From contig NZ_LN929894.1 of NCBI RefSeq assembly GCF_001493375.1, forward strand, positions 424,513 to 488,512: a stretch of DNA of 64,000 nt, written 5' to 3'. Below, one piece after another: positions 1 to 64,000 of the stretch (position 1 is the first letter of the stretch; each line of letters begins with the position of its first letter). The DNA comes from Streptomyces specialis (GTDB lineage Bacteria; Actinomycetota; Actinomycetes; Streptomycetales; Streptomycetaceae). The position numbers and the translations under genes are program-made. The notes under the pieces are model-generated. The model was not told where the DNA came from. It did no database searches and saw only the letters and a program-made list of their open reading frames with translations.

Positions 1-78
1 GCGGCGGGGGCGGTGGTCGTCGTCATGACTCCACGCTCCCGCCGGGGGTGTTTCCGGCGCGTCATGCCGGGTGGTGAA

Positions 79-104
79 CCGCCTCCCCCGCGCGGGGGAG
101 GCGG
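79..104. terminator. GC-rich palindromic hairpin, probable terminator
   Basis: A perfect 26-bp palindrome (13-bp arms, CCGCCTCCCCCGC and its complement) lies before phoX. It probably ends a gene left of the window. No T-tract follows, which is normal for Streptomyces terminators. Confidence 0.55.
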
Positions 105-134
105 CATCGCCGGGGAGGCGCGCGGGGGGCTCCA

Positions 135-190
135 GGTGAACCCGGGCGGTGAATCACCCGTATGAGTGAAGGTGGTCCTTCGTTCACCTA
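135..190. promoter_or_regulatory. Candidate PhoP-binding (PHO box-like) region upstream of phoX
   Basis: Three heptamers resembling the PHO-box core GTTCACC lie 80-140 bp before the phoX start: GGTGAAC at 135-141, GGTGAAT at 148-154 (both reverse orientation) and GTTCACC at 182-188. Streptomyces PHO boxes are 11-bp direct repeats. Here the two reverse units are 13 bp apart, so the fit is imperfect. The call rests partly on phoX being a typical Pho-regulon target. Confidence 0.35.
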
Positions 191-271
191 GGTGGCTACT
201 CCGGGTCATCGGCCGCTCCTAGCCTCACGGGAGCATCACCGACGGCACACATGAGCAAGTGAGGATCCGCG

Positions 272-2242
272 ATGTCAGGACTGCCACCGGTATTTCCCGC
301 GATCGATCCGGATGACGTCAGCTCGAACGGCTCGGCGAACCGGACGTTCGGGGAGGTCGTCGAGAAGCGGATGTCCCGCCGGGTCGCGCTCAAGGGCGGG
401 CCCGCCGCCGCTGCGGGGTTCCTGGTCGCCGCGCCCGCCGGGACGGGGCCGGCCGCCGCTGCCGGGCAGTCCGGGCAGTCCGCCACGGCGGCGGCGCGCG
501 GTGGTGGCGGGGGGCGCCCGCCGAGGGCGCTCCTCGGGTTCCGGGCCGTGCCGACGTCCACGGCCGACACGTTCACCGTGCCGGAGGGGTACGAGACCCA
601 GGTGATCATCCCCTGGGGCACCCCGATCCGGCCGGGCGGCCCCCGGTGGCGCAAGGACGCCGGCAACTCCGCCGACGAGCAGGCGCAGCAGGTCGGCATG
701 AACCACGACGGCATGCACTTCTTCCCGCTGGGGTCCGGCCGCCAGGGCAGCCGGCGCGGCATGCTGGTCCTCAACCACGAGTACGTGGACCAGGAGTTGC
801 TGTTCCCCGACGGCTCCGCGACGATGACGCCCGAGAAGGTGCGCAAGGCGCTGGCCGCGCACGGCGTCAGCGTGGTCGAGATCGAGGAGCGCGACGGCGA
901 GTGGCGCGTCGTGGACTCCCGCCGGGCGCGCCGGATCACCGGCTCCACGCCGGTGAGCTTCTCCGGGCCGGTCAAGGCGAGCCACCCCAGCCTCCAAGCG
1001 GCCGACGAGCCGCGGGGCACGCTGAACAACTGCTCCAACGGCTGGACGCCGTGGGGCACTTACCTGGCGTGCGAGGAGAACTGGAACAACTACTTCGGCA
1101 CCCAGGACCCGTCCTGGCAGCCGACCGCCTCCCAGCTCCGGTACGGCGTCTCCAAGAGCGGCGGCGGCTTCCGCTGGCACCTCGCCGACCCGCGTTTCGA
1201 CCTCGCGGCGAACCCCAACGAGATCAACCGGTTCGGCTGGATCGTCGAGATCGACCCGATGAACCCCAACGCCAAGCCGGTCAAGCGGACCGCGCTCGGC
1301 CGCGTCAAGCACGAGGGCTGCACGGTCACCGAGTCCCGGGGCCGCGTCGTCGCCTACACCGGTGACGACCAGGACGGCGACTACATCTACAAGTTCGTCG
1401 GCCAGGGCCACTGGCGGGCCCAGCGCGCGCTGGGCCGCAGCCCGCTGGACCACGGCACGCTGTACGTGGCGCGGTTCGAGGACGACGGCACCGGCTCCTG
1501 GCTGCCGCTGGCCCACGGCACCGGGCCGCTGACCACCGCCAACGGCTGGGCCGACCAGGCGGATGTGCTGCTGCGCACCCGCGAGGCGGCCGACGCGGTG
1601 GGCGCCACGAAGATGGACCGGCCGGAGTGGATCGCGGTCAACCCCGAGAACCAGGACGTCTACTGCACGCTGACCAACGGCAGCGGCTGGAACAGCGCGG
1701 TCAGCCCGCGCAAGCCCAACCCGTACGGCCACATCGTGCGCTGGACGGAGAAGAACGGCGACAACACGGCCACGACCTTCGACTGGGACATCTTCGTCCT
1801 GGCCGGCGACCCGGCGTACGACGCGCAGGCCGGGACCGACGAGTCGAACGTCTTCGGCTCGCCCGACGGGCTCGGGTTCGACGGCGACGGCCGGCTGTGG
1901 ATCATGACCGACGTCTCCAACTCGTCGCAGAACCTGGCCTCCAAGGGCTACGACAACATCGGCAACAACCAGATGCTGGCCGCCGATCCGCGCACCGGCG
2001 AGATCCGCCGCTTCCTCACCGGCCCGCGCGGTTGCGAGATCACCGGCCTGGCCTTCACGCCGGACCAGCGGACGCTGTTCGTCAACGTCCAGCACCCGGG
2101 AGAGGCGACGACGGCCTGGGGCACGCCGACGCCGGAGAACCCGCGAGCGGTCAGCAACTGGCCGGACTTCGACCCCGAGGGCCGACCGCGTTCGGCCACC
2201 GTGGTCATCCGCCGCACGGACGGCGGCGTGATCGGCGCCTGA
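272..2242 (+). CDS. phoX: PhoX-family (DUF839) secreted alkaline phosphatase
   Basis: Encodes 656 residues of the PhoX/DUF839 family, calcium- and iron-dependent phosphatases exported by the Tat system that release phosphate from organic esters. A twin-arginine stretch (SRRVALKGG, about residues 35-43) follows a roughly 33-residue n-region that is typical of this family. An Ala/Gly-rich hydrophobic segment and a low-complexity Ala/Gly linker come next. The catalytic region has the expected conserved blocks such as LNHEY and GWTPWGTYLACEEN. The ATG at 272 has GAGGA about 7 nt upstream. A strong hairpin follows the stop, so it is probably monocistronic. Possible PHO-box repeats upstream suggest induction by phosphate starvation, as for the pit gene near 49.8 kb. 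Confidence 0.92.
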   Translation: MSGLPPVFPAIDPDDVSSNGSANRTFGEVVEKRMSRRVALKGGPAAAAGFLVAAPAGTGPAAAAGQSGQSATAAARGGGGGRPPRALLGFRAVPTSTADTFTVPEGYETQVIIPWGTPIRPGGPRWRKDAGNSADEQAQQVGMNHDGMHFFPLGSGRQGSRRGMLVLNHEYVDQELLFPDGSATMTPEKVRKALAAHGVSVVEIEERDGEWRVVDSRRARRITGSTPVSFSGPVKASHPSLQAADEPRGTLNNCSNGWTPWGTYLACEENWNNYFGTQDPSWQPTASQLRYGVSKSGGGFRWHLADPRFDLAANPNEINRFGWIVEIDPMNPNAKPVKRTALGRVKHEGCTVTESRGRVVAYTGDDQDGDYIYKFVGQGHWRAQRALGRSPLDHGTLYVARFEDDGTGSWLPLAHGTGPLTTANGWADQADVLLRTREAADAVGATKMDRPEWIAVNPENQDVYCTLTNGSGWNSAVSPRKPNPYGHIVRWTEKNGDNTATTFDWDIFVLAGDPAYDAQAGTDESNVFGSPDGLGFDGDGRLWIMTDVSNSSQNLASKGYDNIGNNQMLAADPRTGEIRRFLTGPRGCEITGLAFTPDQRTLFVNVQHPGEATTAWGTPTPENPRAVSNWPDFDPEGRPRSATVVIRRTDGGVIGA

Positions 2243-2271
2243 GCGGGGCCGAGGGGGACCGAGGGGGACGG

Positions 2272-2310
2272 GGCTCTGGACTTCCGGCCGACCACCGGGA
2301 GTCCAGAGCC
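2272..2310. terminator. 11-bp stem hairpin between phoX and the PP2C gene
   Basis: GGCTCTGGACT at 2272-2282 pairs perfectly with AGTCCAGAGCC at 2300-2310 around a 17-nt loop. It lies between the convergent phoX and SpoIIE-type phosphatase genes and can serve both strands. Confidence 0.8.
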
Positions 2311-2313
2311 TCG

Positions 2314-2350
2314 GTGCTGTGCTGTGCTGTGCTGTGCTGTGCAGTGCTGG
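2314..2350. repeat. Pentanucleotide tandem repeat (GTGCT)n
   Basis: About seven head-to-tail copies of a 5-bp unit (GTGCT), the penultimate one varied (GTGCA), sit in the convergent intergenic space just after the hairpin. It is a microsatellite, outside any gene I accept, so no phase-variation role is implied. Confidence 0.85.
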
Positions 2351-2375
2351 GCGCGGCGGCGCGGCGTGGTGGGCG

Positions 2376-3545
2376 TCAGACGTCCGCCGAGCGGCCGTGC
2401 CAGTCGAGGCAGACCACCATCGCGTCGTCCTCCGGCAGCGGTCCGCCGCGGTGCCCGGCCAGCTCCGCGAGGATGGCGCGCGGCACCTGCGCCGGGGGCA
2501 GCAGCCGGGTGTTCATGATGGCCCGCGCCAGCGCCTTCTCGCCGTACCGTTCGCCGACGGGCGAGGAGGCGTCGTAGACACCGTCGCTGACGAAGAACAG
2601 CCGGTCGCCGGGGAGGGTGGTGAAGTCCTGGGCGGTGTACACCGTTTCCTCGAACATCCCGAGCGGGAGCTGCGCTTCCAGCTCCACGTACTCGGCGACC
2701 CCCTGGCGCAGCAGCCACATCCGGGGCGAGCCCGCGTCGATGATCCGGGTGCGGCCGGTGGCGAGTTCGAAGCGGAGCAGGAGGGCGGAGACGTGGGCGA
2801 GGCCCCGGTACTGGCCGTAGATCGCTTGGTCGGCCAGGTATGCCTGCTCGGCGAGGTCGAGTCCGGCCCGGCGGGCGTTGCGCAGGGCGCTGACGCCGAG
2901 GCCGGTGAGCAGGGACGCCTCTATGCCCTCGCCCATGCCGTTGATGACGGTGAGGGTGAGGTGGTCGGCGGAGGTGGACCAGTCGAACGTGTCGCCGTGG
3001 ACGGCGTAGGCCGGTTCGAGCTGGCCGCCGAGTTCGTACTCGGGGCGGGAGCAGGAGCGGCCGGGCAGGAGCTGCCACTGCATCTCGGCGGCGAGGGTGA
3101 GGCGTTCGCTCCTGCGGGCCTGCAGGTACACGTCGGTGTCGCGCTCGGCGACCATGATCTCGTGGCCCAGTATCCCGGCGATCTCGGTGAGTTCGTCCAG
3201 GACGGCGGCGCCGAAGCGTTCGCGCGGCATGCGGACGGTGAGCACGCCGATGCGGTCGCCGCGCACGCTGACCGGGAGGTGGGCGGTCAGCTCGGGCAGT
3301 CCCTCGGCGGGCTCCACGTAGGGCAGTTGGGAGCCGAAGGCCCGCCCGGCCGGTCCCATGTGCACGGGAAGGGAACGGTCGGCGGGGGCGTCGACCGGTC
3401 GCAGCGACGTCACCCCGTAGTCCGCGACCATGAGCGTCGCGTCGCTCACGGAGTAGCACCGGACCAGCACGGCCCGAAGACTTTCGAGCAGTGCGTGCGG
3501 AGCCGCGTGACGCAGGGCGCGTTCAGCGGCCGCGAGTCTGTCCAC
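2376..3545 (-). CDS. GAF-like/SpoIIE PP2C-type phosphatase with an altered metal motif
   Basis: A 389-residue protein. Residues about 1-140 look like a GAF-type sensor region and about 150-380 form a SpoIIE/RsbU-like PP2C phosphatase. Such enzymes usually dephosphorylate STAS anti-anti-sigma factors. The first metal motif is present (GDTFDW, D185) and the C-terminal EDDAMVV is intact. The second motif reads INGMGEG around residue 202, where family members normally have an Asp (as in D-x-M/L-G-H-G), and the following His is Glu. Metal binding may therefore be weakened. The GTG start at 3545 lies divergent from the MarR gene. It could be a degenerate regulator or a partner of the stressosome genes to the right. 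Confidence 0.82.
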   Translation of the reverse strand: MDRLAAAERALRHAAPHALLESLRAVLVRCYSVSDATLMVADYGVTSLRPVDAPADRSLPVHMGPAGRAFGSQLPYVEPAEGLPELTAHLPVSVRGDRIGVLTVRMPRERFGAAVLDELTEIAGILGHEIMVAERDTDVYLQARRSERLTLAAEMQWQLLPGRSCSRPEYELGGQLEPAYAVHGDTFDWSTSADHLTLTVINGMGEGIEASLLTGLGVSALRNARRAGLDLAEQAYLADQAIYGQYRGLAHVSALLLRFELATGRTRIIDAGSPRMWLLRQGVAEYVELEAQLPLGMFEETVYTAQDFTTLPGDRLFFVSDGVYDASSPVGERYGEKALARAIMNTRLLPPAQVPRAILAELAGHRGGPLPEDDAMVVCLDWHGRSADV

Positions 3546-3624
3546 CGTGTGTGTTCGCCTTCTGGGGGAGTGCCGGCCGGGAGAACCGGTGAGGTTTGGG
3601 AGGACGCCGGAGCGGACATCCGGG

Positions 3625-4155
3625 ATGACAAGCCTGATCCTGAGTGCCAGAGTGAGATGCGTGAATCCACTGCCTCCACACCGGCCCCCGGATGCCGCCC
3701 TGGCGGCTTCCGAGGTGATCGAGTTGCTGGAGGTCCTGTGGGAGCGGGGGCGGGACGCCGCCTCGTCGGCACCGGTTTCTTCCTCCCAACTCCGGGTCCT
3801 CTACATCCTGGAGCGCGATGAGGGCATCAATCTTCGCGGGCTGGGGGAGCTGCTGGGTTCGGCGCCGTCCTCGGTGAGCAGACTCTGCGACCGGCTCCAG
3901 GCCCTCGGGTTCGTGGAGCGGACACCGAGTCAGGCCAGTCGCCGCGAGCTGGAGCTGTGGCTCACGCCCCATGGCCGTCGCTACCTCCAGGACCTCAGAG
4001 AGCGCCGGGAGAAGGCGCTGCTGACCGCCATCGCCGCCATGCCGCCCAGCACCCGGAAGGCACTTGTCGAGGGACTCGCGGGCTTCCGGGACGCGGTGGC
4101 GCAGTCCGTGCCGAACCGCGAGCGGGCCGCCGACCGTTCCGCCCGCTCGGCGTAG
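3625..4155 (+). CDS. MarR-family transcriptional regulator
   Basis: A roughly 176-residue winged-helix regulator. The stretch QLRVLYILERDEGINLRGLGELLG, SVSRLCDRLQALGFVERTPS and ELWLTPHGRRYL is a standard MarR helix-turn-helix plus beta-wing. The N-terminal approximately 35 residues are Pro-rich and outside the fold. The reading frame is open from 3547. I chose ATG 3625, but GTG 3661 is also possible, and neither has a strong ribosome-binding site. It is divergent from the SpoIIE-type phosphatase and about 330 bp upstream of the rsb operon, so it may regulate either. MarR proteins often sense small aromatic ligands, but nothing here identifies one. Confidence 0.85.
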   Translation: MTSLILSARVRCVNPLPPHRPPDAALAASEVIELLEVLWERGRDAASSAPVSSSQLRVLYILERDEGINLRGLGELLGSAPSSVSRLCDRLQALGFVERTPSQASRRELELWLTPHGRRYLQDLRERREKALLTAIAAMPPSTRKALVEGLAGFRDAVAQSVPNRERAADRSARSA

Positions 4156-4484
4156 AGGGTGCGTCGGTGACATGCGGGCTCCTGACGTGACCGGCCGCGT
4201 GCCGGACCGGCGGGGGCGCCGGGTGGCGGGCCGCCAGGGCACAGCGTGTGGCTGCGATACTACTGTTGTCAAATGGAAACTGTTGTGTGTTGGGCGGCGA
4301 CGGCGGGAAACGCGGAGCCGGTGACGGCCTGTTGTCGGCGTCCGGGGGTAGGGGACTACCGGGCGGTCGCCGGCGCCGCTAATGTTTGTCACGCGACAAC
4401 TCATGACAAAACGCATCAAGTGCATACCCGGAAGAAGACGTTGATGTGCCGGGCAGGGAGACATCGACGGCGAGAGGTTCTCTT
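4156..4484 (+). promoter_or_regulatory. Upstream region of the rsb operon with a possible SigB-type promoter
   Basis: This 329-bp gap has locally lower GC. GCCT at 4327-4330, a 15-nt spacer and GGGTAG at 4346-4351 fit the Streptomyces SigB-type consensus GNNT-N14-16-GGGTAC/T except for the last base. It would start transcription about 125 nt before rsbR and would imply autoregulation by the pathway's own sigma factor. No gene is supported here. Confidence 0.35.
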
Positions 4485-5363
4485 GTGACTGCCACCGAAT
4501 CCGCGGCGCGCGAGCGGCTCACCAGCGCGCTGCGCGACCACGACCAGGACATCGCCGACCGGTGGGTCCGGCTCCAGATCGAGCAGGAGGGGCTGGGCGC
4601 CGGCATCGGCGAGGACGAGCTGCGCGGAGAGGCGGACGCCCTCCTCGCCGCGCTCCTGGCGGGCCTGGAGAGCGGGCTGCCCGTGAGCCGCGTCGTCACC
4701 TCGCACGCCGAGCTGCGCGGCACCATCACGGAGCTGTCGATGCGCAGGGCGCGCGCGGGCGTCACGCCCACGGCGACCTCGCTGGCCGTGCTGGCGCTCA
4801 AGGAGGTGCTGCTGGAGGTCCTCCAGCGCGCCACGCGGGACGCGGAGGAGCTGTTCGAGGCGGCGGTGCTGATCAACCGGCTGCTGGACGCGGCCGGTGT
4901 GCTGTCGTTCGACGCCTATGTCTCCAGCCGGGAGGAGATCATCTCCCGGCAGAGCCGCCAGCTTCTGGAGATGTCCACGCCGGTGGTCCGGCTCTGGCGC
5001 CATGTGCTGGCCGTGCCGCTCATCGGCACCCTGGACACCACTCGCACGCAGGTGGTGATGGAGAGCCTCCTCCAGGCGATCCAGGCCGACGAGGCGAAGG
5101 TCGCCATCATCGACATCACCGGCGTCGCGGCGGTGGACACCTCCGTCGCCCAGCACCTGATGCAGACCGTCGCGGCCGTGCGCCTGATGGGCGCGGACTG
5201 CGTCATCAGCGGCATCCGGCCGCCCATCGCCCAGACCATCGCCCAACTCGGCGTGGACCTCTCCGAGATCCTCACCCGGGCCACCCTGGCGGACGCGCTG
5301 ACGGAGGCCGTCAAGATCACCGGGCAGCCGGCGCTTCCCACGGGCGACGCGGTCCGCCGGTGA
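4485..5363 (+). CDS. rsbR: RsbR-type stressosome co-antagonist (STAS domain)
   Basis: A 292-residue protein with a helical N-terminal sensor-like half (about 1-160, RsbR_N-like) and a C-terminal STAS domain (about 165-280). In the STAS domain IDITGVAAVDTSVAQHL carries the Thr normally phosphorylated by RsbT. With RsbS it would build a cytoplasmic stressosome that sequesters RsbT until stress. I chose GTG 4485 because GAGAGG lies about 8 nt upstream; the frame is open from 4446. The stop overlaps the rsbS start by 4 bp (GTGA), indicating translational coupling. The sensor half is not a recognisable PAS or globin domain, so the signal is unknown. Confidence 0.88.
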   Translation: MTATESAARERLTSALRDHDQDIADRWVRLQIEQEGLGAGIGEDELRGEADALLAALLAGLESGLPVSRVVTSHAELRGTITELSMRRARAGVTPTATSLAVLALKEVLLEVLQRATRDAEELFEAAVLINRLLDAAGVLSFDAYVSSREEIISRQSRQLLEMSTPVVRLWRHVLAVPLIGTLDTTRTQVVMESLLQAIQADEAKVAIIDITGVAAVDTSVAQHLMQTVAAVRLMGADCVISGIRPPIAQTIAQLGVDLSEILTRATLADALTEAVKITGQPALPTGDAVRR

Positions 5364-5770
5364 ACGGCCAGAAGCCGGCGAGCGTGCCGATCCTGCGTCT
5401 CGGCGACGTCCTGGTCACCGGCCTGCTCGACGAGCTGGACGACAAGTCGGCCATGGCGTTCCTGGACGAGCTGACCGAGCGGATCGCCGCCGACGCGGCC
5501 ACCGGCGTGCTCATCGACATCTCCCGGCTGGAAATCATCGACTCGTTCGTCGCCCGCACCCTCAGCGAACTCACCACCACCGCACGGCTGCTGGGCGCCC
5601 GCGTCATCGTCGCCGGCATGCGCCCGCCCGTCGCCATCACCCTGGTCGAGCTGGGACTGCGACTCGACGGTGTGGAGACGGCCTTGAACGCGGAGCAGGG
5701 CATGGCCGCCCTCGGCTGGTTCCGCACCACAGTGTCCGGGGAGGGTCCGCACCGTGATGACGCCCCATGA
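5360..5770 (+). CDS. rsbS: RsbS-type STAS anti-anti-sigma / stressosome scaffold
   Basis: A 136-residue single STAS domain. VPILRLGDVLVTGL begins the fold and LIDISRLEIIDSFVARTL holds the conserved Ser expected to be phosphorylated by RsbT. It begins at a GTG overlapping the rsbR stop and overlaps the rsbT start by 17 bp, giving the classical rsbR-rsbS-rsbT order. In the known system RsbS binds RsbT in unstressed cells and releases it after phosphorylation. Length and motifs match the family closely. Confidence 0.9.
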   Translation: MNGQKPASVPILRLGDVLVTGLLDELDDKSAMAFLDELTERIAADAATGVLIDISRLEIIDSFVARTLSELTTTARLLGARVIVAGMRPPVAITLVELGLRLDGVETALNAEQGMAALGWFRTTVSGEGPHRDDAP

Positions 5771-6227
5771 TCCGGCGGCGGGCCTCACCCGGGAGTGGCT
5801 CCCCGAGCCGGACGCCGGCGCGGACGCCGCGCCCCGCGTCTATCCCGTGCGCACCGAGGAGGACCTGCTGGAGGCCCGGCACGCCGTCCGCGCCGCCACC
5901 CTCGCCGCGGGCTTCGGCCTGGTCGACCAGACCCGCGTGGTCACCGCCGCCAGCGAGCTGGTCCGCAACGCCTACATCCACGGCGGTGGCGGCACGCTGA
6001 CCATCGAGCGGCTGCGCCGGTCCGGCTTCCGCGGTGTCCGCCTCACCGTCTCCGACCAGGGGCCCGGCATCCCCGACGTCGAGGCGGCCCTGACCGACGG
6101 GTACAGCACCGGCCCCGGTCTCGGGCACGGCCTGGGCGGCGCCAGGCGGCTGATGCACGACTTCGAGATCCGCACCTCGCCCGGTGGCGGCACCACCGTG
6201 AGCGCGACCCGCTGGACCCAGGGCTGA
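5754..6227 (+). CDS. rsbT: RsbT-type GHKL serine/threonine kinase
   Basis: A 157-residue GHKL kinase with a roughly 30-residue N-terminal extension beyond typical RsbT. The N-box (ASELVRNAYIHGG, E68 and N72) and G1 box (DQGPGIPD, D101) are intact, as is a G2-like region GLGHGLGGARRLM. It should phosphorylate RsbS and RsbR and then activate a PP2C phosphatase. The start is GTG 5754 or ATG 5757, both inside the rsbS 3' end. The coiled-coil PP2C gene at 7434 is an obvious candidate target. Confidence 0.9.
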   Translation: MMTPHDPAAGLTREWLPEPDAGADAAPRVYPVRTEEDLLEARHAVRAATLAAGFGLVDQTRVVTAASELVRNAYIHGGGGTLTIERLRRSGFRGVRLTVSDQGPGIPDVEAALTDGYSTGPGLGHGLGGARRLMHDFEIRTSPGGGTTVSATRWTQG

Positions 6228-6234
6228 CCCGGCC

Positions 6235-7188
6235 GTGTATCCCTCACCCCGCCGGGAACCCAGCGCGCAGGTGCGCATCGACCACCACAGCGCCGTCCAC
6301 CTCGCCGTGGTCACCGCGCGGAGCCTGGCGCGGCGGTGCGGGCTGACCGGTGCCCTGCCGGAGAAGGCCGCCGTCCTCGCCAGCGAGCTGGCGAGCAACC
6401 TCGACAAGCACGCCCGGGACGGCGTCGTGTATCTCCAGCCCCTGCCGCTGGGCGCCGGCCTGGACATCGCCGCCGCCGACCGGGGGCCCGGCATGGTGGA
6501 GCTGGAGCGCTGCTTCGCCGACGGCTACACCACCAGCGGCACGCTCGGCGCGGGCCTCGGCGCGGTGCGCCGGATAGCGACGGACTTCACCATCCGCACC
6601 CAGCCGGGCGACGGGACCGTCGTCAGCGCCCGCCTCGCGCCGCCGGAGCACGCCGCCGCGGCCAGGGCGTCCGTCGGCGCGGTCTGCCTGCCGCTGGAGG
6701 GGGAGGACGTCAGCGGCGACGCCTGCGCCGTCACCGACGGCGACACCGGCCGCACCGCCCTGGTGGTGGACGCCCTGGGGCACGGGGCCGCCGCGGCCGA
6801 CGCCGCCGGGGCGGCCATGGCCGCGTTCTCCCGCGAGCCGGACCGGCCGCTGCCGGTCCTGATGGCCGCGCTCCACAAGGCGCTGCGCCGCACCCGCGGC
6901 GCGGCCGTCGCCCTGCTCCGCCTCACCCCCGGCCGCGCCGACTTCTGCGGCACGGGCAACGTCCGCCTGTCGCTGGTGAGTTCGGACCGGGTCCGGTCGG
7001 GCCCCCCGGCGCCGCCCGGTATCGTCGGTTACAACATGCCCCAGCCGACCGTCCACAGCGTCGACCTGGCCCCCCGGGAGACCTGCGTGCTGCACCCCGA
7101 CGGCATCGACCCGGGATGGGCCCGCCACGCGCGCCCGTTCCTGCTGCGCCTGCCCCCGTCCCTGCTCCTGTCTCTTCTACCCATCTGA
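6235..7188 (+). CDS. RsbT-like ATPase fused to RsbX-like PP2C phosphatase (3' end damaged by adapter)
   Basis: Residues 1-135 form a second GHKL ATPase domain (N-box with E51 and N55; G1 box DRGPGM, D82). Residues about 145-300 form a small PP2C/RsbX-like domain with SGDACAV (D162) and VVDALGHG (D179). Such fusions typically follow rsbRST and reset the stressosome by removing phosphates from RsbR/RsbS. The reading frame ends in RLPPSLLLSLLPI, which is adapter-derived (from 7168). After the artefact, 7363-7422 encodes a sequence with VVRDDATALAV and then a stop, which matches a PP2C C-terminus. The true gene therefore probably runs 6235 to 7422 with some bases lost. Confidence 0.82.
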   Translation: MYPSPRREPSAQVRIDHHSAVHLAVVTARSLARRCGLTGALPEKAAVLASELASNLDKHARDGVVYLQPLPLGAGLDIAAADRGPGMVELERCFADGYTTSGTLGAGLGAVRRIATDFTIRTQPGDGTVVSARLAPPEHAAAARASVGAVCLPLEGEDVSGDACAVTDGDTGRTALVVDALGHGAAAADAAGAAMAAFSREPDRPLPVLMAALHKALRRTRGAAVALLRLTPGRADFCGTGNVRLSLVSSDRVRSGPPAPPGIVGYNMPQPTVHSVDLAPRETCVLHPDGIDPGWARHARPFLLRLPPSLLLSLLPI

Positions 7189-7353
7189 CGCTGCCGACGA
7201 AGAGGATAGTGTAGTCCTCGGCATCCGTCGCCCACTTTCTACAAACAATGTCTGACGTCCGCCGACCCACTAGCACGACCCCCCCCCCCCCCCCCCCTGC
7301 CGGCGCCGGAGGCGGCGTCGGATGTGTACAAGACCCAGCCCCCCCCCCCCCCC
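7168..7353. other. Nextera adapter-derived assembly artefact (site A)
   Basis: From 7168 the sequence CTGTCTCTTcTACcCATCT is the 19-bp Tn5 mosaic end with two mismatches. The read-1 (i5-side) extension GACGCTGCCGACGA, an index-like AGAGGATA (complement of TATCCTCT) and GTGTAG of the P5 arm follow to 7214. At 7306-7338 a degraded opposite-orientation copy reads GATGTGTAcAAGAccCAG at its end. Poly-C runs at 7279-7297 and 7339-7353 flank it. This is library adapter, not genomic DNA. It breaks the preceding gene. Confidence 0.93.
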
Positions 7354-7433
7354 GCCCTCGCGCACCGGCACCGGGTCGTCCGTGACGACGCCACCGCCCT
7401 GGCCGTCGCGTCCCCGCGCTGAGGCCCGCCGCC

Positions 7434-8738
7434 ATGACGACGACCGACAGCCGGCACTTCCGCGCCCAGGCGGAGCTGCGGCACGCCGTGCGCCAAGTGG
7501 CCCGTACCCACCGCCTTCCGGTCGATCTGCGGGCCCGGCTCGTGGTCTCGGTGACCGCCGTCGCGGGCTCGGCGTTCGCGGCGGGCGCCGCCGTTCACCT
7601 GGAGACCTCGGTGCGGCGGGCCGGTGACGGGCACCCCGGGACGCTCGCCGTGGTCTGCCGCCCGCAGGGCGCCGTGGGGCAGCCCGAGGCGGCCGAGCTG
7701 CCGCTGCCGCCCGAAGTCACCCCGGACGGCGGCGCGGTGTGGCGGGTGCCGCTCCCGCCGCGTCCGGCGGCGCGGACCCTCGGCGGCCCGGCCCGGTCCA
7801 AGGCGGCGCCCGAGGCGGCGCCGGAGACCGAACGGGAGGCGCTGGAGCAGGAGTTGCAGCAGGCGATGGCCCGCGCCGACGCGCTGGCCGCCGACCACCG
7901 GCGGCTGAAGCACGAACTGGCCGAGACGAACAGCGGCGTGCTCGCCCTCTACGTGCAACTGGAGGAGCGGGACGAGCGGTTGCGCCGCGCGCACGGCAAG
8001 ACGCTGCGCGAGCGGGAGGACGCCCTTCGTCCGCCGCCGCTGGACATCGACGGCCTGGAGCTGGCCGTGCACTACGCCCCGGCCGGCACCGACGCCCCCA
8101 CCGGCGGCGACCTCTACGACTGGTTCCGGCTGCCGGACGGCACCGTCCACATCACCGTCGTGGACGCCCTCGGCCACGGCGTCACCAGCACCCGCAGCGC
8201 GCTCAACGTCACCCACGCCGTGCGCACCCTCGCGCTGGAGGGGCACCGGCTGGACTCGATCATCGCCCGCGCCGACGAGGTGATGCGCCCGTTCGACCGG
8301 GACGTGATGGCCACCGTGCAGCTCGTCCGGATCGACCCCGCCACCGGTGAGCTGCTGCTCGCCAACGGCAGCCATCCGCCGGGGCTGTTGATCCGCTCCT
8401 CCGGGGAGCACGCGTACCTGGAGGTCAAGGGCCGGGGCATCGGCTTCCCGCTGCCGGGCAGCGAGAAGCTGCTGCGCGCCACCCTGGCGCCGGGGGACCT
8501 GCTGCTGCTCTACACCGACGGTCTCACCGAGAGCCGCCGCGACCCGCTGGAGGGCGAGGCCCGGCTGATCCGGGCGGCCCGCCGCCACGCGGCCCTGCCC
8601 ATCGCGGACGTCCCGCGCGCCATCGCCCGGGACATGCACACCGTGATCCTCCACCCCGACGACACCCTGGCCCTGGCGCTGCGTCTGCCGCCGGGCCCCG
8701 GCCGTGACCAGCAACCGAACCAGGAGAGTGCGCCATGA
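7434..8738 (+). CDS. RsbU-like PP2C phosphatase with central coiled coil
   Basis: A 434-residue protein. The N-terminal about 110 residues are a degenerate GHKL-like region (RAQAELRHAVRQVARTH). Residues about 120-190 are a Glu/Arg/Leu-rich coiled coil. Residues about 200-420 are a SpoIIE/PP2C domain with intact metal motifs GGDLYDWF, VVDALGHG, LLLLYTDGLTE and HPDDTLAL. It fits the output phosphatase that RsbT would switch on, acting on an anti-anti-sigma factor encoded elsewhere. The ATG is 11 bp after the presumed true end of the previous gene, and its stop overlaps the next ATG by 4 bp, so the sulfotransferase at 8735 is translationally coupled to this signalling operon. Confidence 0.88.
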   Translation: MTTTDSRHFRAQAELRHAVRQVARTHRLPVDLRARLVVSVTAVAGSAFAAGAAVHLETSVRRAGDGHPGTLAVVCRPQGAVGQPEAAELPLPPEVTPDGGAVWRVPLPPRPAARTLGGPARSKAAPEAAPETEREALEQELQQAMARADALAADHRRLKHELAETNSGVLALYVQLEERDERLRRAHGKTLREREDALRPPPLDIDGLELAVHYAPAGTDAPTGGDLYDWFRLPDGTVHITVVDALGHGVTSTRSALNVTHAVRTLALEGHRLDSIIARADEVMRPFDRDVMATVQLVRIDPATGELLLANGSHPPGLLIRSSGEHAYLEVKGRGIGFPLPGSEKLLRATLAPGDLLLLYTDGLTESRRDPLEGEARLIRAARRHAALPIADVPRAIARDMHTVILHPDDTLALALRLPPGPGRDQQPNQESAP

Positions 8739-9691
8739 CCGGCACCGCGAAGCGACCGATCCTCGTCACCGGTCTGCCGCGCAGCGGCACCAGTTGGGTC
8801 GGCAAGATGCTCCAGGCCGGCGGCGAGGTGGTGTACGTCAACGAGCCGCTCAACCCGAGCCGCCCGCCCGGCCGTTCGCCCGGGGTGCTCAACGCGTCGG
8901 TCACGCACGCGTTCCAGTACATCTGCGAGGACAACGAGGAGCCCTGGCTGCGGGCGTTCCGCGACACCGCGCGGCTGCGGTACCACCCGCTCGCCGAGCT
9001 GCGAGCCAACCGGGCGCTGCCCGATCTCGCCCGCCTGGTGAAGAACTTCTCGGCGTTCACCGCCGGACGGGCGCGCGGGCGGCGGGCGCTGCTGGACGAT
9101 CCGTACGCGGTGCTGTCGGCGGCCTGGTTCGCCCGCAGGCTGGGCGCGGTCGCGATCGTGCTGGTCCGCGATCCGGTGACGTGGTCGGGCAGTTGGCGCA
9201 AGCTCGGCTGGACGACGTACTTCCACGAGCTGCTGGAGCAGCCGCTGCTGGCGCGGGACCTGCTGGGCGAGCACGCCGGTGAACTGCGGGCCCTGGTGGG
9301 CAGTCAGGACGAGCTGGCGAAGAACGCGGCGCTGTGGCGTTTCACATACGACGCGGTGGACTCCATGCGGAAGAACACCGAGTCCCTGCACGTCGTGCGG
9401 TACGAGGACCTGGCCGGTGACCCGGAGACCCGTTTCGGCGAGCTGTACGCCACGTGCGGGCTGACGTGGGACGCGTCGGCGCGGCGGGCCGTGCGGGAGG
9501 CGACGCAGGCGGAGAACGCGCCGACGCGGGCGATGTCCTGGAGCCTGAAGGGCGGTCTGTCCCGGACGGCCTATCAGCCGATGGACAGCAAGGCCGCGCT
9601 GGTCACGTACCGGGACCGGCTCGGCGAGGAGGAGATCGCCCGCGTGCGGGAGCTGACGGCGGACGTGCGCGCCCGCTACTACGACGCCTGA
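8735..9691 (+). CDS. Sulfotransferase (first of three)
   Basis: A 318-residue PAPS-dependent sulfotransferase. The 5'-phosphosulfate loop TGLPRSGTSW spans residues about 12-21, and the 3'-phosphate region contains VLVRDPVTWSGSWRKLG. A C-terminal VRYEDLAGDP is typical of carbohydrate/Stf0-like families. It lacks a signal peptide or membrane segment, so it is probably cytoplasmic and would sulfate a sugar nucleotide or lipid-linked glycan. Its ATG overlaps the PP2C stop (ATGA), and its 3' end overlaps the convergent glycosyltransferase by 13 bp. Context assigns it to the polysaccharide locus. The acceptor is unknown. Confidence 0.87.
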   Translation: MTGTAKRPILVTGLPRSGTSWVGKMLQAGGEVVYVNEPLNPSRPPGRSPGVLNASVTHAFQYICEDNEEPWLRAFRDTARLRYHPLAELRANRALPDLARLVKNFSAFTAGRARGRRALLDDPYAVLSAAWFARRLGAVAIVLVRDPVTWSGSWRKLGWTTYFHELLEQPLLARDLLGEHAGELRALVGSQDELAKNAALWRFTYDAVDSMRKNTESLHVVRYEDLAGDPETRFGELYATCGLTWDASARRAVREATQAENAPTRAMSWSLKGGLSRTAYQPMDSKAALVTYRDRLGEEEIARVRELTADVRARYYDA

Positions 9692-10266
9692 CCGCGCCGC
9701 CGCAGCGAGAGCAGCGGCCGGCGCGCGGGCCGGACCATCAGCTCGTCCACGAGGGCGCCGAACCGCCGTACGGTTTCCGGCAGTTCGCTGATCTCCGGCC
9801 GGGCGGCGAATCGTTCGGGGCGTTCCAGGGCGGCCGTCAGCAGGAGCCGGAAGTCGTGCTCGGTGCTCGCGGCCCGGATCAGTCCGGCCTCGTCCAGCCG
9901 CCGGGAGAACCGCACTTGGTGGTCGTCGACGTGCTCGCCCAGTTCCGGGCGGCGGGGCACGACGATGGGGATACGGCCCGCGCCGCGCGCGTCCATGATC
10001 GAGCCGGGGCCGCCCTGGCAGACGACGACCGCCGACTGCCGCAGGGCGGCCTGGAGTTCACCGTGCGGCAGCATCGCGGTGGCCTCGATGCCGGGTGCGG
10101 CGGCCGGTGGCGGCGTGAAGCCGTGCTGCACCGTCCAGTTCAGGGCCGGGCCGTCGGCCTGCCACCGTTCGATCCAGGTCATCAGCCTGGTGAAGTGGTG
10201 GTGGTCGGTGCCGACCGTCACTAGGACGCGGGGGGCCGCGCCGAGTTCGCCGGGCATGGAGGTCAC
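9679..10266 (-). CDS. PssE/Alg13-like glycosyltransferase catalytic subunit
   Basis: A 195-residue protein resembling the UDP-sugar-binding half of two-component glycosyltransferases (Alg13, EpsF/PssE). It starts RVLVTVGTDHHHFTRLMTWIERW. It contains the donor-site region CQGGPGSIMDARGAGRIPIVVPR and DDHQVRFSRRLDEAGLI. Its partner is the gene immediately upstream. I chose GTG 10266, which overlaps that stop by 4 bp; ATG 10257 is the alternative. It would add one sugar to the lipid-linked repeat unit at the inner membrane face. Confidence 0.85.
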   Translation of the reverse strand: MTSMPGELGAAPRVLVTVGTDHHHFTRLMTWIERWQADGPALNWTVQHGFTPPPAAAPGIEATAMLPHGELQAALRQSAVVVCQGGPGSIMDARGAGRIPIVVPRRPELGEHVDDHQVRFSRRLDEAGLIRAASTEHDFRLLLTAALERPERFAARPEISELPETVRRFGALVDELMVRPARRPLLSLRRRGQAS

Positions 10267-10748
10267 ATCACCTTTCCGACCACGACCGAGCCGTCGTACA
10301 ACTCGCGCTGGTCTTCCCACTGGACGAGGAACAGATCGGTCACCGGGCGGCACAGCCGGCCGGTGACGGTCCGGCTGTCGATGCGGTCGAAGACCTCCAG
10401 GTAGGCCGTGCGCGCGCCACGCAGCCTGGCCACCCAGAAGAACGGCACGGCGACGCCGGCGCCCGAGCTGACGACCAGATCGGGCGCGTACCGGGGAACG
10501 AGGCGGAGGGCCAGCCACAGGTTCCGCAGCAGATTGGGGATGTTGCGGGTCGTCGGGTGGTACGCCCAGCGGACATTCTCGCCGTCGAGCAGCGAACGCG
10601 CGTCGGTGGTGTCGAAGGTGACCCACATCCTCTCGTGCCGGGTCCACCAGGGGGCCAGCTTGTGGAGCTGGGCCAGGTGGCCGCCGGCGGAGCAGACGAT
10701 CAGCACCCGCAGGCGCCGTCCGTCCGGGCCGTCCTCGTGCTGGCTCAT
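10263..10748 (-). CDS. PssD/Alg14-like membrane-anchoring glycosyltransferase subunit
   Basis: A 161-residue Alg14/PssD homologue. RVLIVCSAGGHLAQLHKLAPWW opens the Rossmann-like fold, VSSGAGVAVPFFWVARLRGARTAYLEVFDRI is the family signature, and the C-terminus FLVQWEDQRELY matches the docking tail for the Alg13-like subunit. It recruits the catalytic subunit (next gene, 4-bp overlap) to the membrane. Its ATG overlaps the upstream sulfotransferase stop by 4 bp, so sulfotransferase, PssD-like and PssE-like proteins are made from one coupled operon. Confidence 0.87.
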   Translation of the reverse strand: MSQHEDGPDGRRLRVLIVCSAGGHLAQLHKLAPWWTRHERMWVTFDTTDARSLLDGENVRWAYHPTTRNIPNLLRNLWLALRLVPRYAPDLVVSSGAGVAVPFFWVARLRGARTAYLEVFDRIDSRTVTGRLCRPVTDLFLVQWEDQRELYDGSVVVGKVM

Positions 10749-11698
10749 CGGGTGGTTCGCCCCCTGAGTCGGTAGCCGTAGCGGAGCATGCCGGGCGCGG
10801 TGAGCGCGGTGACGACGGCCCGGTCGCCGGGGGGCATCGCGGACCGCCAGGCGTCGTCCACGCGCAGCGGGACCGGGCCGTTGGTGAAGCGCATCGGGTT
10901 GCCGGAGACGCTGTGTTCGGCCGACAGCCGCAGCCCCGCCTCCTGGACGAAGTCGAGGTCGCCGGGCTTCAGTTCGCGCCCGGCGAGGGCGGCCACGCGG
11001 GTGAGGGCGGCGGCCGGGTCGGCGACGAACCGCTCGTAGCGCAGGCCCAGGGCGTTCCGGTGCACCAGCCGCAGGACGTCGAACAGGCCGTTGAACGCGG
11101 ACCAGCGGGCCGCCAGCCTGGGGACCGGGATGTTCGCCATGTAGGCGTCCTGGTCCACGACTTCGGGCCGCTTGACCTTCTTCGCCCAGGAGTGGGCCAC
11201 GCCCCGGCTGTCGCGGGTGACGTGCAGCAGCCGCAGATCGACGGACGGGACCCGGCGGAGGGTGGCGGCGTAGGAGACGTGCTTGGAGGAGTCGACCACG
11301 ACCGCGCAGCCGCTGACCTCCTGGATCGCGGTGTAGAGCCGGCCGAGGAGCGCGGTCAGCTCGCCGAGTCTGAGCCGGAAGTCGCGGCCCGGGTCGGGGG
11401 TCAGGAGCCGGGGCAGGTAGCGGGTGCGGTCCACCGCGTGCTGGAGCGCGGTGACCCGGGCGGGTTCCGCCGCCTCCCAGCCGCCGAACGCCCGCTTCCC
11501 GACGTCCGACCAGAACGGGCAGTCCAGGAACCGGGCGCCGCAGCCGCACAGTTCGTTGCGGGTGGCGCCGCGGGACCACAGGAACACGAGTTCACCGACG
11601 TGGAAGAAGCCGGGCAGCTCGCCGAGGGCGCGGGAGAGAACGGTACTCCCGCTGCGGCCCACTCCTCCGATGTAGAGAACGCGGACGGGTTCGACCAT
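10745..11698 (-). CDS. Sulfotransferase (second of three)
   Basis: A 317-residue sulfotransferase with the PAPS loop GGVGRSGSTVLSRALG (residues about 11-26). A Cys-rich loop NELCGCGARFLDCPFW is seen in many actinobacterial polysaccharide sulfotransferases. The 3'-phosphate region is VVDSSKHVSYAATLRR with HVTRDSRGVAHSW, and LRYERFVADP follows. ATG 11698 is the first gene of a three-gene minus-strand operon with the PssD/PssE pair. That linkage argues for glycan sulfation rather than small-molecule metabolism. Confidence 0.88.
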   Translation of the reverse strand: MVEPVRVLYIGGVGRSGSTVLSRALGELPGFFHVGELVFLWSRGATRNELCGCGARFLDCPFWSDVGKRAFGGWEAAEPARVTALQHAVDRTRYLPRLLTPDPGRDFRLRLGELTALLGRLYTAIQEVSGCAVVVDSSKHVSYAATLRRVPSVDLRLLHVTRDSRGVAHSWAKKVKRPEVVDQDAYMANIPVPRLAARWSAFNGLFDVLRLVHRNALGLRYERFVADPAAALTRVAALAGRELKPGDLDFVQEAGLRLSAEHSVSGNPMRFTNGPVPLRVDDAWRSAMPPGDRAVVTALTAPGMLRYGYRLRGRTTR

Positions 11699-11953
11699 GC
11701 GCAGAAGTCTCGGGGTGCCACGAAGTATTAACCAGTATTACAGCCGTAAGAACACATAATTGATGCATGTGTGGATGGACTGAAACCGGGAAATGCCGTC
11801 CCGCCGGATTCCGTACCGATCCCGGAAATACGGCGGGGCCCCTCGCGCGGACCCGTCGCACGAGCCACTATGCTGCCCCCCCCGGCCCGGACCCGATCCA
11901 CGAGACTCCACGAGACTCCATAAGGCTCCACGAAACGACGAGCGAGGGATTCC
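11699..11953. promoter_or_regulatory. Divergent intergenic region between sulfotransferase operon and flippase
   Basis: A 255-bp region with an AT-rich core (11725-11770, including AAGTATTAACCAGTATTAC) from which the minus operon and the flippase probably initiate. Short repeats of CGAGACTCCA occur near 11899-11919. I cannot assign specific operators or -10/-35 boxes. Confidence 0.45.
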
Positions 11954-13636
11954 GTGACCGCCCCCACCGCCTCGACCCCCTCGACCAGTCGTTGCTCAGC
12001 ACTGTTTCTGCCTCTGTCGTACTTCACGTGCTTGCTATTGTGGAGTTCCCTTCCGCTCCCCGCCGGCTGCGGACGACTGGCCGACAGATCCGGGACGGCG
12101 GGCGGGACCCGCGCCGTGGCGCGGAGCGGCGCGCTGGGACTGTTCGGCGCGGGGGTGGCCGCCGTCGGCGGCTTCACGCTGACCGCCGTGGTCACGCACG
12201 GTCTCGGCGCGGCCGGCGCGGGCGTCTTCTTCGAGGCGTTCGCGCTCTTCACGATTCTCGCCGCCATCGGCACGGCCGGCGCCGACACCGGGCTCCTCTA
12301 CACCGCCACGCGCAGCCGCGCGCTGGGCCGCGTCGCCGAGCTGCGCCGGGTCATGGCGGTCGCCTTCGGCCCGGTCGTGCTCGCGGCGACCGTGCTGGCC
12401 GTCTCCCTGTACGCCGCCGCGCCCGGCCTGGCCGGGCTGCTGATGGACGAGGCCCACCGCGACCAGGGCGCGGACCAACTGGCCCTGCTGGCGCCCTTCC
12501 TGGTGTGCGCGATCACCGGCCTGGTCGCGGTCCAGGCCACGCGCGGCTTCGGCGGCCTGCGGATCTACGTGGGGCTCCAGCAACTCGCCCTGCCGCTGGG
12601 CCGGGTGGCCCTGGTCGCCGCCGTGCTGGCGTTCGGCGCGCGGGGGTTGGCGGTGCCGCTGGCGTGGGCGATCCCGCTGCTGCTGACCTGCCCGCTGGCC
12701 CTGTGGGCGCTGTACGGACAACTCCGGCGCACCGAACGGGCCCTGCTGCCCGCCTCCGCCCCGGCGCGCCCGGTGCGGGAGATCGCGCGGGAGTTCTGGT
12801 CGTACGCGGCCGGGCGGGGGTTCGCGCAGGCGTTCACGCAGTCGATCGTCTGGTTCGACGTGATCATCGTCGGCGCGATGCGCTCGGCCCACGAGGCCGG
12901 GATCTACGCCGCCGCCAGCCGGTTCGTCACCACGGGCACGCTGGCGATGCAGGCGATGCGGCTGGCGATCCAGCCGCAGGTGGGCGCGGCGCTGGCGGTC
13001 GGCGACAAGCGCCGGGCGGAGGACCTCTACCGGGTCTCCACGCAGTGGATCACCGCCTCCTCCTGGCCGCTCTACCTGGTGCTGGCGACGTTCGGCCCGC
13101 AGGTGCTGCGGGTGTTCGGCGAGGAGTTCGCGGACGGCGCCGACGCGTTGAGCGTCCTGTCGGTGGCGATGCTGCTCAACCTGGCGACCGGGAACGTCAA
13201 CACGGTCCTGCTGATGGCGGGCAAGAGCCGCTGGACGGCGGTCAACACCGTGGTGGCCCTGGTGGTGAACATCGGGCTCAACCTGCTGCTCGTTCCCGGG
13301 CACGGCATCGTCGGCGCGGCGATCGCGTGGTCAGCGAGCATCGTGTGCGAGCAACTGATGGGCATGTACGAGGTCCGCGTCCTGCTGGCCCTGCGCGGGC
13401 ACGGCCGCGGCTTCGCCGTATCGGCGGCGATGGCGGCCCTGGTCTTCGGCGGCGGCGGCCTGGCCCTGCGCCTGGCCCTGGGCACGGACCTGTGGGTCCT
13501 CGCCCTCTACCTCGCGCTGGCGGTCCCGCTCTACGCGGCGGCGCTGTGGCGTTTCCGCACCGTCCTCGAACTCCCCGCCCTGCTCTCGGCGGTCGGCAGA
13601 CGCCGCCCCGGGCGCCACGCCCGCACCACCGGCTGA
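11954..13636 (+). CDS. Wzx-type polysaccharide flippase
   Basis: A 560-residue multi-spanning membrane protein of the MATE/MVF-like flippase superfamily (PST family), with 12 or more hydrophobic segments (examples: GLFGAGVAAVGGFTLTAVV, VALVAAVLAFGARGLAVPLA, TAVNTVVALVVNIGLNLLLV). It would move the undecaprenyl-linked repeat unit to the outer face. GTG 11954 has a GCGAGGG site 6-7 nt upstream. Residues 1-54 are Ser/Pro/Cys-rich and use atypical codons, so GTG 12116 may be the real start. Confidence 0.85.
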   Translation: MTAPTASTPSTSRCSALFLPLSYFTCLLLWSSLPLPAGCGRLADRSGTAGGTRAVARSGALGLFGAGVAAVGGFTLTAVVTHGLGAAGAGVFFEAFALFTILAAIGTAGADTGLLYTATRSRALGRVAELRRVMAVAFGPVVLAATVLAVSLYAAAPGLAGLLMDEAHRDQGADQLALLAPFLVCAITGLVAVQATRGFGGLRIYVGLQQLALPLGRVALVAAVLAFGARGLAVPLAWAIPLLLTCPLALWALYGQLRRTERALLPASAPARPVREIAREFWSYAAGRGFAQAFTQSIVWFDVIIVGAMRSAHEAGIYAAASRFVTTGTLAMQAMRLAIQPQVGAALAVGDKRRAEDLYRVSTQWITASSWPLYLVLATFGPQVLRVFGEEFADGADALSVLSVAMLLNLATGNVNTVLLMAGKSRWTAVNTVVALVVNIGLNLLLVPGHGIVGAAIAWSASIVCEQLMGMYEVRVLLALRGHGRGFAVSAAMAALVFGGGGLALRLALGTDLWVLALYLALAVPLYAAALWRFRTVLELPALLSAVGRRRPGRHARTTG

Positions 13637-13667
13637 GGCGCCACCGGCCGGGGGGCTGTGGGGCTGA

Positions 13668-13694
13668 GGGGCGCGCCGGCCGTCGGCGCGCCCC
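13668..13694. terminator. Bidirectional terminator between flippase and Wzz-like gene
   Basis: GGGGCGCGCCG (13668-13678) pairs perfectly with CGGCGCGCCCC (13684-13694) around a 5-nt loop, placed between two convergent stop codons. Confidence 0.8.
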
Positions 13695-13701
13695 CGGCCG
13701 T

Positions 13702-15204
13702 TCAGACGCGGGTGTGCCGGGCCGTGGAGGCGCCGGCCGGCACCACCAGGGCACAGCCCGCGACCGGGGTGTCCAGCCGTTCCAGGGCCGTGGCCAGGGC
13801 TTCCACGTCGGCCGTGTCCGTCTCCCGGGACTGGGCCACGATCACGGCCGCGCCCGCCGTGCCCGCCAGGGTGACGACCTCCGAACGGGTCAGGCCGCCC
13901 GACGCGTCCAGCACCACCCAGGTGCCCGCGGCGGTCAGTTCGGACACCAGCGCGCGGAACTCCTCGCCCGCGATCAGCTCCCGCGGGACCCCGTCGGCCG
14001 CGTCGCCGTGCGCCACCCGCAGACCGGCGACGCCCGTGGTGTGCAGGGTGACCTTCGCGGTGCCGCCGGCCGCCGCCAGGGGAGCGAGCGCGGGGGCCGG
14101 CGCCCCGGTCCGGCCCGGGCTGAGCAGGACCACGTCGCCCAGCGCCTCGGCCAGCGCGGTCGCCAGGTTGGCGCCGGGCAGCGCGCGGGGGGCCGGTCCG
14201 GTGAGGTCGGCGACCAGCAGCACGCGCGTGCCGCGCCGCCGCAGGGCGGGCACCAGCAGCGCGCGCAGCAGGCGGTAGGACTCGGCGGCCGGCCCGGCCG
14301 GGTCCTCGACCAGCGCCAACGCGGCCGGCCCGGCCGGGATCTCGGCCAGCAGCGGCGCCCCGGCCGCCTCGGCCGCCTCGCGTCCGCCGGACACCCGCCC
14401 GTCGAACCGGTCGCGCGCGAAGGCCGCCGCCAGCCCCAGGATCAGCGCCGCGAGGACACCCCCGCCCAGGAACAGCGGATCGCCGGCGGGGGACGCGGCC
14501 ACCGCCCGGTCCGCCTCCTCCAGCACCGAGCCGGGCATGAACGAGCCCGCCCGCAGGTCGTTCCGCCGGTCGGACAGGCCCTGGACGTCCCGCAGCGCCA
14601 CCTGCCGGTCGGTGTCGGCCGCGCGCGCCTGGGCCGAGTCCGCCGCCGCCGACGCCAGCGCCTCCTCGGCGGCGGGCAGCGCGGCCCGCGCCTCGTCCAG
14701 CGACTCCGTCAGCCCGCGCAGCAACTCCTCCTGCCTCGCCCGCCCCTGGGCCTCCCGGTGCGCGAGGTAGGCGGTGGCGAGGGCGTTGGCGCCGTCGATC
14801 GCCGCCTGCCGGGAGGCGGCGTCGTAGGTGAGGCGGAGCGTCGCGGTGTCGGCGGACGGCGTCACCGTCAGGTGGGAGCGCAGCGCGTCCGGTTCCCGCC
14901 CGCCCGCCAGCGACTCGGCGGCCAGCGCGGCGACTTCGGAGGAGCGCGCGATCTGGGCCTCGCTCTGCGTGTTCACGAGCTGGTCGGGCGTCTTGCCCGA
15001 CTCGAAGGGGTTCGTCCCGATCGGGTCGACGCGCACCACGGTCGTCGCCTCGTACGACGACGGCGCCAGCGCCGCGTAGCCCGCGACCCCGGAGACCCCG
15101 GCCAGGGCCACGGCGAGCACCGTGCGCCACCGGCGCCGGGGCACCTCGCCGTAGCGCCTCACATCGACGGACCGCACATCAGCCGTGCCACTGGTGCCAC
15201 TCAT
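13702..15204 (-). CDS. Wzz/chain-length co-polymerase with a degenerate tyrosine-kinase-like domain
   Basis: A 500-residue inner-membrane protein. A transmembrane helix at about 27-48 is followed by the Wzz signature SYEATTVVRVDP, a coiled-coil periplasmic-type region (about 130-225), a second helix at about 243-262 and a cytoplasmic Rossmann-like domain (about 275-495). The fold resembles CpsD/CapB bacterial tyrosine kinases fused to Wzz. The position of Walker A reads LVADLTGPAPRALPGANL with no GK(S/T), and no C-terminal Tyr cluster is present, so kinase activity is unlikely. It probably controls chain length with the polymerase at 16492. Confidence 0.82.
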   Translation of the reverse strand: MSGTSGTADVRSVDVRRYGEVPRRRWRTVLAVALAGVSGVAGYAALAPSSYEATTVVRVDPIGTNPFESGKTPDQLVNTQSEAQIARSSEVAALAAESLAGGREPDALRSHLTVTPSADTATLRLTYDAASRQAAIDGANALATAYLAHREAQGRARQEELLRGLTESLDEARAALPAAEEALASAAADSAQARAADTDRQVALRDVQGLSDRRNDLRAGSFMPGSVLEEADRAVAASPAGDPLFLGGGVLAALILGLAAAFARDRFDGRVSGGREAAEAAGAPLLAEIPAGPAALALVEDPAGPAAESYRLLRALLVPALRRRGTRVLLVADLTGPAPRALPGANLATALAEALGDVVLLSPGRTGAPAPALAPLAAAGGTAKVTLHTTGVAGLRVAHGDAADGVPRELIAGEEFRALVSELTAAGTWVVLDASGGLTRSEVVTLAGTAGAAVIVAQSRETDTADVEALATALERLDTPVAGCALVVPAGASTARHTRV

Positions 15205-15532
15205 GAGAACCTTTGCTCGCGCTTTGCTTGCATATCGACAACTGAGTACTCCGGCCGCCCCGGACGGTGCCGGAACGATCCGCTGGGGCGTTCCGGCGGA
15301 GATCGCGTGAATACCGTGTGCGCCCTGGAAAATGTGATCACCGCGTTAACAACTCCGCGTCGGGGAAAGCGTGGTGTATCGCCTTCCGGGCGAATACCCC
15401 TCTCCAACGCCAATGATCCGGATGATAATCTCACCGCCTTGGTCTCTGGCAAGTAATGGAGACGTGTAACCGGCGAAGCTCAAGCCGGAGGCCCGGAAAC
15501 CGCAAGCGTCCGGCAAGCGATGAGGTCACACC
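15205..15532. promoter_or_regulatory. Divergent promoter region between Wzz-like and GT2 operons
   Basis: A 328-bp gap of lower GC. The last about 90 bp before the GT2 start (15450-15525) can fold into adjacent short hairpins (for example CCGGC at 15471-15475 with GCCGG at 15485-15489), so a structured leader is possible. I do not recognise it as a known riboswitch class. No open frame here is supported. Confidence 0.45.
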
Positions 15533-16492
15533 ATGAGCGAGAGCGCCGTGGCACCGGAATCCCCGGCGGCGACGACCAGGCCCGCCCCCACCGTCAGCGT
15601 CGTGGTCCCCACCCGGGACCGCCCCGAACTGCTGCGCCGGGCGGTCACCGCCATCCTGGGCCAGCGCTACGCCGGCCCCGTCGAATGCGTCGTGGTCTTC
15701 GACCGCAGCGACCCCGTCCCGGTGGACGTGCCCACCGGCGACGGCCGCACCCTGCGGTACCTGCGCAACGACCGCACCCCGGGCCTGGCCGGCGCCCGCA
15801 ACACCGGCATCCTCGCCGCCACCGGCGAACTCGTCGCGTTCTGCGACGACGACGACGAGTGGCTGCCCGGAAAGCTCGCCTCCCAGACCGAGTTGCTCGA
15901 ACGCCACCCCGAAACCCCGCTGGTCTCCGCCGGGATCATCGTCAGCTACGGCGACCGCGACATCCCCCGGCCGGCCCCCGACCGGCCGCTGTGGCGCGCC
16001 GACTTCCTGCGCGACCGGATCATGGAGATCCACCCCAGCACCGTCCTCGTCCGCCGCGCCGCCCTCCTCGACCGCATCGGGCTGGTGGACGAGGAGATCC
16101 CCGGCGGGTACGGCGAGGACTACGAGTTCCTGCTGCGCGCCGCCGACGCCGGTGGCGTCCGCGCCGTGCGCGAACCGCTGGTCCGCGTCCTGTGGCACGC
16201 CCGGTCGTACTTCTTCGACCGCTGGCAGATGATCATCTCCGCGCTGGACTACCTGCTGGACAAGCACCCCGACTTCCGCACCGATCCCGTGGGCCTGGCC
16301 CGCATCGAGGCCCAACTCGCCTTCGCCCACGCCGGACTCGGCGACATGCCGGGCGCCCGCCGCCTGGCCGTCCGCGCCTTCCGGCACAACTGGCGCGAAC
16401 AGCGGCTCTACGCCGCCCTGCTGGCCAGCACCCGCCTGGTGAAGGTCGACACCATCGTCACCCTCGCGCACCGCGCCGGCCGAGGGATCTGA
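15533..16492 (+). CDS. Family 2 glycosyltransferase
   Basis: A 319-residue GT2 enzyme. TVSVVVPTRDRPELLRRAV starts the GT-A fold, VAFCDDDDEWLPGKL carries the DxD metal/nucleotide-sugar motif, and GGYGEDYEFLLRA is the acceptor/catalytic ED motif. There are no membrane helices; it should act at the cytoplasmic membrane face, adding a sugar to the lipid-linked unit. It begins at ATG 15533 with a weak GATGAGG site upstream. Its stop overlaps the polymerase start (TGATG). Confidence 0.92.
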   Translation: MSESAVAPESPAATTRPAPTVSVVVPTRDRPELLRRAVTAILGQRYAGPVECVVVFDRSDPVPVDVPTGDGRTLRYLRNDRTPGLAGARNTGILAATGELVAFCDDDDEWLPGKLASQTELLERHPETPLVSAGIIVSYGDRDIPRPAPDRPLWRADFLRDRIMEIHPSTVLVRRAALLDRIGLVDEEIPGGYGEDYEFLLRAADAGGVRAVREPLVRVLWHARSYFFDRWQMIISALDYLLDKHPDFRTDPVGLARIEAQLAFAHAGLGDMPGARRLAVRAFRHNWREQRLYAALLASTRLVKVDTIVTLAHRAGRGI

Positions 16493-17781
16493 TGCCCGCC
16501 TCCCTCCCGCGGTGGCCGATGTACGCGCTGTTCGTCGCGTTCCCGCTCTGGTGGACCCTCGGCCTCGGCGACATGATCTGGCCGCTGGTCGCCCTCCCCA
16601 TGACGGTGCTGCTGCTGCGCCGGCGCCGGTTGCGCGCCCCCAGGGGCTTCGGGCTGTGGCTGCTGTTCCTGGTCTGGATGTTCGCCTCGGCCGTCCAGAT
16701 CGACACCGGCGGCCGGATGATCGGCTTCGTCTACCGCGCGCTGATCTACCTCGCCGCCACCGTCATCTTCCTGTACGTCTACAACGGCACCGAACGCGAC
16801 CTGCCCGCGCGCCGCGTCGCCCTCGTCCTCACCGCCTACTGGGCCGCCGTCGTCGCCGGCGGCTACCTCGGCGTGCTGTCCCCCCACGGCTCGCTCCACA
16901 CGCCCATGGCGGCCCTCGTGCCGGAGGGCCTCCAGAGCAACGAACTGGTCGCCCACATGGTCAACCCCCGCTTCACCCAGGGAGATCCGGACGGCTTCTG
17001 GCAGAACGAACCGCGCCCGTCCGCCCCGTTCGCCTACACCAACGGCTGGGGACACAACTACGCCGAGCTGATCCCGTTCGTGCTCGTCGCCCTCGCCCAC
17101 CTGCGGCGCGGCCCGTTGTTCCGGCTCGTCCTGGTGCTGCTGCCGCTCTCCCTCGTCCCGGCCTATCTCACCGTCAACCGCGGCATGTTCCTGGCCCTCG
17201 GCCTCGGTCTGGGCTACGCCGCGCTCCGCATGGCGGCGCGCGGCAACGCCAAGGGCCTGCTCGGGCTCGGCGCTCTCCTCGTCGCCGCGCTCGGCGTCAA
17301 CACCGCCATCGGCGTGCAGGACCGCGTCGCCGACCGCGTCTCCAACAGCGACACCAACGAGACCCGGCTCGCCGTCTACCAGGAGGCGTACGAACGCACC
17401 CTGGAATCCCCGCTGTTCGGATACGGCGCGCCCCGCCCGTCACTGCTCGGCGAGGCCGTCCCCTCGGTGGGCACCCAGGGGCAGTTCTGGAACGTGCTCT
17501 TCTCGCACGGATTCGTCGGCGCCGCCCTGTTCCTCGGCTGGTTCGGGTGGCTGTGCTGGCGCACCCGGCGCGCCCCCACCGGCACCGCGCTGTGGACCCA
17601 TGTCGTCGTCGTGATGACGACGGTGATGATCTTCTACTACGGCCTGATGGACTCCGGCCTGGTCATCGTGATGATCGCCGGCGCGCTCGCCCTCCGCGAG
17701 GCCGAACGCCATCCACCCGTCCGGCCCAGAGCCGCGCCGCTGCTCGCCACCGCGAAGGAGCCCGCCCCGGCTCCCGCCTGA
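16492..17781 (+). CDS. O-antigen ligase/polymerase-like (Wzy) membrane protein
   Basis: A 429-residue polytopic protein with about 10-12 hydrophobic segments. A long extracytoplasmic loop (PHGSLHTPMAALVPEGLQSNELV to NGWGHNYAELIPF) precedes a Wzy_C-like region, and ETRLAVYQEAYERTLESPLFGYGAPRPS is the conserved motif of this superfamily. It would polymerise flipped repeat units. It is translationally coupled to the GT2 gene. Wzy proteins diverge strongly in sequence, so the assignment as polymerase rather than ligase comes from context: a flippase, a Wzz-like protein and no core lipid. Confidence 0.87.
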   Translation: MPASLPRWPMYALFVAFPLWWTLGLGDMIWPLVALPMTVLLLRRRRLRAPRGFGLWLLFLVWMFASAVQIDTGGRMIGFVYRALIYLAATVIFLYVYNGTERDLPARRVALVLTAYWAAVVAGGYLGVLSPHGSLHTPMAALVPEGLQSNELVAHMVNPRFTQGDPDGFWQNEPRPSAPFAYTNGWGHNYAELIPFVLVALAHLRRGPLFRLVLVLLPLSLVPAYLTVNRGMFLALGLGLGYAALRMAARGNAKGLLGLGALLVAALGVNTAIGVQDRVADRVSNSDTNETRLAVYQEAYERTLESPLFGYGAPRPSLLGEAVPSVGTQGQFWNVLFSHGFVGAALFLGWFGWLCWRTRRAPTGTALWTHVVVVMTTVMIFYYGLMDSGLVIVMIAGALALREAERHPPVRPRAAPLLATAKEPAPAPA

Positions 17782-17813
17782 AACCCCCACGACCCGTAAG
17801 GACATCCCCGGTC

Positions 17814-18863
17814 ATGAGCCAACCCGTGCCCGCGCGCCGGACGGCGCGCCGCCGCCGATGGCGTGCCCTGGCCACCGCCGCGCTCGGCCTCCTCACCCTC
17901 AGCGCCTCCACCCTCCCCGCACCGGCCGCCGAACCCGCCGCCGCCTGCCCGCTCGACGAGAACCTCGTCCCCGAATGCGGCCTGCTGTGGGGGATCTACA
18001 CCACCGCGGCCGAACGCGGCGACGACCTTCAGGCCACGATCACCAGCATCGAGTCCGACATCGGCCGCACCTTCGACATCGTCCACCGCTACCACGACTT
18101 CTCCGGCACCGGCGCCTCCGGCGTCTTCCCCGACGAGCAGGAACAACGGCTCGCCGCCGACGGCGACCGCCTCCTTCTCCTCAACTGGACGACCCGCGTC
18201 CACGGTGAGGACGAACGCGCCCGGTGGAGCGACGTCGCCGACGGCGCCTACGACGACGAGATCGTCCGGCCCGCCGCCCAGCGGCTCAAGGAGTGGGACC
18301 AGCCCGTCTTCCTGGCCTTCGACCACGAGGCCGAGGGCAAGCGCGACGCGGACCAGGGCGACGGTGCCGACTACGTGCGCGCCTGGCGCCACATCCACGA
18401 CGTCTTCGAGGAGGAGGGCGTCGACAACGTCACCTGGGTGTGGGTCTCCGTCGGCTGGCTCGGCCACGAGGACGTCATCGAGGAGTTCTACCCCGGCGAC
18501 GCCTACGTCGACTGGATCGGCTACGACCCCTTCAACTACTACGACTGCCGGGACAACGACTGGCGCACCCCCGGCGAGACCATCGGCCCCTGGTACGAGT
18601 GGCTGATGGACAACGGCTTCTCCGACAAGCCGGTCATGCTCGCCGAGTACGGCACCGTCGCCGACCCGGAGAACGACCAGGCGCAGGCCCAGTGGTACCG
18701 CAACCTCGTGCCCGCGCTCACCAAGTACCCCAACATCAGGGCCGTCAGCGTCTTCGACACCTTCAAGGTCTGCGACACCCGCGTGTCCCACAAGCCCGGC
18801 GTCCTCGACGCCTGGGGCGACGCCGGGCGCGACCCGTACATCCTGCCTCTTATACCCATCTGA
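17814..18863 (+). CDS. Secreted GH26-like glycoside hydrolase (3' end truncated by adapter)
   Basis: The readable part is about 345 residues. An Arg-rich n-region and hydrophobic segment end at APAAEPAAA, a classical signal peptide. The mature domain resembles GH26 (beta-mannanase-like) enzymes: VFLAFDHEAEG gives the acid/base Glu, WVWVSVGWLG and WIGYDPFNYY line the barrel, and PVMLAEYGT supplies the nucleophile Glu. The final residues ILPLIPI derive from adapter starting at 18843, so the C-terminus is missing or misassembled. It sits between polymerase and initiating transferase and may trim or release the polymer. Confidence 0.82.
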   Translation: MSQPVPARRTARRRRWRALATAALGLLTLSASTLPAPAAEPAAACPLDENLVPECGLLWGIYTTAAERGDDLQATITSIESDIGRTFDIVHRYHDFSGTGASGVFPDEQEQRLAADGDRLLLLNWTTRVHGEDERARWSDVADGAYDDEIVRPAAQRLKEWDQPVFLAFDHEAEGKRDADQGDGADYVRAWRHIHDVFEEEGVDNVTWVWVSVGWLGHEDVIEEFYPGDAYVDWIGYDPFNYYDCRDNDWRTPGETIGPWYEWLMDNGFSDKPVMLAEYGTVADPENDQAQAQWYRNLVPALTKYPNIRAVSVFDTFKVCDTRVSHKPGVLDAWGDAGRDPYILPLIPI

Positions 18864-18998
18864 CGCTGCCGCCCACGCGACTAATGTTCAACCTACATGT
18901 AACGCATTCTCTAGAGTAACCCTAACTCATTACGCAGCGCCCACCTACGTCAACCCGCTCCTCCGCGCCGACAGCGTCCTATGTGTATACGCACCCCC
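18843..18998. other. Nextera adapter-derived assembly artefact (site B)
   Basis: 18843-18871 reads CTGcCTCTTATACcCATCT followed by GACGCTGCCG, the mosaic end plus read-1-side extension. About 110 bp of low-complexity, lower-GC sequence follows. Near 18969-18998 a degraded reverse copy (CAGCGTC, then ATGTGTATAc) leads into a C-rich stretch. It truncates the GH26-like gene and abuts the ribosome-binding site of the next gene. Confidence 0.9.
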
Positions 18999-19045
18999 AC
19001 CCGCTCCACCCTCCGCCCACAAGGAGAGTCCGTCATGAAGTCCCC

Positions 19046-20665
19046 ATGCCCGTACGCCCGTTCCTGTCAGCGCCCCGTCCGGGTACCGCGGTCGCGCCGC
19101 CGCCCGGCCGGGGCCCGTTCCACGGCGACAGTGCACATATGATGTCCCGCGGCCCACGACAGGGCGCCCTGCCCCTGCCCGTTCTCCCGATCCCGGCCGG
19201 GCGGCCCGGCCCGTCGCGCGCCGGCGTCGCGCGGGGGAGGGGCGCCGCCAGGACGCAGCGCTGGAAGCGCCGTTACACCGTGCTCCTCCTCGGCGCCGAC
19301 GCGGGCGTCGCCGTCATCGCCGGAGCGGCGGCCTCTGCGGCCCGGTTCGGCGGCTTCGGCAGCGGAATCGGCACCGGCTACCTCCTGTTCAGTGTCACCG
19401 TCTTCCCCCTCGCGTGGATCGTCGCGCTCGCGCTGAGCCGCGCCTACGACCACCGTTTCCTGTTCATCGGACCCGACGAGTACCAGCGCACGCTGATCGC
19501 GGGCGTCGCGCTCACCGCCGCCGTCGCCGTCGTCTCCTACGCCGCCAAGCTGGAGATCGCCCGCGGCTACGTCGCCCTGGCGCTGCCGGGCGCCCTCCTG
19601 CTCGACCTGCTGTGCCGCTTCGCCGCCCGCAAGTGGGTCCACCGGCACCGGGCGGAGTCGTCCCGCTTCATGCAACGGGTCGTCGCCGTCGGCTACGAGC
19701 AGTCGATCGCCGTGCTCGCCACGGAACTTCACCGCCACCGCTACCACGGCATGCGCGTCGTCGGAGCCTGCCTGCCCCCGCACCGGCCCTACCGGCGGCG
19801 GATCGGGGACTGCGACATCCCGGTCCTCGGAAGGTTCGCCGACATCGCCGAGGCGGTGGAACGCGCCAACGCCGACACCGTGGCCGTGCTGTCCTGCCCG
19901 GAGTTGCAGGGCCACGAACTGCGGCGCCTCGCCTGGGAACTGGAGGAGAGCGAGGTCGATCTGCTGGTCGCGCCCGCGCTGATCGACGTCGCCGGACCGC
20001 GCACCACGATCCGCCCGGTGGACGGCCTTCCGCTGGTCCACGTCGACCGCCCGTCGCTGTCCGGCGGGCGCCGGGCGGCCAAGGAGCTGATCGACCGCGC
20101 CGGCGCCGCGCTCGCGCTCGTCGTCCTCGCGCCGCTGCTGCTCGTCATCGGCGCCGCGATCCGCCTCACCAGCCCGGGGCCCGCGCTCTTCCGGCAGACC
20201 CGGGTCGGGAAGGACGGGGTGCCGTTCCGGCTGCTGAAGTTCCGCACCATGTACGTCGAGGCGGAGGCGCGCGTCGCGGAACTGCGGGCGGCCAACGGCC
20301 ACGACGGCGTGCTGTTCAAGCTCCGTGACGACCCGCGCGTCACCCCGCTGGGCAGAACGCTGCGCCGCTACTCCCTGGACGAACTCCCGCAGTTGGTCAA
20401 CGTCCTGGCCGGCCGCATGTCCCTGGTCGGCCCCCGCCCGCCCCTGCCCGACGAAGTCGCGCGGTATCCCAGCGACATGTACCGCCGCCTGGTGGTGAAA
20501 CCGGGCATGACGGGCCTGTGGCAGGTCAGCGGCCGGTCCGACCTGTCCTGGGACGAGTCCGTCCGCATCGACCTGCGCTACGTCGAGAACTGGTCCCTCG
20601 CCCTGGACGCCATGATCCTGTGGCGCACCGTGTTCGCGGTCCTGCGCTCCCGGGGCGCGTACTAG
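19046..20665 (+). CDS. Polyprenyl-phosphate glycosyl-1-phosphate transferase (WbaP/CpsE-like)
   Basis: A 539-residue initiating transferase. Four or five N-terminal transmembrane helices (about 75-180), a CoA-binding-like central region, then the bacterial sugar transferase domain from about 345 to the end: SPGPALFRQTRVGKDG, LKFRTMY, RRYSLDELPQLVNVLAGRMSLVGPRPPLPDEV and KPGMTGLWQVSGRS. It attaches the first sugar-phosphate to undecaprenyl phosphate. AAGGAGAG (19020-19027) is ideally spaced for ATG 19035, which is out of frame by one base, so a sequencing indel beside artefact B is likely and the true N-terminus may be MKSP-type. Confidence 0.9.
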   Translation: MPVRPFLSAPRPGTAVAPPPGRGPFHGDSAHMMSRGPRQGALPLPVLPIPAGRPGPSRAGVARGRGAARTQRWKRRYTVLLLGADAGVAVIAGAAASAARFGGFGSGIGTGYLLFSVTVFPLAWIVALALSRAYDHRFLFIGPDEYQRTLIAGVALTAAVAVVSYAAKLEIARGYVALALPGALLLDLLCRFAARKWVHRHRAESSRFMQRVVAVGYEQSIAVLATELHRHRYHGMRVVGACLPPHRPYRRRIGDCDIPVLGRFADIAEAVERANADTVAVLSCPELQGHELRRLAWELEESEVDLLVAPALIDVAGPRTTIRPVDGLPLVHVDRPSLSGGRRAAKELIDRAGAALALVVLAPLLLVIGAAIRLTSPGPALFRQTRVGKDGVPFRLLKFRTMYVEAEARVAELRAANGHDGVLFKLRDDPRVTPLGRTLRRYSLDELPQLVNVLAGRMSLVGPRPPLPDEVARYPSDMYRRLVVKPGMTGLWQVSGRSDLSWDESVRIDLRYVENWSLALDAMILWRTVFAVLRSRGAY

Positions 20666-20719
20666 CCGGACTCCGCTCCGCCGCCGCCCGATTCCCGCGC
20701 GGCGGCGGCGCGGAGCCGG
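20666..20719. terminator. Convergent terminator hairpin
   Basis: A GC-rich imperfect inverted repeat (arms around 20675-20689 and 20699-20715, GCTCCG-CCGCCGCC against its complement with one bulge) separates the convergent transferase and sulfotransferase genes. Confidence 0.65.
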
Positions 20720-20723
20720 GGCG

Positions 20724-21569
20724 TCAGGAGGCGGGTCGCGGAAGGAGGCCCGCCGGGGGAACGCGGTCGATGTCCCGCAGGCTGTAGCCGTAGGCGTTGG
20801 CCCGGTCCTCGAAACGCTCGCACAGCCGGCGGAACCGGCGGCGGCCGAACGGGTCGGTGGCCTCGGCCAGTTCGAGCCAGCGCTCCCGGTAGCCGCCGCT
20901 GCGGTCCCGCACCGCGCCCGCCGGGATCGGGCCCGACAGGCCCAGGAACTCCCGCACGCCGTCCAGCGTCCGCTCCGGACTGGTCACCAGGCTCTCGTAG
21001 GTGAGCAGATGCAGGTGCTCCACGCGCGCCGCGTCCTGCCGCAGCAGATCGTGCGCCCGGAACCAGTTCTCGAAGAGCGTGGAAAGGCGGGTGCGCGGCG
21101 CCCACTTCTTCGTCGACAGTGTCACGATCGCCGGGTGCCGCATGATGACGATGAAACGCGCCTCGGGGAAAAGCTTCTGGAGGAACCGCGTCATGACGAG
21201 ATTCGCGGGAGATTTCTCCACCAGGAATTCACGGTCCATGTCCCAGTAGCGGCTCCAATCGGCGATCAGCCGCTCCCGGTTGGCGGGATCGGCCAGGGGT
21301 GAATTCTCCGTGATGTGGGCCGCCGGCGAAAGGGCGAACCGGCCGGGCCCCGAGCGCGTCCGGGCCGCCGCCGTCGGGTAGACCGACTGGAGGTACTGGC
21401 CCTCGTCCTCCATGGCGCCCGTGTCGTGGAAGCCGCTGACCTGCGGATGCCCGGCCAGCGTACGGGCCAGCGGCGTGGTCCCGCTGCGGTGCAGGCCCCC
21501 TATGAACACGAACCGCTGCCCGGGGCGCGGCACTTGTCCTGACGCCGTGTCTGTCATGGGATCGGTCAC
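20724..21569 (-). CDS. Sulfotransferase (third of three)
   Basis: A 281-residue PAPS-dependent sulfotransferase. The 5'-phosphosulfate loop is GGLHRSGTTPLARTL (residues about 24-38), the acceptor-side block is EFLVEKSPANLVMTRFLQKLFPEARFI, and the 3'-phosphate site is IVIMRHPAIVTLSTKKW. The C-terminus LCERFEDRANAYGYSL is typical of glycan sulfotransferases. It has its own upstream region and is separated from ectD by a strong terminator. It lies convergent to the initiating transferase at the right edge of the polysaccharide locus. Confidence 0.88.
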   Translation of the reverse strand: MTDPMTDTASGQVPRPGQRFVFIGGLHRSGTTPLARTLAGHPQVSGFHDTGAMEDEGQYLQSVYPTAAARTRSGPGRFALSPAAHITENSPLADPANRERLIADWSRYWDMDREFLVEKSPANLVMTRFLQKLFPEARFIVIMRHPAIVTLSTKKWAPRTRLSTLFENWFRAHDLLRQDAARVEHLHLLTYESLVTSPERTLDGVREFLGLSGPIPAGAVRDRSGGYRERWLELAEATDPFGRRRFRRLCERFEDRANAYGYSLRDIDRVPPAGLLPRPAS

Positions 21570-21621
21570 TGCGCAGTCCTTCGCGAGTCGTTGTCGTCCT
21601 CCGCCTCACCGCCGATTCTGT

Positions 21622-21672
21622 CGCACGCGCCGCGACGGCCGGGGTCCGGCCCCGGCCGTCGCGGCGCGTGCG
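21622..21672. terminator. 23-bp perfect stem terminator downstream of ectD
   Basis: Arms 21622-21644 and 21650-21672 are perfectly complementary over 23 bp with a 5-nt loop (TCCGG). It lies directly after the ectD stop (minus strand) and before the sulfotransferase, insulating the two units. Confidence 0.88.
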
Positions 21673-21680
21673 TTCCCGGC

Positions 21681-22580
21681 TCAGCGGACGGGCGTGAAGT
21701 CCCGCGCGCCGATGAATTCAGGACGGCGTACGGGCGCGGCGAACGGCTCGACCGCCGCGTTCTCCACGCTGTTGAAGACGATGAAGACATTGCTGCGCGG
21801 ATAGGGCGTGATGTTGTCGCCGGAACCGTGCATGCAATTGCAGTCGAACCACGTCGCCGAACCGGCCCGGCCCGTGAACAGCCTGATGCCGTGCCGGTCC
21901 GCGAACCCGGTCAGCGCCTCGTCGGACGGCGTGCCGGCCTCCTGCATCTGGAGCGACCTCTTGTAGTTGTCCTTCGGCGTGGCGCCGGCACAGCCCAGGA
22001 ACGTCAGATGCGATCCGGGCATGATCATCAGGCCGCCGTTGGTGTCGAGGTTGTCGGTCAGCGCGATCGACACCGACACCGTCCGCATCCTCGGCAGACC
22101 GTCCTCCGCGTGCCAGGTCTCGAAGTCCGAGTGCCAGTAGAACCCGCTCGCGCCGAACCCGGGCTTCACATTGATCCGGCTCTGGTGCACGTAGACGTCC
22201 GAGCCGAGGATCTGCCGGGCGCGGCCGACGACCCGCGGGTCGCGGACCAGGCCGGCGAACACCTCGCTGAGGCGGTGGACTTCGAAGACGGACCTGATCT
22301 CGCCTGAGGCGGGCTCGACGATGGAGCGTTCGTCACCGCGCACCGCCGGGTCCGCGATCAGCCGGTCCAGCTCCGCCCGGTAGGTCAACACCTCCTCGGC
22401 GGAGAGGAGTCCGTCCACGGCGGCGAACCCGTCCCGTTCGAACGCGGCCAGTTCGCCGGGACCGAACGGGCCCGGCGTCCCCGGCGGGGACCACACCACG
22501 GAATCCTGGCGCGGGGTGGCCACTTCGGTCCGGCCACGGGTCGGGTACAGGTCGGCGGTGCGCTCGGGCGCGGTGGTCAT
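21681..22580 (-). CDS. ectD: Ectoine 5-hydroxylase EctD
   Basis: A 299-residue Fe(II)/2-oxoglutarate dioxygenase converting ectoine to 5-hydroxyectoine. The metal facial triad is visible as H150-x-D152 in FYWHSDFETWH and H251 in CMHGSGDN. The EctD signature HQSRINVKPGFGASGFYWH is intact and PRSNVFIVFNSVEN provides the 2-oxoglutarate-binding Arg. It is the last gene of ectABCD, 36 bp after ectC, and is followed by a strong terminator. The cell should therefore accumulate hydroxyectoine under salt or heat stress. Confidence 0.97.
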   Translation of the reverse strand: MTTAPERTADLYPTRGRTEVATPRQDSVVWSPPGTPGPFGPGELAAFERDGFAAVDGLLSAEEVLTYRAELDRLIADPAVRGDERSIVEPASGEIRSVFEVHRLSEVFAGLVRDPRVVGRARQILGSDVYVHQSRINVKPGFGASGFYWHSDFETWHAEDGLPRMRTVSVSIALTDNLDTNGGLMIMPGSHLTFLGCAGATPKDNYKRSLQMQEAGTPSDEALTGFADRHGIRLFTGRAGSATWFDCNCMHGSGDNITPYPRSNVFIVFNSVENAAVEPFAAPVRRPEFIGARDFTPVR

Positions 22581-22616
22581 GGGGGCAACTCCCTTCCGGT
22601 CGGGGGCTGGAGACGC

Positions 22617-23012
22617 TCAGCTCTCGGTCAGCAGCGGGTAGACACCGTTCTCGTCGTGGTCCTCGCGGCCGGTGACCGGCGGGTTGAACACGCACAGCGC
22701 GCGGAAGTCGGTCCTCGGGCGCAGCGTGTGGCGCTCGTGGCCGTCCAGCAGGTACATCGTGCCGGGCGCGATCCAGTGCTTCTCGCCGGTCTCCTCGTTG
22801 GTCAGCTCCGCCTCGCCCTCGACGCAGAAGACGGCCTCGACGTGGTGCGCGTACCACATGGAGGTCTCCGTGCCCGCGTAGAGCACGGTCTCGTGGAACG
22901 AGAAGCCGACCTTCTCCTGGGCGAGGACGAGGCGCTTGCTGCGCCATGTGCCGGACGCCGCCTCGACGTCCCGGTCGGTGCCCTCGATGTCGGCGATGGA
23001 TCGGACGATCAC
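22617..23012 (-). CDS. ectC: L-ectoine synthase EctC
   Basis: A 131-residue cupin that cyclises N-gamma-acetyl-diaminobutyrate to ectoine. [23 protein letters not shown] is the conserved start. [22 protein letters not shown] carries the metal-binding cupin residues and [19 protein letters not shown] is the second cupin motif. Length is standard. It lies between ectB (69 bp) and ectD (36 bp) in one operon. Confidence 0.98.
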
Positions 23013-23081
23013 AGGTGCTCACTCCTTTTCTCTTCGTCGCTGTCGGCCCCGGCGCCGGGCGCGGTCACCGGCGGGGCCGTC

Positions 23082-24353
23082 TCACGCGGTGTCGCGCACG
23101 GCCCTGGCCAGCACGCGCAGGCCCTCGTCCAGCTCCTCCGGGGCGATGGTCAGCGGCGGGATCAGCTTGACGACCTCGCCGCGCGGCCCCGACGTCTCCA
23201 GCAGCAGCCCCAGCTCGAACGCCCGCGCGCAGACGGCGCCGGCCCGGTCCGCGTCGTCGAACTCCAGGCCCCAGATCAGGCCCCGGCCCCGGTACGACGC
23301 CCCGGCGGACGCCTGCTCGGCGACGATGCCGCGCAGCACGGCCTCCACCTGCTCGCCGCGCCCGATGGTCTGCTTCTCCATCTGTCCGTCGGTCCAGTAG
23401 GCGTCGAGTGCCGCCGTGGCCGTGACGAACGCCGGGTTGTTCCCCCGGAAGGTGCCGTTGTGCTCGCCCGGCTCCCAGATGTCCAACTCGGGCCGGAACA
23501 GCGTCAGTGACATCGGCAGTCCGTAGCCGCTGATGGACTTGGACACCGTGATGATGTCGGGCACGATGCCGGCCTCCTCGAAGGAGAAGAACGGTCCGGT
23601 GCGCCCGCAGCCCATCTGGATGTCGTCGACGATGAGCAGCATGTCGTGACGCCGGCACAGGTCGGCCAGGGCGCGCAGCCACTGCGGGCGGGCGACGTTG
23701 ACCCCGCCCTCGCCCTGCACGGTCTCGACGATGGCGGCGGCGGGCTTGTTGAGCCCGGACCCGGAGTCCTGGAGGAGCCGCTCGAACCATATGAAGTCCG
23801 GTGTGCGGCCGTCGAGATAGTCGTCGAACGGCATCGGGGTGCCGTGCACCAGCGGGATGCCCGCCCCGGCGCGCTTGAAGGCGTTGCCGGTCACGGCGAG
23901 CGAGCCGAGCGACATGCCGTGGAAGGCGTTGGTGAACGAGATGATCGACTCGCGGCCCTTCACCTTGCGGGCCAGCTTCAGCGCGGCCTCCACGGCGTTG
24001 GTGCCGGTCGGGCCCGGGAACATCACCTTGTGGTCCAGGCCGCGCGGGCGCAGCACCACGTCGCGGAAGGACTCCAGGAAGGTGCGTTTCGCCGTGGTCG
24101 ACATGTCCAGGCCGTGGGTGATGCCGTCGCGTTCCAGATAGTCCAGCAGGGCCCGTTTCAGAACCGGGTTGTTGTGCCCGTAGTTGAGCGAGCCGGCGCC
24201 CGCGAAGAAGTCGAGGTAGGGGCGGCCGTCCTCGTCGTAGAGGTAACTGCCGCGCGCGCGGTCGAAGATGACCGGCCAGCCACGGCAGTAGCTGCGCACC
24301 TCCGACTCCAGGGTGGTGAAAACGCTGGGTTCGGGCTGGGTGAGGAGGGTCAC
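23082..24353 (-). CDS. ectB: Diaminobutyrate-2-oxoglutarate transaminase EctB
   Basis: A 423-residue class III PLP aminotransferase forming L-2,4-diaminobutyrate from aspartate semialdehyde and glutamate. FFAGAGSLNYGHNNP, MFPGPTGTNAVEAALKLARK, DDIQMGCGRTGPFFSFE and the PLP-lysine region TVSKSISGYGLPM are all present. GTG 24353 is chosen over an upstream in-frame start (24422) because AGGAG lies 7 nt before it and EctB proteins begin close to this point. It is the second gene of the ectABCD operon. Confidence 0.97.
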   Translation of the reverse strand: MTLLTQPEPSVFTTLESEVRSYCRGWPVIFDRARGSYLYDEDGRPYLDFFAGAGSLNYGHNNPVLKRALLDYLERDGITHGLDMSTTAKRTFLESFRDVVLRPRGLDHKVMFPGPTGTNAVEAALKLARKVKGRESIISFTNAFHGMSLGSLAVTGNAFKRAGAGIPLVHGTPMPFDDYLDGRTPDFIWFERLLQDSGSGLNKPAAAIVETVQGEGGVNVARPQWLRALADLCRRHDMLLIVDDIQMGCGRTGPFFSFEEAGIVPDIITVSKSISGYGLPMSLTLFRPELDIWEPGEHNGTFRGNNPAFVTATAALDAYWTDGQMEKQTIGRGEQVEAVLRGIVAEQASAGASYRGRGLIWGLEFDDADRAGAVCARAFELGLLLETSGPRGEVVKLIPPLTIAPEELDEGLRVLARAVRDTA

Positions 24354-24432
24354 GGCGTTCTCCTGTGTGCTCAGGGGTCGTTCGGTCGGACCGGGCCGGG
24401 CGGGCGTGGGGCGCGGGTCCAAGGGGCCGGTG

Positions 24433-24969
24433 TCAGGGCATGGCCGCGAGCGCCAGCGGCCCGATCCGGTACAGCACTTCGGGCTGGTGCCCGCGCTCGG
24501 GGAAGGCGGCGGCCTCGAAGAGCACTTCGCGCGTCAGGGGCGCGTCGTGCCGTTCGGCGAAGGAGGCGAAGAGGCGGTCGGAGGCGGCGTTGTCCGGCGT
24601 GACCGTGGTCTCCAGCGCGCGGACGCCGAACTGGGTGACGGTCCGGCGGGCGAGGGCGTCCAGCATCGAGGCGGCCAGGCCGCGTCCGCGCCGGTCGTGG
24701 TCGACGGCGACCTGCCAGACCAGCAGCGTGTGCGGGGCGCGGGGGCGGACATACCCGGTGATGAAGCCGACGGGGGCGCCGGCCGTGTCCCTGGCCACGA
24801 CGGAGGTGTGCGCGTAGTCGCGGCACCAGAGCAGGTAGCTGTACGACGAGTTGAGGTCCAGGACGCGGGAGTCCCGGGCGATGCGCCACATGGCGGCCCC
24901 GTCGCCGGGGCGGGGTCTGTCGAGCGTCAGTCCTTCGGGAATTTCCAGCAAATCGTGCGGGGCGGTCAT
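24433..24969 (-). CDS. ectA: Diaminobutyrate acetyltransferase EctA
   Basis: A 178-residue GNAT acetyltransferase making N-gamma-acetyl-diaminobutyrate. LDLNSSYSYLLWCRDYAHTSVVA is the EctA substrate region, and VAVDHDRRGRGLAASMLDAL is the acetyl-CoA-binding R/Q-x-x-G-x-G motif. It heads the ectABCD operon. The upstream 24970-25302 interval should hold its osmotically controlled promoter. Confidence 0.97.
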   Translation of the reverse strand: MTAPHDLLEIPEGLTLDRPRPGDGAAMWRIARDSRVLDLNSSYSYLLWCRDYAHTSVVARDTAGAPVGFITGYVRPRAPHTLLVWQVAVDHDRRGRGLAASMLDALARRTVTQFGVRALETTVTPDNAASDRLFASFAERHDAPLTREVLFEAAAFPERGHQPEVLYRIGPLALAAMP

Positions 24970-25302
24970 GTCGATTCAACCTACCCACCGACGATGCGAA
25001 TCGCACTGGCCTTCGGTCTTAACAAGGCGGGGTCGGGCGTGTTATCGCGCGTGCGCGGGACATCGCCGTCGCGCACCCGATAAATGCCCTGATCTGTCCG
25101 TTAGTTACCGGACAAAGCGGGCATGGATGTGGAGTCCGTCACACAGGGGCAACGCCGTTGTGAGGTTCGGGAAATCTGTGAAGTCTCCGTTTGGTCCTCG
25201 GAAAAGCGGGCAGAAGCGGCCCGTGCGCTGTATCCCGGGAACCCCGGTAAACCGTTGCGGAATTGCGCGGGAAAACGGGGATAACGCGGCTAGTCCCTCC
25301 CG
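24970..25302 (-). promoter_or_regulatory. ect operon upstream region
   Basis: A non-coding gap of about 330 bp between ectA and the terminator of the next minus-strand gene. It is less GC-rich than its surroundings. I see no convincing -10/-35 pair and no EctR-type operator. Short open frames here lack ribosome-binding sites. Confidence 0.4.
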
Positions 25303-25334
25303 GGGCGCGGCCCACCGGTCCGTGGGCCGCGCCC
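25303..25334. terminator. 13-bp stem terminator
   Basis: GGGCGCGGCCCAC (25303-25315) pairs perfectly with GTGGGCCGCGCCC (25322-25334) around CGGTCC, 20 bp after the stop of the Gly/Asp-rich secreted protein gene (minus strand). Confidence 0.87.
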
Positions 25335-25354
25335 GGCGAAGGGACCGGGTGGGA

Positions 25355-26725
25355 TCAGGCGGCGTCCGCCGTCTCCGTGGGTGGGCAGGTGAGGCCGCAG
25401 TTGATCACGGTGCCCAGGGAGCTGATGGGGGCGAAGACGCAGGAGTTGACACCGGCGCCCCCGTCGACGGTGCCCGCGTTGCTGCCGTCGGGCGGGGCGG
25501 GCGCGCCGGCCGTCAGCGTGATGACGTCGTCCAGCGGGCCGCCGGTCCCCGTGCCGCCGACGACGTTGGCGACGCCGCCCGTGGTGGTGCCGTCGCCGCC
25601 GGCGATGTCGATGGTGTTCACGCCGTCCCCGCCGGTGATCTCACCGGCGTTGCCGTCGCCGCCCGTGGCGCCCGCGCTGTCCGCGCCCTCCACCAGGATC
25701 GTGGTGTCCCCGGGACCGCCCTCGATCAGCCCGGAGTTGGCCGGGGGAGGCGCCGGGGCGGCCGGGTCCAGCGCGTCGCCGCCCGCGACGGTGATCGTGG
25801 TCGGCAGGGCACTGGTGGCCGTCACGGTGCCCGTGTTGCCCGCGCTGCCCTGTGCGCCGTCGCCGCCCGTGACGGTGATCTCGGTCGCGCCGACGCCCGG
25901 CGCGCCGCCCGCGGCGATGACGCCGGTGTTCCCCGCGCCGCCCGACGCCAGGCCCAGCCCGTCGCCGCCGTCCGCCGTGATGGAGCCGCTGTCGCCGCCG
26001 GTGATGGCCCCGGCGTTGCCGTCGCCGCCGGAGTCCGCGGGGCCGTCGCCCTCGCTGTCGCCGCCCTCGACGAGGATCTCCGCGTCGGCGGCGCCGCCGG
26101 TGATGCCGCCCGTGTTGCCGTCGCCGCCGTCGGCGGGACCGCCGTCCCCGCCGATGACGGTGATGTCCACGGTGCCGGCCTGGGCGCTGATCGTTCCCGC
26201 GTTGCCGACCGCGCCCGGCTGCCCCGGCGCCTCGGGGTCGCCGGCGATCACGGTCAGGTCGGCGGACTCGCCCAGCAACTCCACCGTTCCGCCGGGGGCT
26301 ATGCCGTCCCCGACGAGCGGCGCGACCTCGATGGTGTCGTCGGCGCCCTGGGCGATGATCGTGCCTTCCACCGGGCCGTTGAGGGTGAGCGTGGTGGTGC
26401 CGCCGGCCACGGTCGTGATCGTGTCACCCGCGGCCAGACCGCAGGAGCACACGATCGTGTTGTCCACACCGGGGACGCCGATGATCGTGTTGCCGTTCGC
26501 GTCGGAGGCGGACTGCGCCTCGCCGTTGACCGTGCAGACCGTGCCGAGCGCCTGGGCCGGTGGCGCCGTCATGACGCTCGCCGCCAGGGCCGCCGCGGTC
26601 ACCATGGCCAGGCGCGCGCCGCGCCGCCCGGCGGCGGACCGCCGGGGGCGGCGGCGCCATCTTCGTCTCGTGCCGCCGGGGAAGAAGGGCGCCGCGTCGG
26701 GCGGCGGGATGGCGGGGGGTGTCAC
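25355..26725 (-). CDS. Secreted Gly/Asp-rich repeat protein, probable beta-solenoid
   Basis: A 456-residue protein of unknown function. An Arg-rich n-region and hydrophobic core (LAMVTAAALAASVMTAPPAQA) form a signal peptide. Residues about 60-130 look like short beta-strand repeats (TTTLTLNGPVEGTIIAQG). About 160-430 contains irregular repeats of the type GNxGxIxGG followed by IxVxGGDG, suggesting a beta-solenoid or calcium-binding fold. Four Cys-containing clusters flank the repeats (VCTVNG and VCSCGL near the start, NSCVF and NCGLTC at the end), which could form disulfides. No sortase signal or membrane anchor is present. It may be a matrix or spore-coat-like protein; I do not recognise a named family. 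Confidence 0.75.
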   Translation of the reverse strand: MTPPAIPPPDAAPFFPGGTRRRWRRRPRRSAAGRRGARLAMVTAAALAASVMTAPPAQALGTVCTVNGEAQSASDANGNTIIGVPGVDNTIVCSCGLAAGDTITTVAGGTTTLTLNGPVEGTIIAQGADDTIEVAPLVGDGIAPGGTVELLGESADLTVIAGDPEAPGQPGAVGNAGTISAQAGTVDITVIGGDGGPADGGDGNTGGITGGAADAEILVEGGDSEGDGPADSGGDGNAGAITGGDSGSITADGGDGLGLASGGAGNTGVIAAGGAPGVGATEITVTGGDGAQGSAGNTGTVTATSALPTTITVAGGDALDPAAPAPPPANSGLIEGGPGDTTILVEGADSAGATGGDGNAGEITGGDGVNTIDIAGGDGTTTGGVANVVGGTGTGGPLDDVITLTAGAPAPPDGSNAGTVDGGAGVNSCVFAPISSLGTVINCGLTCPPTETADAA

Positions 26726-26955
26726 GGTGATGCTCCTTACCGACCGGGTGAGAGGACAGCGTTCCGGCTCCCGGGAAGGGACGCGGATACGCTCCGGTCA
26801 GTGCTCAGCACACCGCGTGACCGCCCGCCTCGCATCCCGGCGGCAGCCGAGCAGGGTGCACCCGGGTGGGCCGCGCCGGGTGAGGGATGGCTGCCGATCA
26901 TGGAGAAACGTTTTTCTCCGGCCTCCGCGACCCCCCGGTCGGCGCGCGTGTGACG

Positions 26956-28047
26956 ATGGGGCGCGTGTCTGTACTGCGCATCAAGGGACGCGTGCTCGTC
27001 GGCCCGGACGACGACGTGCGCGATGAACTGTGGGTGATCGGCGGGCGGATCACCTTCGAACGGCCCGTCGCCGCCGGGGACGTCACCACGATCGAGGGCT
27101 GGGCGCTGCCCGGCCTCGTGGACGCCCACTGCCATGTCGGTCTCGACAGGCACGGCGCGGTCGACGACGCCACCAGCGAGAAGCAGGCGCTGACCGACCG
27201 CGACGCCGGCACGCTGCTGATCCGCGACGCGGGTTCACCGGCCGACACCCGCTGGATCGACGACCGCGAGGACCTGCCGCGCGTCATCCGGGCCGGCCGG
27301 CACATCGCACGCACCCGGCGTTACATCCGCAACTTCGCGCACGAGGTGGAGCCGGACGACCTGGTCGCCACCGTGCGGCGCGAGGCGCGGCGCGGCGACG
27401 GCTGGGTGAAGATCGTCGGCGACTGGATCGACCGCGACCTCGGTGATCTCGCGCCCTGCTGGCCCGCCGACGCCGCCCGCGCGGCCATCGCCGCCGCCCA
27501 CGAGGAGGGGGCGCGGGTCACCGCGCACTGCTTCGCCGAGGATTCGCTGCGCGATCTGGTGGAGGCGGGGATCGACTGCGTCGAGCACGCCACCGGGCTG
27601 ACCGAGGAGACGATCCCGCTCTTCGCGGAGCACGGGGTCGCGATCGTGCCCACCCTGGTCAACATCGCCACGTTCCCGCGGCTGGCGGCGGGCGGCGAGG
27701 GCAAGTTCCCCCGCTGGGCGGATCACATGCTCCGGCTGCACGCGCGCCGTCACGACACCGTGCGCGCGGCCTGGGACGCCGGGATCGCCATCTTCACGGG
27801 CACCGACGCGGGCGGTTCGCTCCCGCACGGGCTGATCGCCGGGGAGGTGGCCGAACTCGTCGCCGCGGGCATCCCGGCCGAGGACGCGCTCGGCGCCGCG
27901 ACCTGGCGGGCGCGTGCCTGGCTGGGCCGGCCGGGACTGGTCGAGGGCTCCCCCGCGGATCTCGTCGTGTACCCGGCCGACCCGAGACAGGACGTGCGCA
28001 TTCTGACGGAACCGAGCCATGTGGTGCTCAGGGGGCGCAAGTTCTGA
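26956..28047 (+). CDS. Metal-dependent amidohydrolase
   Basis: A 363-residue amidohydrolase-superfamily protein. LPGLVDAHCHVGLD supplies the HxH pair, DGWVKIVGDW the (carboxylated) Lys, VTAHCFAE and CVEHATGL further His ligands, and FTGTDAGG the catalytic Asp. The imidazolonepropionase/prolidase-like subgroup commonly hydrolyses cyclic amides or Xaa-Pro/Arg dipeptides. Substrate is not predictable here. ATG 26956 is preferred over 26887 because the family starts close to the VSVLRIKGRV strand. It is monocistronic and divergent from the repeat protein. Confidence 0.87.
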   Translation: MGRVSVLRIKGRVLVGPDDDVRDELWVIGGRITFERPVAAGDVTTIEGWALPGLVDAHCHVGLDRHGAVDDATSEKQALTDRDAGTLLIRDAGSPADTRWIDDREDLPRVIRAGRHIARTRRYIRNFAHEVEPDDLVATVRREARRGDGWVKIVGDWIDRDLGDLAPCWPADAARAAIAAAHEEGARVTAHCFAEDSLRDLVEAGIDCVEHATGLTEETIPLFAEHGVAIVPTLVNIATFPRLAAGGEGKFPRWADHMLRLHARRHDTVRAAWDAGIAIFTGTDAGGSLPHGLIAGEVAELVAAGIPAEDALGAATWRARAWLGRPGLVEGSPADLVVYPADPRQDVRILTEPSHVVLRGRKF

Positions 28048-28230
28048 TGAGAGGCGAGTGGGTCCTCTGTCAATAATGTGATGAAAACTCACTCGATTGT
28101 GTGAAGATACGGAAGACTACTGACGTTTGAGGTTCTAAACCTCGATGATGGCGCACGTCCCAGTCACCGGTTCCGGATTCCCCTGTCCGGCCGCTCCGGT
28201 GACGTCAAGCCATACCAAGGGGTACCACAC
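28048..28230 (+). promoter_or_regulatory. AT-richer promoter region of the LAETG protein gene
   Basis: Lower GC than its surroundings. A perfect inverted repeat GAGGTT-CTA-AACCTC lies at 28129-28143, about 90 bp before the start, and may be an operator. The AAGGGG ribosome-binding site is at 28217-28222. Confidence 0.5.
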
Positions 28231-29277
28231 GTGTACAACTCTGCCTACCGCCGACTCGGTTCGCGCCGGTCTGCGGTGCTGGTCGCCACCACCGCCGCGC
28301 TGCTGGGGTCCGTCTCCCCGGCTCTCGCGGCCGAGGGCGACCAGGACGAACGGGGCACGGCGAGTGCTGCGGTGCTGCGCACCGCGCTGGATGTCTCGCT
28401 GCTGAACGGCACCGCCCAGGTGCCGCTCAACTTGACGCTCAACGAGGTGACCGCTCCGGAGAGCGAGGACGTCGCCCTGCTCACCGCCCAACTGGACGGT
28501 GTCCACAACGGCGAGACCTTCGAGGTGCTGGACGCCGCTGTGGCGTCCGCCAGCGCCGAGTCGGACGAGACGGGGTCGCGGGCCGATGTCTCGCTGGCCG
28601 ACGCCATGGTCCACGTCCCCGGCCTCCCGGGGACGTCGGTGATCGAGATCGAGGCCGTGACCGCCAGTGCGATCTGCGCCACGGGGGAGGCGCCGGTCGC
28701 CGAGGCCGACTTCGGGGCCGAGGCTCTGGTGCTCGGTCAGGAAGTCGACCTGGAGGTCGAAGGCACCACCGAGGTCGACGTGCCCGGTGTGGGCGTGGTG
28801 ACCCTGGCGCTGTCGAAGACGGAGACCACCGACACCACCGCGGCGGCCACCGCCCTTGACCTCGCGGTGTCCATCAACCCGGGTGCGCTGAACGTCGCGA
28901 CCGTGGAGGGTCAGATCACCCTGGTCGAGGCCGAGTGCACCACCGCGGCCGGCAACGGCGGTTCCGCCTCCGGCGGTAACGCCACCGAGGGCACGGACTC
29001 CGAGGGTGCCGACGGTGGTTCCGCCACCGAGGGCACCGACGGCGACGACGCCGGCTCGGGTTCCGCCACCGAGGGCACCGAGGGCACCGACGGCGACGAC
29101 ACCCAGTCGGTCGCCGGTGGTTCCAGCGCCGAGGACGGCGGTCCGGACCTGGCCGAGACCGGTAGCGACTCCAACATGCCGCTGCTCGCCGGTGGCGCCG
29201 TGGCGCTGCTCGGCGCCGGTGCCGGGGCTCTGTTCCTGGCCCGTCGTCGCGCCGCGCGCACCACTGCGGCCGGCTGA
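28231..29277 (+). CDS. SCO1860-family LAETG-anchored cell-wall protein
   Basis: A 348-residue surface protein with an N-terminal signal peptide (cleavage near ALAA, residue 34). A roughly 200-residue beta-rich domain follows with pseudo-repeats (NLTLNEVTAPESEDVALLTAQLDGVHNG). Then comes a roughly 65-residue Gly/Ser/Thr/Glu/Asp linker with ATEGTDGDD-type repeats, and a sorting signal: LAETG, hydrophobic helix, RRRAART tail. LAXTG is the class E sortase signal of actinomycetes, so the protein should be covalently attached to peptidoglycan. From memory this family accompanies the ect-cob region in other Streptomyces. GTG 28231 is supported by AAGGGG 8 nt upstream. Confidence 0.9.
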   Translation: MYNSAYRRLGSRRSAVLVATTAALLGSVSPALAAEGDQDERGTASAAVLRTALDVSLLNGTAQVPLNLTLNEVTAPESEDVALLTAQLDGVHNGETFEVLDAAVASASAESDETGSRADVSLADAMVHVPGLPGTSVIEIEAVTASAICATGEAPVAEADFGAEALVLGQEVDLEVEGTTEVDVPGVGVVTLALSKTETTDTTAAATALDLAVSINPGALNVATVEGQITLVEAECTTAAGNGGSASGGNATEGTDSEGADGGSATEGTDGDDAGSGSATEGTEGTDGDDTQSVAGGSSAEDGGPDLAETGSDSNMPLLAGGAVALLGAGAGALFLARRRAARTTAAG

Positions 29278-29296
29278 CGGTAGCAAGGCACACTGA

Positions 29297-29325
29297 GGGG
29301 GGACCCGGCTCCATCGGGTCCCCCC
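29297..29325. terminator. Bidirectional terminator between LAETG gene and cobC
   Basis: GGGGGGACCCG (29297-29307) pairs with CGGGTCCCCCC (29315-29325) around a 7-nt loop between two convergent genes; a short T-run follows on the plus side. Confidence 0.87.
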
Positions 29326-29351
29326 GACGTCTTTCCCGCGATGGTCCTTCC

Positions 29352-30461
29352 CTACGCCGCCGTGCCGGCCGTGCCGTTCTCGCCGTCCTCGTCCGCGAGG
29401 GCCCCGGCCAGCGCCGCGACGAGCGCGTCGGTCGTCGTCCGGTCCCTGACCGCGAGCCGCAGCCAGCCGGGCCCGAGCCCCGGGAACGTGTCACCGCGCC
29501 GCACCGCGTAGCCCCGTTCCCGCAGCCGCAGCCGCAGCGCCGCCCCCCGGGGGTGGTGCACCAGCACGAACGGCCCCGCGGAGGCCGCCGTGGCGGTCCG
29601 CAGCGACGGGAACGCGCCCAGCCGGGCCAGGAGATGGGCCCGGTCCGCGGCCGTCTCCAGCGCCGCCTCGGCCGCCTCGGCCAGCGCCCGCCCCGACGAG
29701 CACGCCTCGGCCGCCGCCAGCGCGGGCGCCGACACCGGCCACAGCGGCTGGGCCTGTGCCAGCGCCTCGATCAACTCCGGCGCCGCCAGCACGTAACCGA
29801 TCCGCAGACCGGCCAGCCCCCACGTCTTGGTGAGGCTGCGCAGCACGACCAGTCCGGGCAGCGTCCGGACGGCCGGGACCAGCGTCTCCCGCTCGCCCGG
29901 CACCGCGTCCATGAACGCCTCGTCCACCACCAGCACCCGCCCCGGGCGGGCCAGTCGGGCGATGCCGGCGGCCGGGTGCAGCACCGAGGTCGGGTTGGTC
30001 GGATTGCCGACCACGACCAGCCCGGCGTCGTCCGGCACCGCGTCCGGGTCCAGCCGGAACCCGTCCGCCTCGCGCAGGATGACCCGCCCCACCTCGTGCC
30101 CCGCGGCCCGCAGCGCCGCCTCGGGCTCGGTGAACTGCGGGTGTACCACGACCCGTCGGCCGGTCACCCGCAGCGCCCTGGCCAGCAGCACGAACGCCTC
30201 GGCGGCGCCCGACGTCAGCAGCACGCACTCCTCCGGCAGCCCGTGCCGCCGGGCGACCGCGCGACGGGCCGCCCGGCCGTCCGGGTAGGCGGCCAGGGAC
30301 GTCAGGGAGGCGGCGATCCGGTCCCGCAGCCAGGGCGGCGGGGTGCCGGTCCGTACGTTGACCGCGAGATCCACCAGCTTCACGCCCTCGGTGTCCCGCA
30401 GTTCGGCGTCCCCGTGGTGGCGCAGGTCCGCCGCCCCGGCGGGGTCAGTGGGCGTGGACAT
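29352..30461 (-). CDS. cobC: CobC-type PLP aminotransferase-fold protein (L-threonine-O-3-phosphate decarboxylase-like)
   Basis: A 369-residue class I/II aminotransferase-fold enzyme of the histidinol-phosphate-aminotransferase-like CobC group. It probably supplies (R)-1-aminopropan-2-ol phosphate for attachment by CobD/CbiB. VNVRTGTPPPWL is the typical start, VVGNPTNPTSVL binds PLP, VDEAFMDA follows, and SLTKTWGLAGLRIGY contains the PLP-lysine. It is the last gene of the cob operon; its start overlaps the cbiX 3' end by 17 bp. True histidinol-phosphate aminotransferase is unlikely because of the operon context. Confidence 0.88.
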   Translation of the reverse strand: MSTPTDPAGAADLRHHGDAELRDTEGVKLVDLAVNVRTGTPPPWLRDRIAASLTSLAAYPDGRAARRAVARRHGLPEECVLLTSGAAEAFVLLARALRVTGRRVVVHPQFTEPEAALRAAGHEVGRVILREADGFRLDPDAVPDDAGLVVVGNPTNPTSVLHPAAGIARLARPGRVLVVDEAFMDAVPGERETLVPAVRTLPGLVVLRSLTKTWGLAGLRIGYVLAAPELIEALAQAQPLWPVSAPALAAAEACSSGRALAEAAEAALETAADRAHLLARLGAFPSLRTATAASAGPFVLVHHPRGAALRLRLRERGYAVRRGDTFPGLGPGWLRLAVRDRTTTDALVAALAGALADEDGENGTAGTAA

Positions 30462-31464
30462 GGCCGTGCTCGTGATGGTGGTGCCCGTGCCCGTGGTGAT
30501 GGCCGTCGTCGTCGGGGTGGTGGTGCGGCTGCTGCGGCGCCCCGACCTTGTCCTCGAAGCCGGGCAGCGTGACGCGGTACACGCAGGCGTCGCAGTTCAT
30601 GCGGATGTCGCCCTCGATCGCCTCCCGGTACCTGGCGAGCACCAGCGCCGCCAACTCGTCCGTGGGGCCGATGACATCGGCACACCGCACGTCCGTCTCC
30701 GGCCGGTCCGCCGCCCACGCCCGCGCCTGCTCCCGCACCCGCTCCGGCAGCACCCCGGTGAACAGGAAGTACGGCAGCACCACGACCCGGCGGGCCCCCA
30801 GCGCCCGGCAGCGGTCCAGACCGGCGGCCACGTCGGGAGCGGCCAGCGACACGAACGCCGTCTCCACGCCCGCGTAACCGCGTCCCTCCCACAGCAGCCG
30901 GGCCGCCTTGAACCCCTCGGCGTTGGCGTCCGGGTCGGTCGAACCGCGCCCCCCCCTGCGCCTGTTCGTCCGCGCCTGCGCCCCGGGCCTGACCCGCGCC
31001 CGCCCCCGTATCGTACACCCATCGCCCGCTGGCGCAGATCGGAGTGTATAAGAGACGGCTCCCCCCCCCCCCGCGCCCCCCCGCCCGCCCCCCCCCCGCC
31101 GCTCCAGCACCGACAGCAGCGACGGGTGCGGACCGAGCGGACGGCCGTAGGCGAACGACACGCCCGGCTGCCGCAGCTTCTCGCGGGCCAGCGCGGCCGG
31201 GATGTCGCCCTTGGCGTGCCCGGCCGCCACCAGCATCAGCGGAACGGCCGCGAAGCGCCGCACGCCCCGCTCCACCAGGCCGGCCACGGCCTCGGTGAGC
31301 GGCGGCGGCGACAGCTCGATGAAGCCGCCCGCGACCGGCACGTCGGGGAGGTGCCGCGCGCCGAGGTCGTGCACGAACGACCGGAACGCGTCGGCCCCTC
31401 CGTCGTCCCGGGTGCCGTGGCCCACGACGAGCAGGGCGGGCGCGGACGGAGCTGAGGGTGTCAC
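30445..31464 (-). CDS. cbiX: CbiX-type sirohydrochlorin cobaltochelatase with His-rich tail (centre corrupted)
   Basis: A CbiX homologue, the enzyme inserting cobalt into sirohydrochlorin. LLVVGHGTRDDGG carries the N-terminal catalytic His, VPLMLVAAGHAKGDIP the second, and the C-terminal half repeats the fold (GRGSTDPDAN, VVVLPYFLFTGVLPERV). The final 30 residues include 15 or so His with Asp/Gly, a likely cobalt store. Residues about 125-165, including AVSYTLRSAPAG, are translated adapter (site C) that happens to stay in frame. About 20 authentic residues are probably lost. GTG 31464 overlaps the cobH stop by 4 bp. Confidence 0.88.
   Translation of the reverse strand: MTPSAPSAPALLVVGHGTRDDGGADAFRSFVHDLGARHLPDVPVAGGFIELSPPPLTEAVAGLVERGVRRFAAVPLMLVAAGHAKGDIPAALAREKLRQPGVSFAYGRPLGPHPSLLSVLERRGGGGRGGAGGGGAVSYTLRSAPAGDGCTIRGRARVRPGAQARTNRRRGGRGSTDPDANAEGFKAARLLWEGRGYAGVETAFVSLAAPDVAAGLDRCRALGARRVVVLPYFLFTGVLPERVREQARAWAADRPETDVRCADVIGPTDELAALVLARYREAIEGDIRMNCDACVYRVTLPGFEDKVGAPQQPHHHPDDDGHHHGHGHHHHEHGHVHAH
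30960..31105. other. Nextera adapter-derived assembly artefact (site C)
   Basis: GTGTATAAGAGAC at 31044-31056 is the core of the Tn5 mosaic end. It is preceded by a degraded read-1 arm (CGCCCGCTGGCGCAGATC) and P5-like bases (GTACAC near 31012), and followed by C-runs (31061-31072 and 31075-31098). It lies inside cbiX and preserves the frame by chance, creating a false low-complexity insert. Confidence 0.9.
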
Positions 31465-32054
31465 TGGTACTCCTCGGGAGGTGCGGATGAGGGGGTGTAG
31501 AGCAGGGCGTTGAGGGCGGCGGCGGCCACGGCCGAACCACCCTTCTCGGAGATGTTGCTGACGGCGGGCAGGCCGCTTTCGCGCAGCGCCTGCTTGCTCT
31601 CCGCCGCGCCGACGAAACCGACCGGCAGGCCGATGACGAGCGCGGGCGCGGCGTCCAGGGCGATCAGCTCGAACAACGCGGTGGGCGCGCAGCCGATCAC
31701 CCACACCGCGCCCGGACCGACCTCGGCCAGCGCCAGCCGCACGGCGTGCGCCGAACGCGTCAGCCCGGGACCGGCCTTGGCGTCCGCCAGCCGGCAGACG
31801 GTCTCCCGCCGGGTGATCCCGGCCGCGACCATCTCCACGTCCGTGACCACCGGCGCACCCCCGTGCAGCGCGCGGTGCGCGGCGCGCAACGCGCCCTCGT
31901 CGGCGACCAGATCGGTCAGGTAGCCGAGATCGGCACTGGAGTGGATGACCCGCTCCACGACGGCCCGGGTCAACGGCGGCAACCCGGAAGTGTCCACGCG
32001 GGAACGGAGGATGCGGTAGGACTCCTCCTCGATGGGATGAACGACACGCGTCAC
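31461..32054 (-). CDS. cobH: Precorrin-8X methylmutase CobH/CbiC
   Basis: A 197-residue enzyme moving the C11 methyl to C12, converting precorrin-8X to hydrogenobyrinate (or the cobalt form). HPIEEESYRILRSRVD is the conserved start. VIHSSADLGYL contains the catalytic His, APVVTDVEMVAAGI follows, and IGLPVGFVGAAESKQALRESGLPAVSNISEKGGSAVAAAALNAL is the family C-terminus (quoted in parts). GTG 32054 has AGGAG at the right distance and overlaps the ferredoxin stop by 4 bp. Confidence 0.95.
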   Translation of the reverse strand: MTRVVHPIEEESYRILRSRVDTSGLPPLTRAVVERVIHSSADLGYLTDLVADEGALRAAHRALHGGAPVVTDVEMVAAGITRRETVCRLADAKAGPGLTRSAHAVRLALAEVGPGAVWVIGCAPTALFELIALDAAPALVIGLPVGFVGAAESKQALRESGLPAVSNISEKGGSAVAAAALNALLYTPSSAPPEEYQ

Positions 32055-32287
32055 GGCATCTCCTGGTAGGGGCGGGACGTCATCCGCGGCCCGCCGGCCG
32101 GGGGTTCGTCGGTCAGGTCGATCGCGTCCACCGGGCACACCTCGACGCACTCGGCGCACCCCGTGCACAGGTCGGCACGGACCAGCAGGGTGCCGCCGAG
32201 CGGGCGGATCGCGTGCGTGGGGCACGTCAGCAGGCAGGCGCCGCAGCCCGCGCAGCGGTCGGTCACCCGCACGGGCGCGGTGGCCAT
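32051..32287 (-). CDS. 2[4Fe-4S] ferredoxin
   Basis: A 78-residue ferredoxin with two cluster motifs: CAGCGACLLTCP (about residues 13-24) and CTGCAECVEVCP (about 42-53). It sits between cobJ and cobH with overlapping stops and starts, so it is made with the corrin enzymes. It may feed electrons to a ring-contraction, reduction or cobalt-reduction step. ATG 32287 (TGATG overlap) is chosen; GTG 32290 is the alternative. Confidence 0.92.
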   Translation of the reverse strand: MATAPVRVTDRCAGCGACLLTCPTHAIRPLGGTLLVRADLCTGCAECVEVCPVDAIDLTDEPPAGGPRMTSRPYQEMP

Positions 32288-33975
32288 CACGCCTGCCACC
32301 GGTAGCCGCGCGGCGTGACCATGCGTCCGGCCACGACGCGGGTCGCGGAGTTGCCGACCAGCACCACCGTCATCATGTCCACCGTTCCCGGGTCGAGCGC
32401 GGCCAGCGTCGTCAGCGCCCACGACTCGTCCGGCCGGGACGCGTTGCGCACCACCCCGACCGGCGTGTCCGGCGCGCGGTGACCGGCCAGCAGCTCCAGC
32501 GCCTTCGGAAGCTGCCAATCCCGGCCCCGGCTGCGCGGGTTGTAGAACGTCACCACCAAATCGGCGGACGCCGCCGCCCGTACCCGGCGCTCGATCACCT
32601 CCCACGGCGTGTGCAGGTCGGAGAGGCTGATCGAGACGTGGTCGTGCCCCAGCGGAGCGCCCAGCACGGCCGCCGCGGCCAGCGCGGCCGTCACGCCCGG
32701 GACGCCCACCACGTCGATGTCCTCCGACGCCCCGGCCAGCGCGGGCGACGCCATCGCGTACACGCCCGCGTCGCCGCTGCCGACCAGCGCGACCGCGTAC
32801 CCGGCCCGCGCCTCCTCGACGGCGGTGCGGGCCCGTTCCTCCTCGGCGCCGAGCCCGGACTCCAGCACCCGGGCGCCGGGGCGGATCAGGTCACGGACGC
32901 GGTCGAGGTACTGATCGAGCCCGACCACGACCGCCGCCCGCCGCAGTTCGTCCGCCGCACGCGGCGTCAACAGGTCCCGCGCGCCCGGCCCCAGGCCCAC
33001 CACGGCCAGCCGCCCACGCGGGCGCCGCCGGGCGACCGCGCAGGTCGCCATGGCCGACTTCCGCTTCTCGGCGACCAGTTCGCCGCCCGGGCCGGCACCG
33101 GTCAGCGCCGCGGCCTCCGCGACCGACGCGGTCCCGACGGCGGCGAGCGGCGCGTCCGACGGGTTGGGCACGGACACGGCGGCCAACTCCTCGGCCGGGT
33201 AGGTCCACAGCTCCACCCCCAGCCGCCGTGCCGCCTCGTTCAGCCCGGCCTCGTCGGCCTTGGCGGTCACGGTCGCCAGCGCGGCCACGCTGCGCCCGGA
33301 CAGTCCGGCCGAAGCCAGCGTCTCCTCGACGAGGGTCAGCACCTCCTCCGCCGCCACGCCCCGGCTGGCGCCCACGCCCACGACGAGGGACGGCGGGCGC
33401 AGCACGGCGGTCGTCCCGTCGTCCGGTGCCAGGAGCCGGTCGGTGACCGCGAGCGTCCACGAACCCGGGGCGGCGGCCGTCACGTTGGGCGGCAGCGCGG
33501 GCCACGGCCAGGTGGCGTCGGCCCGCAGCGTCACCGGCTCGCCGTCGAGGATCGCCCGCGACACGGCGGCGGCGGCGCCCTCGACCGGCAGGCCCAGCGT
33601 GTCGAGCCCCGGGATCCCGGCCGCGTCCGTCGCCGTGGTGACGACGGGGTCGCAGCCGGGCAGCGCCTCGGCCCCCGCGCGCGCCAGGTCGTTGGCGCCG
33701 CCCGCGTGGCCGCCGAGCAGGGCCACGGCGTGGCGGCCCGCCTCGTCCACGCAGACCACGCCGGGATCGGCCGACTTCTCGGTGAGGAGCGGCGCGAGGA
33801 GCCGCACGGTGGCGCCGGTGGCCAGGAAGCAGACGAGCTGGTCGCACTCGGCGAACGCGCGCCGCACCGCGTCACCGGCGGGCCCCTCGTAGACGCGGGT
33901 GCGGTCGGGCCACACCGTCGCCAGCCGGTCGCGGGCGGCGGCACCTGCGGCGGTGGCGGAGATCAGGCCGATCAC
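32287..33975 (-). CDS. cobJ: CbiG-CobJ bifunctional fusion (cobalt-precorrin 5A hydrolase / precorrin-3B C17-methyltransferase)
   Basis: A 562-residue fusion. Residues about 1-300 are CbiG: GLISATAAG, VCFLATGATVRLLAPLL, GGHAGGANDLA, VVGVGASRGVA. Residues about 315-562 are a SAM-dependent corrin methyltransferase: RLAVVGLGPGARDLLTPRA, VALVGSGDAGVYAMASP, VVTFYNPRSRGRDWQL and the CobJ tail MVTPRGYRW. CbiG belongs to the early-cobalt (anaerobic) route, in agreement with CbiX and CbiD here. GTG 33975 has a GGAG site and overlaps the cobL stop. Confidence 0.94.
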   Translation of the reverse strand: MIGLISATAAGAAARDRLATVWPDRTRVYEGPAGDAVRRAFAECDQLVCFLATGATVRLLAPLLTEKSADPGVVCVDEAGRHAVALLGGHAGGANDLARAGAEALPGCDPVVTTATDAAGIPGLDTLGLPVEGAAAAVSRAILDGEPVTLRADATWPWPALPPNVTAAAPGSWTLAVTDRLLAPDDGTTAVLRPPSLVVGVGASRGVAAEEVLTLVEETLASAGLSGRSVAALATVTAKADEAGLNEAARRLGVELWTYPAEELAAVSVPNPSDAPLAAVGTASVAEAAALTGAGPGGELVAEKRKSAMATCAVARRRPRGRLAVVGLGPGARDLLTPRAADELRRAAVVVGLDQYLDRVRDLIRPGARVLESGLGAEEERARTAVEEARAGYAVALVGSGDAGVYAMASPALAGASEDIDVVGVPGVTAALAAAAVLGAPLGHDHVSISLSDLHTPWEVIERRVRAAASADLVVTFYNPRSRGRDWQLPKALELLAGHRAPDTPVGVVRNASRPDESWALTTLAALDPGTVDMMTVVLVGNSATRVVAGRMVTPRGYRWQA

Positions 33976-35252
33976 GGGAGTGCTCCTTCTTGTCGCGGTT
34001 GCGCTCGATGCGGTTGCGCTCGCTGCGGGCCGGGGCGCGGAGCGCGCGAACCCCACAGGACGAAAACGGGGTTGACGGCGGCCAGCCGCGTCACATCGCC
34101 GGGCAGCGGGGCCAGCCGGGCGGACTGGAGCAATACGCCGTCGGGCACCAGGCCCCCGGCCGCCAGCGCCTCCCGGGCCGCCGCCACGCGGTCCAGCGCG
34201 GCCAGCGTGACGACGACCGCGCGGCGCGCGCGGCGCGCGCAGGCCGTCACGATCGCCGCCAGGTCCGCGCCCCCGCCGCCGACGAACACGGCGTCCGGGT
34301 CGGGCAGTTCCTCCAGCGCGCCGGGCGCGGTGCCGTGCACGGCCTGGACGTCCACGCCGTGCGCGGTCGCGTTGGCCAGGCAGCGGGCGACGCCGTCGGC
34401 GGTCCGCTCCACGGCGATCGCCGCCGCGCCCAGCCGGGCGCACTCCACGGCGACCGAGCCGGAGCCCGCGCCGACGTCCCACACCAGGTCTCCCAGCCGG
34501 GGCCCGAGCCGGGCCAGAGCGAGTGCCCGCACCTCGGACTTGGTGACCATCGAGTCCCGGTGCGCGAACGCGGCCTCCGGCAGCGCCCATCCGTCCGGGC
34601 CGGGCGGCGGGCCGCCGATGGTCCGCTGCGCGGGCGCCACGGCCCGCGTCCCGTCCAGGCACAGCACCACGTGCCCGCTCTCCGGCCAGTGCCGCGCGGC
34701 GGCCTCGGCGGGGGAGAGCCGGACGACGCGCTCGCCGCCGTCCGGATCGCCCCGGGCCGTGGCCACGACGAGCGTGCGCGGCACCCCGGCGGTCGCCAGC
34801 GCCGCCCCCAACTCGCCCGGCCCGGCGCCCGGTCCGGTCAGCACGGCCACCTTGGGCCGGGCCCGGCAGACGTTGACCGCGACGCGCGGGTCGCGGCCGT
34901 GCGCGCTGACGACGACGGCGTCGTCCCACGGCAGCCCGGCCCGGGCGAACGCGACGGCCACGGCGGGTGCGGAGGGCCGCACGTCGAGCGCCGCGGACCC
35001 GAACCGGTCGGCGAGCACCCGCACGATCCCGAAGAACCCCGGGTCCCCCGACGCCAGCACCACGACCCGGCCGCCGGCCCGCACCCGCTCCTCGATGGTC
35101 GTCAACGCAGGGGCGAGCGGGCCCAGTTCGACGCGCTCCGCGTCCGGTGGCAGGGTGGCCGCCGCGAGGTGGCGGCGGGCGCCGACCACCAGCGCCGCGT
35201 CGCCGACGACCGCGCCGGGGCCGCCCGTTCCCACGCCCAGGACCGTGATCAC
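33972..35252 (-). CDS. cobL: Precorrin-6Y C5,15-methyltransferase CobL (CbiE-CbiT fusion)
   Basis: A 426-residue two-domain enzyme. The N-terminal half (about 1-200, ITVLGVGTGGPGAV and VVLASGDPGFFGI) is a CbiE tetrapyrrole methylase. The C-terminal half (about 230-410) is CbiT: HRDSMVTKSEVRALALARL, VWDVGAGSGSVAVE (SAM loop) and DAVFVGGGGADL. It methylates C5 and C15 and decarboxylates the C12 acetate. GTG 35252 overlaps the cbiD stop. The Arg/Pro/Gln-rich C-terminal extension is not part of the fold. Confidence 0.95.
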   Translation of the reverse strand: MITVLGVGTGGPGAVVGDAALVVGARRHLAAATLPPDAERVELGPLAPALTTIEERVRAGGRVVVLASGDPGFFGIVRVLADRFGSAALDVRPSAPAVAVAFARAGLPWDDAVVVSAHGRDPRVAVNVCRARPKVAVLTGPGAGPGELGAALATAGVPRTLVVATARGDPDGGERVVRLSPAEAAARHWPESGHVVLCLDGTRAVAPAQRTIGGPPPGPDGWALPEAAFAHRDSMVTKSEVRALALARLGPRLGDLVWDVGAGSGSVAVECARLGAAAIAVERTADGVARCLANATAHGVDVQAVHGTAPGALEELPDPDAVFVGGGGADLAAIVTACARRARRAVVVTLAALDRVAAAREALAAGGLVPDGVLLQSARLAPLPGDVTRLAAVNPVFVLWGSRAPRPGPQRAQPHRAQPRQEGALP

Positions 35253-36421
35253 GGCGCCTCCCGCAGCAGTCCGCCCGGCGGGGCGGCGGCGATCAGCGTC
35301 TCGCCCGTGAAGTCCACCATCGCCGCCTCCGCGACGATCCGGCCGTCCACGAACCGCTCCAGCACCCGCGCCACCCGGCGGCACAACTCCTCACCGGCCG
35401 TGGCCAGCAGACCGGCGGACTCCCACAGTTCGTACGCGTGCCGGGCCGTGTTCGCCGCCGCCACCGCGTCGGCCAGCGACGCGGGGCCGCCCACCGCCCC
35501 GGTGACCTCGGCCAGCACGCCGGTGTCCACCTTCGATCGCGTGTAGTGGGTCATCAGCACACCCGACGCGAGCTTCGTCAGCTTCCCGATCATCCCGACG
35601 AACACCACCCGGGGCAGCCCGCCCTCCACCGAACGCCGCAACGCCGCGCCCGTGAAGTCGCCGACCTCCACGAACGCCACGTCCGGCAGCCACGGCAGCA
35701 TCCGCATCGCGCCGCGCTCCGTCCGGCCGCCCGTGCACAGCACCATGGCGGGCACGCCCTGCGCCGCCGCCACGGACACCGCCTGCTCCACGCTCGCCCG
35801 CCATGACGCCGTGGAGAACGGCCGCACGATGCCCGTGGTCCCCAGGATCGAGATGCCGCCGATGATCCCGAGCCGCGCGTTCGTCGTCTTCCGCGCCCGC
35901 ACCTCGCCGTCCGGCACGCTGATCGTCACATCGACACCGTGCTCCGCGACGTCGATGACCTCCCGTACCGCCTGGTCGATCATCCGGCGCGGCACCGCGT
36001 TGATCGCCGGGCCACCGACCTCGAGTCCCAGGCCGGGCCGGGTCACCACACCGACACCGACGCCGCCGTGCAGCGCCAGCCCGGGCCGCTCGCGCCAACT
36101 CACCGTCGCCGTCAGACAGGAGCCGTGCGTCACGTCCGGGTCGTCGCCCGCGTCCTTCACCACGACCGCCTCGGCGCGCCCGGCGCGCAGCAGTTCGGCC
36201 CGGTCCACGGCGAACGTCACCCGCTGCCCGGACGGCAGCGCCACCTCGACCCACCGCTGCGGCTCGCCCGTCGTCAGGTGCAGCGCGGCGGCCCGCGCCG
36301 CCGCCGACGCGCAGGTGCCCGTCGTCCACCCGGTGCGCAGCGCCCGTTGCCGGGCCTTGGCGGTTCTCGGCAGATCCGGCTCGCGCAGCTCGGGGCCCTC
36401 CTCCGGCCGCCCCTCACTCAT
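35249..36421 (-). CDS. cbiD: Cobalt-precorrin-5B C1-methyltransferase CbiD
   Basis: A 390-residue CbiD. LRTGWTTGTCASAAARAAALHL is the diagnostic N-terminal block (quoted in part: TGWTTGTCASAAA). VTHGSCLTATVSW, GLGLEVGGPAINAVPRRMI and RRSVEGGLPRVVFVGMIGKLTK are also conserved. It methylates C1 in the cobalt-early route. The N-terminal 25 residues are an acidic extension. It overlaps cobM by 8 bp. Confidence 0.95.
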   Translation of the reverse strand: MSEGRPEEGPELREPDLPRTAKARQRALRTGWTTGTCASAAARAAALHLTTGEPQRWVEVALPSGQRVTFAVDRAELLRAGRAEAVVVKDAGDDPDVTHGSCLTATVSWRERPGLALHGGVGVGVVTRPGLGLEVGGPAINAVPRRMIDQAVREVIDVAEHGVDVTISVPDGEVRARKTTNARLGIIGGISILGTTGIVRPFSTASWRASVEQAVSVAAAQGVPAMVLCTGGRTERGAMRMLPWLPDVAFVEVGDFTGAALRRSVEGGLPRVVFVGMIGKLTKLASGVLMTHYTRSKVDTGVLAEVTGAVGGPASLADAVAAANTARHAYELWESAGLLATAGEELCRRVARVLERFVDGRIVAEAAMVDFTGETLIAAAPPGGLLREAP

Positions 36422-37259
36422 CGTGGCCCGCCTTCGCCGCCCGCAGCACGTCCCTGGCGCCGCGCTCGGCCCGCCGGAAGCCGTGGAAGTGGCCGGGGTG
36501 ATAAAGGTGCGAACGCGTGCCGGACGCCGCGAGCGCCGGGCCGACCAGGAACAACGTGTGCTTCCACAGCCGGTGTTCCTTGACGGTCTCCTCCAGCGTC
36601 TCCACCGTGCAGTCCAGGATCAGTTCGTCCTCCCACGTCGCCCGGTACGCCACGATCACCGGTGTCCGCGGGGCGTAGCCGCCCGCCAGCAGCTCCCGCG
36701 CCAACTGCCCGGAGCGCGCCGCCGACAGGAACAGCGCCATCGTCGTGCCGTGCCGCGCGAACTCCCGGACCTCCTCCCCGGCCGGCATCGGCGTCTTGCC
36801 GCCGCCCAGCCGCGTCAGGATCACCGACTGCGCCACCTCGGGAATGGTCAACTCCCGCCGCGCCAGCGCCGCGACGGCCGAGAACGCCGACACGCCCGGC
36901 ACGACCTCCACCTCGACGCCCAGCTCCTCGCAGCGGTCGATCTGCTCCTGGGTGCCGCCCCACAGGGCCGGATCCCCGGAGTGGACCCGCGCGATCCGCG
37001 TCACCTCGCCGCGTGCCGCGCGCTGGTAGACGGCGATCACGTCCTCCAGCGACATCGCCGCCGAGTCCATGATCTCCGCGCCGGGCCGGGCGTGCCCGAT
37101 GACATCCGGGTGGACCAGGCTGGCCGCCCAGATCACGACATCCGCCTCGGCGATGGCCCGCGCGCCCCGGAACGTGAGCAGATCCGCCGCCCCCGGCCCG
37201 GCCCCCACGAACGTCACCTTGCCGTGCCCGGCATGTCCCTCGACAGGCTCCTCGTTCAC
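36414..37259 (-). CDS. cobM: Precorrin-4 C11-methyltransferase CobM/CbiF
   Basis: A 281-residue class III SAM methyltransferase. VTFVGAGPGAADLLTFRGARAI is the cofactor-binding start, IARVHSGDPALWGGTQEQI the active-site block and VVPGVSAFSAVAALARRELTIPEVAQSVILTR the CobM signature (in parts). There is a conserved VIVAYRATW near the end. It methylates C11 after ring contraction. It overlaps cobI by 4 bp and cbiD by 8 bp. Confidence 0.95.
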   Translation of the reverse strand: MNEEPVEGHAGHGKVTFVGAGPGAADLLTFRGARAIAEADVVIWAASLVHPDVIGHARPGAEIMDSAAMSLEDVIAVYQRAARGEVTRIARVHSGDPALWGGTQEQIDRCEELGVEVEVVPGVSAFSAVAALARRELTIPEVAQSVILTRLGGGKTPMPAGEEVREFARHGTTMALFLSAARSGQLARELLAGGYAPRTPVIVAYRATWEDELILDCTVETLEETVKEHRLWKHTLFLVGPALAASGTRSHLYHPGHFHGFRRAERGARDVLRAAKAGHDE

Positions 37260-38002
37260 AGCTTTCCTCCCCTTCCCGTCCGGCGTGCCGGAGCGATCAA
37301 TGTGGACAGGTAGGGGAGTTCACCGTTCTCCGGCAGCTCCCCGGCCGGGCGGATCGACTCCTCCGGCAGGCCCAGGGCCGAGCCCCACACCGCGCCCTCG
37401 GCCCGGCCGGTCTCGTGCAGCGCGGCGACCACCTCGCCCGCCAGGCGCCCGAACTTGTAGGCCACGACGGTGCCGGGCCCGCGCAGCGCCTCCCGCAGCA
37501 CTTCGGCCCCGGCGGTCACCGGCACCAGCGTCAACGGCTCGGTGCCCTCGGTCAGTACGGCACCGCCGCGCGCCGCGAGATCCTGCATGGCGGTGATGCC
37601 CGGCACCGTCTCCACCCGCAGTCCCGGCACCGACTCGCCCACGGTCTGCGCGAGATACGTGAACGTCGAGTACACGTTCGGGTCGCCGATCGTGGCGAAC
37701 GCCACCGAGCCGTGCTCCCGCAGGAGTTGGGCGACGCGTTCGCCCGCCGCGTCCCACGCGGCCTCCCGCCGCGCCCGGTCGGTGCGCTCGTTGAGCGCGA
37801 ACACGACCCGCACCACCCGCTCGGCCGGCACGTAGTGCAGCACGGTCGCCTCGGCCCGCCCGCGTTCGCCCGTGTCGAGCACGGGCACGACGACGACGGC
37901 CGCGCCGCGCAGCGCGTTCACGCCTTTCACGGTGACCAGTTCGGGATCGCCGGGGCCGACGCCGACTCCCGTCAGCAGGGGGACGGGCTCTGCGGTGCTC
38001 AT
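37256..38002 (-). CDS. cobI: Precorrin-2 C20-methyltransferase CobI/CbiL
   Basis: A 248-residue SAM-dependent tetrapyrrole methylase. LTGVGVGPGDPELVTVKGVNAL is the canonical start, FATIGDPNVYSTFTYLA and VETVPGITAMQDLAAR define CobI. It makes the first committed corrin methylation at C20. ATG 38002 overlaps the cobB stop (ATGA). Confidence 0.95.
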   Translation of the reverse strand: MSTAEPVPLLTGVGVGPGDPELVTVKGVNALRGAAVVVVPVLDTGERGRAEATVLHYVPAERVVRVVFALNERTDRARREAAWDAAGERVAQLLREHGSVAFATIGDPNVYSTFTYLAQTVGESVPGLRVETVPGITAMQDLAARGGAVLTEGTEPLTLVPVTAGAEVLREALRGPGTVVAYKFGRLAGEVVAALHETGRAEGAVWGSALGLPEESIRPAGELPENGELPYLSTLIAPARRTGRGGKL

Positions 38003-39375
38003 GGGGTGCTTCCTGTCGTGAGGGTGTGGGCGGCGGCGCGTTCCACCAGCCGCCCGGCCGCCGAGGGCACGGCGGCCCAGTGTGTGTGCAGGTACGAGGC
38101 GTGCACCCCGTCCCGCACGAAGCCTTCGGCGCGGCGCTCCGGGTGCGTGACGCCCCACGCGGGCCGTTCGCCCGCGCCCGGTTCGACGACGGTCCGGTGG
38201 AACTCGTGTCCCCGCACCCGCGTTCCGGCCGCCACCAGCGCGTTGTCGCCCAGCGCGACCGCCGCCCGGTACCCGAGGGTCAGCCGTTCCGACATCCGGG
38301 CCGTGGCGTCCAGCACGCCGCACATCGGCTTGCCGTCCAACGACCGCGCCAGGTACAGCAGTCCGGCGCACTCGGCCGCCACCGGCGCGCCGCCGGCCGC
38401 GAGCGCGGCCACCGCCGCGCGCAGCGGCTCGTTCGCGGACAGCTCCGCCGCGTACACCTCGGGGAACCCGCCGCCGACGACCAGCCCGGCCGTGCCCTCC
38501 GGCAACGCCTCGTCGCGCAGCGGGTCGAACACCGCGACCTCCGCGCCCGCCGCCCGCAGCGCCTCGGTGTGCTCGGCATAGGAGAACGTGAACGCCGCCC
38601 CGCCCGCGACGGCGATCACCGGCCGTTCCGGAAACGTCCGTTCGGGCCGAGGCGGGGACCAGGCGTCCGGGGGCAGCGGTGGCGCGCTCCGTGCCAGCGC
38701 CCACACGGCGTCCAGGTCCACGCCGTCCCGCACTTGTGCCGCGAGCGTCGCGACGGCCGCGACCGCGTCGGCCTGCCGCTCGGCCACCGGCACAAGTCCC
38801 AGGTGCCGGGCGGGAGTCCGCACCTGCGGCGCGCGCCGCAGGACACCCAGCACCGGCACCCCGGAGGAGTCGAGCGCCTCGCGCAGCAGGCTCTCGTGGC
38901 GTGCGGAGCCGACCTTGTTGAGGATCACGCCCGCCAGCCGCACCCCGGGGTCCCACGACGCGAAGCCGTGCACGAGCGCGGCGACGGAACGCGACTGCGA
39001 CGACGCGTCCACCACCAGGACGACCGGCGCCCGCAGCAGCTTCGCCACCTGCGCCGTCGAGCCCAGCTCGCCCTCGCCCGCCGCGCCGTCGAACAGGCCC
39101 ATCACGCCTTCGACCACGGCGAGTGAGGCACCGGCCGCGCCGTTCACGAAGAGCGGCGCGATCAGTTCGGGACCGCACAGATAGGGGTCCAGGTTCCGGC
39201 CGGGGCGGCCGGTCGCCAGCGCGTGGTAGCCCGGATCGATGTAGTCCGGGCCGACCTTGTGACCGGAGACCGTCGTCCCGCGCGCGGCGAACGCGGCCAT
39301 CAGGCCGGTGGCGACGGTGGTCTTGCCGCTGCCCGAGGCGGGCGCGGCGACGACCAGGCGGGGCAGGGTCAGCAC
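37999..39375 (-). CDS. cobB: Cobyrinate a,c-diamide synthase CobB/CbiA
   Basis: A 458-residue ATP- and glutamine-dependent amidotransferase acting on the a and c carboxylates. The Walker A loop is APASGSGKTTVATGL (residues about 11-25), followed by GHKVGPDYIDPGYH. The C-terminal glutamine amidotransferase domain holds VVGGGFPEVYAAELS and the Cys nucleophile in AAECAGLLYLARSL, with VRGHEFHRT near the end. GTG start, only 4 bp after cobO. Confidence 0.95.
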   Translation of the reverse strand: MLTLPRLVVAAPASGSGKTTVATGLMAAFAARGTTVSGHKVGPDYIDPGYHALATGRPGRNLDPYLCGPELIAPLFVNGAAGASLAVVEGVMGLFDGAAGEGELGSTAQVAKLLRAPVVLVVDASSQSRSVAALVHGFASWDPGVRLAGVILNKVGSARHESLLREALDSSGVPVLGVLRRAPQVRTPARHLGLVPVAERQADAVAAVATLAAQVRDGVDLDAVWALARSAPPLPPDAWSPPRPERTFPERPVIAVAGGAAFTFSYAEHTEALRAAGAEVAVFDPLRDEALPEGTAGLVVGGGFPEVYAAELSANEPLRAAVAALAAGGAPVAAECAGLLYLARSLDGKPMCGVLDATARMSERLTLGYRAAVALGDNALVAAGTRVRGHEFHRTVVEPGAGERPAWGVTHPERRAEGFVRDGVHASYLHTHWAAVPSAAGRLVERAAAHTLTTGSTP

Positions 39376-39379
39376 GGGC

Positions 39380-39976
39380 TCACCATTCGATGCCTCGCTG
39401 ACCCTTCTGCCCGGCGTCCATCGGGTGCTTGACCTTGCCCATCTCGGTCACCAGATCGGCGGCGTCCAGGAGCGCGGCCGGCGCGTTCCGCCCGGTGATC
39501 ACCACGTGCTGCGTGCCCGGCCGGTCGCGCAGCACCGACACGACCTCGTCGGTGTCGACCCAGCCCCAGTGCATCGGATAGGCGAACTCGTCGAGCACGT
39601 ACAGCCGGTACGTCTCCGCCGCCAGGTCGCGCTTGACCTGTTCCCAGCCTTCGCGGGCGGCGTCCTCGCTGGTGGCGATGGAGCGCTGCACCCACGACCA
39701 GCCCTCGCCCATCTTGTGCCACGCCACGCTGCCGCCCTCGCCGCTGTCGCCGAGCACGCGCAGCGCCCGCTCCTCCCCGACGCGCCACTTGGCCGACTTG
39801 ACGAACTGGAACACGCCGATCGGCCAGCCCTGATTCCAGGCGCGCAGCGCCAGGCCGAACGCGGCCGTCGACTTCCCCTTCCCGGTGCCGGTGTGCACGA
39901 CGACCAGCGGCCGGTTGCGGCGCTGCCGGGTGGTGAGTCCGTCGTCGGGAACGACGGACGGCTGTCCCTGGGGCAT
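39380..39976 (-). CDS. cobO: Cob(I)yrinic acid a,c-diamide adenosyltransferase CobO/BtuR
   Basis: A 198-residue P-loop enzyme attaching the 5'-deoxyadenosyl ligand to cobalt. VVVHTGTGKGKSTAAFGLALRA carries the loop (residues about 30-37), VFQFVKSAKWRVGEE follows, and YRLYVLDEFAYPMHWGWVD is Walker B-like. It ends GQRGIEW, the usual BtuR C-terminus. Start ATG 39976 shares its first base position with the stop of the upstream chelatase (TGATG-type junction). Confidence 0.96.
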   Translation of the reverse strand: MPQGQPSVVPDDGLTTRQRRNRPLVVVHTGTGKGKSTAAFGLALRAWNQGWPIGVFQFVKSAKWRVGEERALRVLGDSGEGGSVAWHKMGEGWSWVQRSIATSEDAAREGWEQVKRDLAAETYRLYVLDEFAYPMHWGWVDTDEVVSVLRDRPGTQHVVITGRNAPAALLDAADLVTEMGKVKHPMDAGQKGQRGIEW

Positions 39977-40713
39977 CAGGCGGCTCTCCTCACGTCTTTG
40001 ACGAGCGCGGTCACCGTGTCCGCGCGCAACTCGTCGAGGGTGACGGCCGGTCCGCCCAGCTCGCGCGCCAACGCGCCCGCCAGGCCGAGCCGTACCGGTC
40101 CGGTTTCGCAGTCCACCACGACCGACGCGGTTCCGTCGGCGGCCAGCAGGCGCGCCGCGCGGCGGGCCCGGTCCACCGGCTCGGGTCCGCCGGTGGCGCG
40201 CCCGTCCGTGATGGCGACCAGCAGCGGGCGGCGCGCCGGGTCGCGCAGCCGCTCCACCCGCAGAACCTCGCGGGCCCGCAACAGCCCCTCGGCCAGCGGT
40301 GTCCGTCCGCCCGTCGGCAGCGACTCCAGGCGGACGGCGGCGCCGTCGACCGACGAGGTGGGCGGCAGCACCACCTCGGCGGCCGACCGCCGGAACGTCA
40401 CCAGGCCCACCTTGTCGCGCCGTTGGTAGGCGTCGAGCAGCAGCGACAGCACGGCGCCCTTGACGGCGCTCATCCGCTGCCGCGCGGCCATCGAGCCGGA
40501 GGCGTCCACGACGAAGAGCACGAGGTTCGACTCGCGGCCCTCCCGCACCGACTCCCGCAGGTCGTCGCGCCGCAGGACCAGGCCGGTCCCGGACCGGCCG
40601 CGCGCCCGCTGGGGCGGCGCGGCGGCGCGCAGGGTGGCGGCCACGTGGAGCTTGCCGAGGGTGCCCCGGGGGCGGCGGTCGCCCGTGGTGCGGCCCCTCT
40701 CTCTTCTACACAT
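39976..40713 (-). CDS. Chelatase subunit, C-terminal von Willebrand A part (5' part separated by adapter)
   Basis: This is the C-terminal part of the ChlI/ChlD-like chelatase whose AAA+ half lies at 40784-41968. [24 protein letters not shown] contains the MIDAS DxSxS motif, and [23 protein letters not shown] follows. Authentic sequence starts about 40696; the first six codons read from here (CRRERG region) are adapter. The gene is expected to be continuous, with about 140 bp of artefact between the halves. It probably supports cobalt insertion or CobN function. Confidence 0.85.
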
Positions 40714-40830
40714 CTGACGCCGCCCACGGAGAGGGCGGTGGAGGACTCGGAGGCGGTTTCCTCGATCAAAATAAACACGTTAATTACCACTCTGTGTTGT
40801 ATGACCGTCTGGTAGATATTATGGCACGGG
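40697..40830. other. Nextera adapter-derived assembly artefact (site D)
   Basis: CTcTCTCTTcTACACATCT (40697-40715) is the mosaic end with two mismatches. GACGCCGCCCACGG matches the read-1-side arm, and AGAGGGCGGTGGAGGACTCGG resembles index-plus-P5 (AGAGGATA, GTGTAG, then ATCTCGG). About 70 bp of unusually AT-rich sequence follows (40765-40825). It splits the chelatase gene. Confidence 0.9.
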
Positions 40831-41968
40831 GGCCGCCGTCCCCGGACGGCTCGGGGGCGTCCCGGCCGTCGTCCCGGCCACCGTCCCCGTCGTCGTCCCG
40901 GCCGCCGCCCGGGGGAGTCGGCTCGGGATCGTCGTCGCCGTCGTTCCCGCTCCCGCCCCGCGCCTCCTCCAGGGCCTCGTCGAGCTTCTCCTCGTCCAGC
41001 CCGGGCGCGTCGAACGGCGAACGGCGCCTGCGGTGGGGCAGCGCCAGCAGCGCCGCCTGCCGCACGTCCTCGGCGAGCACATCGGTCCGGCCCGCCCACG
41101 CCGCCAGCGCGGTCGCGGTGCGCGCCATCACGATGTCGGCGCGCATGCCGTCCACCTCGAACGCCGCGCACGTCGCCGCGATCTGCCGCAGCGCCGCGTC
41201 ACCCAGCCGCACCGAGGGCAGCAACGCCCGCGCGGCGGCGATCCGTTGCCGCAGCGCCTCCTCGTCGTCCGCCCACCGCGCGGCGAACCCGTCCGGGTCG
41301 TCGTCGTAGGCGAGGCGGCGCCGTACGACCTCCACCCGCTCGTCGGTCTCGCGGGACGCGGCGACTTCGACGGTCAGCCCGAAGCGGTCCAGCAACTGCG
41401 GGCGCAACTCGCCCTCTTCGGGGTTCATGGTGCCGACCAGCAGGAAACGCGAGGCGTACCGGACGGAGACGCCCTCGCGTTCGACGTAGGCGGTGCCCAT
41501 GGCGGCGGCGTCCAGCAGCGAGTCCACCAGGAAGTCGCTGAGCAGGTTCACCTCGTCCACGTACAGCACGCCCCGGTGCGCCTGGGCCAGCAGCCCCGGC
41601 TCGAACGCCTTCACGCCCTCGGCCAGGGCCCGTTCGATGTCCAGCGCCCCGACGAGCCGGTCCTCGCTCGCGCCGACCGGCAGTTCCACCAGCCGCGCGG
41701 CCCGGGTGGTCGCGTTCCCCTCGGCCGGGTGCGGCCCGTCCGGGCAGCCGGGGTCGGGCGCGGCCGGGGCGCAGGAGAACCGGCACCACGCCACGACCTC
41801 CACCGGCGGCAGCAGCGCCGAAAGCGCCCGCACGGCCGTGCTCTTGGCGGTGCCCTTCTCGCCCCGCACCAGCACCCCGCCCACGGCGGGGGACACCGCG
41901 TTGAGCAGCAGGGCGAGCCGCAGATCGGTCATGCCGACGATCGCGGTGAACGGGTAAGCGCTGGTCAT
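40784..41968 (-). CDS. Chelatase subunit, N-terminal AAA+ (ChlI/BchI-like) part
   Basis: Residues 1-330 are an AAA+ magnesium-chelatase-like ATPase: [20 protein letters not shown] (Walker A), [21 protein letters not shown] (Walker B), [25 protein letters not shown] (sensor). An acidic Asp/Gly/Pro linker (about 345-385) leads to the VWA domain in full-length ChlD-type proteins. The apparent end ([13 protein letters not shown]) is artefact D. In many actinomycetes this protein accompanies CobN and may replace CobS/CobT as the ATPase motor of the cobaltochelatase. ATG 41968 overlaps the cobN stop. Confidence 0.88.
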
Positions 41969-44900
41969 GCGTCGCCCTCCAGGTCGCCTTCGAGTTCGAG
42001 GTAGGTCCGACGCAGCCGGTCCAGCGTCTCCCGGTCCGGCTCGGCCCACAGGCCCCGGTCGGCGGCCTCCAGCATCCTTTCCGTGATGCCGCGCAGCGCC
42101 CACGGGTTGGACTTCTTCATGAACTCCCGGTTCTCCGGGTCGAAGACGTACTCCGCCGCGAGCTTCTCGTACATCCAGTCGTCCACGACGCCCGCTGTCG
42201 CGTCGTAGCCGAACAAGTAGTCGACGGTGGCGGCCATCTCGAAGGCGCCCTTGTAGCCGTGGCGCCGCATCGCGGCCATCCAGCGGGGGTTGACGACGCG
42301 GGCCCGGAACACCCGGTTGGTCTCCTCGCTCAGCGTCCGGGTCCTCACCTGGTCCGGCACCGCGCTGTCGCCGATGTACGCCTCCGGCGACTCCCCGGTG
42401 AGGTGGCGCACCATCGCGACCATGCCGCCGTGGTACTGGAAGTAGTCGTCGGCGTCCGCGATGTCGTGCTCCCGCGTGTCCACGTTCTTCGCCGCGACCT
42501 GGATGCGGCGGAACGCCGTCTCCATGTCGCCGCGCGCCGGGCGCCCGTCCAGCCCGCGGCCGTACGCGTAGCCGCCCCAGACCGCGTACACCTCGGCCAG
42601 GTCGGCGTCGTCCCGCCAGTTCCGCGCGTCGATCAGCGGCAGCAGGCCCGCGCCGTACGCGCCCGGCTTGGAGCCGAAGATCCGGGACGTGGCCCGCCGC
42701 CGGTCACCGTGCCGGGCGGTGTCCTCGTCGGCGTGCGCCCGCACGAAGTTGGTCCCGGCCGGCTCGTCCAGCTCCGCGACCGCCCGCACCGCGTCGTCGA
42801 TCAGCGCCACCACATGGGGGAACGCGTCACGGAAGAACCCCGAGATACGGACCGTGACATCGATTCTCGGCCGCCCCAACTCCTCGGCCGGCACCACCCC
42901 GAAGCCGGTCACCCGCCGCGACGCGTCGTCCCACACCGGGCGGCAGCCCAGCAGCGCCAGGATCTCCGCGATGTCGTCGCCCTGCGTCCGCATGCAGGAC
43001 GTGCCCCACACCGTCAGCCCCACCGACGCCGGGTAGGTGCCGTGGTCGGCCAGGTGCCGCGCCAGCAGCGAGTCCGCCAGCGCGCTGCCCACGTCCCACG
43101 CCAGCCGCGACGGGATGGCCTTGGGATCGACGGAGTAGAAGTTCCGGCCCGTCGGCAGCACGTTGACCAGGCCGCGCGTGGGCGACCCCGACGGCCCGGC
43201 CGGGACGTAACCGCCCTCCAGTGCGTGCAGCACGTGCGTGATCTCGTCGCTCGTCCGCGCCAGCCGCGGGATCCCCTCGTCCGCCGCGAACTCCAGGACC
43301 CGCACGGCCTCGGGCACATCGGCGCCGACCGCCTCCCGCACGGCGGGCCCCGCCGCCTCCCGCGCCCAGCCGCGCGCCTCCATCGCCTCCACGACCCGGC
43401 GCGCGACGCCCTCCAGCAGATCGACGGCGTCGGACGCGGTCCGGCCCTCGCCCAGCGCCTCCGGCACCGCCAGCCGCGCCCCCGGCTCCGCCAGCAACTC
43501 GGCCTCGACCAGCCCGTGATGCGCGGCCAGCGCCGCCCGCAGCCCGGGCAGCGCCCCGGCCACGCCACCCCAGACCTGGGCCGAACGCAGCACCGCCAGC
43601 GCGAGATTGACGCGCGCCTCGCCCTCCGGGCCGGCGCCCAGGATGTGCAGGCCGTCGCGGATCTGCACATCCTTGATCTCGCAGAGCCAGCCGTCGAGAT
43701 GGAGCACGAACTCGTCGAACTCGTCCTCGTCCGGCTGCTCCTCCACGTGCAGGTCCCGGTGCAGCTCCGCCGCCCGCACCAGCGTCCAGATCTGGGCCCG
43801 CACCGCCGGCGCCTTCGCCGGGTCCAGGTCGCTCACCAGCGCGTACTCGTCGAGCAGTTGCTCCAGCTTCGCGAGATCCCCGTAGGAGTCGGCGCGCGCC
43901 ATCGGCGGGACCAGATGGTCCACCACCGTGGCGTGACCGCGCCGCTTGGCCTGGGTGCCCTCGCCCGGGTCGTTGACGATGAACGGGTACACCAGCGGCA
44001 GTTCGCCGAGCACCGCGTCCGGCGCGCAACTCCGCGACAGCCCCAGCCCCTTGCCGGGCAGCCACTCCATCGTGCCGTGCTTGCCGAGATGCACCACGGC
44101 GTCGGCGCCGAAGGTGTGGTCCAGCCAGCGGTACGCGGCCAGGTAGTGGTGGGACGGCGGCATGTCGGGGTCGTGGTAGATGGCGATCGGGTTCTCGCCG
44201 AAGCCGCGCGGCGGCTGGATCATCAGCACCACGTTCCCGAACCGCAGGCACGCCAGCACGATGTCACCGCCGTCCACGTACAGCGAGCCCGGCGGTTCGC
44301 CCCAGTGCTCCCGCATCGCGTCCCGCAGCTCCGGATCGAGCCGTTCGAACCAGGCCACGTAGTCATCGAGCGGCACCCGCGCCTCGGCGGCGGCGAGTTG
44401 CTCCTCGGTGAGCCACTCCACGTCGTGACCGCCAGCCGCGATGAGCCGGTGGATCAGCTCGTCGCCCTCGCCCGGGTGGTCCCCGATCGTGTACCCGGCC
44501 TCCGCCAGCGCCGTCAGCAGCCGGACCGCCGAGGCGGGGGTGTCCAGGCCGACGGCGTTGCCGACACGGGAGTGCTTCGTCGGGTAGGCGGTGAAGACCA
44601 GCCCGAGGCGCTTGTCGCTGTTCGGCTTGTGCCGCAGCGCCGCGTACCGGACGGCGATCCCCGCGACGCGCCCGGCCCGTTCGGGGTCCGCGACATAGAC
44701 CGGGACACCGTCCGGGCCGTCCTCCTTGAACGAGAACGGCACGGTGATCAGCCGCCCGTCGAACTCCGGGATCGCCACCTGCATCGCCGCGTCCATCGGG
44801 GACAGCGCCGCGTCGGACTCCTCCCACGCGGCGCGCGAACCGGTCAGGCACAGGCCCTGGAGCACGGGCACGTCCAGCTCGGCCAGCGCGCCGACGTCCC

Positions 44901-45582
44901 ACGCCTCGTCGCCCCCGCCGCTCTTGCCGCCCGCCGCCAGCACCGTGGCGACCAGCGCGTCCGCCCGGCCCAGCAGCTCGTACAGCCCGGGGTCGGCGCC
45001 GCGCAGCGAACCGCAGTACACCGGCAGGGCGTTGGCGCCGTGTTCCTCGAGCGCGTCGCACAGCGTGTCCACGAACGCGGTGTTGCCCGCCAGTTCGTGC
45101 GCCCGGTAGAACAGCACGCCCACGGTCGGCCGGTCCGGCTTGTGCGCGCGGGCCCCGTGGGTGCCGAACGCGGGCATGGGCCGGGGCGGCGCGAAGCCGT
45201 GGCCGGTCAGCAGCAGCGTGTCGGACAGGAAACGCGCCAGCTCCGCGAGATTCTCCGGGCCGCCCGCCACCAGATACGCCAGCGCCTCGGCGACCACCCC
45301 GGCGGGCGCCGTGGAGGCCGCCATCAACTCGGCGTCCGGCGTGGACTCGCCGCCCAGCAGCACGGCCGGCAGCCCGGAGCCGAGAACGGCGGCGCCGCCG
45401 TCCTCCCAGGCCCGCAGCCCGCCCAGCAGCCGCGCCACGACGAGGGCCGCACCCGCCAGCAGCGTGGGCAGATCCGAACCGGCGTCCACCCGGGAGGGGT
45501 TGGCGATGCGGTAGTCGGCGCCCGAGGCGCGGGCGGCCAGCAGATCGGTGTCGGCGGTGGACAGCAGCAGCACGGTCGTCAT
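41965..45582 (-). CDS. cobN: Cobaltochelatase large subunit CobN
   Basis: A 1205-residue CobN/BchH-family protein. Diagnostic blocks include [38 protein letters not shown]-type [53 protein letters not shown] and the C-terminal [24 protein letters not shown] (in parts). It inserts cobalt into hydrogenobyrinate diamide in the late-cobalt route. The same operon also carries the early chelatase CbiX. ATG 45582 overlaps the cobQ stop by 4 bp. Confidence 0.97.
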
Positions 45583-47102
45583 GGCGCTCCCGGCGGGATG
45601 AAGGGGAGGCCGTCGGGGACGCCCTCCTCGATGAGCCGCAACAGGGCGGCGGTGTCGGCGTGTTCCTCGATGAGATCGCCCAGCCGGTCGAGCTGCTCCT
45701 CGCGCAGCGCGCCGAAGCTGGTGTCCGGGGCCGGGACGAACGCCCGGCCGGTGTCCGCCGCGATCCGGGTCAGGAACGCCCGGCGGAAGTCGTCGCTCTC
45801 CAGCGAGCCGTGCCAGTGGGTGCCCCACACGGACCCGGCGCGGCAGCCGTCGAGGAACGGCTCGCCGCCCCGGACGTCCGCGACGCCATGGTGGATCTCG
45901 TAGCCCTCCACGGGGTGACCGAGGGCCCGGCCGGACGGCCTGGCCAGGGTCTTGCCGGGCTCGAACCGCACATGGACCGGCAGCAGGCCCAGTCCTTCGA
46001 CCCGGCCCTCCCGGGACTCGACGTCGTCCTCGATGGTCTCGCCGAGGATCTGGAAGCCGCCGCAGATCCCCAGCACCGGCCGCCCCTCGGCGGCGCGCCG
46101 CGCGAGGGCGCCGGCCAGGCCGCGTTCCCTGAGCCAGGCCAGCGCCCGGACGGTGCCCCGGGTGCCGGGGATCACCACGAGGTCCGCGTCGGCGAGTTCC
46201 TCCGGCCGGTCGGTGAACCGGACGGCGACGCCCGGCTCGGCGGCCAGGGCGTCCACGTCGGTGAAGTTCGACATCAGCGGGATGGCGACGACGACGACCC
46301 GCAGCACGTCCCGGCCGTGCGGCGGGGCGGCGCTGGTCTCGCGGACGGTGCCGCGCAGCGACATCCGCAGCCCGTCCTCCTCGTCGATGCCCAGGCCGTT
46401 CCGGTGGGGGAGTACCCCGAGGACCGGCCGCCCGGTCAGCCCGCGCAGCATGTCCAGTCCCGGCGTCAACAGGGTCGGGTCGCCACGGAACTTGTTGACG
46501 ACGTAGCCCGCGATCAGCCGCTGGTCCGCCGCGGACAGCAGGGCGGTGGTGCCGAAGAAGGAGGCGAAGACGCCGCCCCGGTCGATGTCCCCGACGACCA
46601 CGACCGGCAGCCCGGCGGCGCGTGCCAGGCCCATGTTGACGATGTCGCCGCTGCGCAGGTTGATCTCGGCCGGGCTGCCCGCGCCCTCGCAGATCACCGC
46701 GTCATGCGTGGCGCGGAGTCGGTCGAGGCAGTCGGTGACGGTCGGCAGCAGCCGGGTCCGGCGCCCGGTGTGGTAGCCGCGGGCGGTGACCTCGCCGACC
46801 GGCCGGCCCAGCAGGACGACCTGACTGCCGCGGTCGCTGCCGGGTTTGAGCAGCACCGGGTTCATCAGCGCGCTCGGCTCGACACGGGCGGCGGCGGCCT
46901 GCATGGCCTGCGCCCGGCCGATCTCGGCGCCGTCGCGGGTGACGAACGAGTTGAGCGACATGTTCTGCGCCTTGAACGGCGCCACCCGCACGCCCTTCCG
47001 GGCGAGCCACCGGCAGATCCCGGCGGTGACGACGCTCTTCCCCGCGTCGGACGTGGTGCCGGCGACGAGCAGCGCGCCTCCGCGCCGGCCGGTGTCGTTC
47101 AC
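45579..47102 (-). CDS. cobQ: Cobyric acid synthase CobQ/CbiP
   Basis: A 507-residue glutamine-dependent amidase adding four amides to adenosylcobyrinate diamide. LLVAGTTSDAGKSVVTAGICRWL (P-loop), APFKAQNMSLNSFVT, VVVVGDIDRGGVFASFFG and the amidotransferase Cys in VLGICGGFQILGE are present. GTG 47102 overlaps the cobD stop by 4 bp. Standard length. Confidence 0.97.
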   Translation of the reverse strand: MNDTGRRGGALLVAGTTSDAGKSVVTAGICRWLARKGVRVAPFKAQNMSLNSFVTRDGAEIGRAQAMQAAAARVEPSALMNPVLLKPGSDRGSQVVLLGRPVGEVTARGYHTGRRTRLLPTVTDCLDRLRATHDAVICEGAGSPAEINLRSGDIVNMGLARAAGLPVVVVGDIDRGGVFASFFGTTALLSAADQRLIAGYVVNKFRGDPTLLTPGLDMLRGLTGRPVLGVLPHRNGLGIDEEDGLRMSLRGTVRETSAAPPHGRDVLRVVVVAIPLMSNFTDVDALAAEPGVAVRFTDRPEELADADLVVIPGTRGTVRALAWLRERGLAGALARRAAEGRPVLGICGGFQILGETIEDDVESREGRVEGLGLLPVHVRFEPGKTLARPSGRALGHPVEGYEIHHGVADVRGGEPFLDGCRAGSVWGTHWHGSLESDDFRRAFLTRIAADTGRAFVPAPDTSFGALREEQLDRLGDLIEEHADTAALLRLIEEGVPDGLPFIPPGAP

Positions 47103-48034
47103 CTTCGCTCCTCCCGCAGATGGCTCACCGCGCAGCACGCGGCGAGAGTCAGGACCGCGACCCGGCGCGAGAGGCGGACCGCGCGGTCGATGTCCGCGAT
47201 CTCCACCGCCCGCCCGGGGGAGTTGAGCACCGGGCGGTGCTCCACCCGCCCGGCGTAGGAGAGCGTGCCGCCCAGCCGGACGCCCAGCGCTCCCGCGAAC
47301 GCCGCTTCCACCGGGCCCGCGTTGGGGCTCGGGTGGCGGTGCCCGTCGGCCCGCCAGGCCCGCGCGGCGTCCCGCGGCCGGGGCCCGGCCAGGGTCGCCA
47401 GAACGGCGGTGAGCCGGGCACCCGGCCAGCCCGCCAGATCGTCCAGCCGGGCCGAGGCCCAGCCGAACCGCCGGTAGCGGGGCGAACGATGGCCGACCAT
47501 CGCGTCCAGGGTGTTGACCGCGCGGAACGCGGCGAGCCCCGGCACCCCGGCGAGCGCGCCCCACACCAGGGCACCGACCACCGCGTCCGACGTGTTCTCC
47601 GCCACCGACTCCACCACGGCCCGCGCCAGGGCCGGTTCGTCCAGGGCCCGCGGATCGCGCCCGCACAGCCGGGGCAGCAACTCCCGTGCCCGCGCCACGT
47701 CTCCGGCCGCCAGCGCGTCACCGATACCGCGCGCCTCCCGCACCAGGCTCGTGCCACCCAGAACGGCCCACGCGGTGACGGCCGTCACCGCCCCGCGCCC
47801 CGCGCGCCCGCGCGCGAGCCCGGCGAGCGCCGCCGCACCGGCGGCCGTTCCGCCGACGCACAGCGCGGCGTGCAGCACCCCGGCGGCGCGGGGGTCGCGC
47901 CACAGGTGACGTTCGAGGGCGGCGGCGGCGCGGCCGAAGGCGGCCACGGGATGTCCCCGGCGCGGGTCACCGGTCAGGAGATCGCCGAGAAAGCCGAGGG
48001 CCAGGCCGTACGCCGTCGCATGAGAGGCGCGCAT
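47099..48034 (-). CDS. cobD: Adenosylcobinamide-phosphate synthase CobD/CbiB
   Basis: A 311-residue inner-membrane protein coupling aminopropanol (phosphate) to cobyric acid. LALGFLGDLLTGDPRRGHPVAAFG is the conserved N-terminal block. ESVAENTSDAVVGALVWGALAGVPGLAAFRAVNTLDAMVGHRS and DGHRHPSPNAGPVEAAFAGALGVRLGG are diagnostic (in parts). It is the first full gene of the riboswitch-controlled operon. ATG 48034 lacks a good ribosome-binding site and lies 4 bp after the stop of a 29-codon uORF, suggesting coupled translation. Confidence 0.95.
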   Translation of the reverse strand: MRASHATAYGLALGFLGDLLTGDPRRGHPVAAFGRAAAALERHLWRDPRAAGVLHAALCVGGTAAGAAALAGLARGRAGRGAVTAVTAWAVLGGTSLVREARGIGDALAAGDVARARELLPRLCGRDPRALDEPALARAVVESVAENTSDAVVGALVWGALAGVPGLAAFRAVNTLDAMVGHRSPRYRRFGWASARLDDLAGWPGARLTAVLATLAGPRPRDAARAWRADGHRHPSPNAGPVEAAFAGALGVRLGGTLSYAGRVEHRPVLNSPGRAVEIADIDRAVRLSRRVAVLTLAACCAVSHLREERR

Positions 48035-48038
48035 GAGG

Positions 48039-48128
48039 TCAGCCGGCCTCCGTCGCACCCCGGACGGGCACGGCGGCACGGCGAGGCCGCCGCGGGCGCG
48101 GGGAGACCAGGAAGAAGGGGCCAGTCAT
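48039..48128 (-). CDS. 29-codon uORF between cobalamin riboswitch and cobD
   Basis: ATG 48128 with GAGGAC about 9 nt upstream opens a 29-residue, Arg/Pro-rich reading frame (begins MTGPFFLVSPRPRRPRR) that stops 4 bp before the cobD ATG. It follows the riboswitch directly. If real, translation of this peptide would be the step gated by the aptamer and would deliver ribosomes to cobD. Coding status is inferred only from position and spacing. Confidence 0.45.
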   Translation of the reverse strand: MTGPFFLVSPRPRRPRRAAVPVRGATEAG

Positions 48129-48159
48129 GGCGGTGTGTCCTCACTCAGGGTCCGCGCCC

Positions 48160-48325
48160 TGGTTCGACGTGACCGGCGGTGAGAGTCTCCTGGCTTCCGG
48201 ATCGGCGCTATCCCCCGGCCTTCCAGCCCCAGGCGGGACCGTGACGTTCGGGTGGGGGAGCACTCCCCGGTGACAGTGGCGGGACCGCGCCGGATTCACC
48301 CCGGCTTCCTCTCCTGCCGCCGTTT
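48160..48325 (-). promoter_or_regulatory. Cobalamin (AdoCbl) riboswitch
   Basis: Reading the minus strand, the core elements appear in order: GGAAGCCGGGGTGAATCCGG (48291-48310), then GCGGTCCCGCCACTGT (around 48273-48288), then the B12 box AGCCAGGAGACTC at 48183-48195, followed by a 3' stem around 48160-48180. These are hallmark positions of the cobalamin aptamer. It precedes the minus-strand cob operon and should repress it when adenosylcobalamin is plentiful. Confidence 0.95.
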
Positions 48326-48346
48326 GGCATCGATGAGTCCACCATG

Positions 48347-48389
48347 GGCCGGAAGCGGCGTCAACTCCCTGTTGAAGCCGCTTCCGGCC
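48347..48389. terminator. Terminator between pit operon and riboswitch
   Basis: GGCCGGAAGCGGC (48347-48359) pairs perfectly with GCCGCTTCCGGCC (48377-48389), immediately downstream of the small membrane protein gene that follows pit, insulating the riboswitch transcript. Confidence 0.87.
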
Positions 48390-48395
48390 CACGGG

Positions 48396-48587
48396 TCAGG
48401 TCGCGACGATCCAGATGCCGTATCCCACGGCGGCGGCACACGCCGTGAAACAGAGGTAACCGGCCGAGCGCAGCGGCGACTTGGCGCCTCCGGTGCGGAT
48501 GCCGACGGAGAACAGGCCGACCACGGCCACGGTCAGCACCACCGAGACGACAATCACTTGGCCGAGCGTGGCCCAGTCCACCGTCAC
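48396..48587 (-). CDS. Small two-helix membrane protein downstream of pit
   Basis: A 63-residue protein with two hydrophobic segments (QVIVVSVVLTVAVVGLFSVGI and YLCFTACAAAVGYGIWIV) separated by a short basic loop. GTG 48587 overlaps the pit stop by 4 bp, so expression is coupled. A similar small membrane protein follows pit in many Streptomyces. It may be an accessory subunit of the transporter; no biochemical role is known to me. Confidence 0.85.
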   Translation of the reverse strand: MTVDWATLGQVIVVSVVLTVAVVGLFSVGIRTGGAKSPLRSAGYLCFTACAAAVGYGIWIVAT

Positions 48588-49834
48588 AGCGACACCTCCG
48601 GAGCGGCAGCGGGAGCGGCGACGGAAGGAGCGGCGGGAGCGGCGGGAGCGGCGGGCGCCGGGATGACGACCCGCACCGGCCCGGGAACGGCCGCCGCCCC
48701 GGACCCGCCGGGCCCCGAACCGGCAGAGTCCGCCACGTCGTTCACATTCGAGTGGTCCACCGGCCGGCGCCGGGACAGCACCCAGATCCCGGCCGAGGCC
48801 CCGACGAGCAGCGCCGCGACCACGCCCACACCCCAGTCGCCACGCTCCGCCAGCAGCGCGCCCGCCGCGCCGATCAGCCCGGCGGCCGGCAGCGTCAGCC
48901 CCCACGCGACCACCATGCGCGTCGCCGTGGACCAGCGGACCACGGCCCCCTCGCGGCCCAGACCGCAGCCGAGCACCGCGCCGGAACAGACCTGTGTGGT
49001 GGAGAGCGCGAACCCCATGTGCGAGGAGGCGAGGATCGTGGTGGCCGCGCTGGTCTGGGCGGCGAAGCCCTGCGCGGGCTGGATGTCGGTGAGGCCCTTG
49101 CCCATCGTGCGGATGATGCGCCAGCCACCGAGGTACGTGCCCAGCGCGATCGCGGCGCCCGCCGACGCGATCACCCACACCGGCGGGTCGGAACCGGGGG
49201 CCAGCGCGCCGCCGGCGATCAGCGCCAGCGTCATCACGCCCATCGTCTTCTGCGCGTCGTTCGTGCCGTGGGCGAGGGAGACGAGCGCGGCGGAGGCGAT
49301 CTGGCCCGTGCGGTACCCCTTGGCGGCGGCCTTCTCGTCGGCGCCGCGCGTGACGCGGTACGTCAGGCGCGTCGCCAGCAGCGCCGCGCCCCCGGCGACC
49401 AGCGGCGCGGCCACGGCCGGTACGAGGACCTTGGTGACGACGGCGTCCCCGTTGACGGCGCCGGTGCCGACCGAGGCCAGCGTCGCGCCGATCAGGCCGC
49501 CGAACAGCGCGTGCGAGGAACTGGAGGGGAGGCCCGCCAGCCACGTCAGCAGGTTCCATACGATGGCCCCGGCCAGCCCGGCGAAGATCCCCTCGGGCTG
49601 GACGCCCGCCTCCTCGTCGATGATGCCGCCGGAGATCGTCCGCGCGACCTCGACCGACAGGAAGGCGCCGAGCAGGTTCAGCGCCGCCGACATGGCCACG
49701 GCGGCCTTGGGCCGCATGGCGCCGGTCGAGATCGTGGTGGCCATGGCATTGGCCGTGTCGTGGAAGCCATTGGTGAAATCGAAGGCCAGAGCGGTGATGA
49801 GCACGATCGCGATCAACAGCGTGATGTGTTCCAT
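48584..49834 (-). CDS. pit: Pit-family low-affinity inorganic phosphate transporter
   Basis: A 416-residue transporter of the PiT family. The two signature repeats are present: FDFTNGFHDTANAMATTISTGAM at the N-terminus and AHGTNDAQKTMGVMTLALI in the middle. About ten hydrophobic segments precede a Pro/Ala-rich C-terminal tail. It imports metal-phosphate using a cation gradient. ATG 49834 is taken because the family begins with this membrane helix. A PHO box lies 50-80 bp upstream. From memory it corresponds to the PitH2-type transporter of S. coelicolor. Confidence 0.95.
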   Translation of the reverse strand: MEHITLLIAIVLITALAFDFTNGFHDTANAMATTISTGAMRPKAAVAMSAALNLLGAFLSVEVARTISGGIIDEEAGVQPEGIFAGLAGAIVWNLLTWLAGLPSSSSHALFGGLIGATLASVGTGAVNGDAVVTKVLVPAVAAPLVAGGAALLATRLTYRVTRGADEKAAAKGYRTGQIASAALVSLAHGTNDAQKTMGVMTLALIAGGALAPGSDPPVWVIASAGAAIALGTYLGGWRIIRTMGKGLTDIQPAQGFAAQTSAATTILASSHMGFALSTTQVCSGAVLGCGLGREGAVVRWSTATRMVVAWGLTLPAAGLIGAAGALLAERGDWGVGVVAALLVGASAGIWVLSRRRPVDHSNVNDVADSAGSGPGGSGAAAVPGPVRVVIPAPAAPAAPAAPSVAAPAAAPEVSL

Positions 49835-49884
49835 ATACCCGGACAATCGTTCGGCGGGCGGGGTGACAAACGCCGTTAACGTAA

Positions 49885-49914
49885 GGTGAACAGGTGAACG
49901 AAAGATGAACTGGC
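49885..49914 (-). promoter_or_regulatory. PHO box between pit and the aldolase gene
   Basis: On the minus strand GTTCATCTTTC (49914-49904) and GTTCACCTGTT (49903-49893) are consecutive 11-bp repeats matching the Streptomyces PHO unit (GTTCACC plus 4), and another TTCACC follows at 49890-49885. The position fits PhoP activation of pit. The repeats overlap the aldolase ATG at 49905. Confidence 0.85.
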
Positions 49915-50588
49915 GGCATCGGATCGCTCCCCGCCCGAAAGTCCCGTCCGCGTGGCGCGACGCCTGGCGCGAACTCGTCGCCCACGCCCGCCGGACCGTC
50001 ACCGAGGGCCTCGTCGTCGGCACCTCGGGAAACCTGTCGGTCCGCGTGGACGACACCGTCCTCGTCACCCCGTCCGGCGTCCCCTACGACCGCCTGGGCC
50101 CCACCGACCTCCTCGCCGTGGACCTCACCGGCCGCCCCCGCGCCGGCACCCTCGCCCCGACCAGCGAACTGCCCATGCACCTGGCGATCTACCGCGCCAC
50201 GGACGCCACCGCCGTCGTCCACACCCACGCGGTGCACGCGACGGCCGTCTCCACGCTCGTGGACGAACTCCCCGCCGTCCACTACATGACCGCCGCCCTC
50301 GGCGGCCCGGTCCGCGTCGCCCCCTACGCCACGTACGGCAGCGAGGAACTCGCCGCGCACATGCTCACGGCCCTGGAGGACCGCACCGGCTGCCTCCTGC
50401 GCAACCACGGCACGATCGTCCACGGCCACGGCCTGCGCCAGGCGTACGACAACACGGCCCAGTTGGAGTGGATGTCCCGCCTCTGGCTCACCGCCGCCGC
50501 GATCCCCGGCCGCACCCCCACCCTGCTCCCCCCGGAGGAGCTGACGAAGGTGGCGCGCAAGCTCCGCCACTACGGCCAGACCCGCTGA
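49905..50588 (+). CDS. Class II aldolase / adducin-family protein
   Basis: A 227-residue zinc-dependent aldolase of the fuculose-1-phosphate aldolase family. GLVVGTSGNLSVRVDD and VTPSGVPYDRLGPTDL are the substrate-phosphate region, PTSELPMHLAIYRA supplies the catalytic Glu, HTHAVHATAVS gives two zinc His, and LLRNHGTIVHG the third. It may cleave fuculose-, rhamnulose- or methylthioribulose-type phosphates; substrate unknown. ATG 49905 overlaps the PHO box, so either the true start is a little downstream or PhoP also affects this gene. Confidence 0.9.
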   Translation: MNWRHRIAPRPKVPSAWRDAWRELVAHARRTVTEGLVVGTSGNLSVRVDDTVLVTPSGVPYDRLGPTDLLAVDLTGRPRAGTLAPTSELPMHLAIYRATDATAVVHTHAVHATAVSTLVDELPAVHYMTAALGGPVRVAPYATYGSEELAAHMLTALEDRTGCLLRNHGTIVHGHGLRQAYDNTAQLEWMSRLWLTAAAIPGRTPTLLPPEELTKVARKLRHYGQTR

Positions 50589-50635
50589 CCCCGCCCGAAT
50601 GGCGGAGTCCGCCCGGTGCGCCCATGCTGGAGTGC

Positions 50636-51772
50636 ATGCGTCGGCACACGACGGCGGCCATGGCCGCCACCACACTGCTGGGTGCCGGAGCGGCCGTGGC
50701 CACGGTCGCCGCCGGCCGTTGGGCCGCCGGGGCCGCCCTGGGGGCCTCGCAGCCGCCACGGCCCGCCGGATTCGGGCGGGAACGGCTCACCGTGCACGCC
50801 ACCGGCCCCGGCCGCGTCACCCTCACCCGCACCGTCCGGTCCGAACGCCCCGGCGTCTACGGCCTCACCGCCCCGGACCGGCACGCGATCGCCGGCCCGG
50901 TCATCGGCGACGTGTTCGGCGGCCCCGACACCGTCGTCCGCACCCTGGAGAGCGGCGACCTCACCCCCGGCTCCACCGTCGAGCTCACGCCCCGCCTGCA
51001 CACCGGCGACCCGCGCACGGCCCTGGACATCCCGTTCACCGACGTGTCCGTCCCCGGCGACAACGGCCCGCTGCCCGCCTGGTTCGTGCCCGGCCCGCGC
51101 ACCACCTGGGTCGTCGCCCTGCACGGCCTGGGCGCGACCCGCGAACACCCCCTGAACCTGCTCCCGTTCCTCCACGCGCACCACTTCCCGGTCCTGATCC
51201 CCGCCTACCGGGGCGACGCCGGAGCACCCCGCCCCGGCGACCGCGTCCACCACCTCGGCGCCACCGAGTGGCACGACGCCGAGGCCGCCGTCCGCTACGC
51301 CCTCCGGTACGGCGCCGAACGCGTCGTCCTCCACGGCTGGTCCACCGGCGCCACCATGGCCCTGCGCCCCGCCGTCCAGCCCCCGCCCCACCAGCGCGTC
51401 GCGGGCCTCGTCCTCGACTCGCCCGTCCTGGCCCCCGCCGCGACCTTCCGCTCCCTGGCGTCCGAACGCGGCGTGCCCGGCCCGCTCCTGCCGTTCGCCC
51501 TCGGCGCCGCCAACGGCGGCTTCGGCCTCGACACCGGGGACCGGCCCTCCGGCCACCCCCCCGGCCACGGCGGCGCGCCCCTCCCGGTCATGATCTTCCA
51601 CGGCCCCGACGACACCGTCGCGCCCTGGCGGACCTCCCGCGAGATGGCCGCCGCCCACCCCGAGGCCGTCCCCCTCCACACCGTCCCGCACGCCGAGCAC
51701 GCGGCCATGTGGAACGCCGACCCGGCCGCCTACGAGGAGCGCCTGCGCCGTTTCCTCACGCCTCTCATGTGA
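50636..51772 (+). CDS. Alpha/beta hydrolase with N-terminal membrane/signal segment
   Basis: A 378-residue protein. A hydrophobic N-terminus (AAMAATTLLGAGAAVATVAAGRW) is a signal peptide or anchor. A beta-rich linker of about 100 residues follows. The alpha/beta hydrolase domain has VVALHGLGATREHPLNLL, the nucleophile elbow LHGWSTGAT, the Asp in FHGPDDTVAPW and the His in VPHAEHAAMW. It resembles secreted esterases or peptidase-like hydrolases; the substrate is unknown. ATG 50636 is chosen; ATG 50624 is in frame, and the GGAG between them favours neither clearly. Confidence 0.85.
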   Translation: MRRHTTAAMAATTLLGAGAAVATVAAGRWAAGAALGASQPPRPAGFGRERLTVHATGPGRVTLTRTVRSERPGVYGLTAPDRHAIAGPVIGDVFGGPDTVVRTLESGDLTPGSTVELTPRLHTGDPRTALDIPFTDVSVPGDNGPLPAWFVPGPRTTWVVALHGLGATREHPLNLLPFLHAHHFPVLIPAYRGDAGAPRPGDRVHHLGATEWHDAEAAVRYALRYGAERVVLHGWSTGATMALRPAVQPPPHQRVAGLVLDSPVLAPAATFRSLASERGVPGPLLPFALGAANGGFGLDTGDRPSGHPPGHGGAPLPVMIFHGPDDTVAPWRTSREMAAAHPEAVPLHTVPHAEHAAMWNADPAAYEERLRRFLTPLM

Positions 51773-51825
51773 GCCGCCGAGCGGGAGGTTTGGGCTTTCG
51801 CGGCCCCAGCGGTGAAACTGCTCAC

Positions 51826-53232
51826 GTGACGTCCCGAACTCCGCGTGAGCCCCGGTTGCGACTTGTCCCACAAACGCCTCAACAGCGCGCCGCCGCGTAC
51901 CGGCGCACGCCCCTCGGCAGACGTACTCCCGCCCCACCGCCCCGGGGCGTCGCCCCGCAGGACCAGCTCGCCCGCCAGGCCCGCGCGCTCCTGACCGACG
52001 CGGTCCGCCTCGCCCACTGGGCGCAGCGCACCGGCCGCTCGCCGGAGGCCGCCGCCGACCAGGCCGCGGCGGACCTCGGCCTGACCCGGAACGCGGTCCG
52101 GGACCAGTGGGGACGCGCCCGCCTCGCCGGCCTGATCGAGCAGGCCCCCGACGCCGCCGACGGCGGGGTCCGCGCCGGCTGGCGGCTGCGGGCCTGGCAC
52201 CGCGACGACACGGCGGCCCTGCGCGGCTGGGTAGCCCTCTTCGACGCCTGGTCCCTGGCCCGCCCCGCGCCACCGGACGCCGACCCCGGCACGGTGGCCG
52301 ACGTCGTCGCCGCCGTCCCGCAGCTCCTGTCCGTGATGCAGCTCTCCGACGGACCGGTCACCGCGGCGGGCCTGATCGCCCTGCTCCTCCAGCGCATCAA
52401 GGAACTGCGCGCCGACCGCGATCCGGCCGCCGACCCGGCCCGGCCGGCCGACCCGCACGACCCCCGGGGCATAACGACGGCCCCCCCCGACGAACTCGTC
52501 CGCCCCCTCGGCTGGGCCCGGGACGCCCTCGCCTCGGTCGGCGCCCTCCCCCCCCACGCACGCGGCCGGCAGCCCGTACGGGCCCGCCTCACCGAGCTGG
52601 GGAGCTGGGCCATGTGGACCAAGCTCGAACACATCTGCATCGCCGCCCAGAGCCCGGCCGGGAACATCGAACAGTCCGCCGTCGCCATGCTGCGCGGCTG
52701 CGCCAGCCTCACCCCCGGCCCGGCCCGCGCCGAGTACCGCGCCTGGCTCGCCGCCCGCCCCACCGGCCCGGCCGTCACCGAGCTGCTCGACGCCGCCCGC
52801 GGCGAGGACGCCCTGATCCGCGGCCTCGCCTTCGAGGCCCTGCGCGTCGTCGGCGCGCCCGCCCTGCCCGCGATACGGACCGCCGCCGCCGAACCCGTCC
52901 TGCGCCCGTACGCGCTGCTGTGGCTGGCCGACCACGAGGCGGGCGACCCGCGCGACGCCACCGACGACCCGCTGGACGTCCTCACCCGCGCCGAGGCCAC
53001 CTGGCTCTGGGTGGACACCGCCTCCGCCGCCCACGAGCACGGCGCCGAGCACCTGCTGCTCGACCACCTCGACGCCGCCCCCCAGCCCTCCGTCACCGAA
53101 CTGGTCGACGAGATCCGCGTCTGCGGCCACCCCCGCACCGTCCAGGTGCGGGGGTGGCCGCAGACGCGGATCTCGTCGACCAGTTCGGTGACGGAGGGCT
53201 GGGGGGCGGCGTCGAGGATGCGGATTGATTAG
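51826..53232 (+). CDS. Unknown HEAT-like helical protein (3' end replaced by fold-back and adapter)
   Basis: Authentic sequence runs from GTG 51826 to about 53139 (about 438 residues). An N-terminal region with DLGLTRNAVRDQWGRARLAGLIEQA looks like a helix-turn-helix or winged-helix motif. The rest is Ala/Leu-rich helical repeat (AVTELLDAARGEDALIRGLAFEALRVVGAPALPAI), reminiscent of HEAT repeats. From 53140 the frame reads the complement of its own end (fold-back) and then unrelated sequence, so the last 30 or so codons are false and the natural C-terminus is missing. I do not recognise a named family. Confidence 0.7.
   Translation: MTSRTPREPRLRLVPQTPQQRAAAYRRTPLGRRTPAPPPRGVAPQDQLARQARALLTDAVRLAHWAQRTGRSPEAAADQAAADLGLTRNAVRDQWGRARLAGLIEQAPDAADGGVRAGWRLRAWHRDDTAALRGWVALFDAWSLARPAPPDADPGTVADVVAAVPQLLSVMQLSDGPVTAAGLIALLLQRIKELRADRDPAADPARPADPHDPRGITTAPPDELVRPLGWARDALASVGALPPHARGRQPVRARLTELGSWAMWTKLEHICIAAQSPAGNIEQSAVAMLRGCASLTPGPARAEYRAWLAARPTGPAVTELLDAARGEDALIRGLAFEALRVVGAPALPAIRTAAAEPVLRPYALLWLADHEAGDPRDATDDPLDVLTRAEATWLWVDTASAAHEHGAEHLLLDHLDAAPQPSVTELVDEIRVCGHPRTVQVRGWPQTRISSTSSVTEGWGAASRMRID
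53067..53217. repeat. 73-bp perfect fold-back inverted repeat (likely chimeric artefact)
   Basis: Arm 53067-53139 is the exact reverse complement of 53145-53217 with only five bases (GTCCA) between. The left arm is coding sequence of the HEAT-like gene; the right arm continues its frame only as an antisense read. A perfect palindrome of this size beside adapter sequence points to a library fold-back or misassembly. Confidence 0.9.
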
Positions 53233-53284
53233 GTGGATGTGAAAGGCTCGTGCGCAAACGGGCAGGGGCATCTGTTTCTTCAGG

Positions 53285-53352
53285 AATGGGGGGCACGACA
53301 AGAGCTACCCTATCCACTTCGTGGGCGGCGTCAGATGTATATAGGGAACAAC
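53285..53352. other. Nextera P5/i5 adapter-derived artefact (site E)
   Basis: Starting AATG at 53285 the sequence follows a degraded P5 arm (GACaAgaGagcTACcC), then TATCCaCT at 53311-53318 (i5 index TATCCTCT), TCGTgGGCgGCGTCAGATGT (53318-53337) and TATAgGgaACA, i.e. the read-1 arm and mosaic end. The interval 53218-53284 is also of doubtful origin. Genomic sequence resumes around 53353. Confidence 0.92.
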
Positions 53353-53415
53353 CGCTCCTCCGCGCTCCCCGCCGCGCACCCGGCCGCGCGCGGAAAACGC
53401 GTTGCGCCACGCCGT

Positions 53416-53497
53416 TAGAATGCTTCGCATGGACACGGACACACCGCACATCGCGCACTAGCGGACGTACCCCCGCAGCCCGCAGGCCCGTACGTCC
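53416..53497 (+). promoter_or_regulatory. Promoter, short leader ORF and hairpin upstream of the ABC-F gene
   Basis: TAGAAT (53416-53421) is a good -10 element 7 bp before an ATG at 53429, so a transcript starting there would be leaderless. The ATG opens a 10-codon ORF (MDTDTPHIAH, stop at 53461). Two bases later GGACGTAC (53463-53470) can pair with GTACGTCC (53490-53497). The arrangement resembles ribosome-mediated attenuators before ABC-F genes. Confidence 0.45.
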
Positions 53498-53524
53498 AGT
53501 CCCGCCCGCCTCTGGAGTCCGTCC

Positions 53525-55123
53525 ATGATCACCGCCACCGGCATCGAGTTGCGCGCCGGAGCCCGCATCCTCATCGAGTCCGCGTCCTTCCGCATCGCCA
53601 CCGGCGACCGCATCGGCCTCGTCGGCCGCAACGGCGCCGGCAAGACCACCCTGACCAAGTGCCTGGCCGGTGAGGGCACCCCGGCCGCCGGCACCATCAC
53701 CCGCGGCGGAGAGGTCGGCTACCTGCCGCAGGACCCGCGCACCGGTGACCTCGACATCCTCGCCCGCGACCGCATCCTCGCCGCCCGCGGCCTGGACAGC
53801 GTCCTGCGCGGCATGCGCGAGAACGAGCAGCTCATGGCCAGCGGCCAGGGCGCCGTCCAGGACCGCGCGATGAAGAAGTACGAGCGGCTGGAGACCGAGT
53901 TCCTCACCCGCGGCGGCTACGCGGCCGAGGCCGAGGCCGCCACCATCGCCGCCAGCCTCGGCCTGCCCGACCGGGTACTGGGCCAGCCCCTGCACACGCT
54001 CTCCGGTGGCCAGCGCCGCCGCGTCGAGCTGGCCCGCATCCTGTTCTCGGACGCCGACACGCTGCTCCTCGACGAGCCGACGAACCACCTCGACGCCGAC
54101 TCCATCGTCTGGCTGCGGGACTTCCTCAAGACCTACCGCGGCGGCCTGGTCGTCATCTCCCACGACATCGCCCTGATCGAGACCGTCGTCAACAAGGTGT
54201 TCTACCTGGACGCCGCCCGGTCCCAGATCGACGTCTACAACATGGGCTGGAAGCAGTACCAGATCCAGCGCGAGGCCGACGAGAAGCGCCGCAAGCGCGA
54301 GCGCGCCAACGCCGAGAAGAAGGCCGCCGCCCTCAACGCCCAGGCCGACAAGATGCGCGCCAAGGCCACCAAGGCGGTCGCCGCGCAGAACATGGCCCGC
54401 CGCGCCGAGCGGCTGCTGTCGGGCCTGGAGTCCGAGCGCCAGGCCGACAAGGTCGCCCGGCTCCGCTTCCCCGACCCGGCGCCGTGCGGCAAGACCCCTC
54501 TCACCGCCGAGGGCCTGTCCAAGTCGTACGGGTCGCTGGAGATCTTCACCGACGTCTCCCTCGCCATCGACAAGGGCTCCCGCGTCGTCATCCTCGGCCT
54601 CAACGGCGCGGGCAAGACGACGCTGCTGCGGCTGCTCGCCGGTGTCGAGAAGCCCGACACCGGCCAGGTCACGCCCGGCCACGGCCTGAAGCTGGGGTAC
54701 TACGCGCAGGAGCACGAGACCCTCGACCCCGACCGCACCGTGCTGGAGAACATGCGGTCGTCCGCCCCCGACCTGGACATGGTGGAGGTGCGCAAGACGC
54801 TCGGCTCGTTCCTCTTCTCCGGCGACGACGTGGACAAGCCGGCCGGGGTCCTGTCCGGCGGCGAGAAGACCCGCCTGGCGCTGGCGACCCTGGTGGTCTC
54901 CTCCGCCAACGTGCTGCTGCTGGACGAGCCGACCAACAACCTCGACCCCGCCAGCCGCGAGGAGATCCTCGGCGCGCTGCGCGGCTTCACGGGCGCGGTC
55001 GTCCTCGTCACGCACGACGAGGGCGCCGTGGACGCGCTCCAGCCGGAACGGATCATCCTGCTCCCGGACGGCGTCGAGGACCTGTGGAGCGCCGACTACG
55101 CCGATCTGGTCGCCCTCGCTTGA
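53525..55123 (+). CDS. ABC-F family ATPase (ribosome-associated)
   Basis: A 532-residue cytoplasmic protein with two ABC domains and no membrane segment. Domain 1: GLVGRNGAGKTTLTKCL (residues about 32-48), LSGGQRRRVELARILFSDADTLLLDEPTNHLDADS. The interdomain linker (about 240-300) is Lys/Arg/Ala-rich, as expected for the P-site tRNA interaction motif. Domain 2: ILGLNGAGKTTLLRLL, LSGGEKTRLALATLV, LLLDEPTNNLD. These proteins act on translating ribosomes, either as translation factors or in antibiotic protection. The broad distribution of this type in Streptomyces favours a housekeeping role. The leader ORF upstream hints at translation-dependent control. Confidence 0.95.
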   Translation: MITATGIELRAGARILIESASFRIATGDRIGLVGRNGAGKTTLTKCLAGEGTPAAGTITRGGEVGYLPQDPRTGDLDILARDRILAARGLDSVLRGMRENEQLMASGQGAVQDRAMKKYERLETEFLTRGGYAAEAEAATIAASLGLPDRVLGQPLHTLSGGQRRRVELARILFSDADTLLLDEPTNHLDADSIVWLRDFLKTYRGGLVVISHDIALIETVVNKVFYLDAARSQIDVYNMGWKQYQIQREADEKRRKRERANAEKKAAALNAQADKMRAKATKAVAAQNMARRAERLLSGLESERQADKVARLRFPDPAPCGKTPLTAEGLSKSYGSLEIFTDVSLAIDKGSRVVILGLNGAGKTTLLRLLAGVEKPDTGQVTPGHGLKLGYYAQEHETLDPDRTVLENMRSSAPDLDMVEVRKTLGSFLFSGDDVDKPAGVLSGGEKTRLALATLVVSSANVLLLDEPTNNLDPASREEILGALRGFTGAVVLVTHDEGAVDALQPERIILLPDGVEDLWSADYADLVALA

Positions 55124-55423
55124 GCCCCCCGGGGTCCGTCGTTTGTGATCATGCCCGGTGGATCATTCGGCCCACGCTTGATCAGTCATCTGAGTGAGGG
55201 CCGACGTATCCCGGCGTGTCGCCGCGACGGCGCCGGGGCGCGCCCTGGCACCGCGTTGACCTGCGCCTTCGCCGTCCCGGACGGGGGGCTGGGGACCCGT
55301 TTGCCCCGGCCGTAAGCGGAGTCTGCGGTCCGCTTGTCGTATGGACGTGTACGAATGGGTGGCCAGGAAGATGGATAGGGGTGATCATGAGAGTCCAGAG
55401 CGCACTTCCATGAGGAGGCACGG
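55124..55423 (+). promoter_or_regulatory. gbn upstream region with clustered GATC sites
   Basis: Within 300 bp there are four GATCA/TGATC sites: near 55147 (TGATCA), 55159 (GGATCA), 55179 (TGATCA) and 55382 (TGATCA). From memory, the S. coelicolor Gbn protein binds GATC(A/T), so this spacing suggests autoregulation. No coding frame is supported. The ribosome-binding site GAGGAGG is at 55412-55418. Confidence 0.55.
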
Positions 55424-55648
55424 GTGGCCGAGACTCTGAAGAAGGGCAGCCGGGTGACCGGCCCCGCGCGCGAGCAGCTCGCCGCGGATTTGAAGCGTAA
55501 GTACGAGTCGGGCGCGAGTATCCGCGCGCTGGCCGAGGAGACCGGCCGGTCGTACGGCTTCGTGCACCGCATGCTCAGCGAGGCCGATGTGACCCTCCGC
55601 GGCCGTGGCGGCGCCACGCGCGGCAAGAAGGCCGCCCCGACCCCCTGA
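55424..55648 (+). CDS. gbn: Gbn-type small nucleoid-associated DNA-binding protein
   Basis: A 74-residue basic protein with a helix-turn-helix (YESGASIRALAEETGRSYGFVHRMLSEADVTLRGRGG) resembling the Lsr2 DNA-binding domain. The Lys/Arg-rich ends suit a nucleoid protein. It matches the small protein I recall as S. coelicolor SCO1839 (Gbn, GATC-binding). GTG 55424 has a strong GAGGAGG site. It lies between the ABC-F gene and an enoyl-CoA hydratase, the same neighbourhood I recall in S. coelicolor. Confidence 0.85.
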   Translation: MAETLKKGSRVTGPAREQLAADLKRKYESGASIRALAEETGRSYGFVHRMLSEADVTLRGRGGATRGKKAAPTP

Positions 55649-55668
55649 CGCGCGACGCGCGCCGACGG

Positions 55669-55702
55669 GTTACTCTGCGGACAGAAATTACCGCTGAGTA
55701 AC
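55669..55702. promoter_or_regulatory. Candidate operator upstream of the enoyl-CoA hydratase
   Basis: GTTACTCTGCGG (55669-55680) and CCGCTGAGTAAC (55691-55702) form a 12-bp inverted repeat with one mismatch around a 10-bp A-rich centre, 17 bp before the start. GTTACTC/GAGTAAC half-sites are common TetR-family operators before fatty-acid genes. Confidence 0.6.
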
Positions 55703-55718
55703 TCACGGAGGGGCCCCG

Positions 55719-56498
55719 ATGAGCCTGCTCGACAGGGACGGCGTGCGCGTCACCGTCCACAAGGCCGTGGCGACGGTCACGCTCGCCAACGGCGCCAAGC
55801 GCAACGCCCAGACCCCGGCGCTGTGGCGGGCCCTGGCCGAGACCGGCCGGATCCTGCCCGGCGACGTCCGCGTCGTCGTCCTCCGCGCCGAGGGCGCCTC
55901 CTTCTCCGCCGGGCTCGACCGCCGCGCGTTCACGCCCGAAGGCATCGACGGCGAGCTGAACTTCATCGAGCTGGCGCGTGAGAGCGACGACGTTCTCGAC
56001 GCGACCATCGCCACCTACCAGGAGGCGTTCACCTGGTGGCGCCGCAACGATCTGGTGACCGTCGCGGCGGTCCAGGGCCACGCGGTGGGCGCCGGATTCC
56101 AGCTCGCCCTCGCCTGCGACCTGCGGGTCTGTGCCGACGACGCCCAGTTCTCCATGCGCGAGACGTCCCTCGGCCTGGTCCCCGACCTGACCGGCACCCA
56201 CCCCCTGGTCTCCCTGGTGGGCTACGCCCGCGCCCTGGAGATCTGCGCGACGGGCCGCTTCGTGCACGCCGCCGAGGCCGAACGCATCGGCCTGGCCAAC
56301 ATCGTGGTCCCCGCCGCCGACCTCACCGCCGCGACCGACGACCTGGTCGCCGCCCTCATCGCCGCGCCCCGCGACGCCCTGATCGAGACGAAGGCCCTGC
56401 TGCGCGCGGCCCCGGAGCGCACCTACGACGCCCAGCGCGCGGCGGAACGAGCCGCCCAGGCCCGCCGCCTCCGCGACCTGGCCGGCTTCGCCGAGTAA
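55719..56498 (+). CDS. Enoyl-CoA hydratase/isomerase family protein
   Basis: A 259-residue crotonase-fold protein. SFSAGLDRRAF forms the first oxyanion-hole segment, and VQGHAVGAGFQLALACDLRVCADDAQFSMRETSLGLVPDLTGTHPL holds the second (in parts). The position of the first catalytic Glu in canonical hydratases is occupied by Gln (GFQLALACD). The ETSLGLVPD segment puts Leu-Val where hydratases have a second Glu. Activity as hydratase is therefore uncertain; isomerase or other crotonase chemistry is possible. A TetR-type operator lies upstream and CGGAGGGG is the ribosome-binding site. Confidence 0.88.
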   Translation: MSLLDRDGVRVTVHKAVATVTLANGAKRNAQTPALWRALAETGRILPGDVRVVVLRAEGASFSAGLDRRAFTPEGIDGELNFIELARESDDVLDATIATYQEAFTWWRRNDLVTVAAVQGHAVGAGFQLALACDLRVCADDAQFSMRETSLGLVPDLTGTHPLVSLVGYARALEICATGRFVHAAEAERIGLANIVVPAADLTAATDDLVAALIAAPRDALIETKALLRAAPERTYDAQRAAERAAQARRLRDLAGFAE

Positions 56499-56506
56499 CG
56501 GTCCGC

Positions 56507-57199
56507 TCAGGCCGGTGCGCGGATCTCCCCGATCAGCACGGTCACCGGGGCCTCCGTCACCGCCGTCACCGCCGAGGCGGCGGCCCGGGCCACGTCCACG
56601 GCGCGGCGCGACGCGTCGGCCGTGAGCTGCACGCGGACGCCTCCGGCCGTGACCTCCACGCCGCGCGACGGGCCGCCCACCGCGCCGGACAGGCCCAGCA
56701 CGCCGGGAACGGCCAGCACCGCCGCCGCCACCGCCGCGCCCGTGCCCGACGCGGGCCCCACGCCCGGCGCGGGCGGCTCCGGGGCGGCGGCCACGTCCGG
56801 CGGCGGCGCCTGGGGCAGCAGGCCGCTCACCTCCACGTCGACGGCCACCACATCGAGCCCCAGCCGCTCGTCCGCCGCGGCCGTCAGCGCCGCCCGCACC
56901 TCGGCGGCGGAGTCGGTCAGCGGCCGGTCCGCGCCCACCGCGACGCTCGCCCCGATCCGCAGCGGCCCCGGCGGCAGCGCGCTCGGCGGCGGCGGCACCA
57001 CGGCCTCGCCCCCGTCACCCGCCGGACCGATCCGCAGCCCCTCGGCCCGCACACCGGGCAGCGCCGCCACCGCCCGCAGCAGCGCCGCGCCCGCCGCGCG
57101 CTCCGTCACCCAGGCGCCGTCCTCCGGCAGCCCGAGCGGCAGCAGCCGGCCGAGGCCCAACTGCCGCCGCACCTCCCGCAACAGGGGATCCGAACCCAT
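56507..57199 (-). CDS. Nucleopolyhedrovirus P10-family-like protein of the Asp23 cluster
   Basis: A 230-residue Ala/Pro/Gly-rich protein. Residues about 1-60 (SDPLLREVRRQLGLGRLLPLG) resemble the N-terminal block of proteins that database annotation labels P10-family in Streptomyces. The C-terminal half (GVLGLSGAVGGPSRGVEVTAGGVRVQLTADASRRAVDVARAAASAV) resembles an Asp23/Gls24 fold. ATG 57199 is preferred to the upstream in-frame start at 57346. It is divergent from the Asp23 operon. The viral name carries no functional meaning. Confidence 0.72.
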   Translation of the reverse strand: MGSDPLLREVRRQLGLGRLLPLGLPEDGAWVTERAAGAALLRAVAALPGVRAEGLRIGPAGDGGEAVVPPPPSALPPGPLRIGASVAVGADRPLTDSAAEVRAALTAAADERLGLDVVAVDVEVSGLLPQAPPPDVAAAPEPPAPGVGPASGTGAAVAAAVLAVPGVLGLSGAVGGPSRGVEVTAGGVRVQLTADASRRAVDVARAAASAVTAVTEAPVTVLIGEIRAPA

Positions 57200-57403
57200 G
57201 TCCGCCCACCTTCGTCTACCCCGGCCGCCATCAACCGTCCGGAGTGGGGTACACAGCATCTCGTACGCATGGACCGCCCGGACGGGGGTTCGTTCCACCG
57301 CCACCCGTTCGGGATGCGCCATCGCGTGGAGTGTCCGTGCGGGCACTTAGGGTGGCATTGGGGTGGCGGGCCCGACCGCCGCCAGGAAAGGGGCGAAGGC
57401 GAA

Positions 57404-57877
57404 GTGACCGAGACCAGCACGGAGGGGACGAACACCACCACCATCGACGGTCCCGGCCGTCAGGTGGCCCGCCGCGGCAGCGGCGATCCGGCCACCCGGG
57501 GACGGACCACCATCGCGGACGGAGTGGTGGCGAAGATCGCGGGCATGGCGGCGCGGGACGTCGTCGGCGTCCACGCCATGGGCAGCGGGCTGGCCCGCAC
57601 GTTCGGCGCGGTCCGCGACCGGGTCCCCGGCGCGAGCAAGTCCGCGACGCGCGGCGTGAAGGCCGAGGTCGGTGAGGTGCAGACCGCTCTCGATCTCGAA
57701 ATCGTTGTGGAGTACGGCGTTTCCATCGCCGATGTTTCCCGTACGGTACGGGAGAACGTCATCGCGGCCGTCGAGCGGATGACCGGTCTCGAAGTCGTCG
57801 AGGTCAACATCAACGTGGGCGACGTGAATCTGCCCGAGGGCGAAGAGGACGACGACGAGCGGCCTCCGCTGCAGTAG
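57404..57877 (+). CDS. Asp23/Gls24 family envelope stress protein
   Basis: A 157-residue Asp23/Gls24 protein. TTIADGVVAKIAGMAARDVVGVHAM starts the domain, and VQTALDLEIVVEYGVSIADVSRTVRENVIAAVERMTGLEVVEVNINVGDV ends it (in parts), with an acidic tail. In Firmicutes Asp23 is held at the membrane by AmaP; an AmaP-like protein is encoded four genes on. GTG 57404 is chosen for a purine-rich leader (GGCGAAGGCGAA). It heads a five-gene operon. Confidence 0.9.
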   Translation: MTETSTEGTNTTTIDGPGRQVARRGSGDPATRGRTTIADGVVAKIAGMAARDVVGVHAMGSGLARTFGAVRDRVPGASKSATRGVKAEVGEVQTALDLEIVVEYGVSIADVSRTVRENVIAAVERMTGLEVVEVNINVGDVNLPEGEEDDDERPPLQ

Positions 57878-57904
57878 CGGCCGGCAGCGGAGCGGGAGCA
57901 CATC

Positions 57905-58099
57905 ATGAGCATGGCTGTGGTCGGCATGATCGCCGGCATGGCGCTGGGCTTCGCCGGGTATTTCGGCGGCTTCGGGGCGTTCCTGCTGGTGGCGTCGCTG
58001 GGCACCATCGGGTTCTTCGCGGGCCGGTTCGCCGACGGCGACCTGGAGCCGGGTGACTTCTTCCGTCCCCGGGACCGCGACGACCACCGGCGGCGGTGA
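57905..58099 (+). CDS. Small two-helix membrane protein of the Asp23 operon (DUF2273-like)
   Basis: A 64-residue protein with Gly/Ala/Phe-rich membrane helices (VVGMIAGMALGFAGYFGGFGAFLLVASLGTIGFFAGRF) and an acidic/basic C-terminus. DUF2273-type proteins accompany Asp23 and AmaP. It starts 28 bp after the first asp23-like gene with GGAGCACATC upstream and overlaps the next gene by 4 bp. Confidence 0.85.
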   Translation: MSMAVVGMIAGMALGFAGYFGGFGAFLLVASLGTIGFFAGRFADGDLEPGDFFRPRDRDDHRRR

Positions 58100-58530
58100 C
58101 CGGCGTGGCGGACGGGAGCGACGTGGCGGACCCGGGCGCGGCGGCGGTCGCGGTGCCGCCGGCGGACCGCGGCGTGACGCGGATCGCCGAACGCGTCGTG
58201 GCGAAGCTCGCGGCCCAGGCGGCCCGCGAGGCGCTGCGCGGCGACGCCGACGCGTCGGCGCCGCGCCACCGTGGCGCCGGGCCGCAGGCCACCGCCGTGA
58301 TCAGCCGCCCGCCCGGCGGCGACGGCACGGGCGGCCTCGCGCGCGTCCGTGTCGCCGTCGAGCTGGGCTACCCTTCCGACATCGGAGCCCAGTGCCGCTC
58401 CATTCGTCGTCATATCACCGAGAAGGTCCGGGAGTTGGCCGGAATGGAGACCTCCGACGTGCTGGTCGCCGTGGAGCGGCTGCACTCCGCCCACTTCCAC
58501 GGCGACGCCACCTCCGGGAGGGTCCAGTGA
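58096..58530 (+). CDS. Second Asp23/Gls24 family protein
   Basis: A 144-residue paralogue of the first Asp23 protein. VTRIAERVVAKLAAQAAREAL and VRVAVELGYPSDIGAQCRSIRRHITEKVRELAGMETSDVLVAVERLHS (in parts) show the Asp23 fold. GTG 58096 overlaps the previous stop and the 3' end overlaps the next gene by 4 bp (GTGA), so all are coupled. Confidence 0.88.
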   Translation: MTGVADGSDVADPGAAAVAVPPADRGVTRIAERVVAKLAAQAAREALRGDADASAPRHRGAGPQATAVISRPPGGDGTGGLARVRVAVELGYPSDIGAQCRSIRRHITEKVRELAGMETSDVLVAVERLHSAHFHGDATSGRVQ

Positions 58531-59219
58531 GCGAACCGGCGCACGACCCGGAGGACGGCACGGGCGCGCCCACGCTGGAGAAGATCCCGGCGACGGCGGA
58601 GGAGACCGAGGCCGAGGCGGGCGGCATGTCCCAGGCCACCTCCGCCGCGCGTTTCGACCCGGACGGCGGGAGCGACGGGCCCGCCGGCCGGTTCTGGTCC
58701 GTGCGCCGGGTGCCGGCGACCCTCGTCGGCACGGTCGTCCTCGGGGCGTCCGGCCTCCTGCTGTACGACGTCGCGAACGTCCGGGCCGAGCGCCCGGCCG
58801 CCGAGTGGCGCCGCAGGCTCGCCGACGAGCTGGCCACCCGCCCGTTCGACGACCCGTGGGTCGTCTCGGGCGCCGCCGCCGCCATGCTGATCGGCGTCTG
58901 GCTCATGGCCCTCGCCGTCACCCCGGGGCTGCGCGGCCTGCTGCCGATGCGGCAGGAGAGCGACGCGATGCGCGCCGGGATAGAACGGTCCGCCGCCGCC
59001 ATGGTGCTCCAGGCGCGGGCCATGGAGGTCTCCGGTGTCCAGACGGTCCGCGTCACGGTCGGCCGCCGTCGCGTCCGCGTCTCCACCGAGGCGCACTTCA
59101 GGGAGCTGGACGTCGTCCGCTCCGACCTCGACGCCGTGCTCGAGCAGGGCATCAGGGACCTGGGCCTGGCCCGGCAGCCCGCGCTCAGCGTGCACGTCCG
59201 CCGCCCGCCGAAGCGCTGA
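58527..59219 (+). CDS. Membrane protein with DUF6286-like domain, Asp23 operon
   Basis: A 230-residue protein. An acidic N-terminal region (about 1-60) is followed by two membrane helices (VPATLVGTVVLGASGLLLYDV and WVVSGAAAAMLIGVWLMALAV). A C-terminal cytoplasmic domain (about 140-230) has VQTVRVTVGRRRVRVSTEAHFRELDVVRSDLDAVLEQGI. This last part resembles the C-terminal part of AmaP. GTG 58527 overlaps the preceding stop. Probably part of the same membrane-tethered complex. Confidence 0.83.
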   Translation: MSEPAHDPEDGTGAPTLEKIPATAEETEAEAGGMSQATSAARFDPDGGSDGPAGRFWSVRRVPATLVGTVVLGASGLLLYDVANVRAERPAAEWRRRLADELATRPFDDPWVVSGAAAAMLIGVWLMALAVTPGLRGLLPMRQESDAMRAGIERSAAAMVLQARAMEVSGVQTVRVTVGRRRVRVSTEAHFRELDVVRSDLDAVLEQGIRDLGLARQPALSVHVRRPPKR

Positions 59220-59242
59220 GCCAGAAAGAGAAGCCGGAGACC

Positions 59243-59839
59243 ATGCTGCGCGTCGTGAACCGGGTCCTGATCGGCCTGACCGGTCTCGTCCTCTTCTGCA
59301 CCGGCCTCGCGGCCGTCGTCGCCGCCCTCGACGTGCCCCACCGGATGGGCGTCGACATGCCGGACGGCTGGTCCTGGCGCGCCCCAGAGGACGTGCTGCT
59401 GACCCACGCCGACCGCACGCAGTGGCGCGGCGAGAGCTGGTGGTGGCCCGTGGTCATCGGCGGCCTCGCGCTGCTGGTGCTGCTCGCACTGGGGTGGCTG
59501 CTGGCCCAGCTCCGCAGGCGTCGCCTCACCGAGATCCTGGTCGACAGCGGCGACGGCGTGGGCGCCCTGCTGCGCGGCCGGGCCATGGAGGACGTGGTGG
59601 CCGCCGAGTCGGAAGCCCTGCCGGGCATCGACCGCGCCCGGGTCACCCTGATCGGCCGCCGCGACCGCCCCCGCATAAGGATCGGCCTGCTGCTCACCCC
59701 CCAGGCGAGCCCCGCCACCCTGGTCCACCGCCTGCGCACCGAAGCGGTCGACCACGCCCGCCTCTCCGCCGGCCTCCCGGCCCTCCCCACTGAGGCCCGC
59801 CTCCGCGCCACGAAACACACCCCGGAACGGGTGAGCTGA
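59243..59839 (+). CDS. amaP: AmaP-like alkaline-shock membrane anchor protein
   Basis: A 198-residue protein with two membrane helices (VLIGLTGLVLFCTGLAAVVAAL; WWWPVVIGGLALLVLLALGWLLAQL) and an AmaP-type C-terminal domain (VAAESEALPGIDRARVTLIGRRDRPRIRIGLLL). In Staphylococcus AmaP tethers Asp23 to the membrane; the gene content here implies a similar complex. It starts 23 bp after the previous gene. Its last about 55 bp, including the stop, are duplicated 336 bp downstream. Confidence 0.87.
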   Translation: MLRVVNRVLIGLTGLVLFCTGLAAVVAALDVPHRMGVDMPDGWSWRAPEDVLLTHADRTQWRGESWWWPVVIGGLALLVLLALGWLLAQLRRRRLTEILVDSGDGVGALLRGRAMEDVVAAESEALPGIDRARVTLIGRRDRPRIRIGLLLTPQASPATLVHRLRTEAVDHARLSAGLPALPTEARLRATKHTPERVS

Positions 59840-60665
59840 AGCCGCCCCGCCGTGCCTTCCCCACGGCGACCGTCCCGTGGGCTGCGCGGGTCACGCCCCC
59901 GTGTCCGGCCGGGCCTTCCCCCCGGTGGCGCGTCCCCGCGCCGCGAAACACTTCTCGAAAGCCCGCTTCCAGGGCTGCGCCCGTGTGCCCGGCGGATGCG
60001 CCGGTCTCTGCCGTGGAGGCCCGTTCCATGCGGCGTGCCCCCGGGGGGCGAAGCCGGTCGGCGGTTGTCCCGTGGACCGCGCGGCTGACGCCTGCGTGTC
60101 CGGCCGGTCTGCCGGGCCTTCCCCACTGAGGCCCGCCTCCGCGCCACGAAACACACCCCGGAACGGGGGCGCTGAAGCCGCCCCGCCCTTTCGCCGCGCC
60201 TTCCCCACAGCAGGCCGCACGGCGACCGTCCCGTGGGCTGCGCGGGTCACGCCCCCGTGTCCGGCCGGGCCTTCCCCCCGGCGGCGCGTCTCCGTGCCGG
60301 GAAGCGCTCCCCGGCACGGGTGAGCTGAAGCTGCCCCCCGCCCTCGCCGTGCCTTACCTACGCAGGCCCGCCTCCGTTCCGCACAGCGACCGTCGCGTGG
60401 ACCGCGCGGCTGGCGCCTGCGTGTCCGGCCGGTCTGCCGGGCCTTCCCCCCTGGCGGCCCCTCTCCGCGTCGGTAAGCACTCTCCGGGGGCCCGCTCTCG
60501 GGGCTGGACCCGTGTGTCCGGCCGCTCTGCCGGGCCTTCCCCCCTGACGGCCCCTCTCCGCGTCGGTAAGCACTCTCCGGGGGCCCGCTCTCGGGGCTGG
60601 ACCCGTGTGTCCGGCCGCTCTGCCGGGCCTTCCCCAGTGCACCCCGTCCCCGCGCCGGGAAGCGC
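59785..60665. repeat. 0.9-kb mosaic of dispersed repeats after amaP
   Basis: A non-coding stretch of about 950 bp made of related segments. The core GTGTCCGGCC recurs at 59901, 60096, 60257, 60421, 60514 and 60607, each followed closely by GGGCCTTCCCC. Longer copies: 59785-59851 equals 60121-60187 (includes the amaP stop), and 59862-59933 matches 60218-60289. Open frames crossing it lack ribosome-binding sites and normal codon bias. Confidence 0.85.
60435..60650. repeat. 93-bp tandem repeat (two full copies plus a partial)
   Basis: 60435-60527 and 60528-60620 are identical except for one base (CTGGCGG against CTGACGG). A third unit starts at 60621 and diverges after about 14 bp. The unit is 31 codons long but no gene is supported across it. 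It lies inside the larger mosaic. Confidence 0.9.
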
Positions 60666-60795
60666 GCTCTCCGGGGCCCGCTCCCCGCGTGGCGGACGGG
60701 CTTGCCCCGCGGAGGTGCGCTCCGTGCGGCGCTCCCCAGGGCTGACGTCGGCGGGCCTGCCACGGGGCCCGCTTACGCGCTCACGCCCCCGGGGC

Positions 60796-61644
60796 TCACC
60801 CGGCGGAAGTCGCCCCCACCGACTCCTCGGGCCGGGCGGCAGCGCCGGGCGTTCCGGGCCGGCCGGGCTTCTTCGCCTCGCGGGCCCGCGTGTCCTGGAC
60901 CTCGCGTCGCAGCAGCAGGAACCAGCCCACCGGCACGCCCCCGGCGAACATCCACCACTGGATCGCGTAGGCGAAATGCGACCCGATCCCCGTGTGGTCC
61001 GGCTCCGGCAGCAACTCCGGCTGCTCGTCCGCGTCCGCCGGGGCCGGGGAGGTCTCCGTCAGCTCCAGATAGCCGCCGAGCATCGGCATGCCCGCCGCCT
61101 CGGCCCGCTCCTGGCTGTCGATCATCATGATCATGCCGTCCGGCAGCCCGTCACGGTCCCTGATGCCGGTCGTCCCGCTGCTCTCGTCTGCCATCAGCCG
61201 CCCGGTCACCGTCACCTCGCCCCGGGGCGGCTCCGCCACGTCCGGCAGCCGCGTGTAGTCGTCACCCGCGGGCACGAAGCCCCGGTTCACCACCACGCCC
61301 GTGCCGTCCGCCTGCACCAGCGGCGTGAGCACGTAGTACCCGACCTCGCCGTTCTCGTTCGTCCGCTGCCGGACCACCACCTGGGCGTCCGTGTCGTACA
61401 CCCCGGTCGCCGTCACCGGCCGGTACCGGTCGTCGGGGTCGGGCGCGCCGCCCGGCGTCGTCAGCTCGCTCATCGGCACCGGATCGGCGGACAGGCTGTC
61501 GCTGATCAGGTCGTTCCGCTCCACCCGCTGCTCGTGGCGGTGGAGCTGCCAGAAACCCAGCCAGATCAGGCACGGGATCATGGCCAGGGCGACGAGGGTG
61601 AGGAGCACCCACTGCCGGGTCAGCAGAAACCGGTACACAACCAC
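60796..61644 (-). CDS. SURF1-family cytochrome oxidase assembly protein
   Basis: A 282-residue membrane protein with one helix near the N-terminus (WVLLTLVALAMIPCLIWLGFWQLHRH, the SURF1 start) and one near the C-terminus (HFAYAIQWWMFAGGVPVGWFLLLRREV, the SURF1 end). The loop between contains GYYVLTPLV and VVVNRGFVPAG. SURF1 helps insert heme a into cytochrome c oxidase. GTG 61644 is used; GTG 61638 is possible. The C-terminal tail is Pro/Ala-rich. Confidence 0.92.
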   Translation of the reverse strand: MVVYRFLLTRQWVLLTLVALAMIPCLIWLGFWQLHRHEQRVERNDLISDSLSADPVPMSELTTPGGAPDPDDRYRPVTATGVYDTDAQVVVRQRTNENGEVGYYVLTPLVQADGTGVVVNRGFVPAGDDYTRLPDVAEPPRGEVTVTGRLMADESSGTTGIRDRDGLPDGMIMMIDSQERAEAAGMPMLGGYLELTETSPAPADADEQPELLPEPDHTGIGSHFAYAIQWWMFAGGVPVGWFLLLRREVQDTRAREAKKPGRPGTPGAAARPEESVGATSAG

Positions 61645-61663
61645 CGACCGTACCGGAGCGGTC

Positions 61664-62689
61664 TCAGTCCCCGGCCGCCGGGGCCGCCGGAGCCACGTCG
61701 CGCAGGAGCTGGGTGAACGCCGCCTCGTCCAGGATCGGCGTGCCGTACTCCCGCGCCCGCGCCACCTTCGTGGTCGCCGCCCCCGGGTCGTTGCTCACCA
61801 GCAGGCTCGTCCGCCGCGACACGCTCGTCGCGACGTGCAGCCCCGCCTCGACGGCCTGGTCCTCCAGCACGTCGCGCTCCACCGACGTGTCACCCGAAAA
61901 GGCGACCCGCATGCCCTGCGTCAGCCGCCCGCCCGGCTCGTACCGCCCGGGGTTGGGGTGCGGGCACGGCGGGCGCCGCCGCGTCTGCCGCCACCCGGGC
62001 CGCCACGCCGTCCGGGCGGCCCGCTCCGCGCCTTCCGCACCGGCCGGGGACTGGGTCCACCCGGTGATCGGCAGACACGCCAGGAGCGGCAGCCGCAGCC
62101 CCCGCGCCGCCGCCCGGTGCAGGCTCGGCCGGAACGCCTCGGCCAGCACCCTGGCGTCGTCCAGCGCGTGGTGCGCGCGCCGCTGCGTGACCCCGAAGTG
62201 CGCGGCCAGCGTCTCCAACTTGTGGTTCGGCAGCGGCAGTTCCAGCTTCTTCGACAGCAGGATCGTGCACAGCCGCTGCTCGACGGGCACGGTCAGGGAG
62301 GCCCGCGCGAACTCGCGGGCGATCATCGACCAGTCGAACATCGCGTTGTGCGCGACGAGCACCCGGCCCGCCAGCCGCTCCGCGAACTCCCCGGCGATCT
62401 CCGGGAAGAGCGGCGCGTCCGCGAGCATCGCGGCCGTGAGCCCGTGGATCCAGGTGGGCCCGGGATCGCGCTGCGGGTTCACCGTCGTGTACCAGTGGTC
62501 CTCGACCTCGCCGGTGGCCGTCAGCCGGTAGACCGCGGCGGACACGATGCGGTCCTCGCGCGCGAGACCGGTCGTCTCGACGTCCACCACGGCATAACCG
62601 TCCGGATAGTCCGCCGGCCAGATCCGGGCGTCGGACTGCTGGGCCGGGACGCGGGCCACGGCCGCCTGGTGGTCTTCGAGCATGGTCAC
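61664..62689 (-). CDS. DEDDh 3'-5' exonuclease with C-terminal BRCT domain
   Basis: A 341-residue DnaQ-like exonuclease. Exo I YAVVDVETTGL (D36, E38), Exo II VLVAHNAMFDWSMI and Exo III RRAHHALDDARVLAEAF are intact. A linker leads to a BRCT-like domain (about 255-330: MRVAFSGDTSVERDVLEDQAVEAGLHVATSVSRRTSLLVSNDPG). It is probably a DNA repair or proofreading-type nuclease acting independently of a polymerase. It lies 20 bp upstream of SURF1 on the same strand. Confidence 0.92.
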   Translation of the reverse strand: MTMLEDHQAAVARVPAQQSDARIWPADYPDGYAVVDVETTGLAREDRIVSAAVYRLTATGEVEDHWYTTVNPQRDPGPTWIHGLTAAMLADAPLFPEIAGEFAERLAGRVLVAHNAMFDWSMIAREFARASLTVPVEQRLCTILLSKKLELPLPNHKLETLAAHFGVTQRRAHHALDDARVLAEAFRPSLHRAAARGLRLPLLACLPITGWTQSPAGAEGAERAARTAWRPGWRQTRRRPPCPHPNPGRYEPGGRLTQGMRVAFSGDTSVERDVLEDQAVEAGLHVATSVSRRTSLLVSNDPGAATTKVARAREYGTPILDEAAFTQLLRDVAPAAPAAGD

Positions 62690-62830
62690 CGAGGATACGT
62701 GCCCACACCGACACCGGCCGTACCACGGGCCGGAGTTGAGTCACCGTCGGAAACGGCGAAGGCCCCTATATCACCCCATCCTCCCTAGATCAACTCCCGG
62801 CCGGGCCGCGCGTCGCGTACGCTGCCCCCC

Positions 62831-63820
62831 ATGTTGCTCGACACCTACGGGCGGACCGCCACCGACCTGCGGGTCTCGCTGACCGACAGGTGCAACCTCC
62901 GCTGCACGTACTGCATGCCGGAGGAGGGGCTGTCCTGGCTGGCGAAGCCCGACCTCCTCACGGACGACGAGATCGTCCGGCTGGTGGGGATAGCCGTCAC
63001 GCGGCTCGGCGTGACCGAGGTCCGGTTCACCGGCGGCGAGCCGCTGCTGCGCCCCGGCCTGGTCGGCATCGTCGCCCGCTGCGCCGCGCTCAGGCCCCGG
63101 CCGACGCTCTCCCTGACCACCAACGGCATCGGCCTGGAACGGACGGCCACCGCCCTCCGCGCGGCCGGACTGGACCGGGTCAACGTCTCGCTGGACACCA
63201 CCGACCCCGCCGTCTTCGAGCGCATCACCCGCCGCAAGCGCCACGGCGACGTGCTGCGCGGCCTGGCCGCCGCCAAGGCCGCCGGGCTCACTCCCGTCAA
63301 GGTCAACGCGGTGCTGATGCCGGGCCTCAACGACACGGAGGCCCCCGACCTGCTCGCCTGGGCCGTCGAGCGGGGCTACGAGCTGCGGTTCATCGAGCAG
63401 ATGCCGTTGGACGCCCAGCACGGCTGGCAGCGCGCGGACATGATCACCGCCGGGGACATCCTGGCGTCCCTGCGGACCCGTTTCACCCTCACTCCGGAGC
63501 ACGACGCCGAACGCGGCTCGGCCCCGGCCGAACGCTGGCTGGTCGACGGCGGCCCGCATCGCGTCGGCGTCATCGCCTCCGTCACCCGCCCGTTCTGCCG
63601 TACCTGCGACCGCACCCGGCTGACCGCCGACGGGCAGGTCCGCACGTGCCTGTTCGCCCGCGAGGAGTCCGACCTGCGCGGCGCCCTGCGGTCCGGCGCG
63701 GACGACGCGGAGATGGCGCGACGGTGGCAGGCCGCGATGTGGGGCAAGAAGGCCGGCTCGGGTCTGGACGACCCGGCGTTCGTGCAGCCGCGGCGCCCCA
63801 TGTCAGCGATCGGCGGCTGA
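62831..63820 (+). CDS. moaA: GTP 3',8-cyclase MoaA
   Basis: A 329-residue radical-SAM enzyme of molybdenum cofactor synthesis. RCNLRCTYCMPEEG holds the first 4Fe-4S cluster (C21, C25, C28), VRFTGGEPLLRPGL follows, and FCRTCDRTRLTADGQVRTCLF binds the second cluster. It ends with Gly-Gly (AIGG), essential in MoaA. ATG 62831 gives the standard length. Its last 18 bp overlap the convergent gene. Confidence 0.97.
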   Translation: MLLDTYGRTATDLRVSLTDRCNLRCTYCMPEEGLSWLAKPDLLTDDEIVRLVGIAVTRLGVTEVRFTGGEPLLRPGLVGIVARCAALRPRPTLSLTTNGIGLERTATALRAAGLDRVNVSLDTTDPAVFERITRRKRHGDVLRGLAAAKAAGLTPVKVNAVLMPGLNDTEAPDLLAWAVERGYELRFIEQMPLDAQHGWQRADMITAGDILASLRTRFTLTPEHDAERGSAPAERWLVDGGPHRVGVIASVTRPFCRTCDRTRLTADGQVRTCLFAREESDLRGALRSGADDAEMARRWQAAMWGKKAGSGLDDPAFVQPRRPMSAIGG

Positions 63821-64000
63821 CTTCTCCCACTCGGCGAGCGGCACGACGTCCTTGAGGAAACCCCGCAGCCCGAGGAACTTCGACAGGTGCTCGCGGTGGT
63901 CCTCGCACGCCAGCCAGGTCTTGCGGCGCTCCGGCGTGTGCAGCTTCGGGTTGTTCCAGGCGAGCACCCACCCGGCCGTCCGGCGGCAGTCCTTCGCCGA
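63803..64000 (-). CDS. Conserved hypothetical protein, C-terminal 65 residues only
   Basis: The minus strand from the window edge encodes 65 residues and a stop at 63803: ends FLGLRGFLKDVVPLAEW then EKSAADR, with two Cys and a Trp/His-rich segment (AGWVLAWNNPKLHTPERRKTW). It has normal GC bias and overlaps the moaA 3' end by 18 bp. I do not recognise the family; the N-terminus lies beyond the window. Confidence 0.7.
   Translation of the reverse strand, partial: SAKDCRRTAGWVLAWNNPKLHTPERRKTWLACEDHREHLSKFLGLRGFLKDVVPLAEWEKSAADR

Follow-up and report, generated by a model that had tools for sequence, protein, structure and literature searches.

The 64,000-nucleotide stretch of Streptomyces specialis DNA analyzed here (the window) carries, at positions 8735-21569, a complete Wzx/Wzy gene set together with a GH26 glycoside hydrolase and three sulfotransferases, in all of which the PAPS-binding motifs, by the definition that we assumed in scoring ST1, ST2, and ST3, are intact (Table 1). 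We put a probability of roughly 0.68 on the best reading, namely, that the genes direct synthesis of an extracellular polysaccharide through the Wzx/Wzy route and also its sulfation. The locus, rare among Streptomyces, is a variant within an actinobacterial family to which wps-1 of Actinoplanes missouriensis also belongs. The 5.88-Mb genome yields five Sulfotransfer_3 matches, three of which fall within this 13-kb locus, so a chance pile-up is unlikely.

The gene set named in the original prediction (initiating transferase, GT2, PssD/PssE pair, flippase, polymerase, Wzz-like protein, and glycan hydrolase) was recovered in full, each gene at the position given in Table 1 and scoring above its Pfam gathering cutoff (Alg14-like PssD, GT28-C PssE, MatE flippase, Wzz, GT2, Wzy_C, GH26, and Bac_transf), and the three predicted PAPS-dependent sulfotransferases likewise all exceed theirs. 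The 11 reading frames of the locus are intact. The initiating transferase (PGT) matches NCBIfam TIGR03025 with 408.8 bits (cutoff, 295.6), whereas PssD, at 107.2 bits, falls just below the strict NCBIfam cutoff of 110 and PssE, at 49.7 bits, below that of 120, WelK being the better match to the latter protein. Wzx and Wzy are homologous to the flippases and polymerases of related loci. The Wzz-like protein (Pfam Wzz, 27.4 bits; cutoff, 25.5) has two hydrophobic segments by simple hydropathy and partial matches to NCBIfam BY-kinase models; a search of it for the Walker A pattern found none. The GH26 protein (Pfam, 31.3 bits; cutoff, 20.2) begins with a stretch that, read by eye, resembles a signal peptide, and Glu172 and Glu278, which we take to be its catalytic residues, are invariant among 16 aligned relatives.

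Table 1. Genes of the polysaccharide locus and the gene preceding it (positions in the window)
Feature	Position	Strand	Basis or context
PP2C gene	7434-8738		Precedes ST1
ST1, PAPS sulfotransferase (Sulfotransfer_3/1)	8735..9691	+	Pfam, motifs, relatives in homologous loci
PssE, presumed catalytic half of two-subunit glycosyltransferase	9679..10266	-	Pfam Glyco_tran_28_C; NCBIfam WelK/PssE below cutoff
PssD, Alg14-like partner of PssE	10263..10748	-	Pfam Alg14; NCBIfam PssD
ST2, PAPS sulfotransferase, first gene of ST2-PssD-PssE operon	10745..11698	-	Pfam, motifs, structure model, relatives
Wzx flippase	11954..13636 (start uncertain; 12116 possible)	+	Pfam MatE above cutoff, Polysacc_synt below cutoff
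Wzz-like copolymerase, kinase-like C-terminal part without Walker A	13702..15204	-	Pfam Wzz
GT2 glycosyltransferase	15533..16492	+	Pfam Glycos_transf_2
Wzy polymerase (Wzy_C/O-antigen ligase-like)	16492..17781	+	Pfam Wzy_C; tree
GH26 glycoside hydrolase	17814..18863 (start about 17814)	+	Pfam GH26
PGT, initiating polyprenyl-phosphate sugar transferase	18983..20665 (start uncertain)	+	TIGR03025; Pfam Bac_transf
ST3, PAPS sulfotransferase, role in polymer uncertain	20724..21569	-	Pfam, motifs, plasmid relatives

The search of other genomes for the gene set, suggested along with the original prediction, returned related loci in 16 named actinobacterial genera. The survey set consists of 98 deduplicated GH26 neighborhoods, 36 with and 62 without the window-type Wzy, which are not all independent (L064-L067 come from one genome); genes outside the window were called with a purpose-written GC-frame scorer that gives approximate starts, and labels were assigned with jackhmmer profiles and checked on representatives with Pfam and NCBIfam. 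A sulfotransferase is present in 33 of the 36 Wzy-positive loci (no sulfotransferase label was assigned in L068, in L086, or in L091, a short contig) versus 5 of the 62 Wzy-negative ones; the figure of 33 stems wholly from WpsH and is thus based on a sulfotransferase missing from the window. At least one sulfate-activation gene occurs in 25/36 versus 3/62. On the representatives, the sulfotransferases were confirmed by Pfam and both CysD and CysN exceeded the NCBIfam cutoffs, whereas CysQ did not (113 versus 229). The proteins labeled Sat pass as APS kinases with a weak sulfurylase part; that of L160 is above the Pfam ATP-sulfurylase cutoff and below that of NCBIfam sopT, and in that of L222 neither Pfam nor NCBIfam found the ATP-sulfurylase part. 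The motif pattern was recovered in 26/45 homologues of ST2, 29/45 of WpsH, 5/9 of ST1, and 1/2 of ST3, counts not used as evidence given that the pattern is too strict and affected by truncated gene calls. The common Streptomyces GH26 locus was rejected as an instance of the same system: L095 and L139 combine GH26 with Wzx-like and GT2-like genes and have no labeled sulfotransferase, window-type Wzy, or PAPS supply.

The original prediction held that no locus with this content had been characterized, a statement now superseded by wps-1 (AMIS_7280-AMIS_7380), which has been described and mutated (PMC13390465, June 2026). According to that source, wps-1 encodes Wzx/Wzy/Wzz, GT2, GH26, and two sulfotransferases next to an ATP sulfurylase/APS kinase; its product is proposed to be a sulfated extracellular polysaccharide, with sulfation awaiting verification, and deletion of either sulfotransferase or of the adjacent sulfurylase/APS-kinase gene impairs sporangia or spore release. 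Loss of wpsB left sporangial shape normal and lowered spore release about tenfold (PMC13390465), which we count against the sulfated-polysaccharide reading. Compared by gene content and order, the window shares with wps-1 the GH26 gene beside Wzx, Wzy, Wzz, and GT2 plus sulfotransferases but differs in having PssD/PssE, the initiating transferase, ST1, and ST3, whereas wps-1 has a GT26 (WpsC), a methyltransferase (WpsF), WpsH, WpsI, and the adjacent sulfurylase/APS kinase. A matching gene order recurs in Paractinoplanes, Symbioplanes, and other Micromonosporaceae loci; ST2, Wzx, Wzz, GT2, Wzy, and GH26 of the window match their Symbioplanes (L152) equivalents at 27-47%. Going by gene order, WpsB is the putative counterpart of ST2; the sequence comparison covered the L152 copy, which is 47% identical to ST2. 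Also among the closest systems are the loci of Nonomuraea gerenzanensis (NZ_LT559118.1, L222) and of Streptosporangium amethystogenes (L149), both of which share ST1, ST2, Wzx, Wzy, Wzz, GT2, and GH26 with the window. They differ from it in carrying WpsH, WpsI, GT26, and an APS-kinase protein and in having no ST3 and no labeled PssD/PssE (the L149 stretch is truncated on the side where ST2 lies). A single stretch of L222 holds ST1, ST2, WpsH, GH26, Wzz, Wzy, Wzx, GT2, GT26, PGT, CysN/D/Q, and the APS-kinase protein. Two further systems are likened to the window on the basis of their published descriptions. The cyanobacterial xss cluster of Synechocystis PCC 6803 uses a Wzx/Wzy route and has two sulfotransferases of distinct subfamilies, and its product, synechan, is reported as sulfated (PMC8205485). 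The capsule cluster of the marine, Gram-negative Vibrio sp. KMM 8419 combines sulfotransferases with PAPS synthesis genes but follows the ABC-transporter route, and its solved capsule structure contains 3-sulfated rhamnose (PMC11641403). The latter is a counterexample to the statement that sulfated polysaccharides of bacteria are known from cyanobacteria alone (PMC8205485, PMC13390465). Our literature search turned up no member of the actinobacterial wps-1-like family whose sulfation has been proved chemically.

Among the three sulfotransferases, ST2 likely acts on the polysaccharide, to judge from its conserved linkage. It scores 30.6 bits, above the Pfam gathering cutoff, keeps its motifs, and is present in 19 of the 36 Wzy-positive loci, often with sulfate-activation genes; on the 19 of 36, a chance neighborhood was rejected for it. 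A sample of 20 regions centered on ST2, and not chosen by GH26, contains Wzx in 15, within three genes of ST2 in 11, and PGT in 8. The predicted coupling of a sulfotransferase to PssD/PssE in one operon is borne out by overlaps of 4 bp between ST2 and PssD and between PssD and PssE. ST1 (Sulfotransfer_3, 53.2 bits; cutoff, 27), with the motifs GLPRSGTSW and RDPVTWSGS, overlaps a stressosome operon, its start sharing 4 bp with the stop of the PP2C gene. A role for it on the polysaccharide is plausible: its 57%-identical relatives lie within the homologous loci L149, the one Wzy-positive locus of 36 that has it, and L222, and it is these two loci that speak against ST1 as a chance neighbor. The candidate sulfated exopolysaccharide of the original prediction is thereby strengthened for ST2 and, through two loci, for ST1, but its inclusion of ST3 is supported by no homologous locus.

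On the preferred reading, PGT would load the first sugar phosphate onto the lipid carrier, and PssD/PssE and GT2 would probably add one sugar each, giving, by the count of transferases, a trisaccharide repeat. ST2, probably ST1, and possibly ST3 would then use PAPS to sulfate the lipid-linked repeat while it is still in the cytoplasm, before Wzx flips it, Wzy polymerizes it, and the Wzz-like protein sets the chain length; the secreted GH26 enzyme may trim or release the polymer. The locus itself contains no PAPS synthesis genes, and PAPS would come from the cysC/cysD/cysN genes found elsewhere on the chromosome.

Whether ST3 belongs to this pathway is the point at which a rival account has most force, and we regard it as a serious possibility, if short of even odds, that the polymer is a substrate of ST2 and perhaps of ST1 but not of ST3, which would instead belong to the ectoine operon, act on a small glycoside or some other osmolyte, and be a chance neighbor of a two-sulfotransferase locus. 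ST3 (94.9 bits, above the Pfam gathering cutoff, motifs kept) follows ectD on the same strand at a distance of 111 bp, and no terminator-like site was listed in the gap by a scan that is weak (2 sites found versus 3.0 expected by chance). It is absent from all 36 Wzy-positive loci, where the matches are weak, 40 bits at best. Its plasmid relatives, 37-43% identical among the 10 matches listed, point both ways: among the 5 examined of 19 records, 4 lie near a HAD-IIB hydrolase and at least two glycosyltransferases with no polymerase annotated, but all 5 are among carbohydrate genes and one is in an ABC-transporter polysaccharide cluster. Against the rival account, no ST3 match (E value, 1e-15) follows the ectoine operon in any of 10 related Streptomyces regions, one of which extends no more than 1.9 kb beyond ectD; ST3 is therefore no regular member of the operon. 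ST3 possibly modifies the polymer. As regards ST2, the ectoine-operon account is compatible with the best explanation.

It is more doubtful by far that the acceptor of the sulfotransferases is a lipid, a peptide, or a small molecule, which would make these enzymes mere neighbors of the polysaccharide genes. The ST2 model (pLDDT, 93.5) adopts the sulfotransferase fold and resembles tyrosylprotein sulfotransferases best, olefin-synthase and curacin sulfotransferase domains ranking further down, and in sequence searches against solved structures ST3 matches the human tyrosylprotein enzymes (4e-8), ST1 has one weak match, and ST2 none; however, a fold similarity of TM about 0.56 identifies no acceptor for ST2. 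Relatives of ST2 (37-40%) in four other Streptomyces occur without Wzx/Wzy, at least two of them (L188 and L190) near cysC/D/N, so that membership in the family does not by itself define the substrate. Against these stand the overlap of ST2 with PssD, its recurrence in Wzy-positive loci and close to Wzx, and the position of ST1 in L149 and L222. Also unlikely, though slightly less so, is a partial import yielding a polymer without sulfate or none at all. WpsH and the kinase-like protein WpsI are each encoded in 33 of the 36 Wzy-positive loci, and the window has no WpsI and no better match to the WpsH profile than ST3, at 34 bits. The two other Sulfotransfer_3 proteins of the genome (C139 and C143) reach at most 27 bits with WpsH, and C143 adjoins no recognized polysaccharide genes; a WpsH encoded elsewhere was accordingly rejected. 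A search of the window's first 40 kb found neither GT26 (WpsC) nor the methyltransferase (WpsF), and linked PAPS synthesis genes, described in one source as a hallmark of sulfated polysaccharide clusters (PMC11641403), are missing. The intact reading frames, the kept sulfotransferase motifs and GH26 glutamates, and the chromosomal PAPS synthesis genes nevertheless favor a working, sulfating locus.

One may speculate, with low confidence, that sulfated Wzx/Wzy polysaccharides are general in actinobacteria and not a cyanobacterial specialty and that here such a polymer is wired into the salt/stress response: with one sulfotransferase translationally coupled to the stressosome operon and another placed after the ectoine genes, matrix sulfation would vary with osmotic stress. 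With sulfotransferases in loci of 16 named genera and sulfate activation linked in most of the Wzy-positive ones, sulfation is testable in culturable strains (Nocardiopsis, Nonomuraea, and Streptomyces), and the family is a source of carbohydrate-sulfotransferase candidates for engineering.

The window-type Wzy occurs in 1 of 392 genomes of the genus Streptomyces, and no named Streptomyces is among the Wzy-positive related loci. The former count argues for acquisition of the locus, as do the 10 relatives that lack it downstream of ectD; no donor was found. Base composition (GC, 0.726 in the locus versus 0.742 in the rest of the window) is uninformative as to foreign origin. In the Wzy tree, where the branches concerned are long, the window joins L065, Kineosporia, and two others at an open fork.

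The original prediction of a polysaccharide locus with three sulfotransferases (ST1, ST2, and ST3; see the table), carried on contig C140 of the 5.88-Mb genome, is borne out at the level of its genes, as all 11 have a positive coding-frame score and a Pfam match over the cut-off. Gene coordinates likewise confirm that ST2 is coupled with PssD/PssE, in a minus-strand operon ST2-PssD-PssE with two 4-bp overlaps, and place GT2, the polymerase Wzy, and a GH26 hydrolase in a plus-strand operon followed by the initiating transferase (PGT), with the flippase Wzx and the Wzz-like protein encoded by single genes outside operons. ST1 overlaps the upstream PP2C gene by 4 bp, and ST3 lies 111 bp downstream of ectD. 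Beside that PP2C gene elsewhere, no ST1 match (E 1e-8) was present in five stretches from four genomes (L217-L221), each reaching ~1.5 kb beyond it.

All three sulfotransferases display the predicted PAPS-type features, namely, a 5'-phosphosulfate loop (GLPRSGTS, GVGRSGST, and GLHRSGTT) and an R-x7-S motif, which we take to be the PAPS-binding motifs. The high-confidence predicted model of ST2 (pLDDT 93.5) matched sulfotransferases in the PDB, with tyrosylprotein sulfotransferases at the top (TM ~0.56). Three of the five Sulfotransfer_3 matches in the genome fall within this locus, and one of the two others is the C139 sulfotransferase of the table.

Coordinates of the features in the window and in the compared regions
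Feature	Region	Position	Strand	Remarks
Locus	window	8735-21569		11 genes
ST1	window	8735-9691	+	sulfotransferase
ST2	window	10745-11698	-	sulfotransferase
ST3	window	20724-21569	-	sulfotransferase
Wzz-like protein	window	13702-15204		tyrosine-kinase-like C-terminal part without Walker A motif
Stressosome-like operon	window	4485-8738		RsbR-type, STAS, RsbT-like ATPase, two PP2C/SpoIIE proteins; final gene overlaps ST1
Putative secreted Gly/Asp-rich repetitive protein	window	25355-26605		adjoins ectoine operon; "secreted" judged by eye; no Pfam match at E 0.1
Stressosome module like the window's	L188, another Streptomyces	2121-18291		~4 kb from cysC-cysD-cysN and ST2-like cluster without Wzx/Wzy; genes named by reading and profile
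Sulfotransferase	L213, contig C139 of same genome	9754-12346		group-1 glycosyltransferase two genes downstream
Fullest locus version here	L222, Nonomuraea gerenzanensis	2882-19854		record filed as plasmid; 10 annotated features in 11.85 Mb

The locus is genuine and represents, in a form rare within Streptomyces, a family of loci found in actinobacteria; its product is probably a sulfated extracellular polysaccharide, made by a mechanism that we infer. A search for the gene set in other genomes used GH26 as the marker (matched at E 1e-15 in 64 of 296 genomes of the class; of at least 543 named loci, the best 80 were taken) and gave 100 neighborhoods, or 98 after two duplicate contigs were dropped, whose genes were labeled with iterative profiles. 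At least one sulfotransferase was found in 33 of the 36 loci with a window-type Wzy versus 5 of the 62 Wzy-negative ones, and cysD/cysN/cysQ or a sulfurylase/APS-kinase protein (Sat) in 25/36 versus 3/62; since the loci are related, the Fisher p values (2e-17 and 9e-12, respectively) are descriptive only. The five Wzy-negative, sulfotransferase-positive stretches (L083, L097, L136, L140, and L145) span 5 to 16 kb and therefore may represent truncated loci. No gene was labeled as a sulfotransferase in three Wzy-positive loci (L068, L086, and L091). Labels were checked on representatives with Pfam (sulfotransferases, the APH-like WpsI, WecG-type GT26, and methyltransferase) and NCBIfam (CysD, CysN, and APS kinase over the cut-off; CysQ below it). 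By kind, the 36 Wzy-positive loci hold WpsH in 33, WpsI in 33, ST2 in 19, ST1 in 1, and ST3 in none; the strongest association is that of WpsH, a sulfotransferase missing from the window. The searched Walker A pattern is missing in 38 of 40 Wzz-like proteins of >400 aa, including the window's copy.

Because selection by GH26 was to be avoided, a second sample was drawn on ST2, with homologues from genus and phylum surveys (matches in 62 of 296 phylum genomes, including the window's own) and 20 regions from 17 genomes read. Wzx is present in 15 of these regions, no more than three genes from ST2 in 11, and PGT in 8; those without Wzx are from four other Streptomyces and L193.

Wzy and a sulfotransferase co-occur in 15 named genera by hand count (Micromonospora, Kineosporia, Marinactinospora, Nocardiopsis, Streptosporangium, Paractinoplanes, Symbioplanes, Actinoallomurus, Pilimelia, Pseudosporangium, Nocardioides, Couchioplanes, Thermomonospora, Phytomonospora, and Mangrovihabitans) and further in Nonomuraea; ST2 occurs in Marinactinospora, Nocardiopsis, Streptosporangium, Symbioplanes, Nocardioides, Phytomonospora, and Nonomuraea. 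Comparison of the arrangements across genera (ARRANGEMENTS) revealed PGT-CysQ-CysD-CysN-ST2-GH26 opposite GT2-PssD/E-Wzx-WpsH-WpsI-Wzy-Wzz in Nocardiopsis and Marinactinospora, with small insertions in some, and GH26-methyltransferase-Wzx-WpsH-WpsI-Wzy-Wzz-Sat in Actinoplanes-like Micromonosporaceae, where the Symbioplanes locus also has ST2, GT2, and GT26 close by. Micromonospora itself (L084, L089, and L093) has GH26 and then Wzz-Wzy-Wzx-WpsH-WpsI-PssD, with ST2 and PAPS genes absent from the stretch. ST1 is an extra gene in Streptosporangium amethystogenes, and the Nonomuraea gerenzanensis locus, reached by ST1 tblastn, reads Sat, an unlabeled gene, GH26, Wzz, Wzy, WpsI, WpsH, Wzx, ST1, GT26, GT2, ST2, CysN, CysD, CysQ, PGT.

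Within Streptomyces, the window's Wzy was matched at E 1e-10 in 1 of 392 genomes, namely, its own, ST1 and ST3 each in 1 of 150 at E 1e-15, and ST2 in 5 of 150 at E 1e-5 (the four others at 37-40%); few first-look candidates were scored per genome (four for Wzy), so distant copies could be missed in these counts. Around ectABCD in 10 related regions (L185 covering only 1.9 kb and L186 ~9 kb past ectD), the locus genes were unmatched at E 1e-15. Two common Streptomyces GH26 loci (L095 and L139) have Wzx-like and GT2-like genes and no sulfotransferase label. The probable assignment of the window to Streptomyces is based on L139, a named Streptomyces locus that shares 95.6% identity over 4.8 kb with a stretch (L071) of a genome from the window's genus (G544).

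The view that no locus of this content had been characterized does not stand, as PMC13390465 describes wps-1 of Actinoplanes missouriensis with gene deletions. There, every single deletion except that of wpsD impaired sporangium formation or spore release; loss of wpsH gave squashed sporangia, that of wpsB had a milder effect, and that of the adjacent sulfurylase/APS-kinase gene had a severe one. Its authors state that sulfation of the product is still to be verified, and a term search across the rest of the text turned up no passage on homologues. In the parts seen of two reports on Streptomyces exopolysaccharides, sulfate was present by turbidimetry in that of strain OF1 (PMC9911575) and 0.0% in that of NRCG4 (PMC10317929), with no genes given for either polymer. 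Among the papers listed by searches of the open PMC literature, none had a title or abstract opening on such a Streptomyces locus.

The window is without WpsH and WpsI, and it also has no GT26, no methyltransferase of the family type, and no PAPS genes linked to the locus. Chromosomal CysC, CysD, and CysN are encoded on contig C142, adjoining a PAPS-reductase-family protein, and could serve the locus as a PAPS source. Matches to ST3 within the locus family are all weak; its plasmid relatives (19 records) are mostly from marine Alphaproteobacteria, with Tolypothrix and Pseudoalteromonas also present. Among five regions examined around such plasmid genes, one is an ABC-transporter polysaccharide cluster, and the other four place the gene near a HAD-IIB hydrolase and at least two glycosyltransferases. 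These four (L223, L224, L226, and L227) are on plasmids of marine Alphaproteobacteria, and their context may point to sulfated small glycosides.
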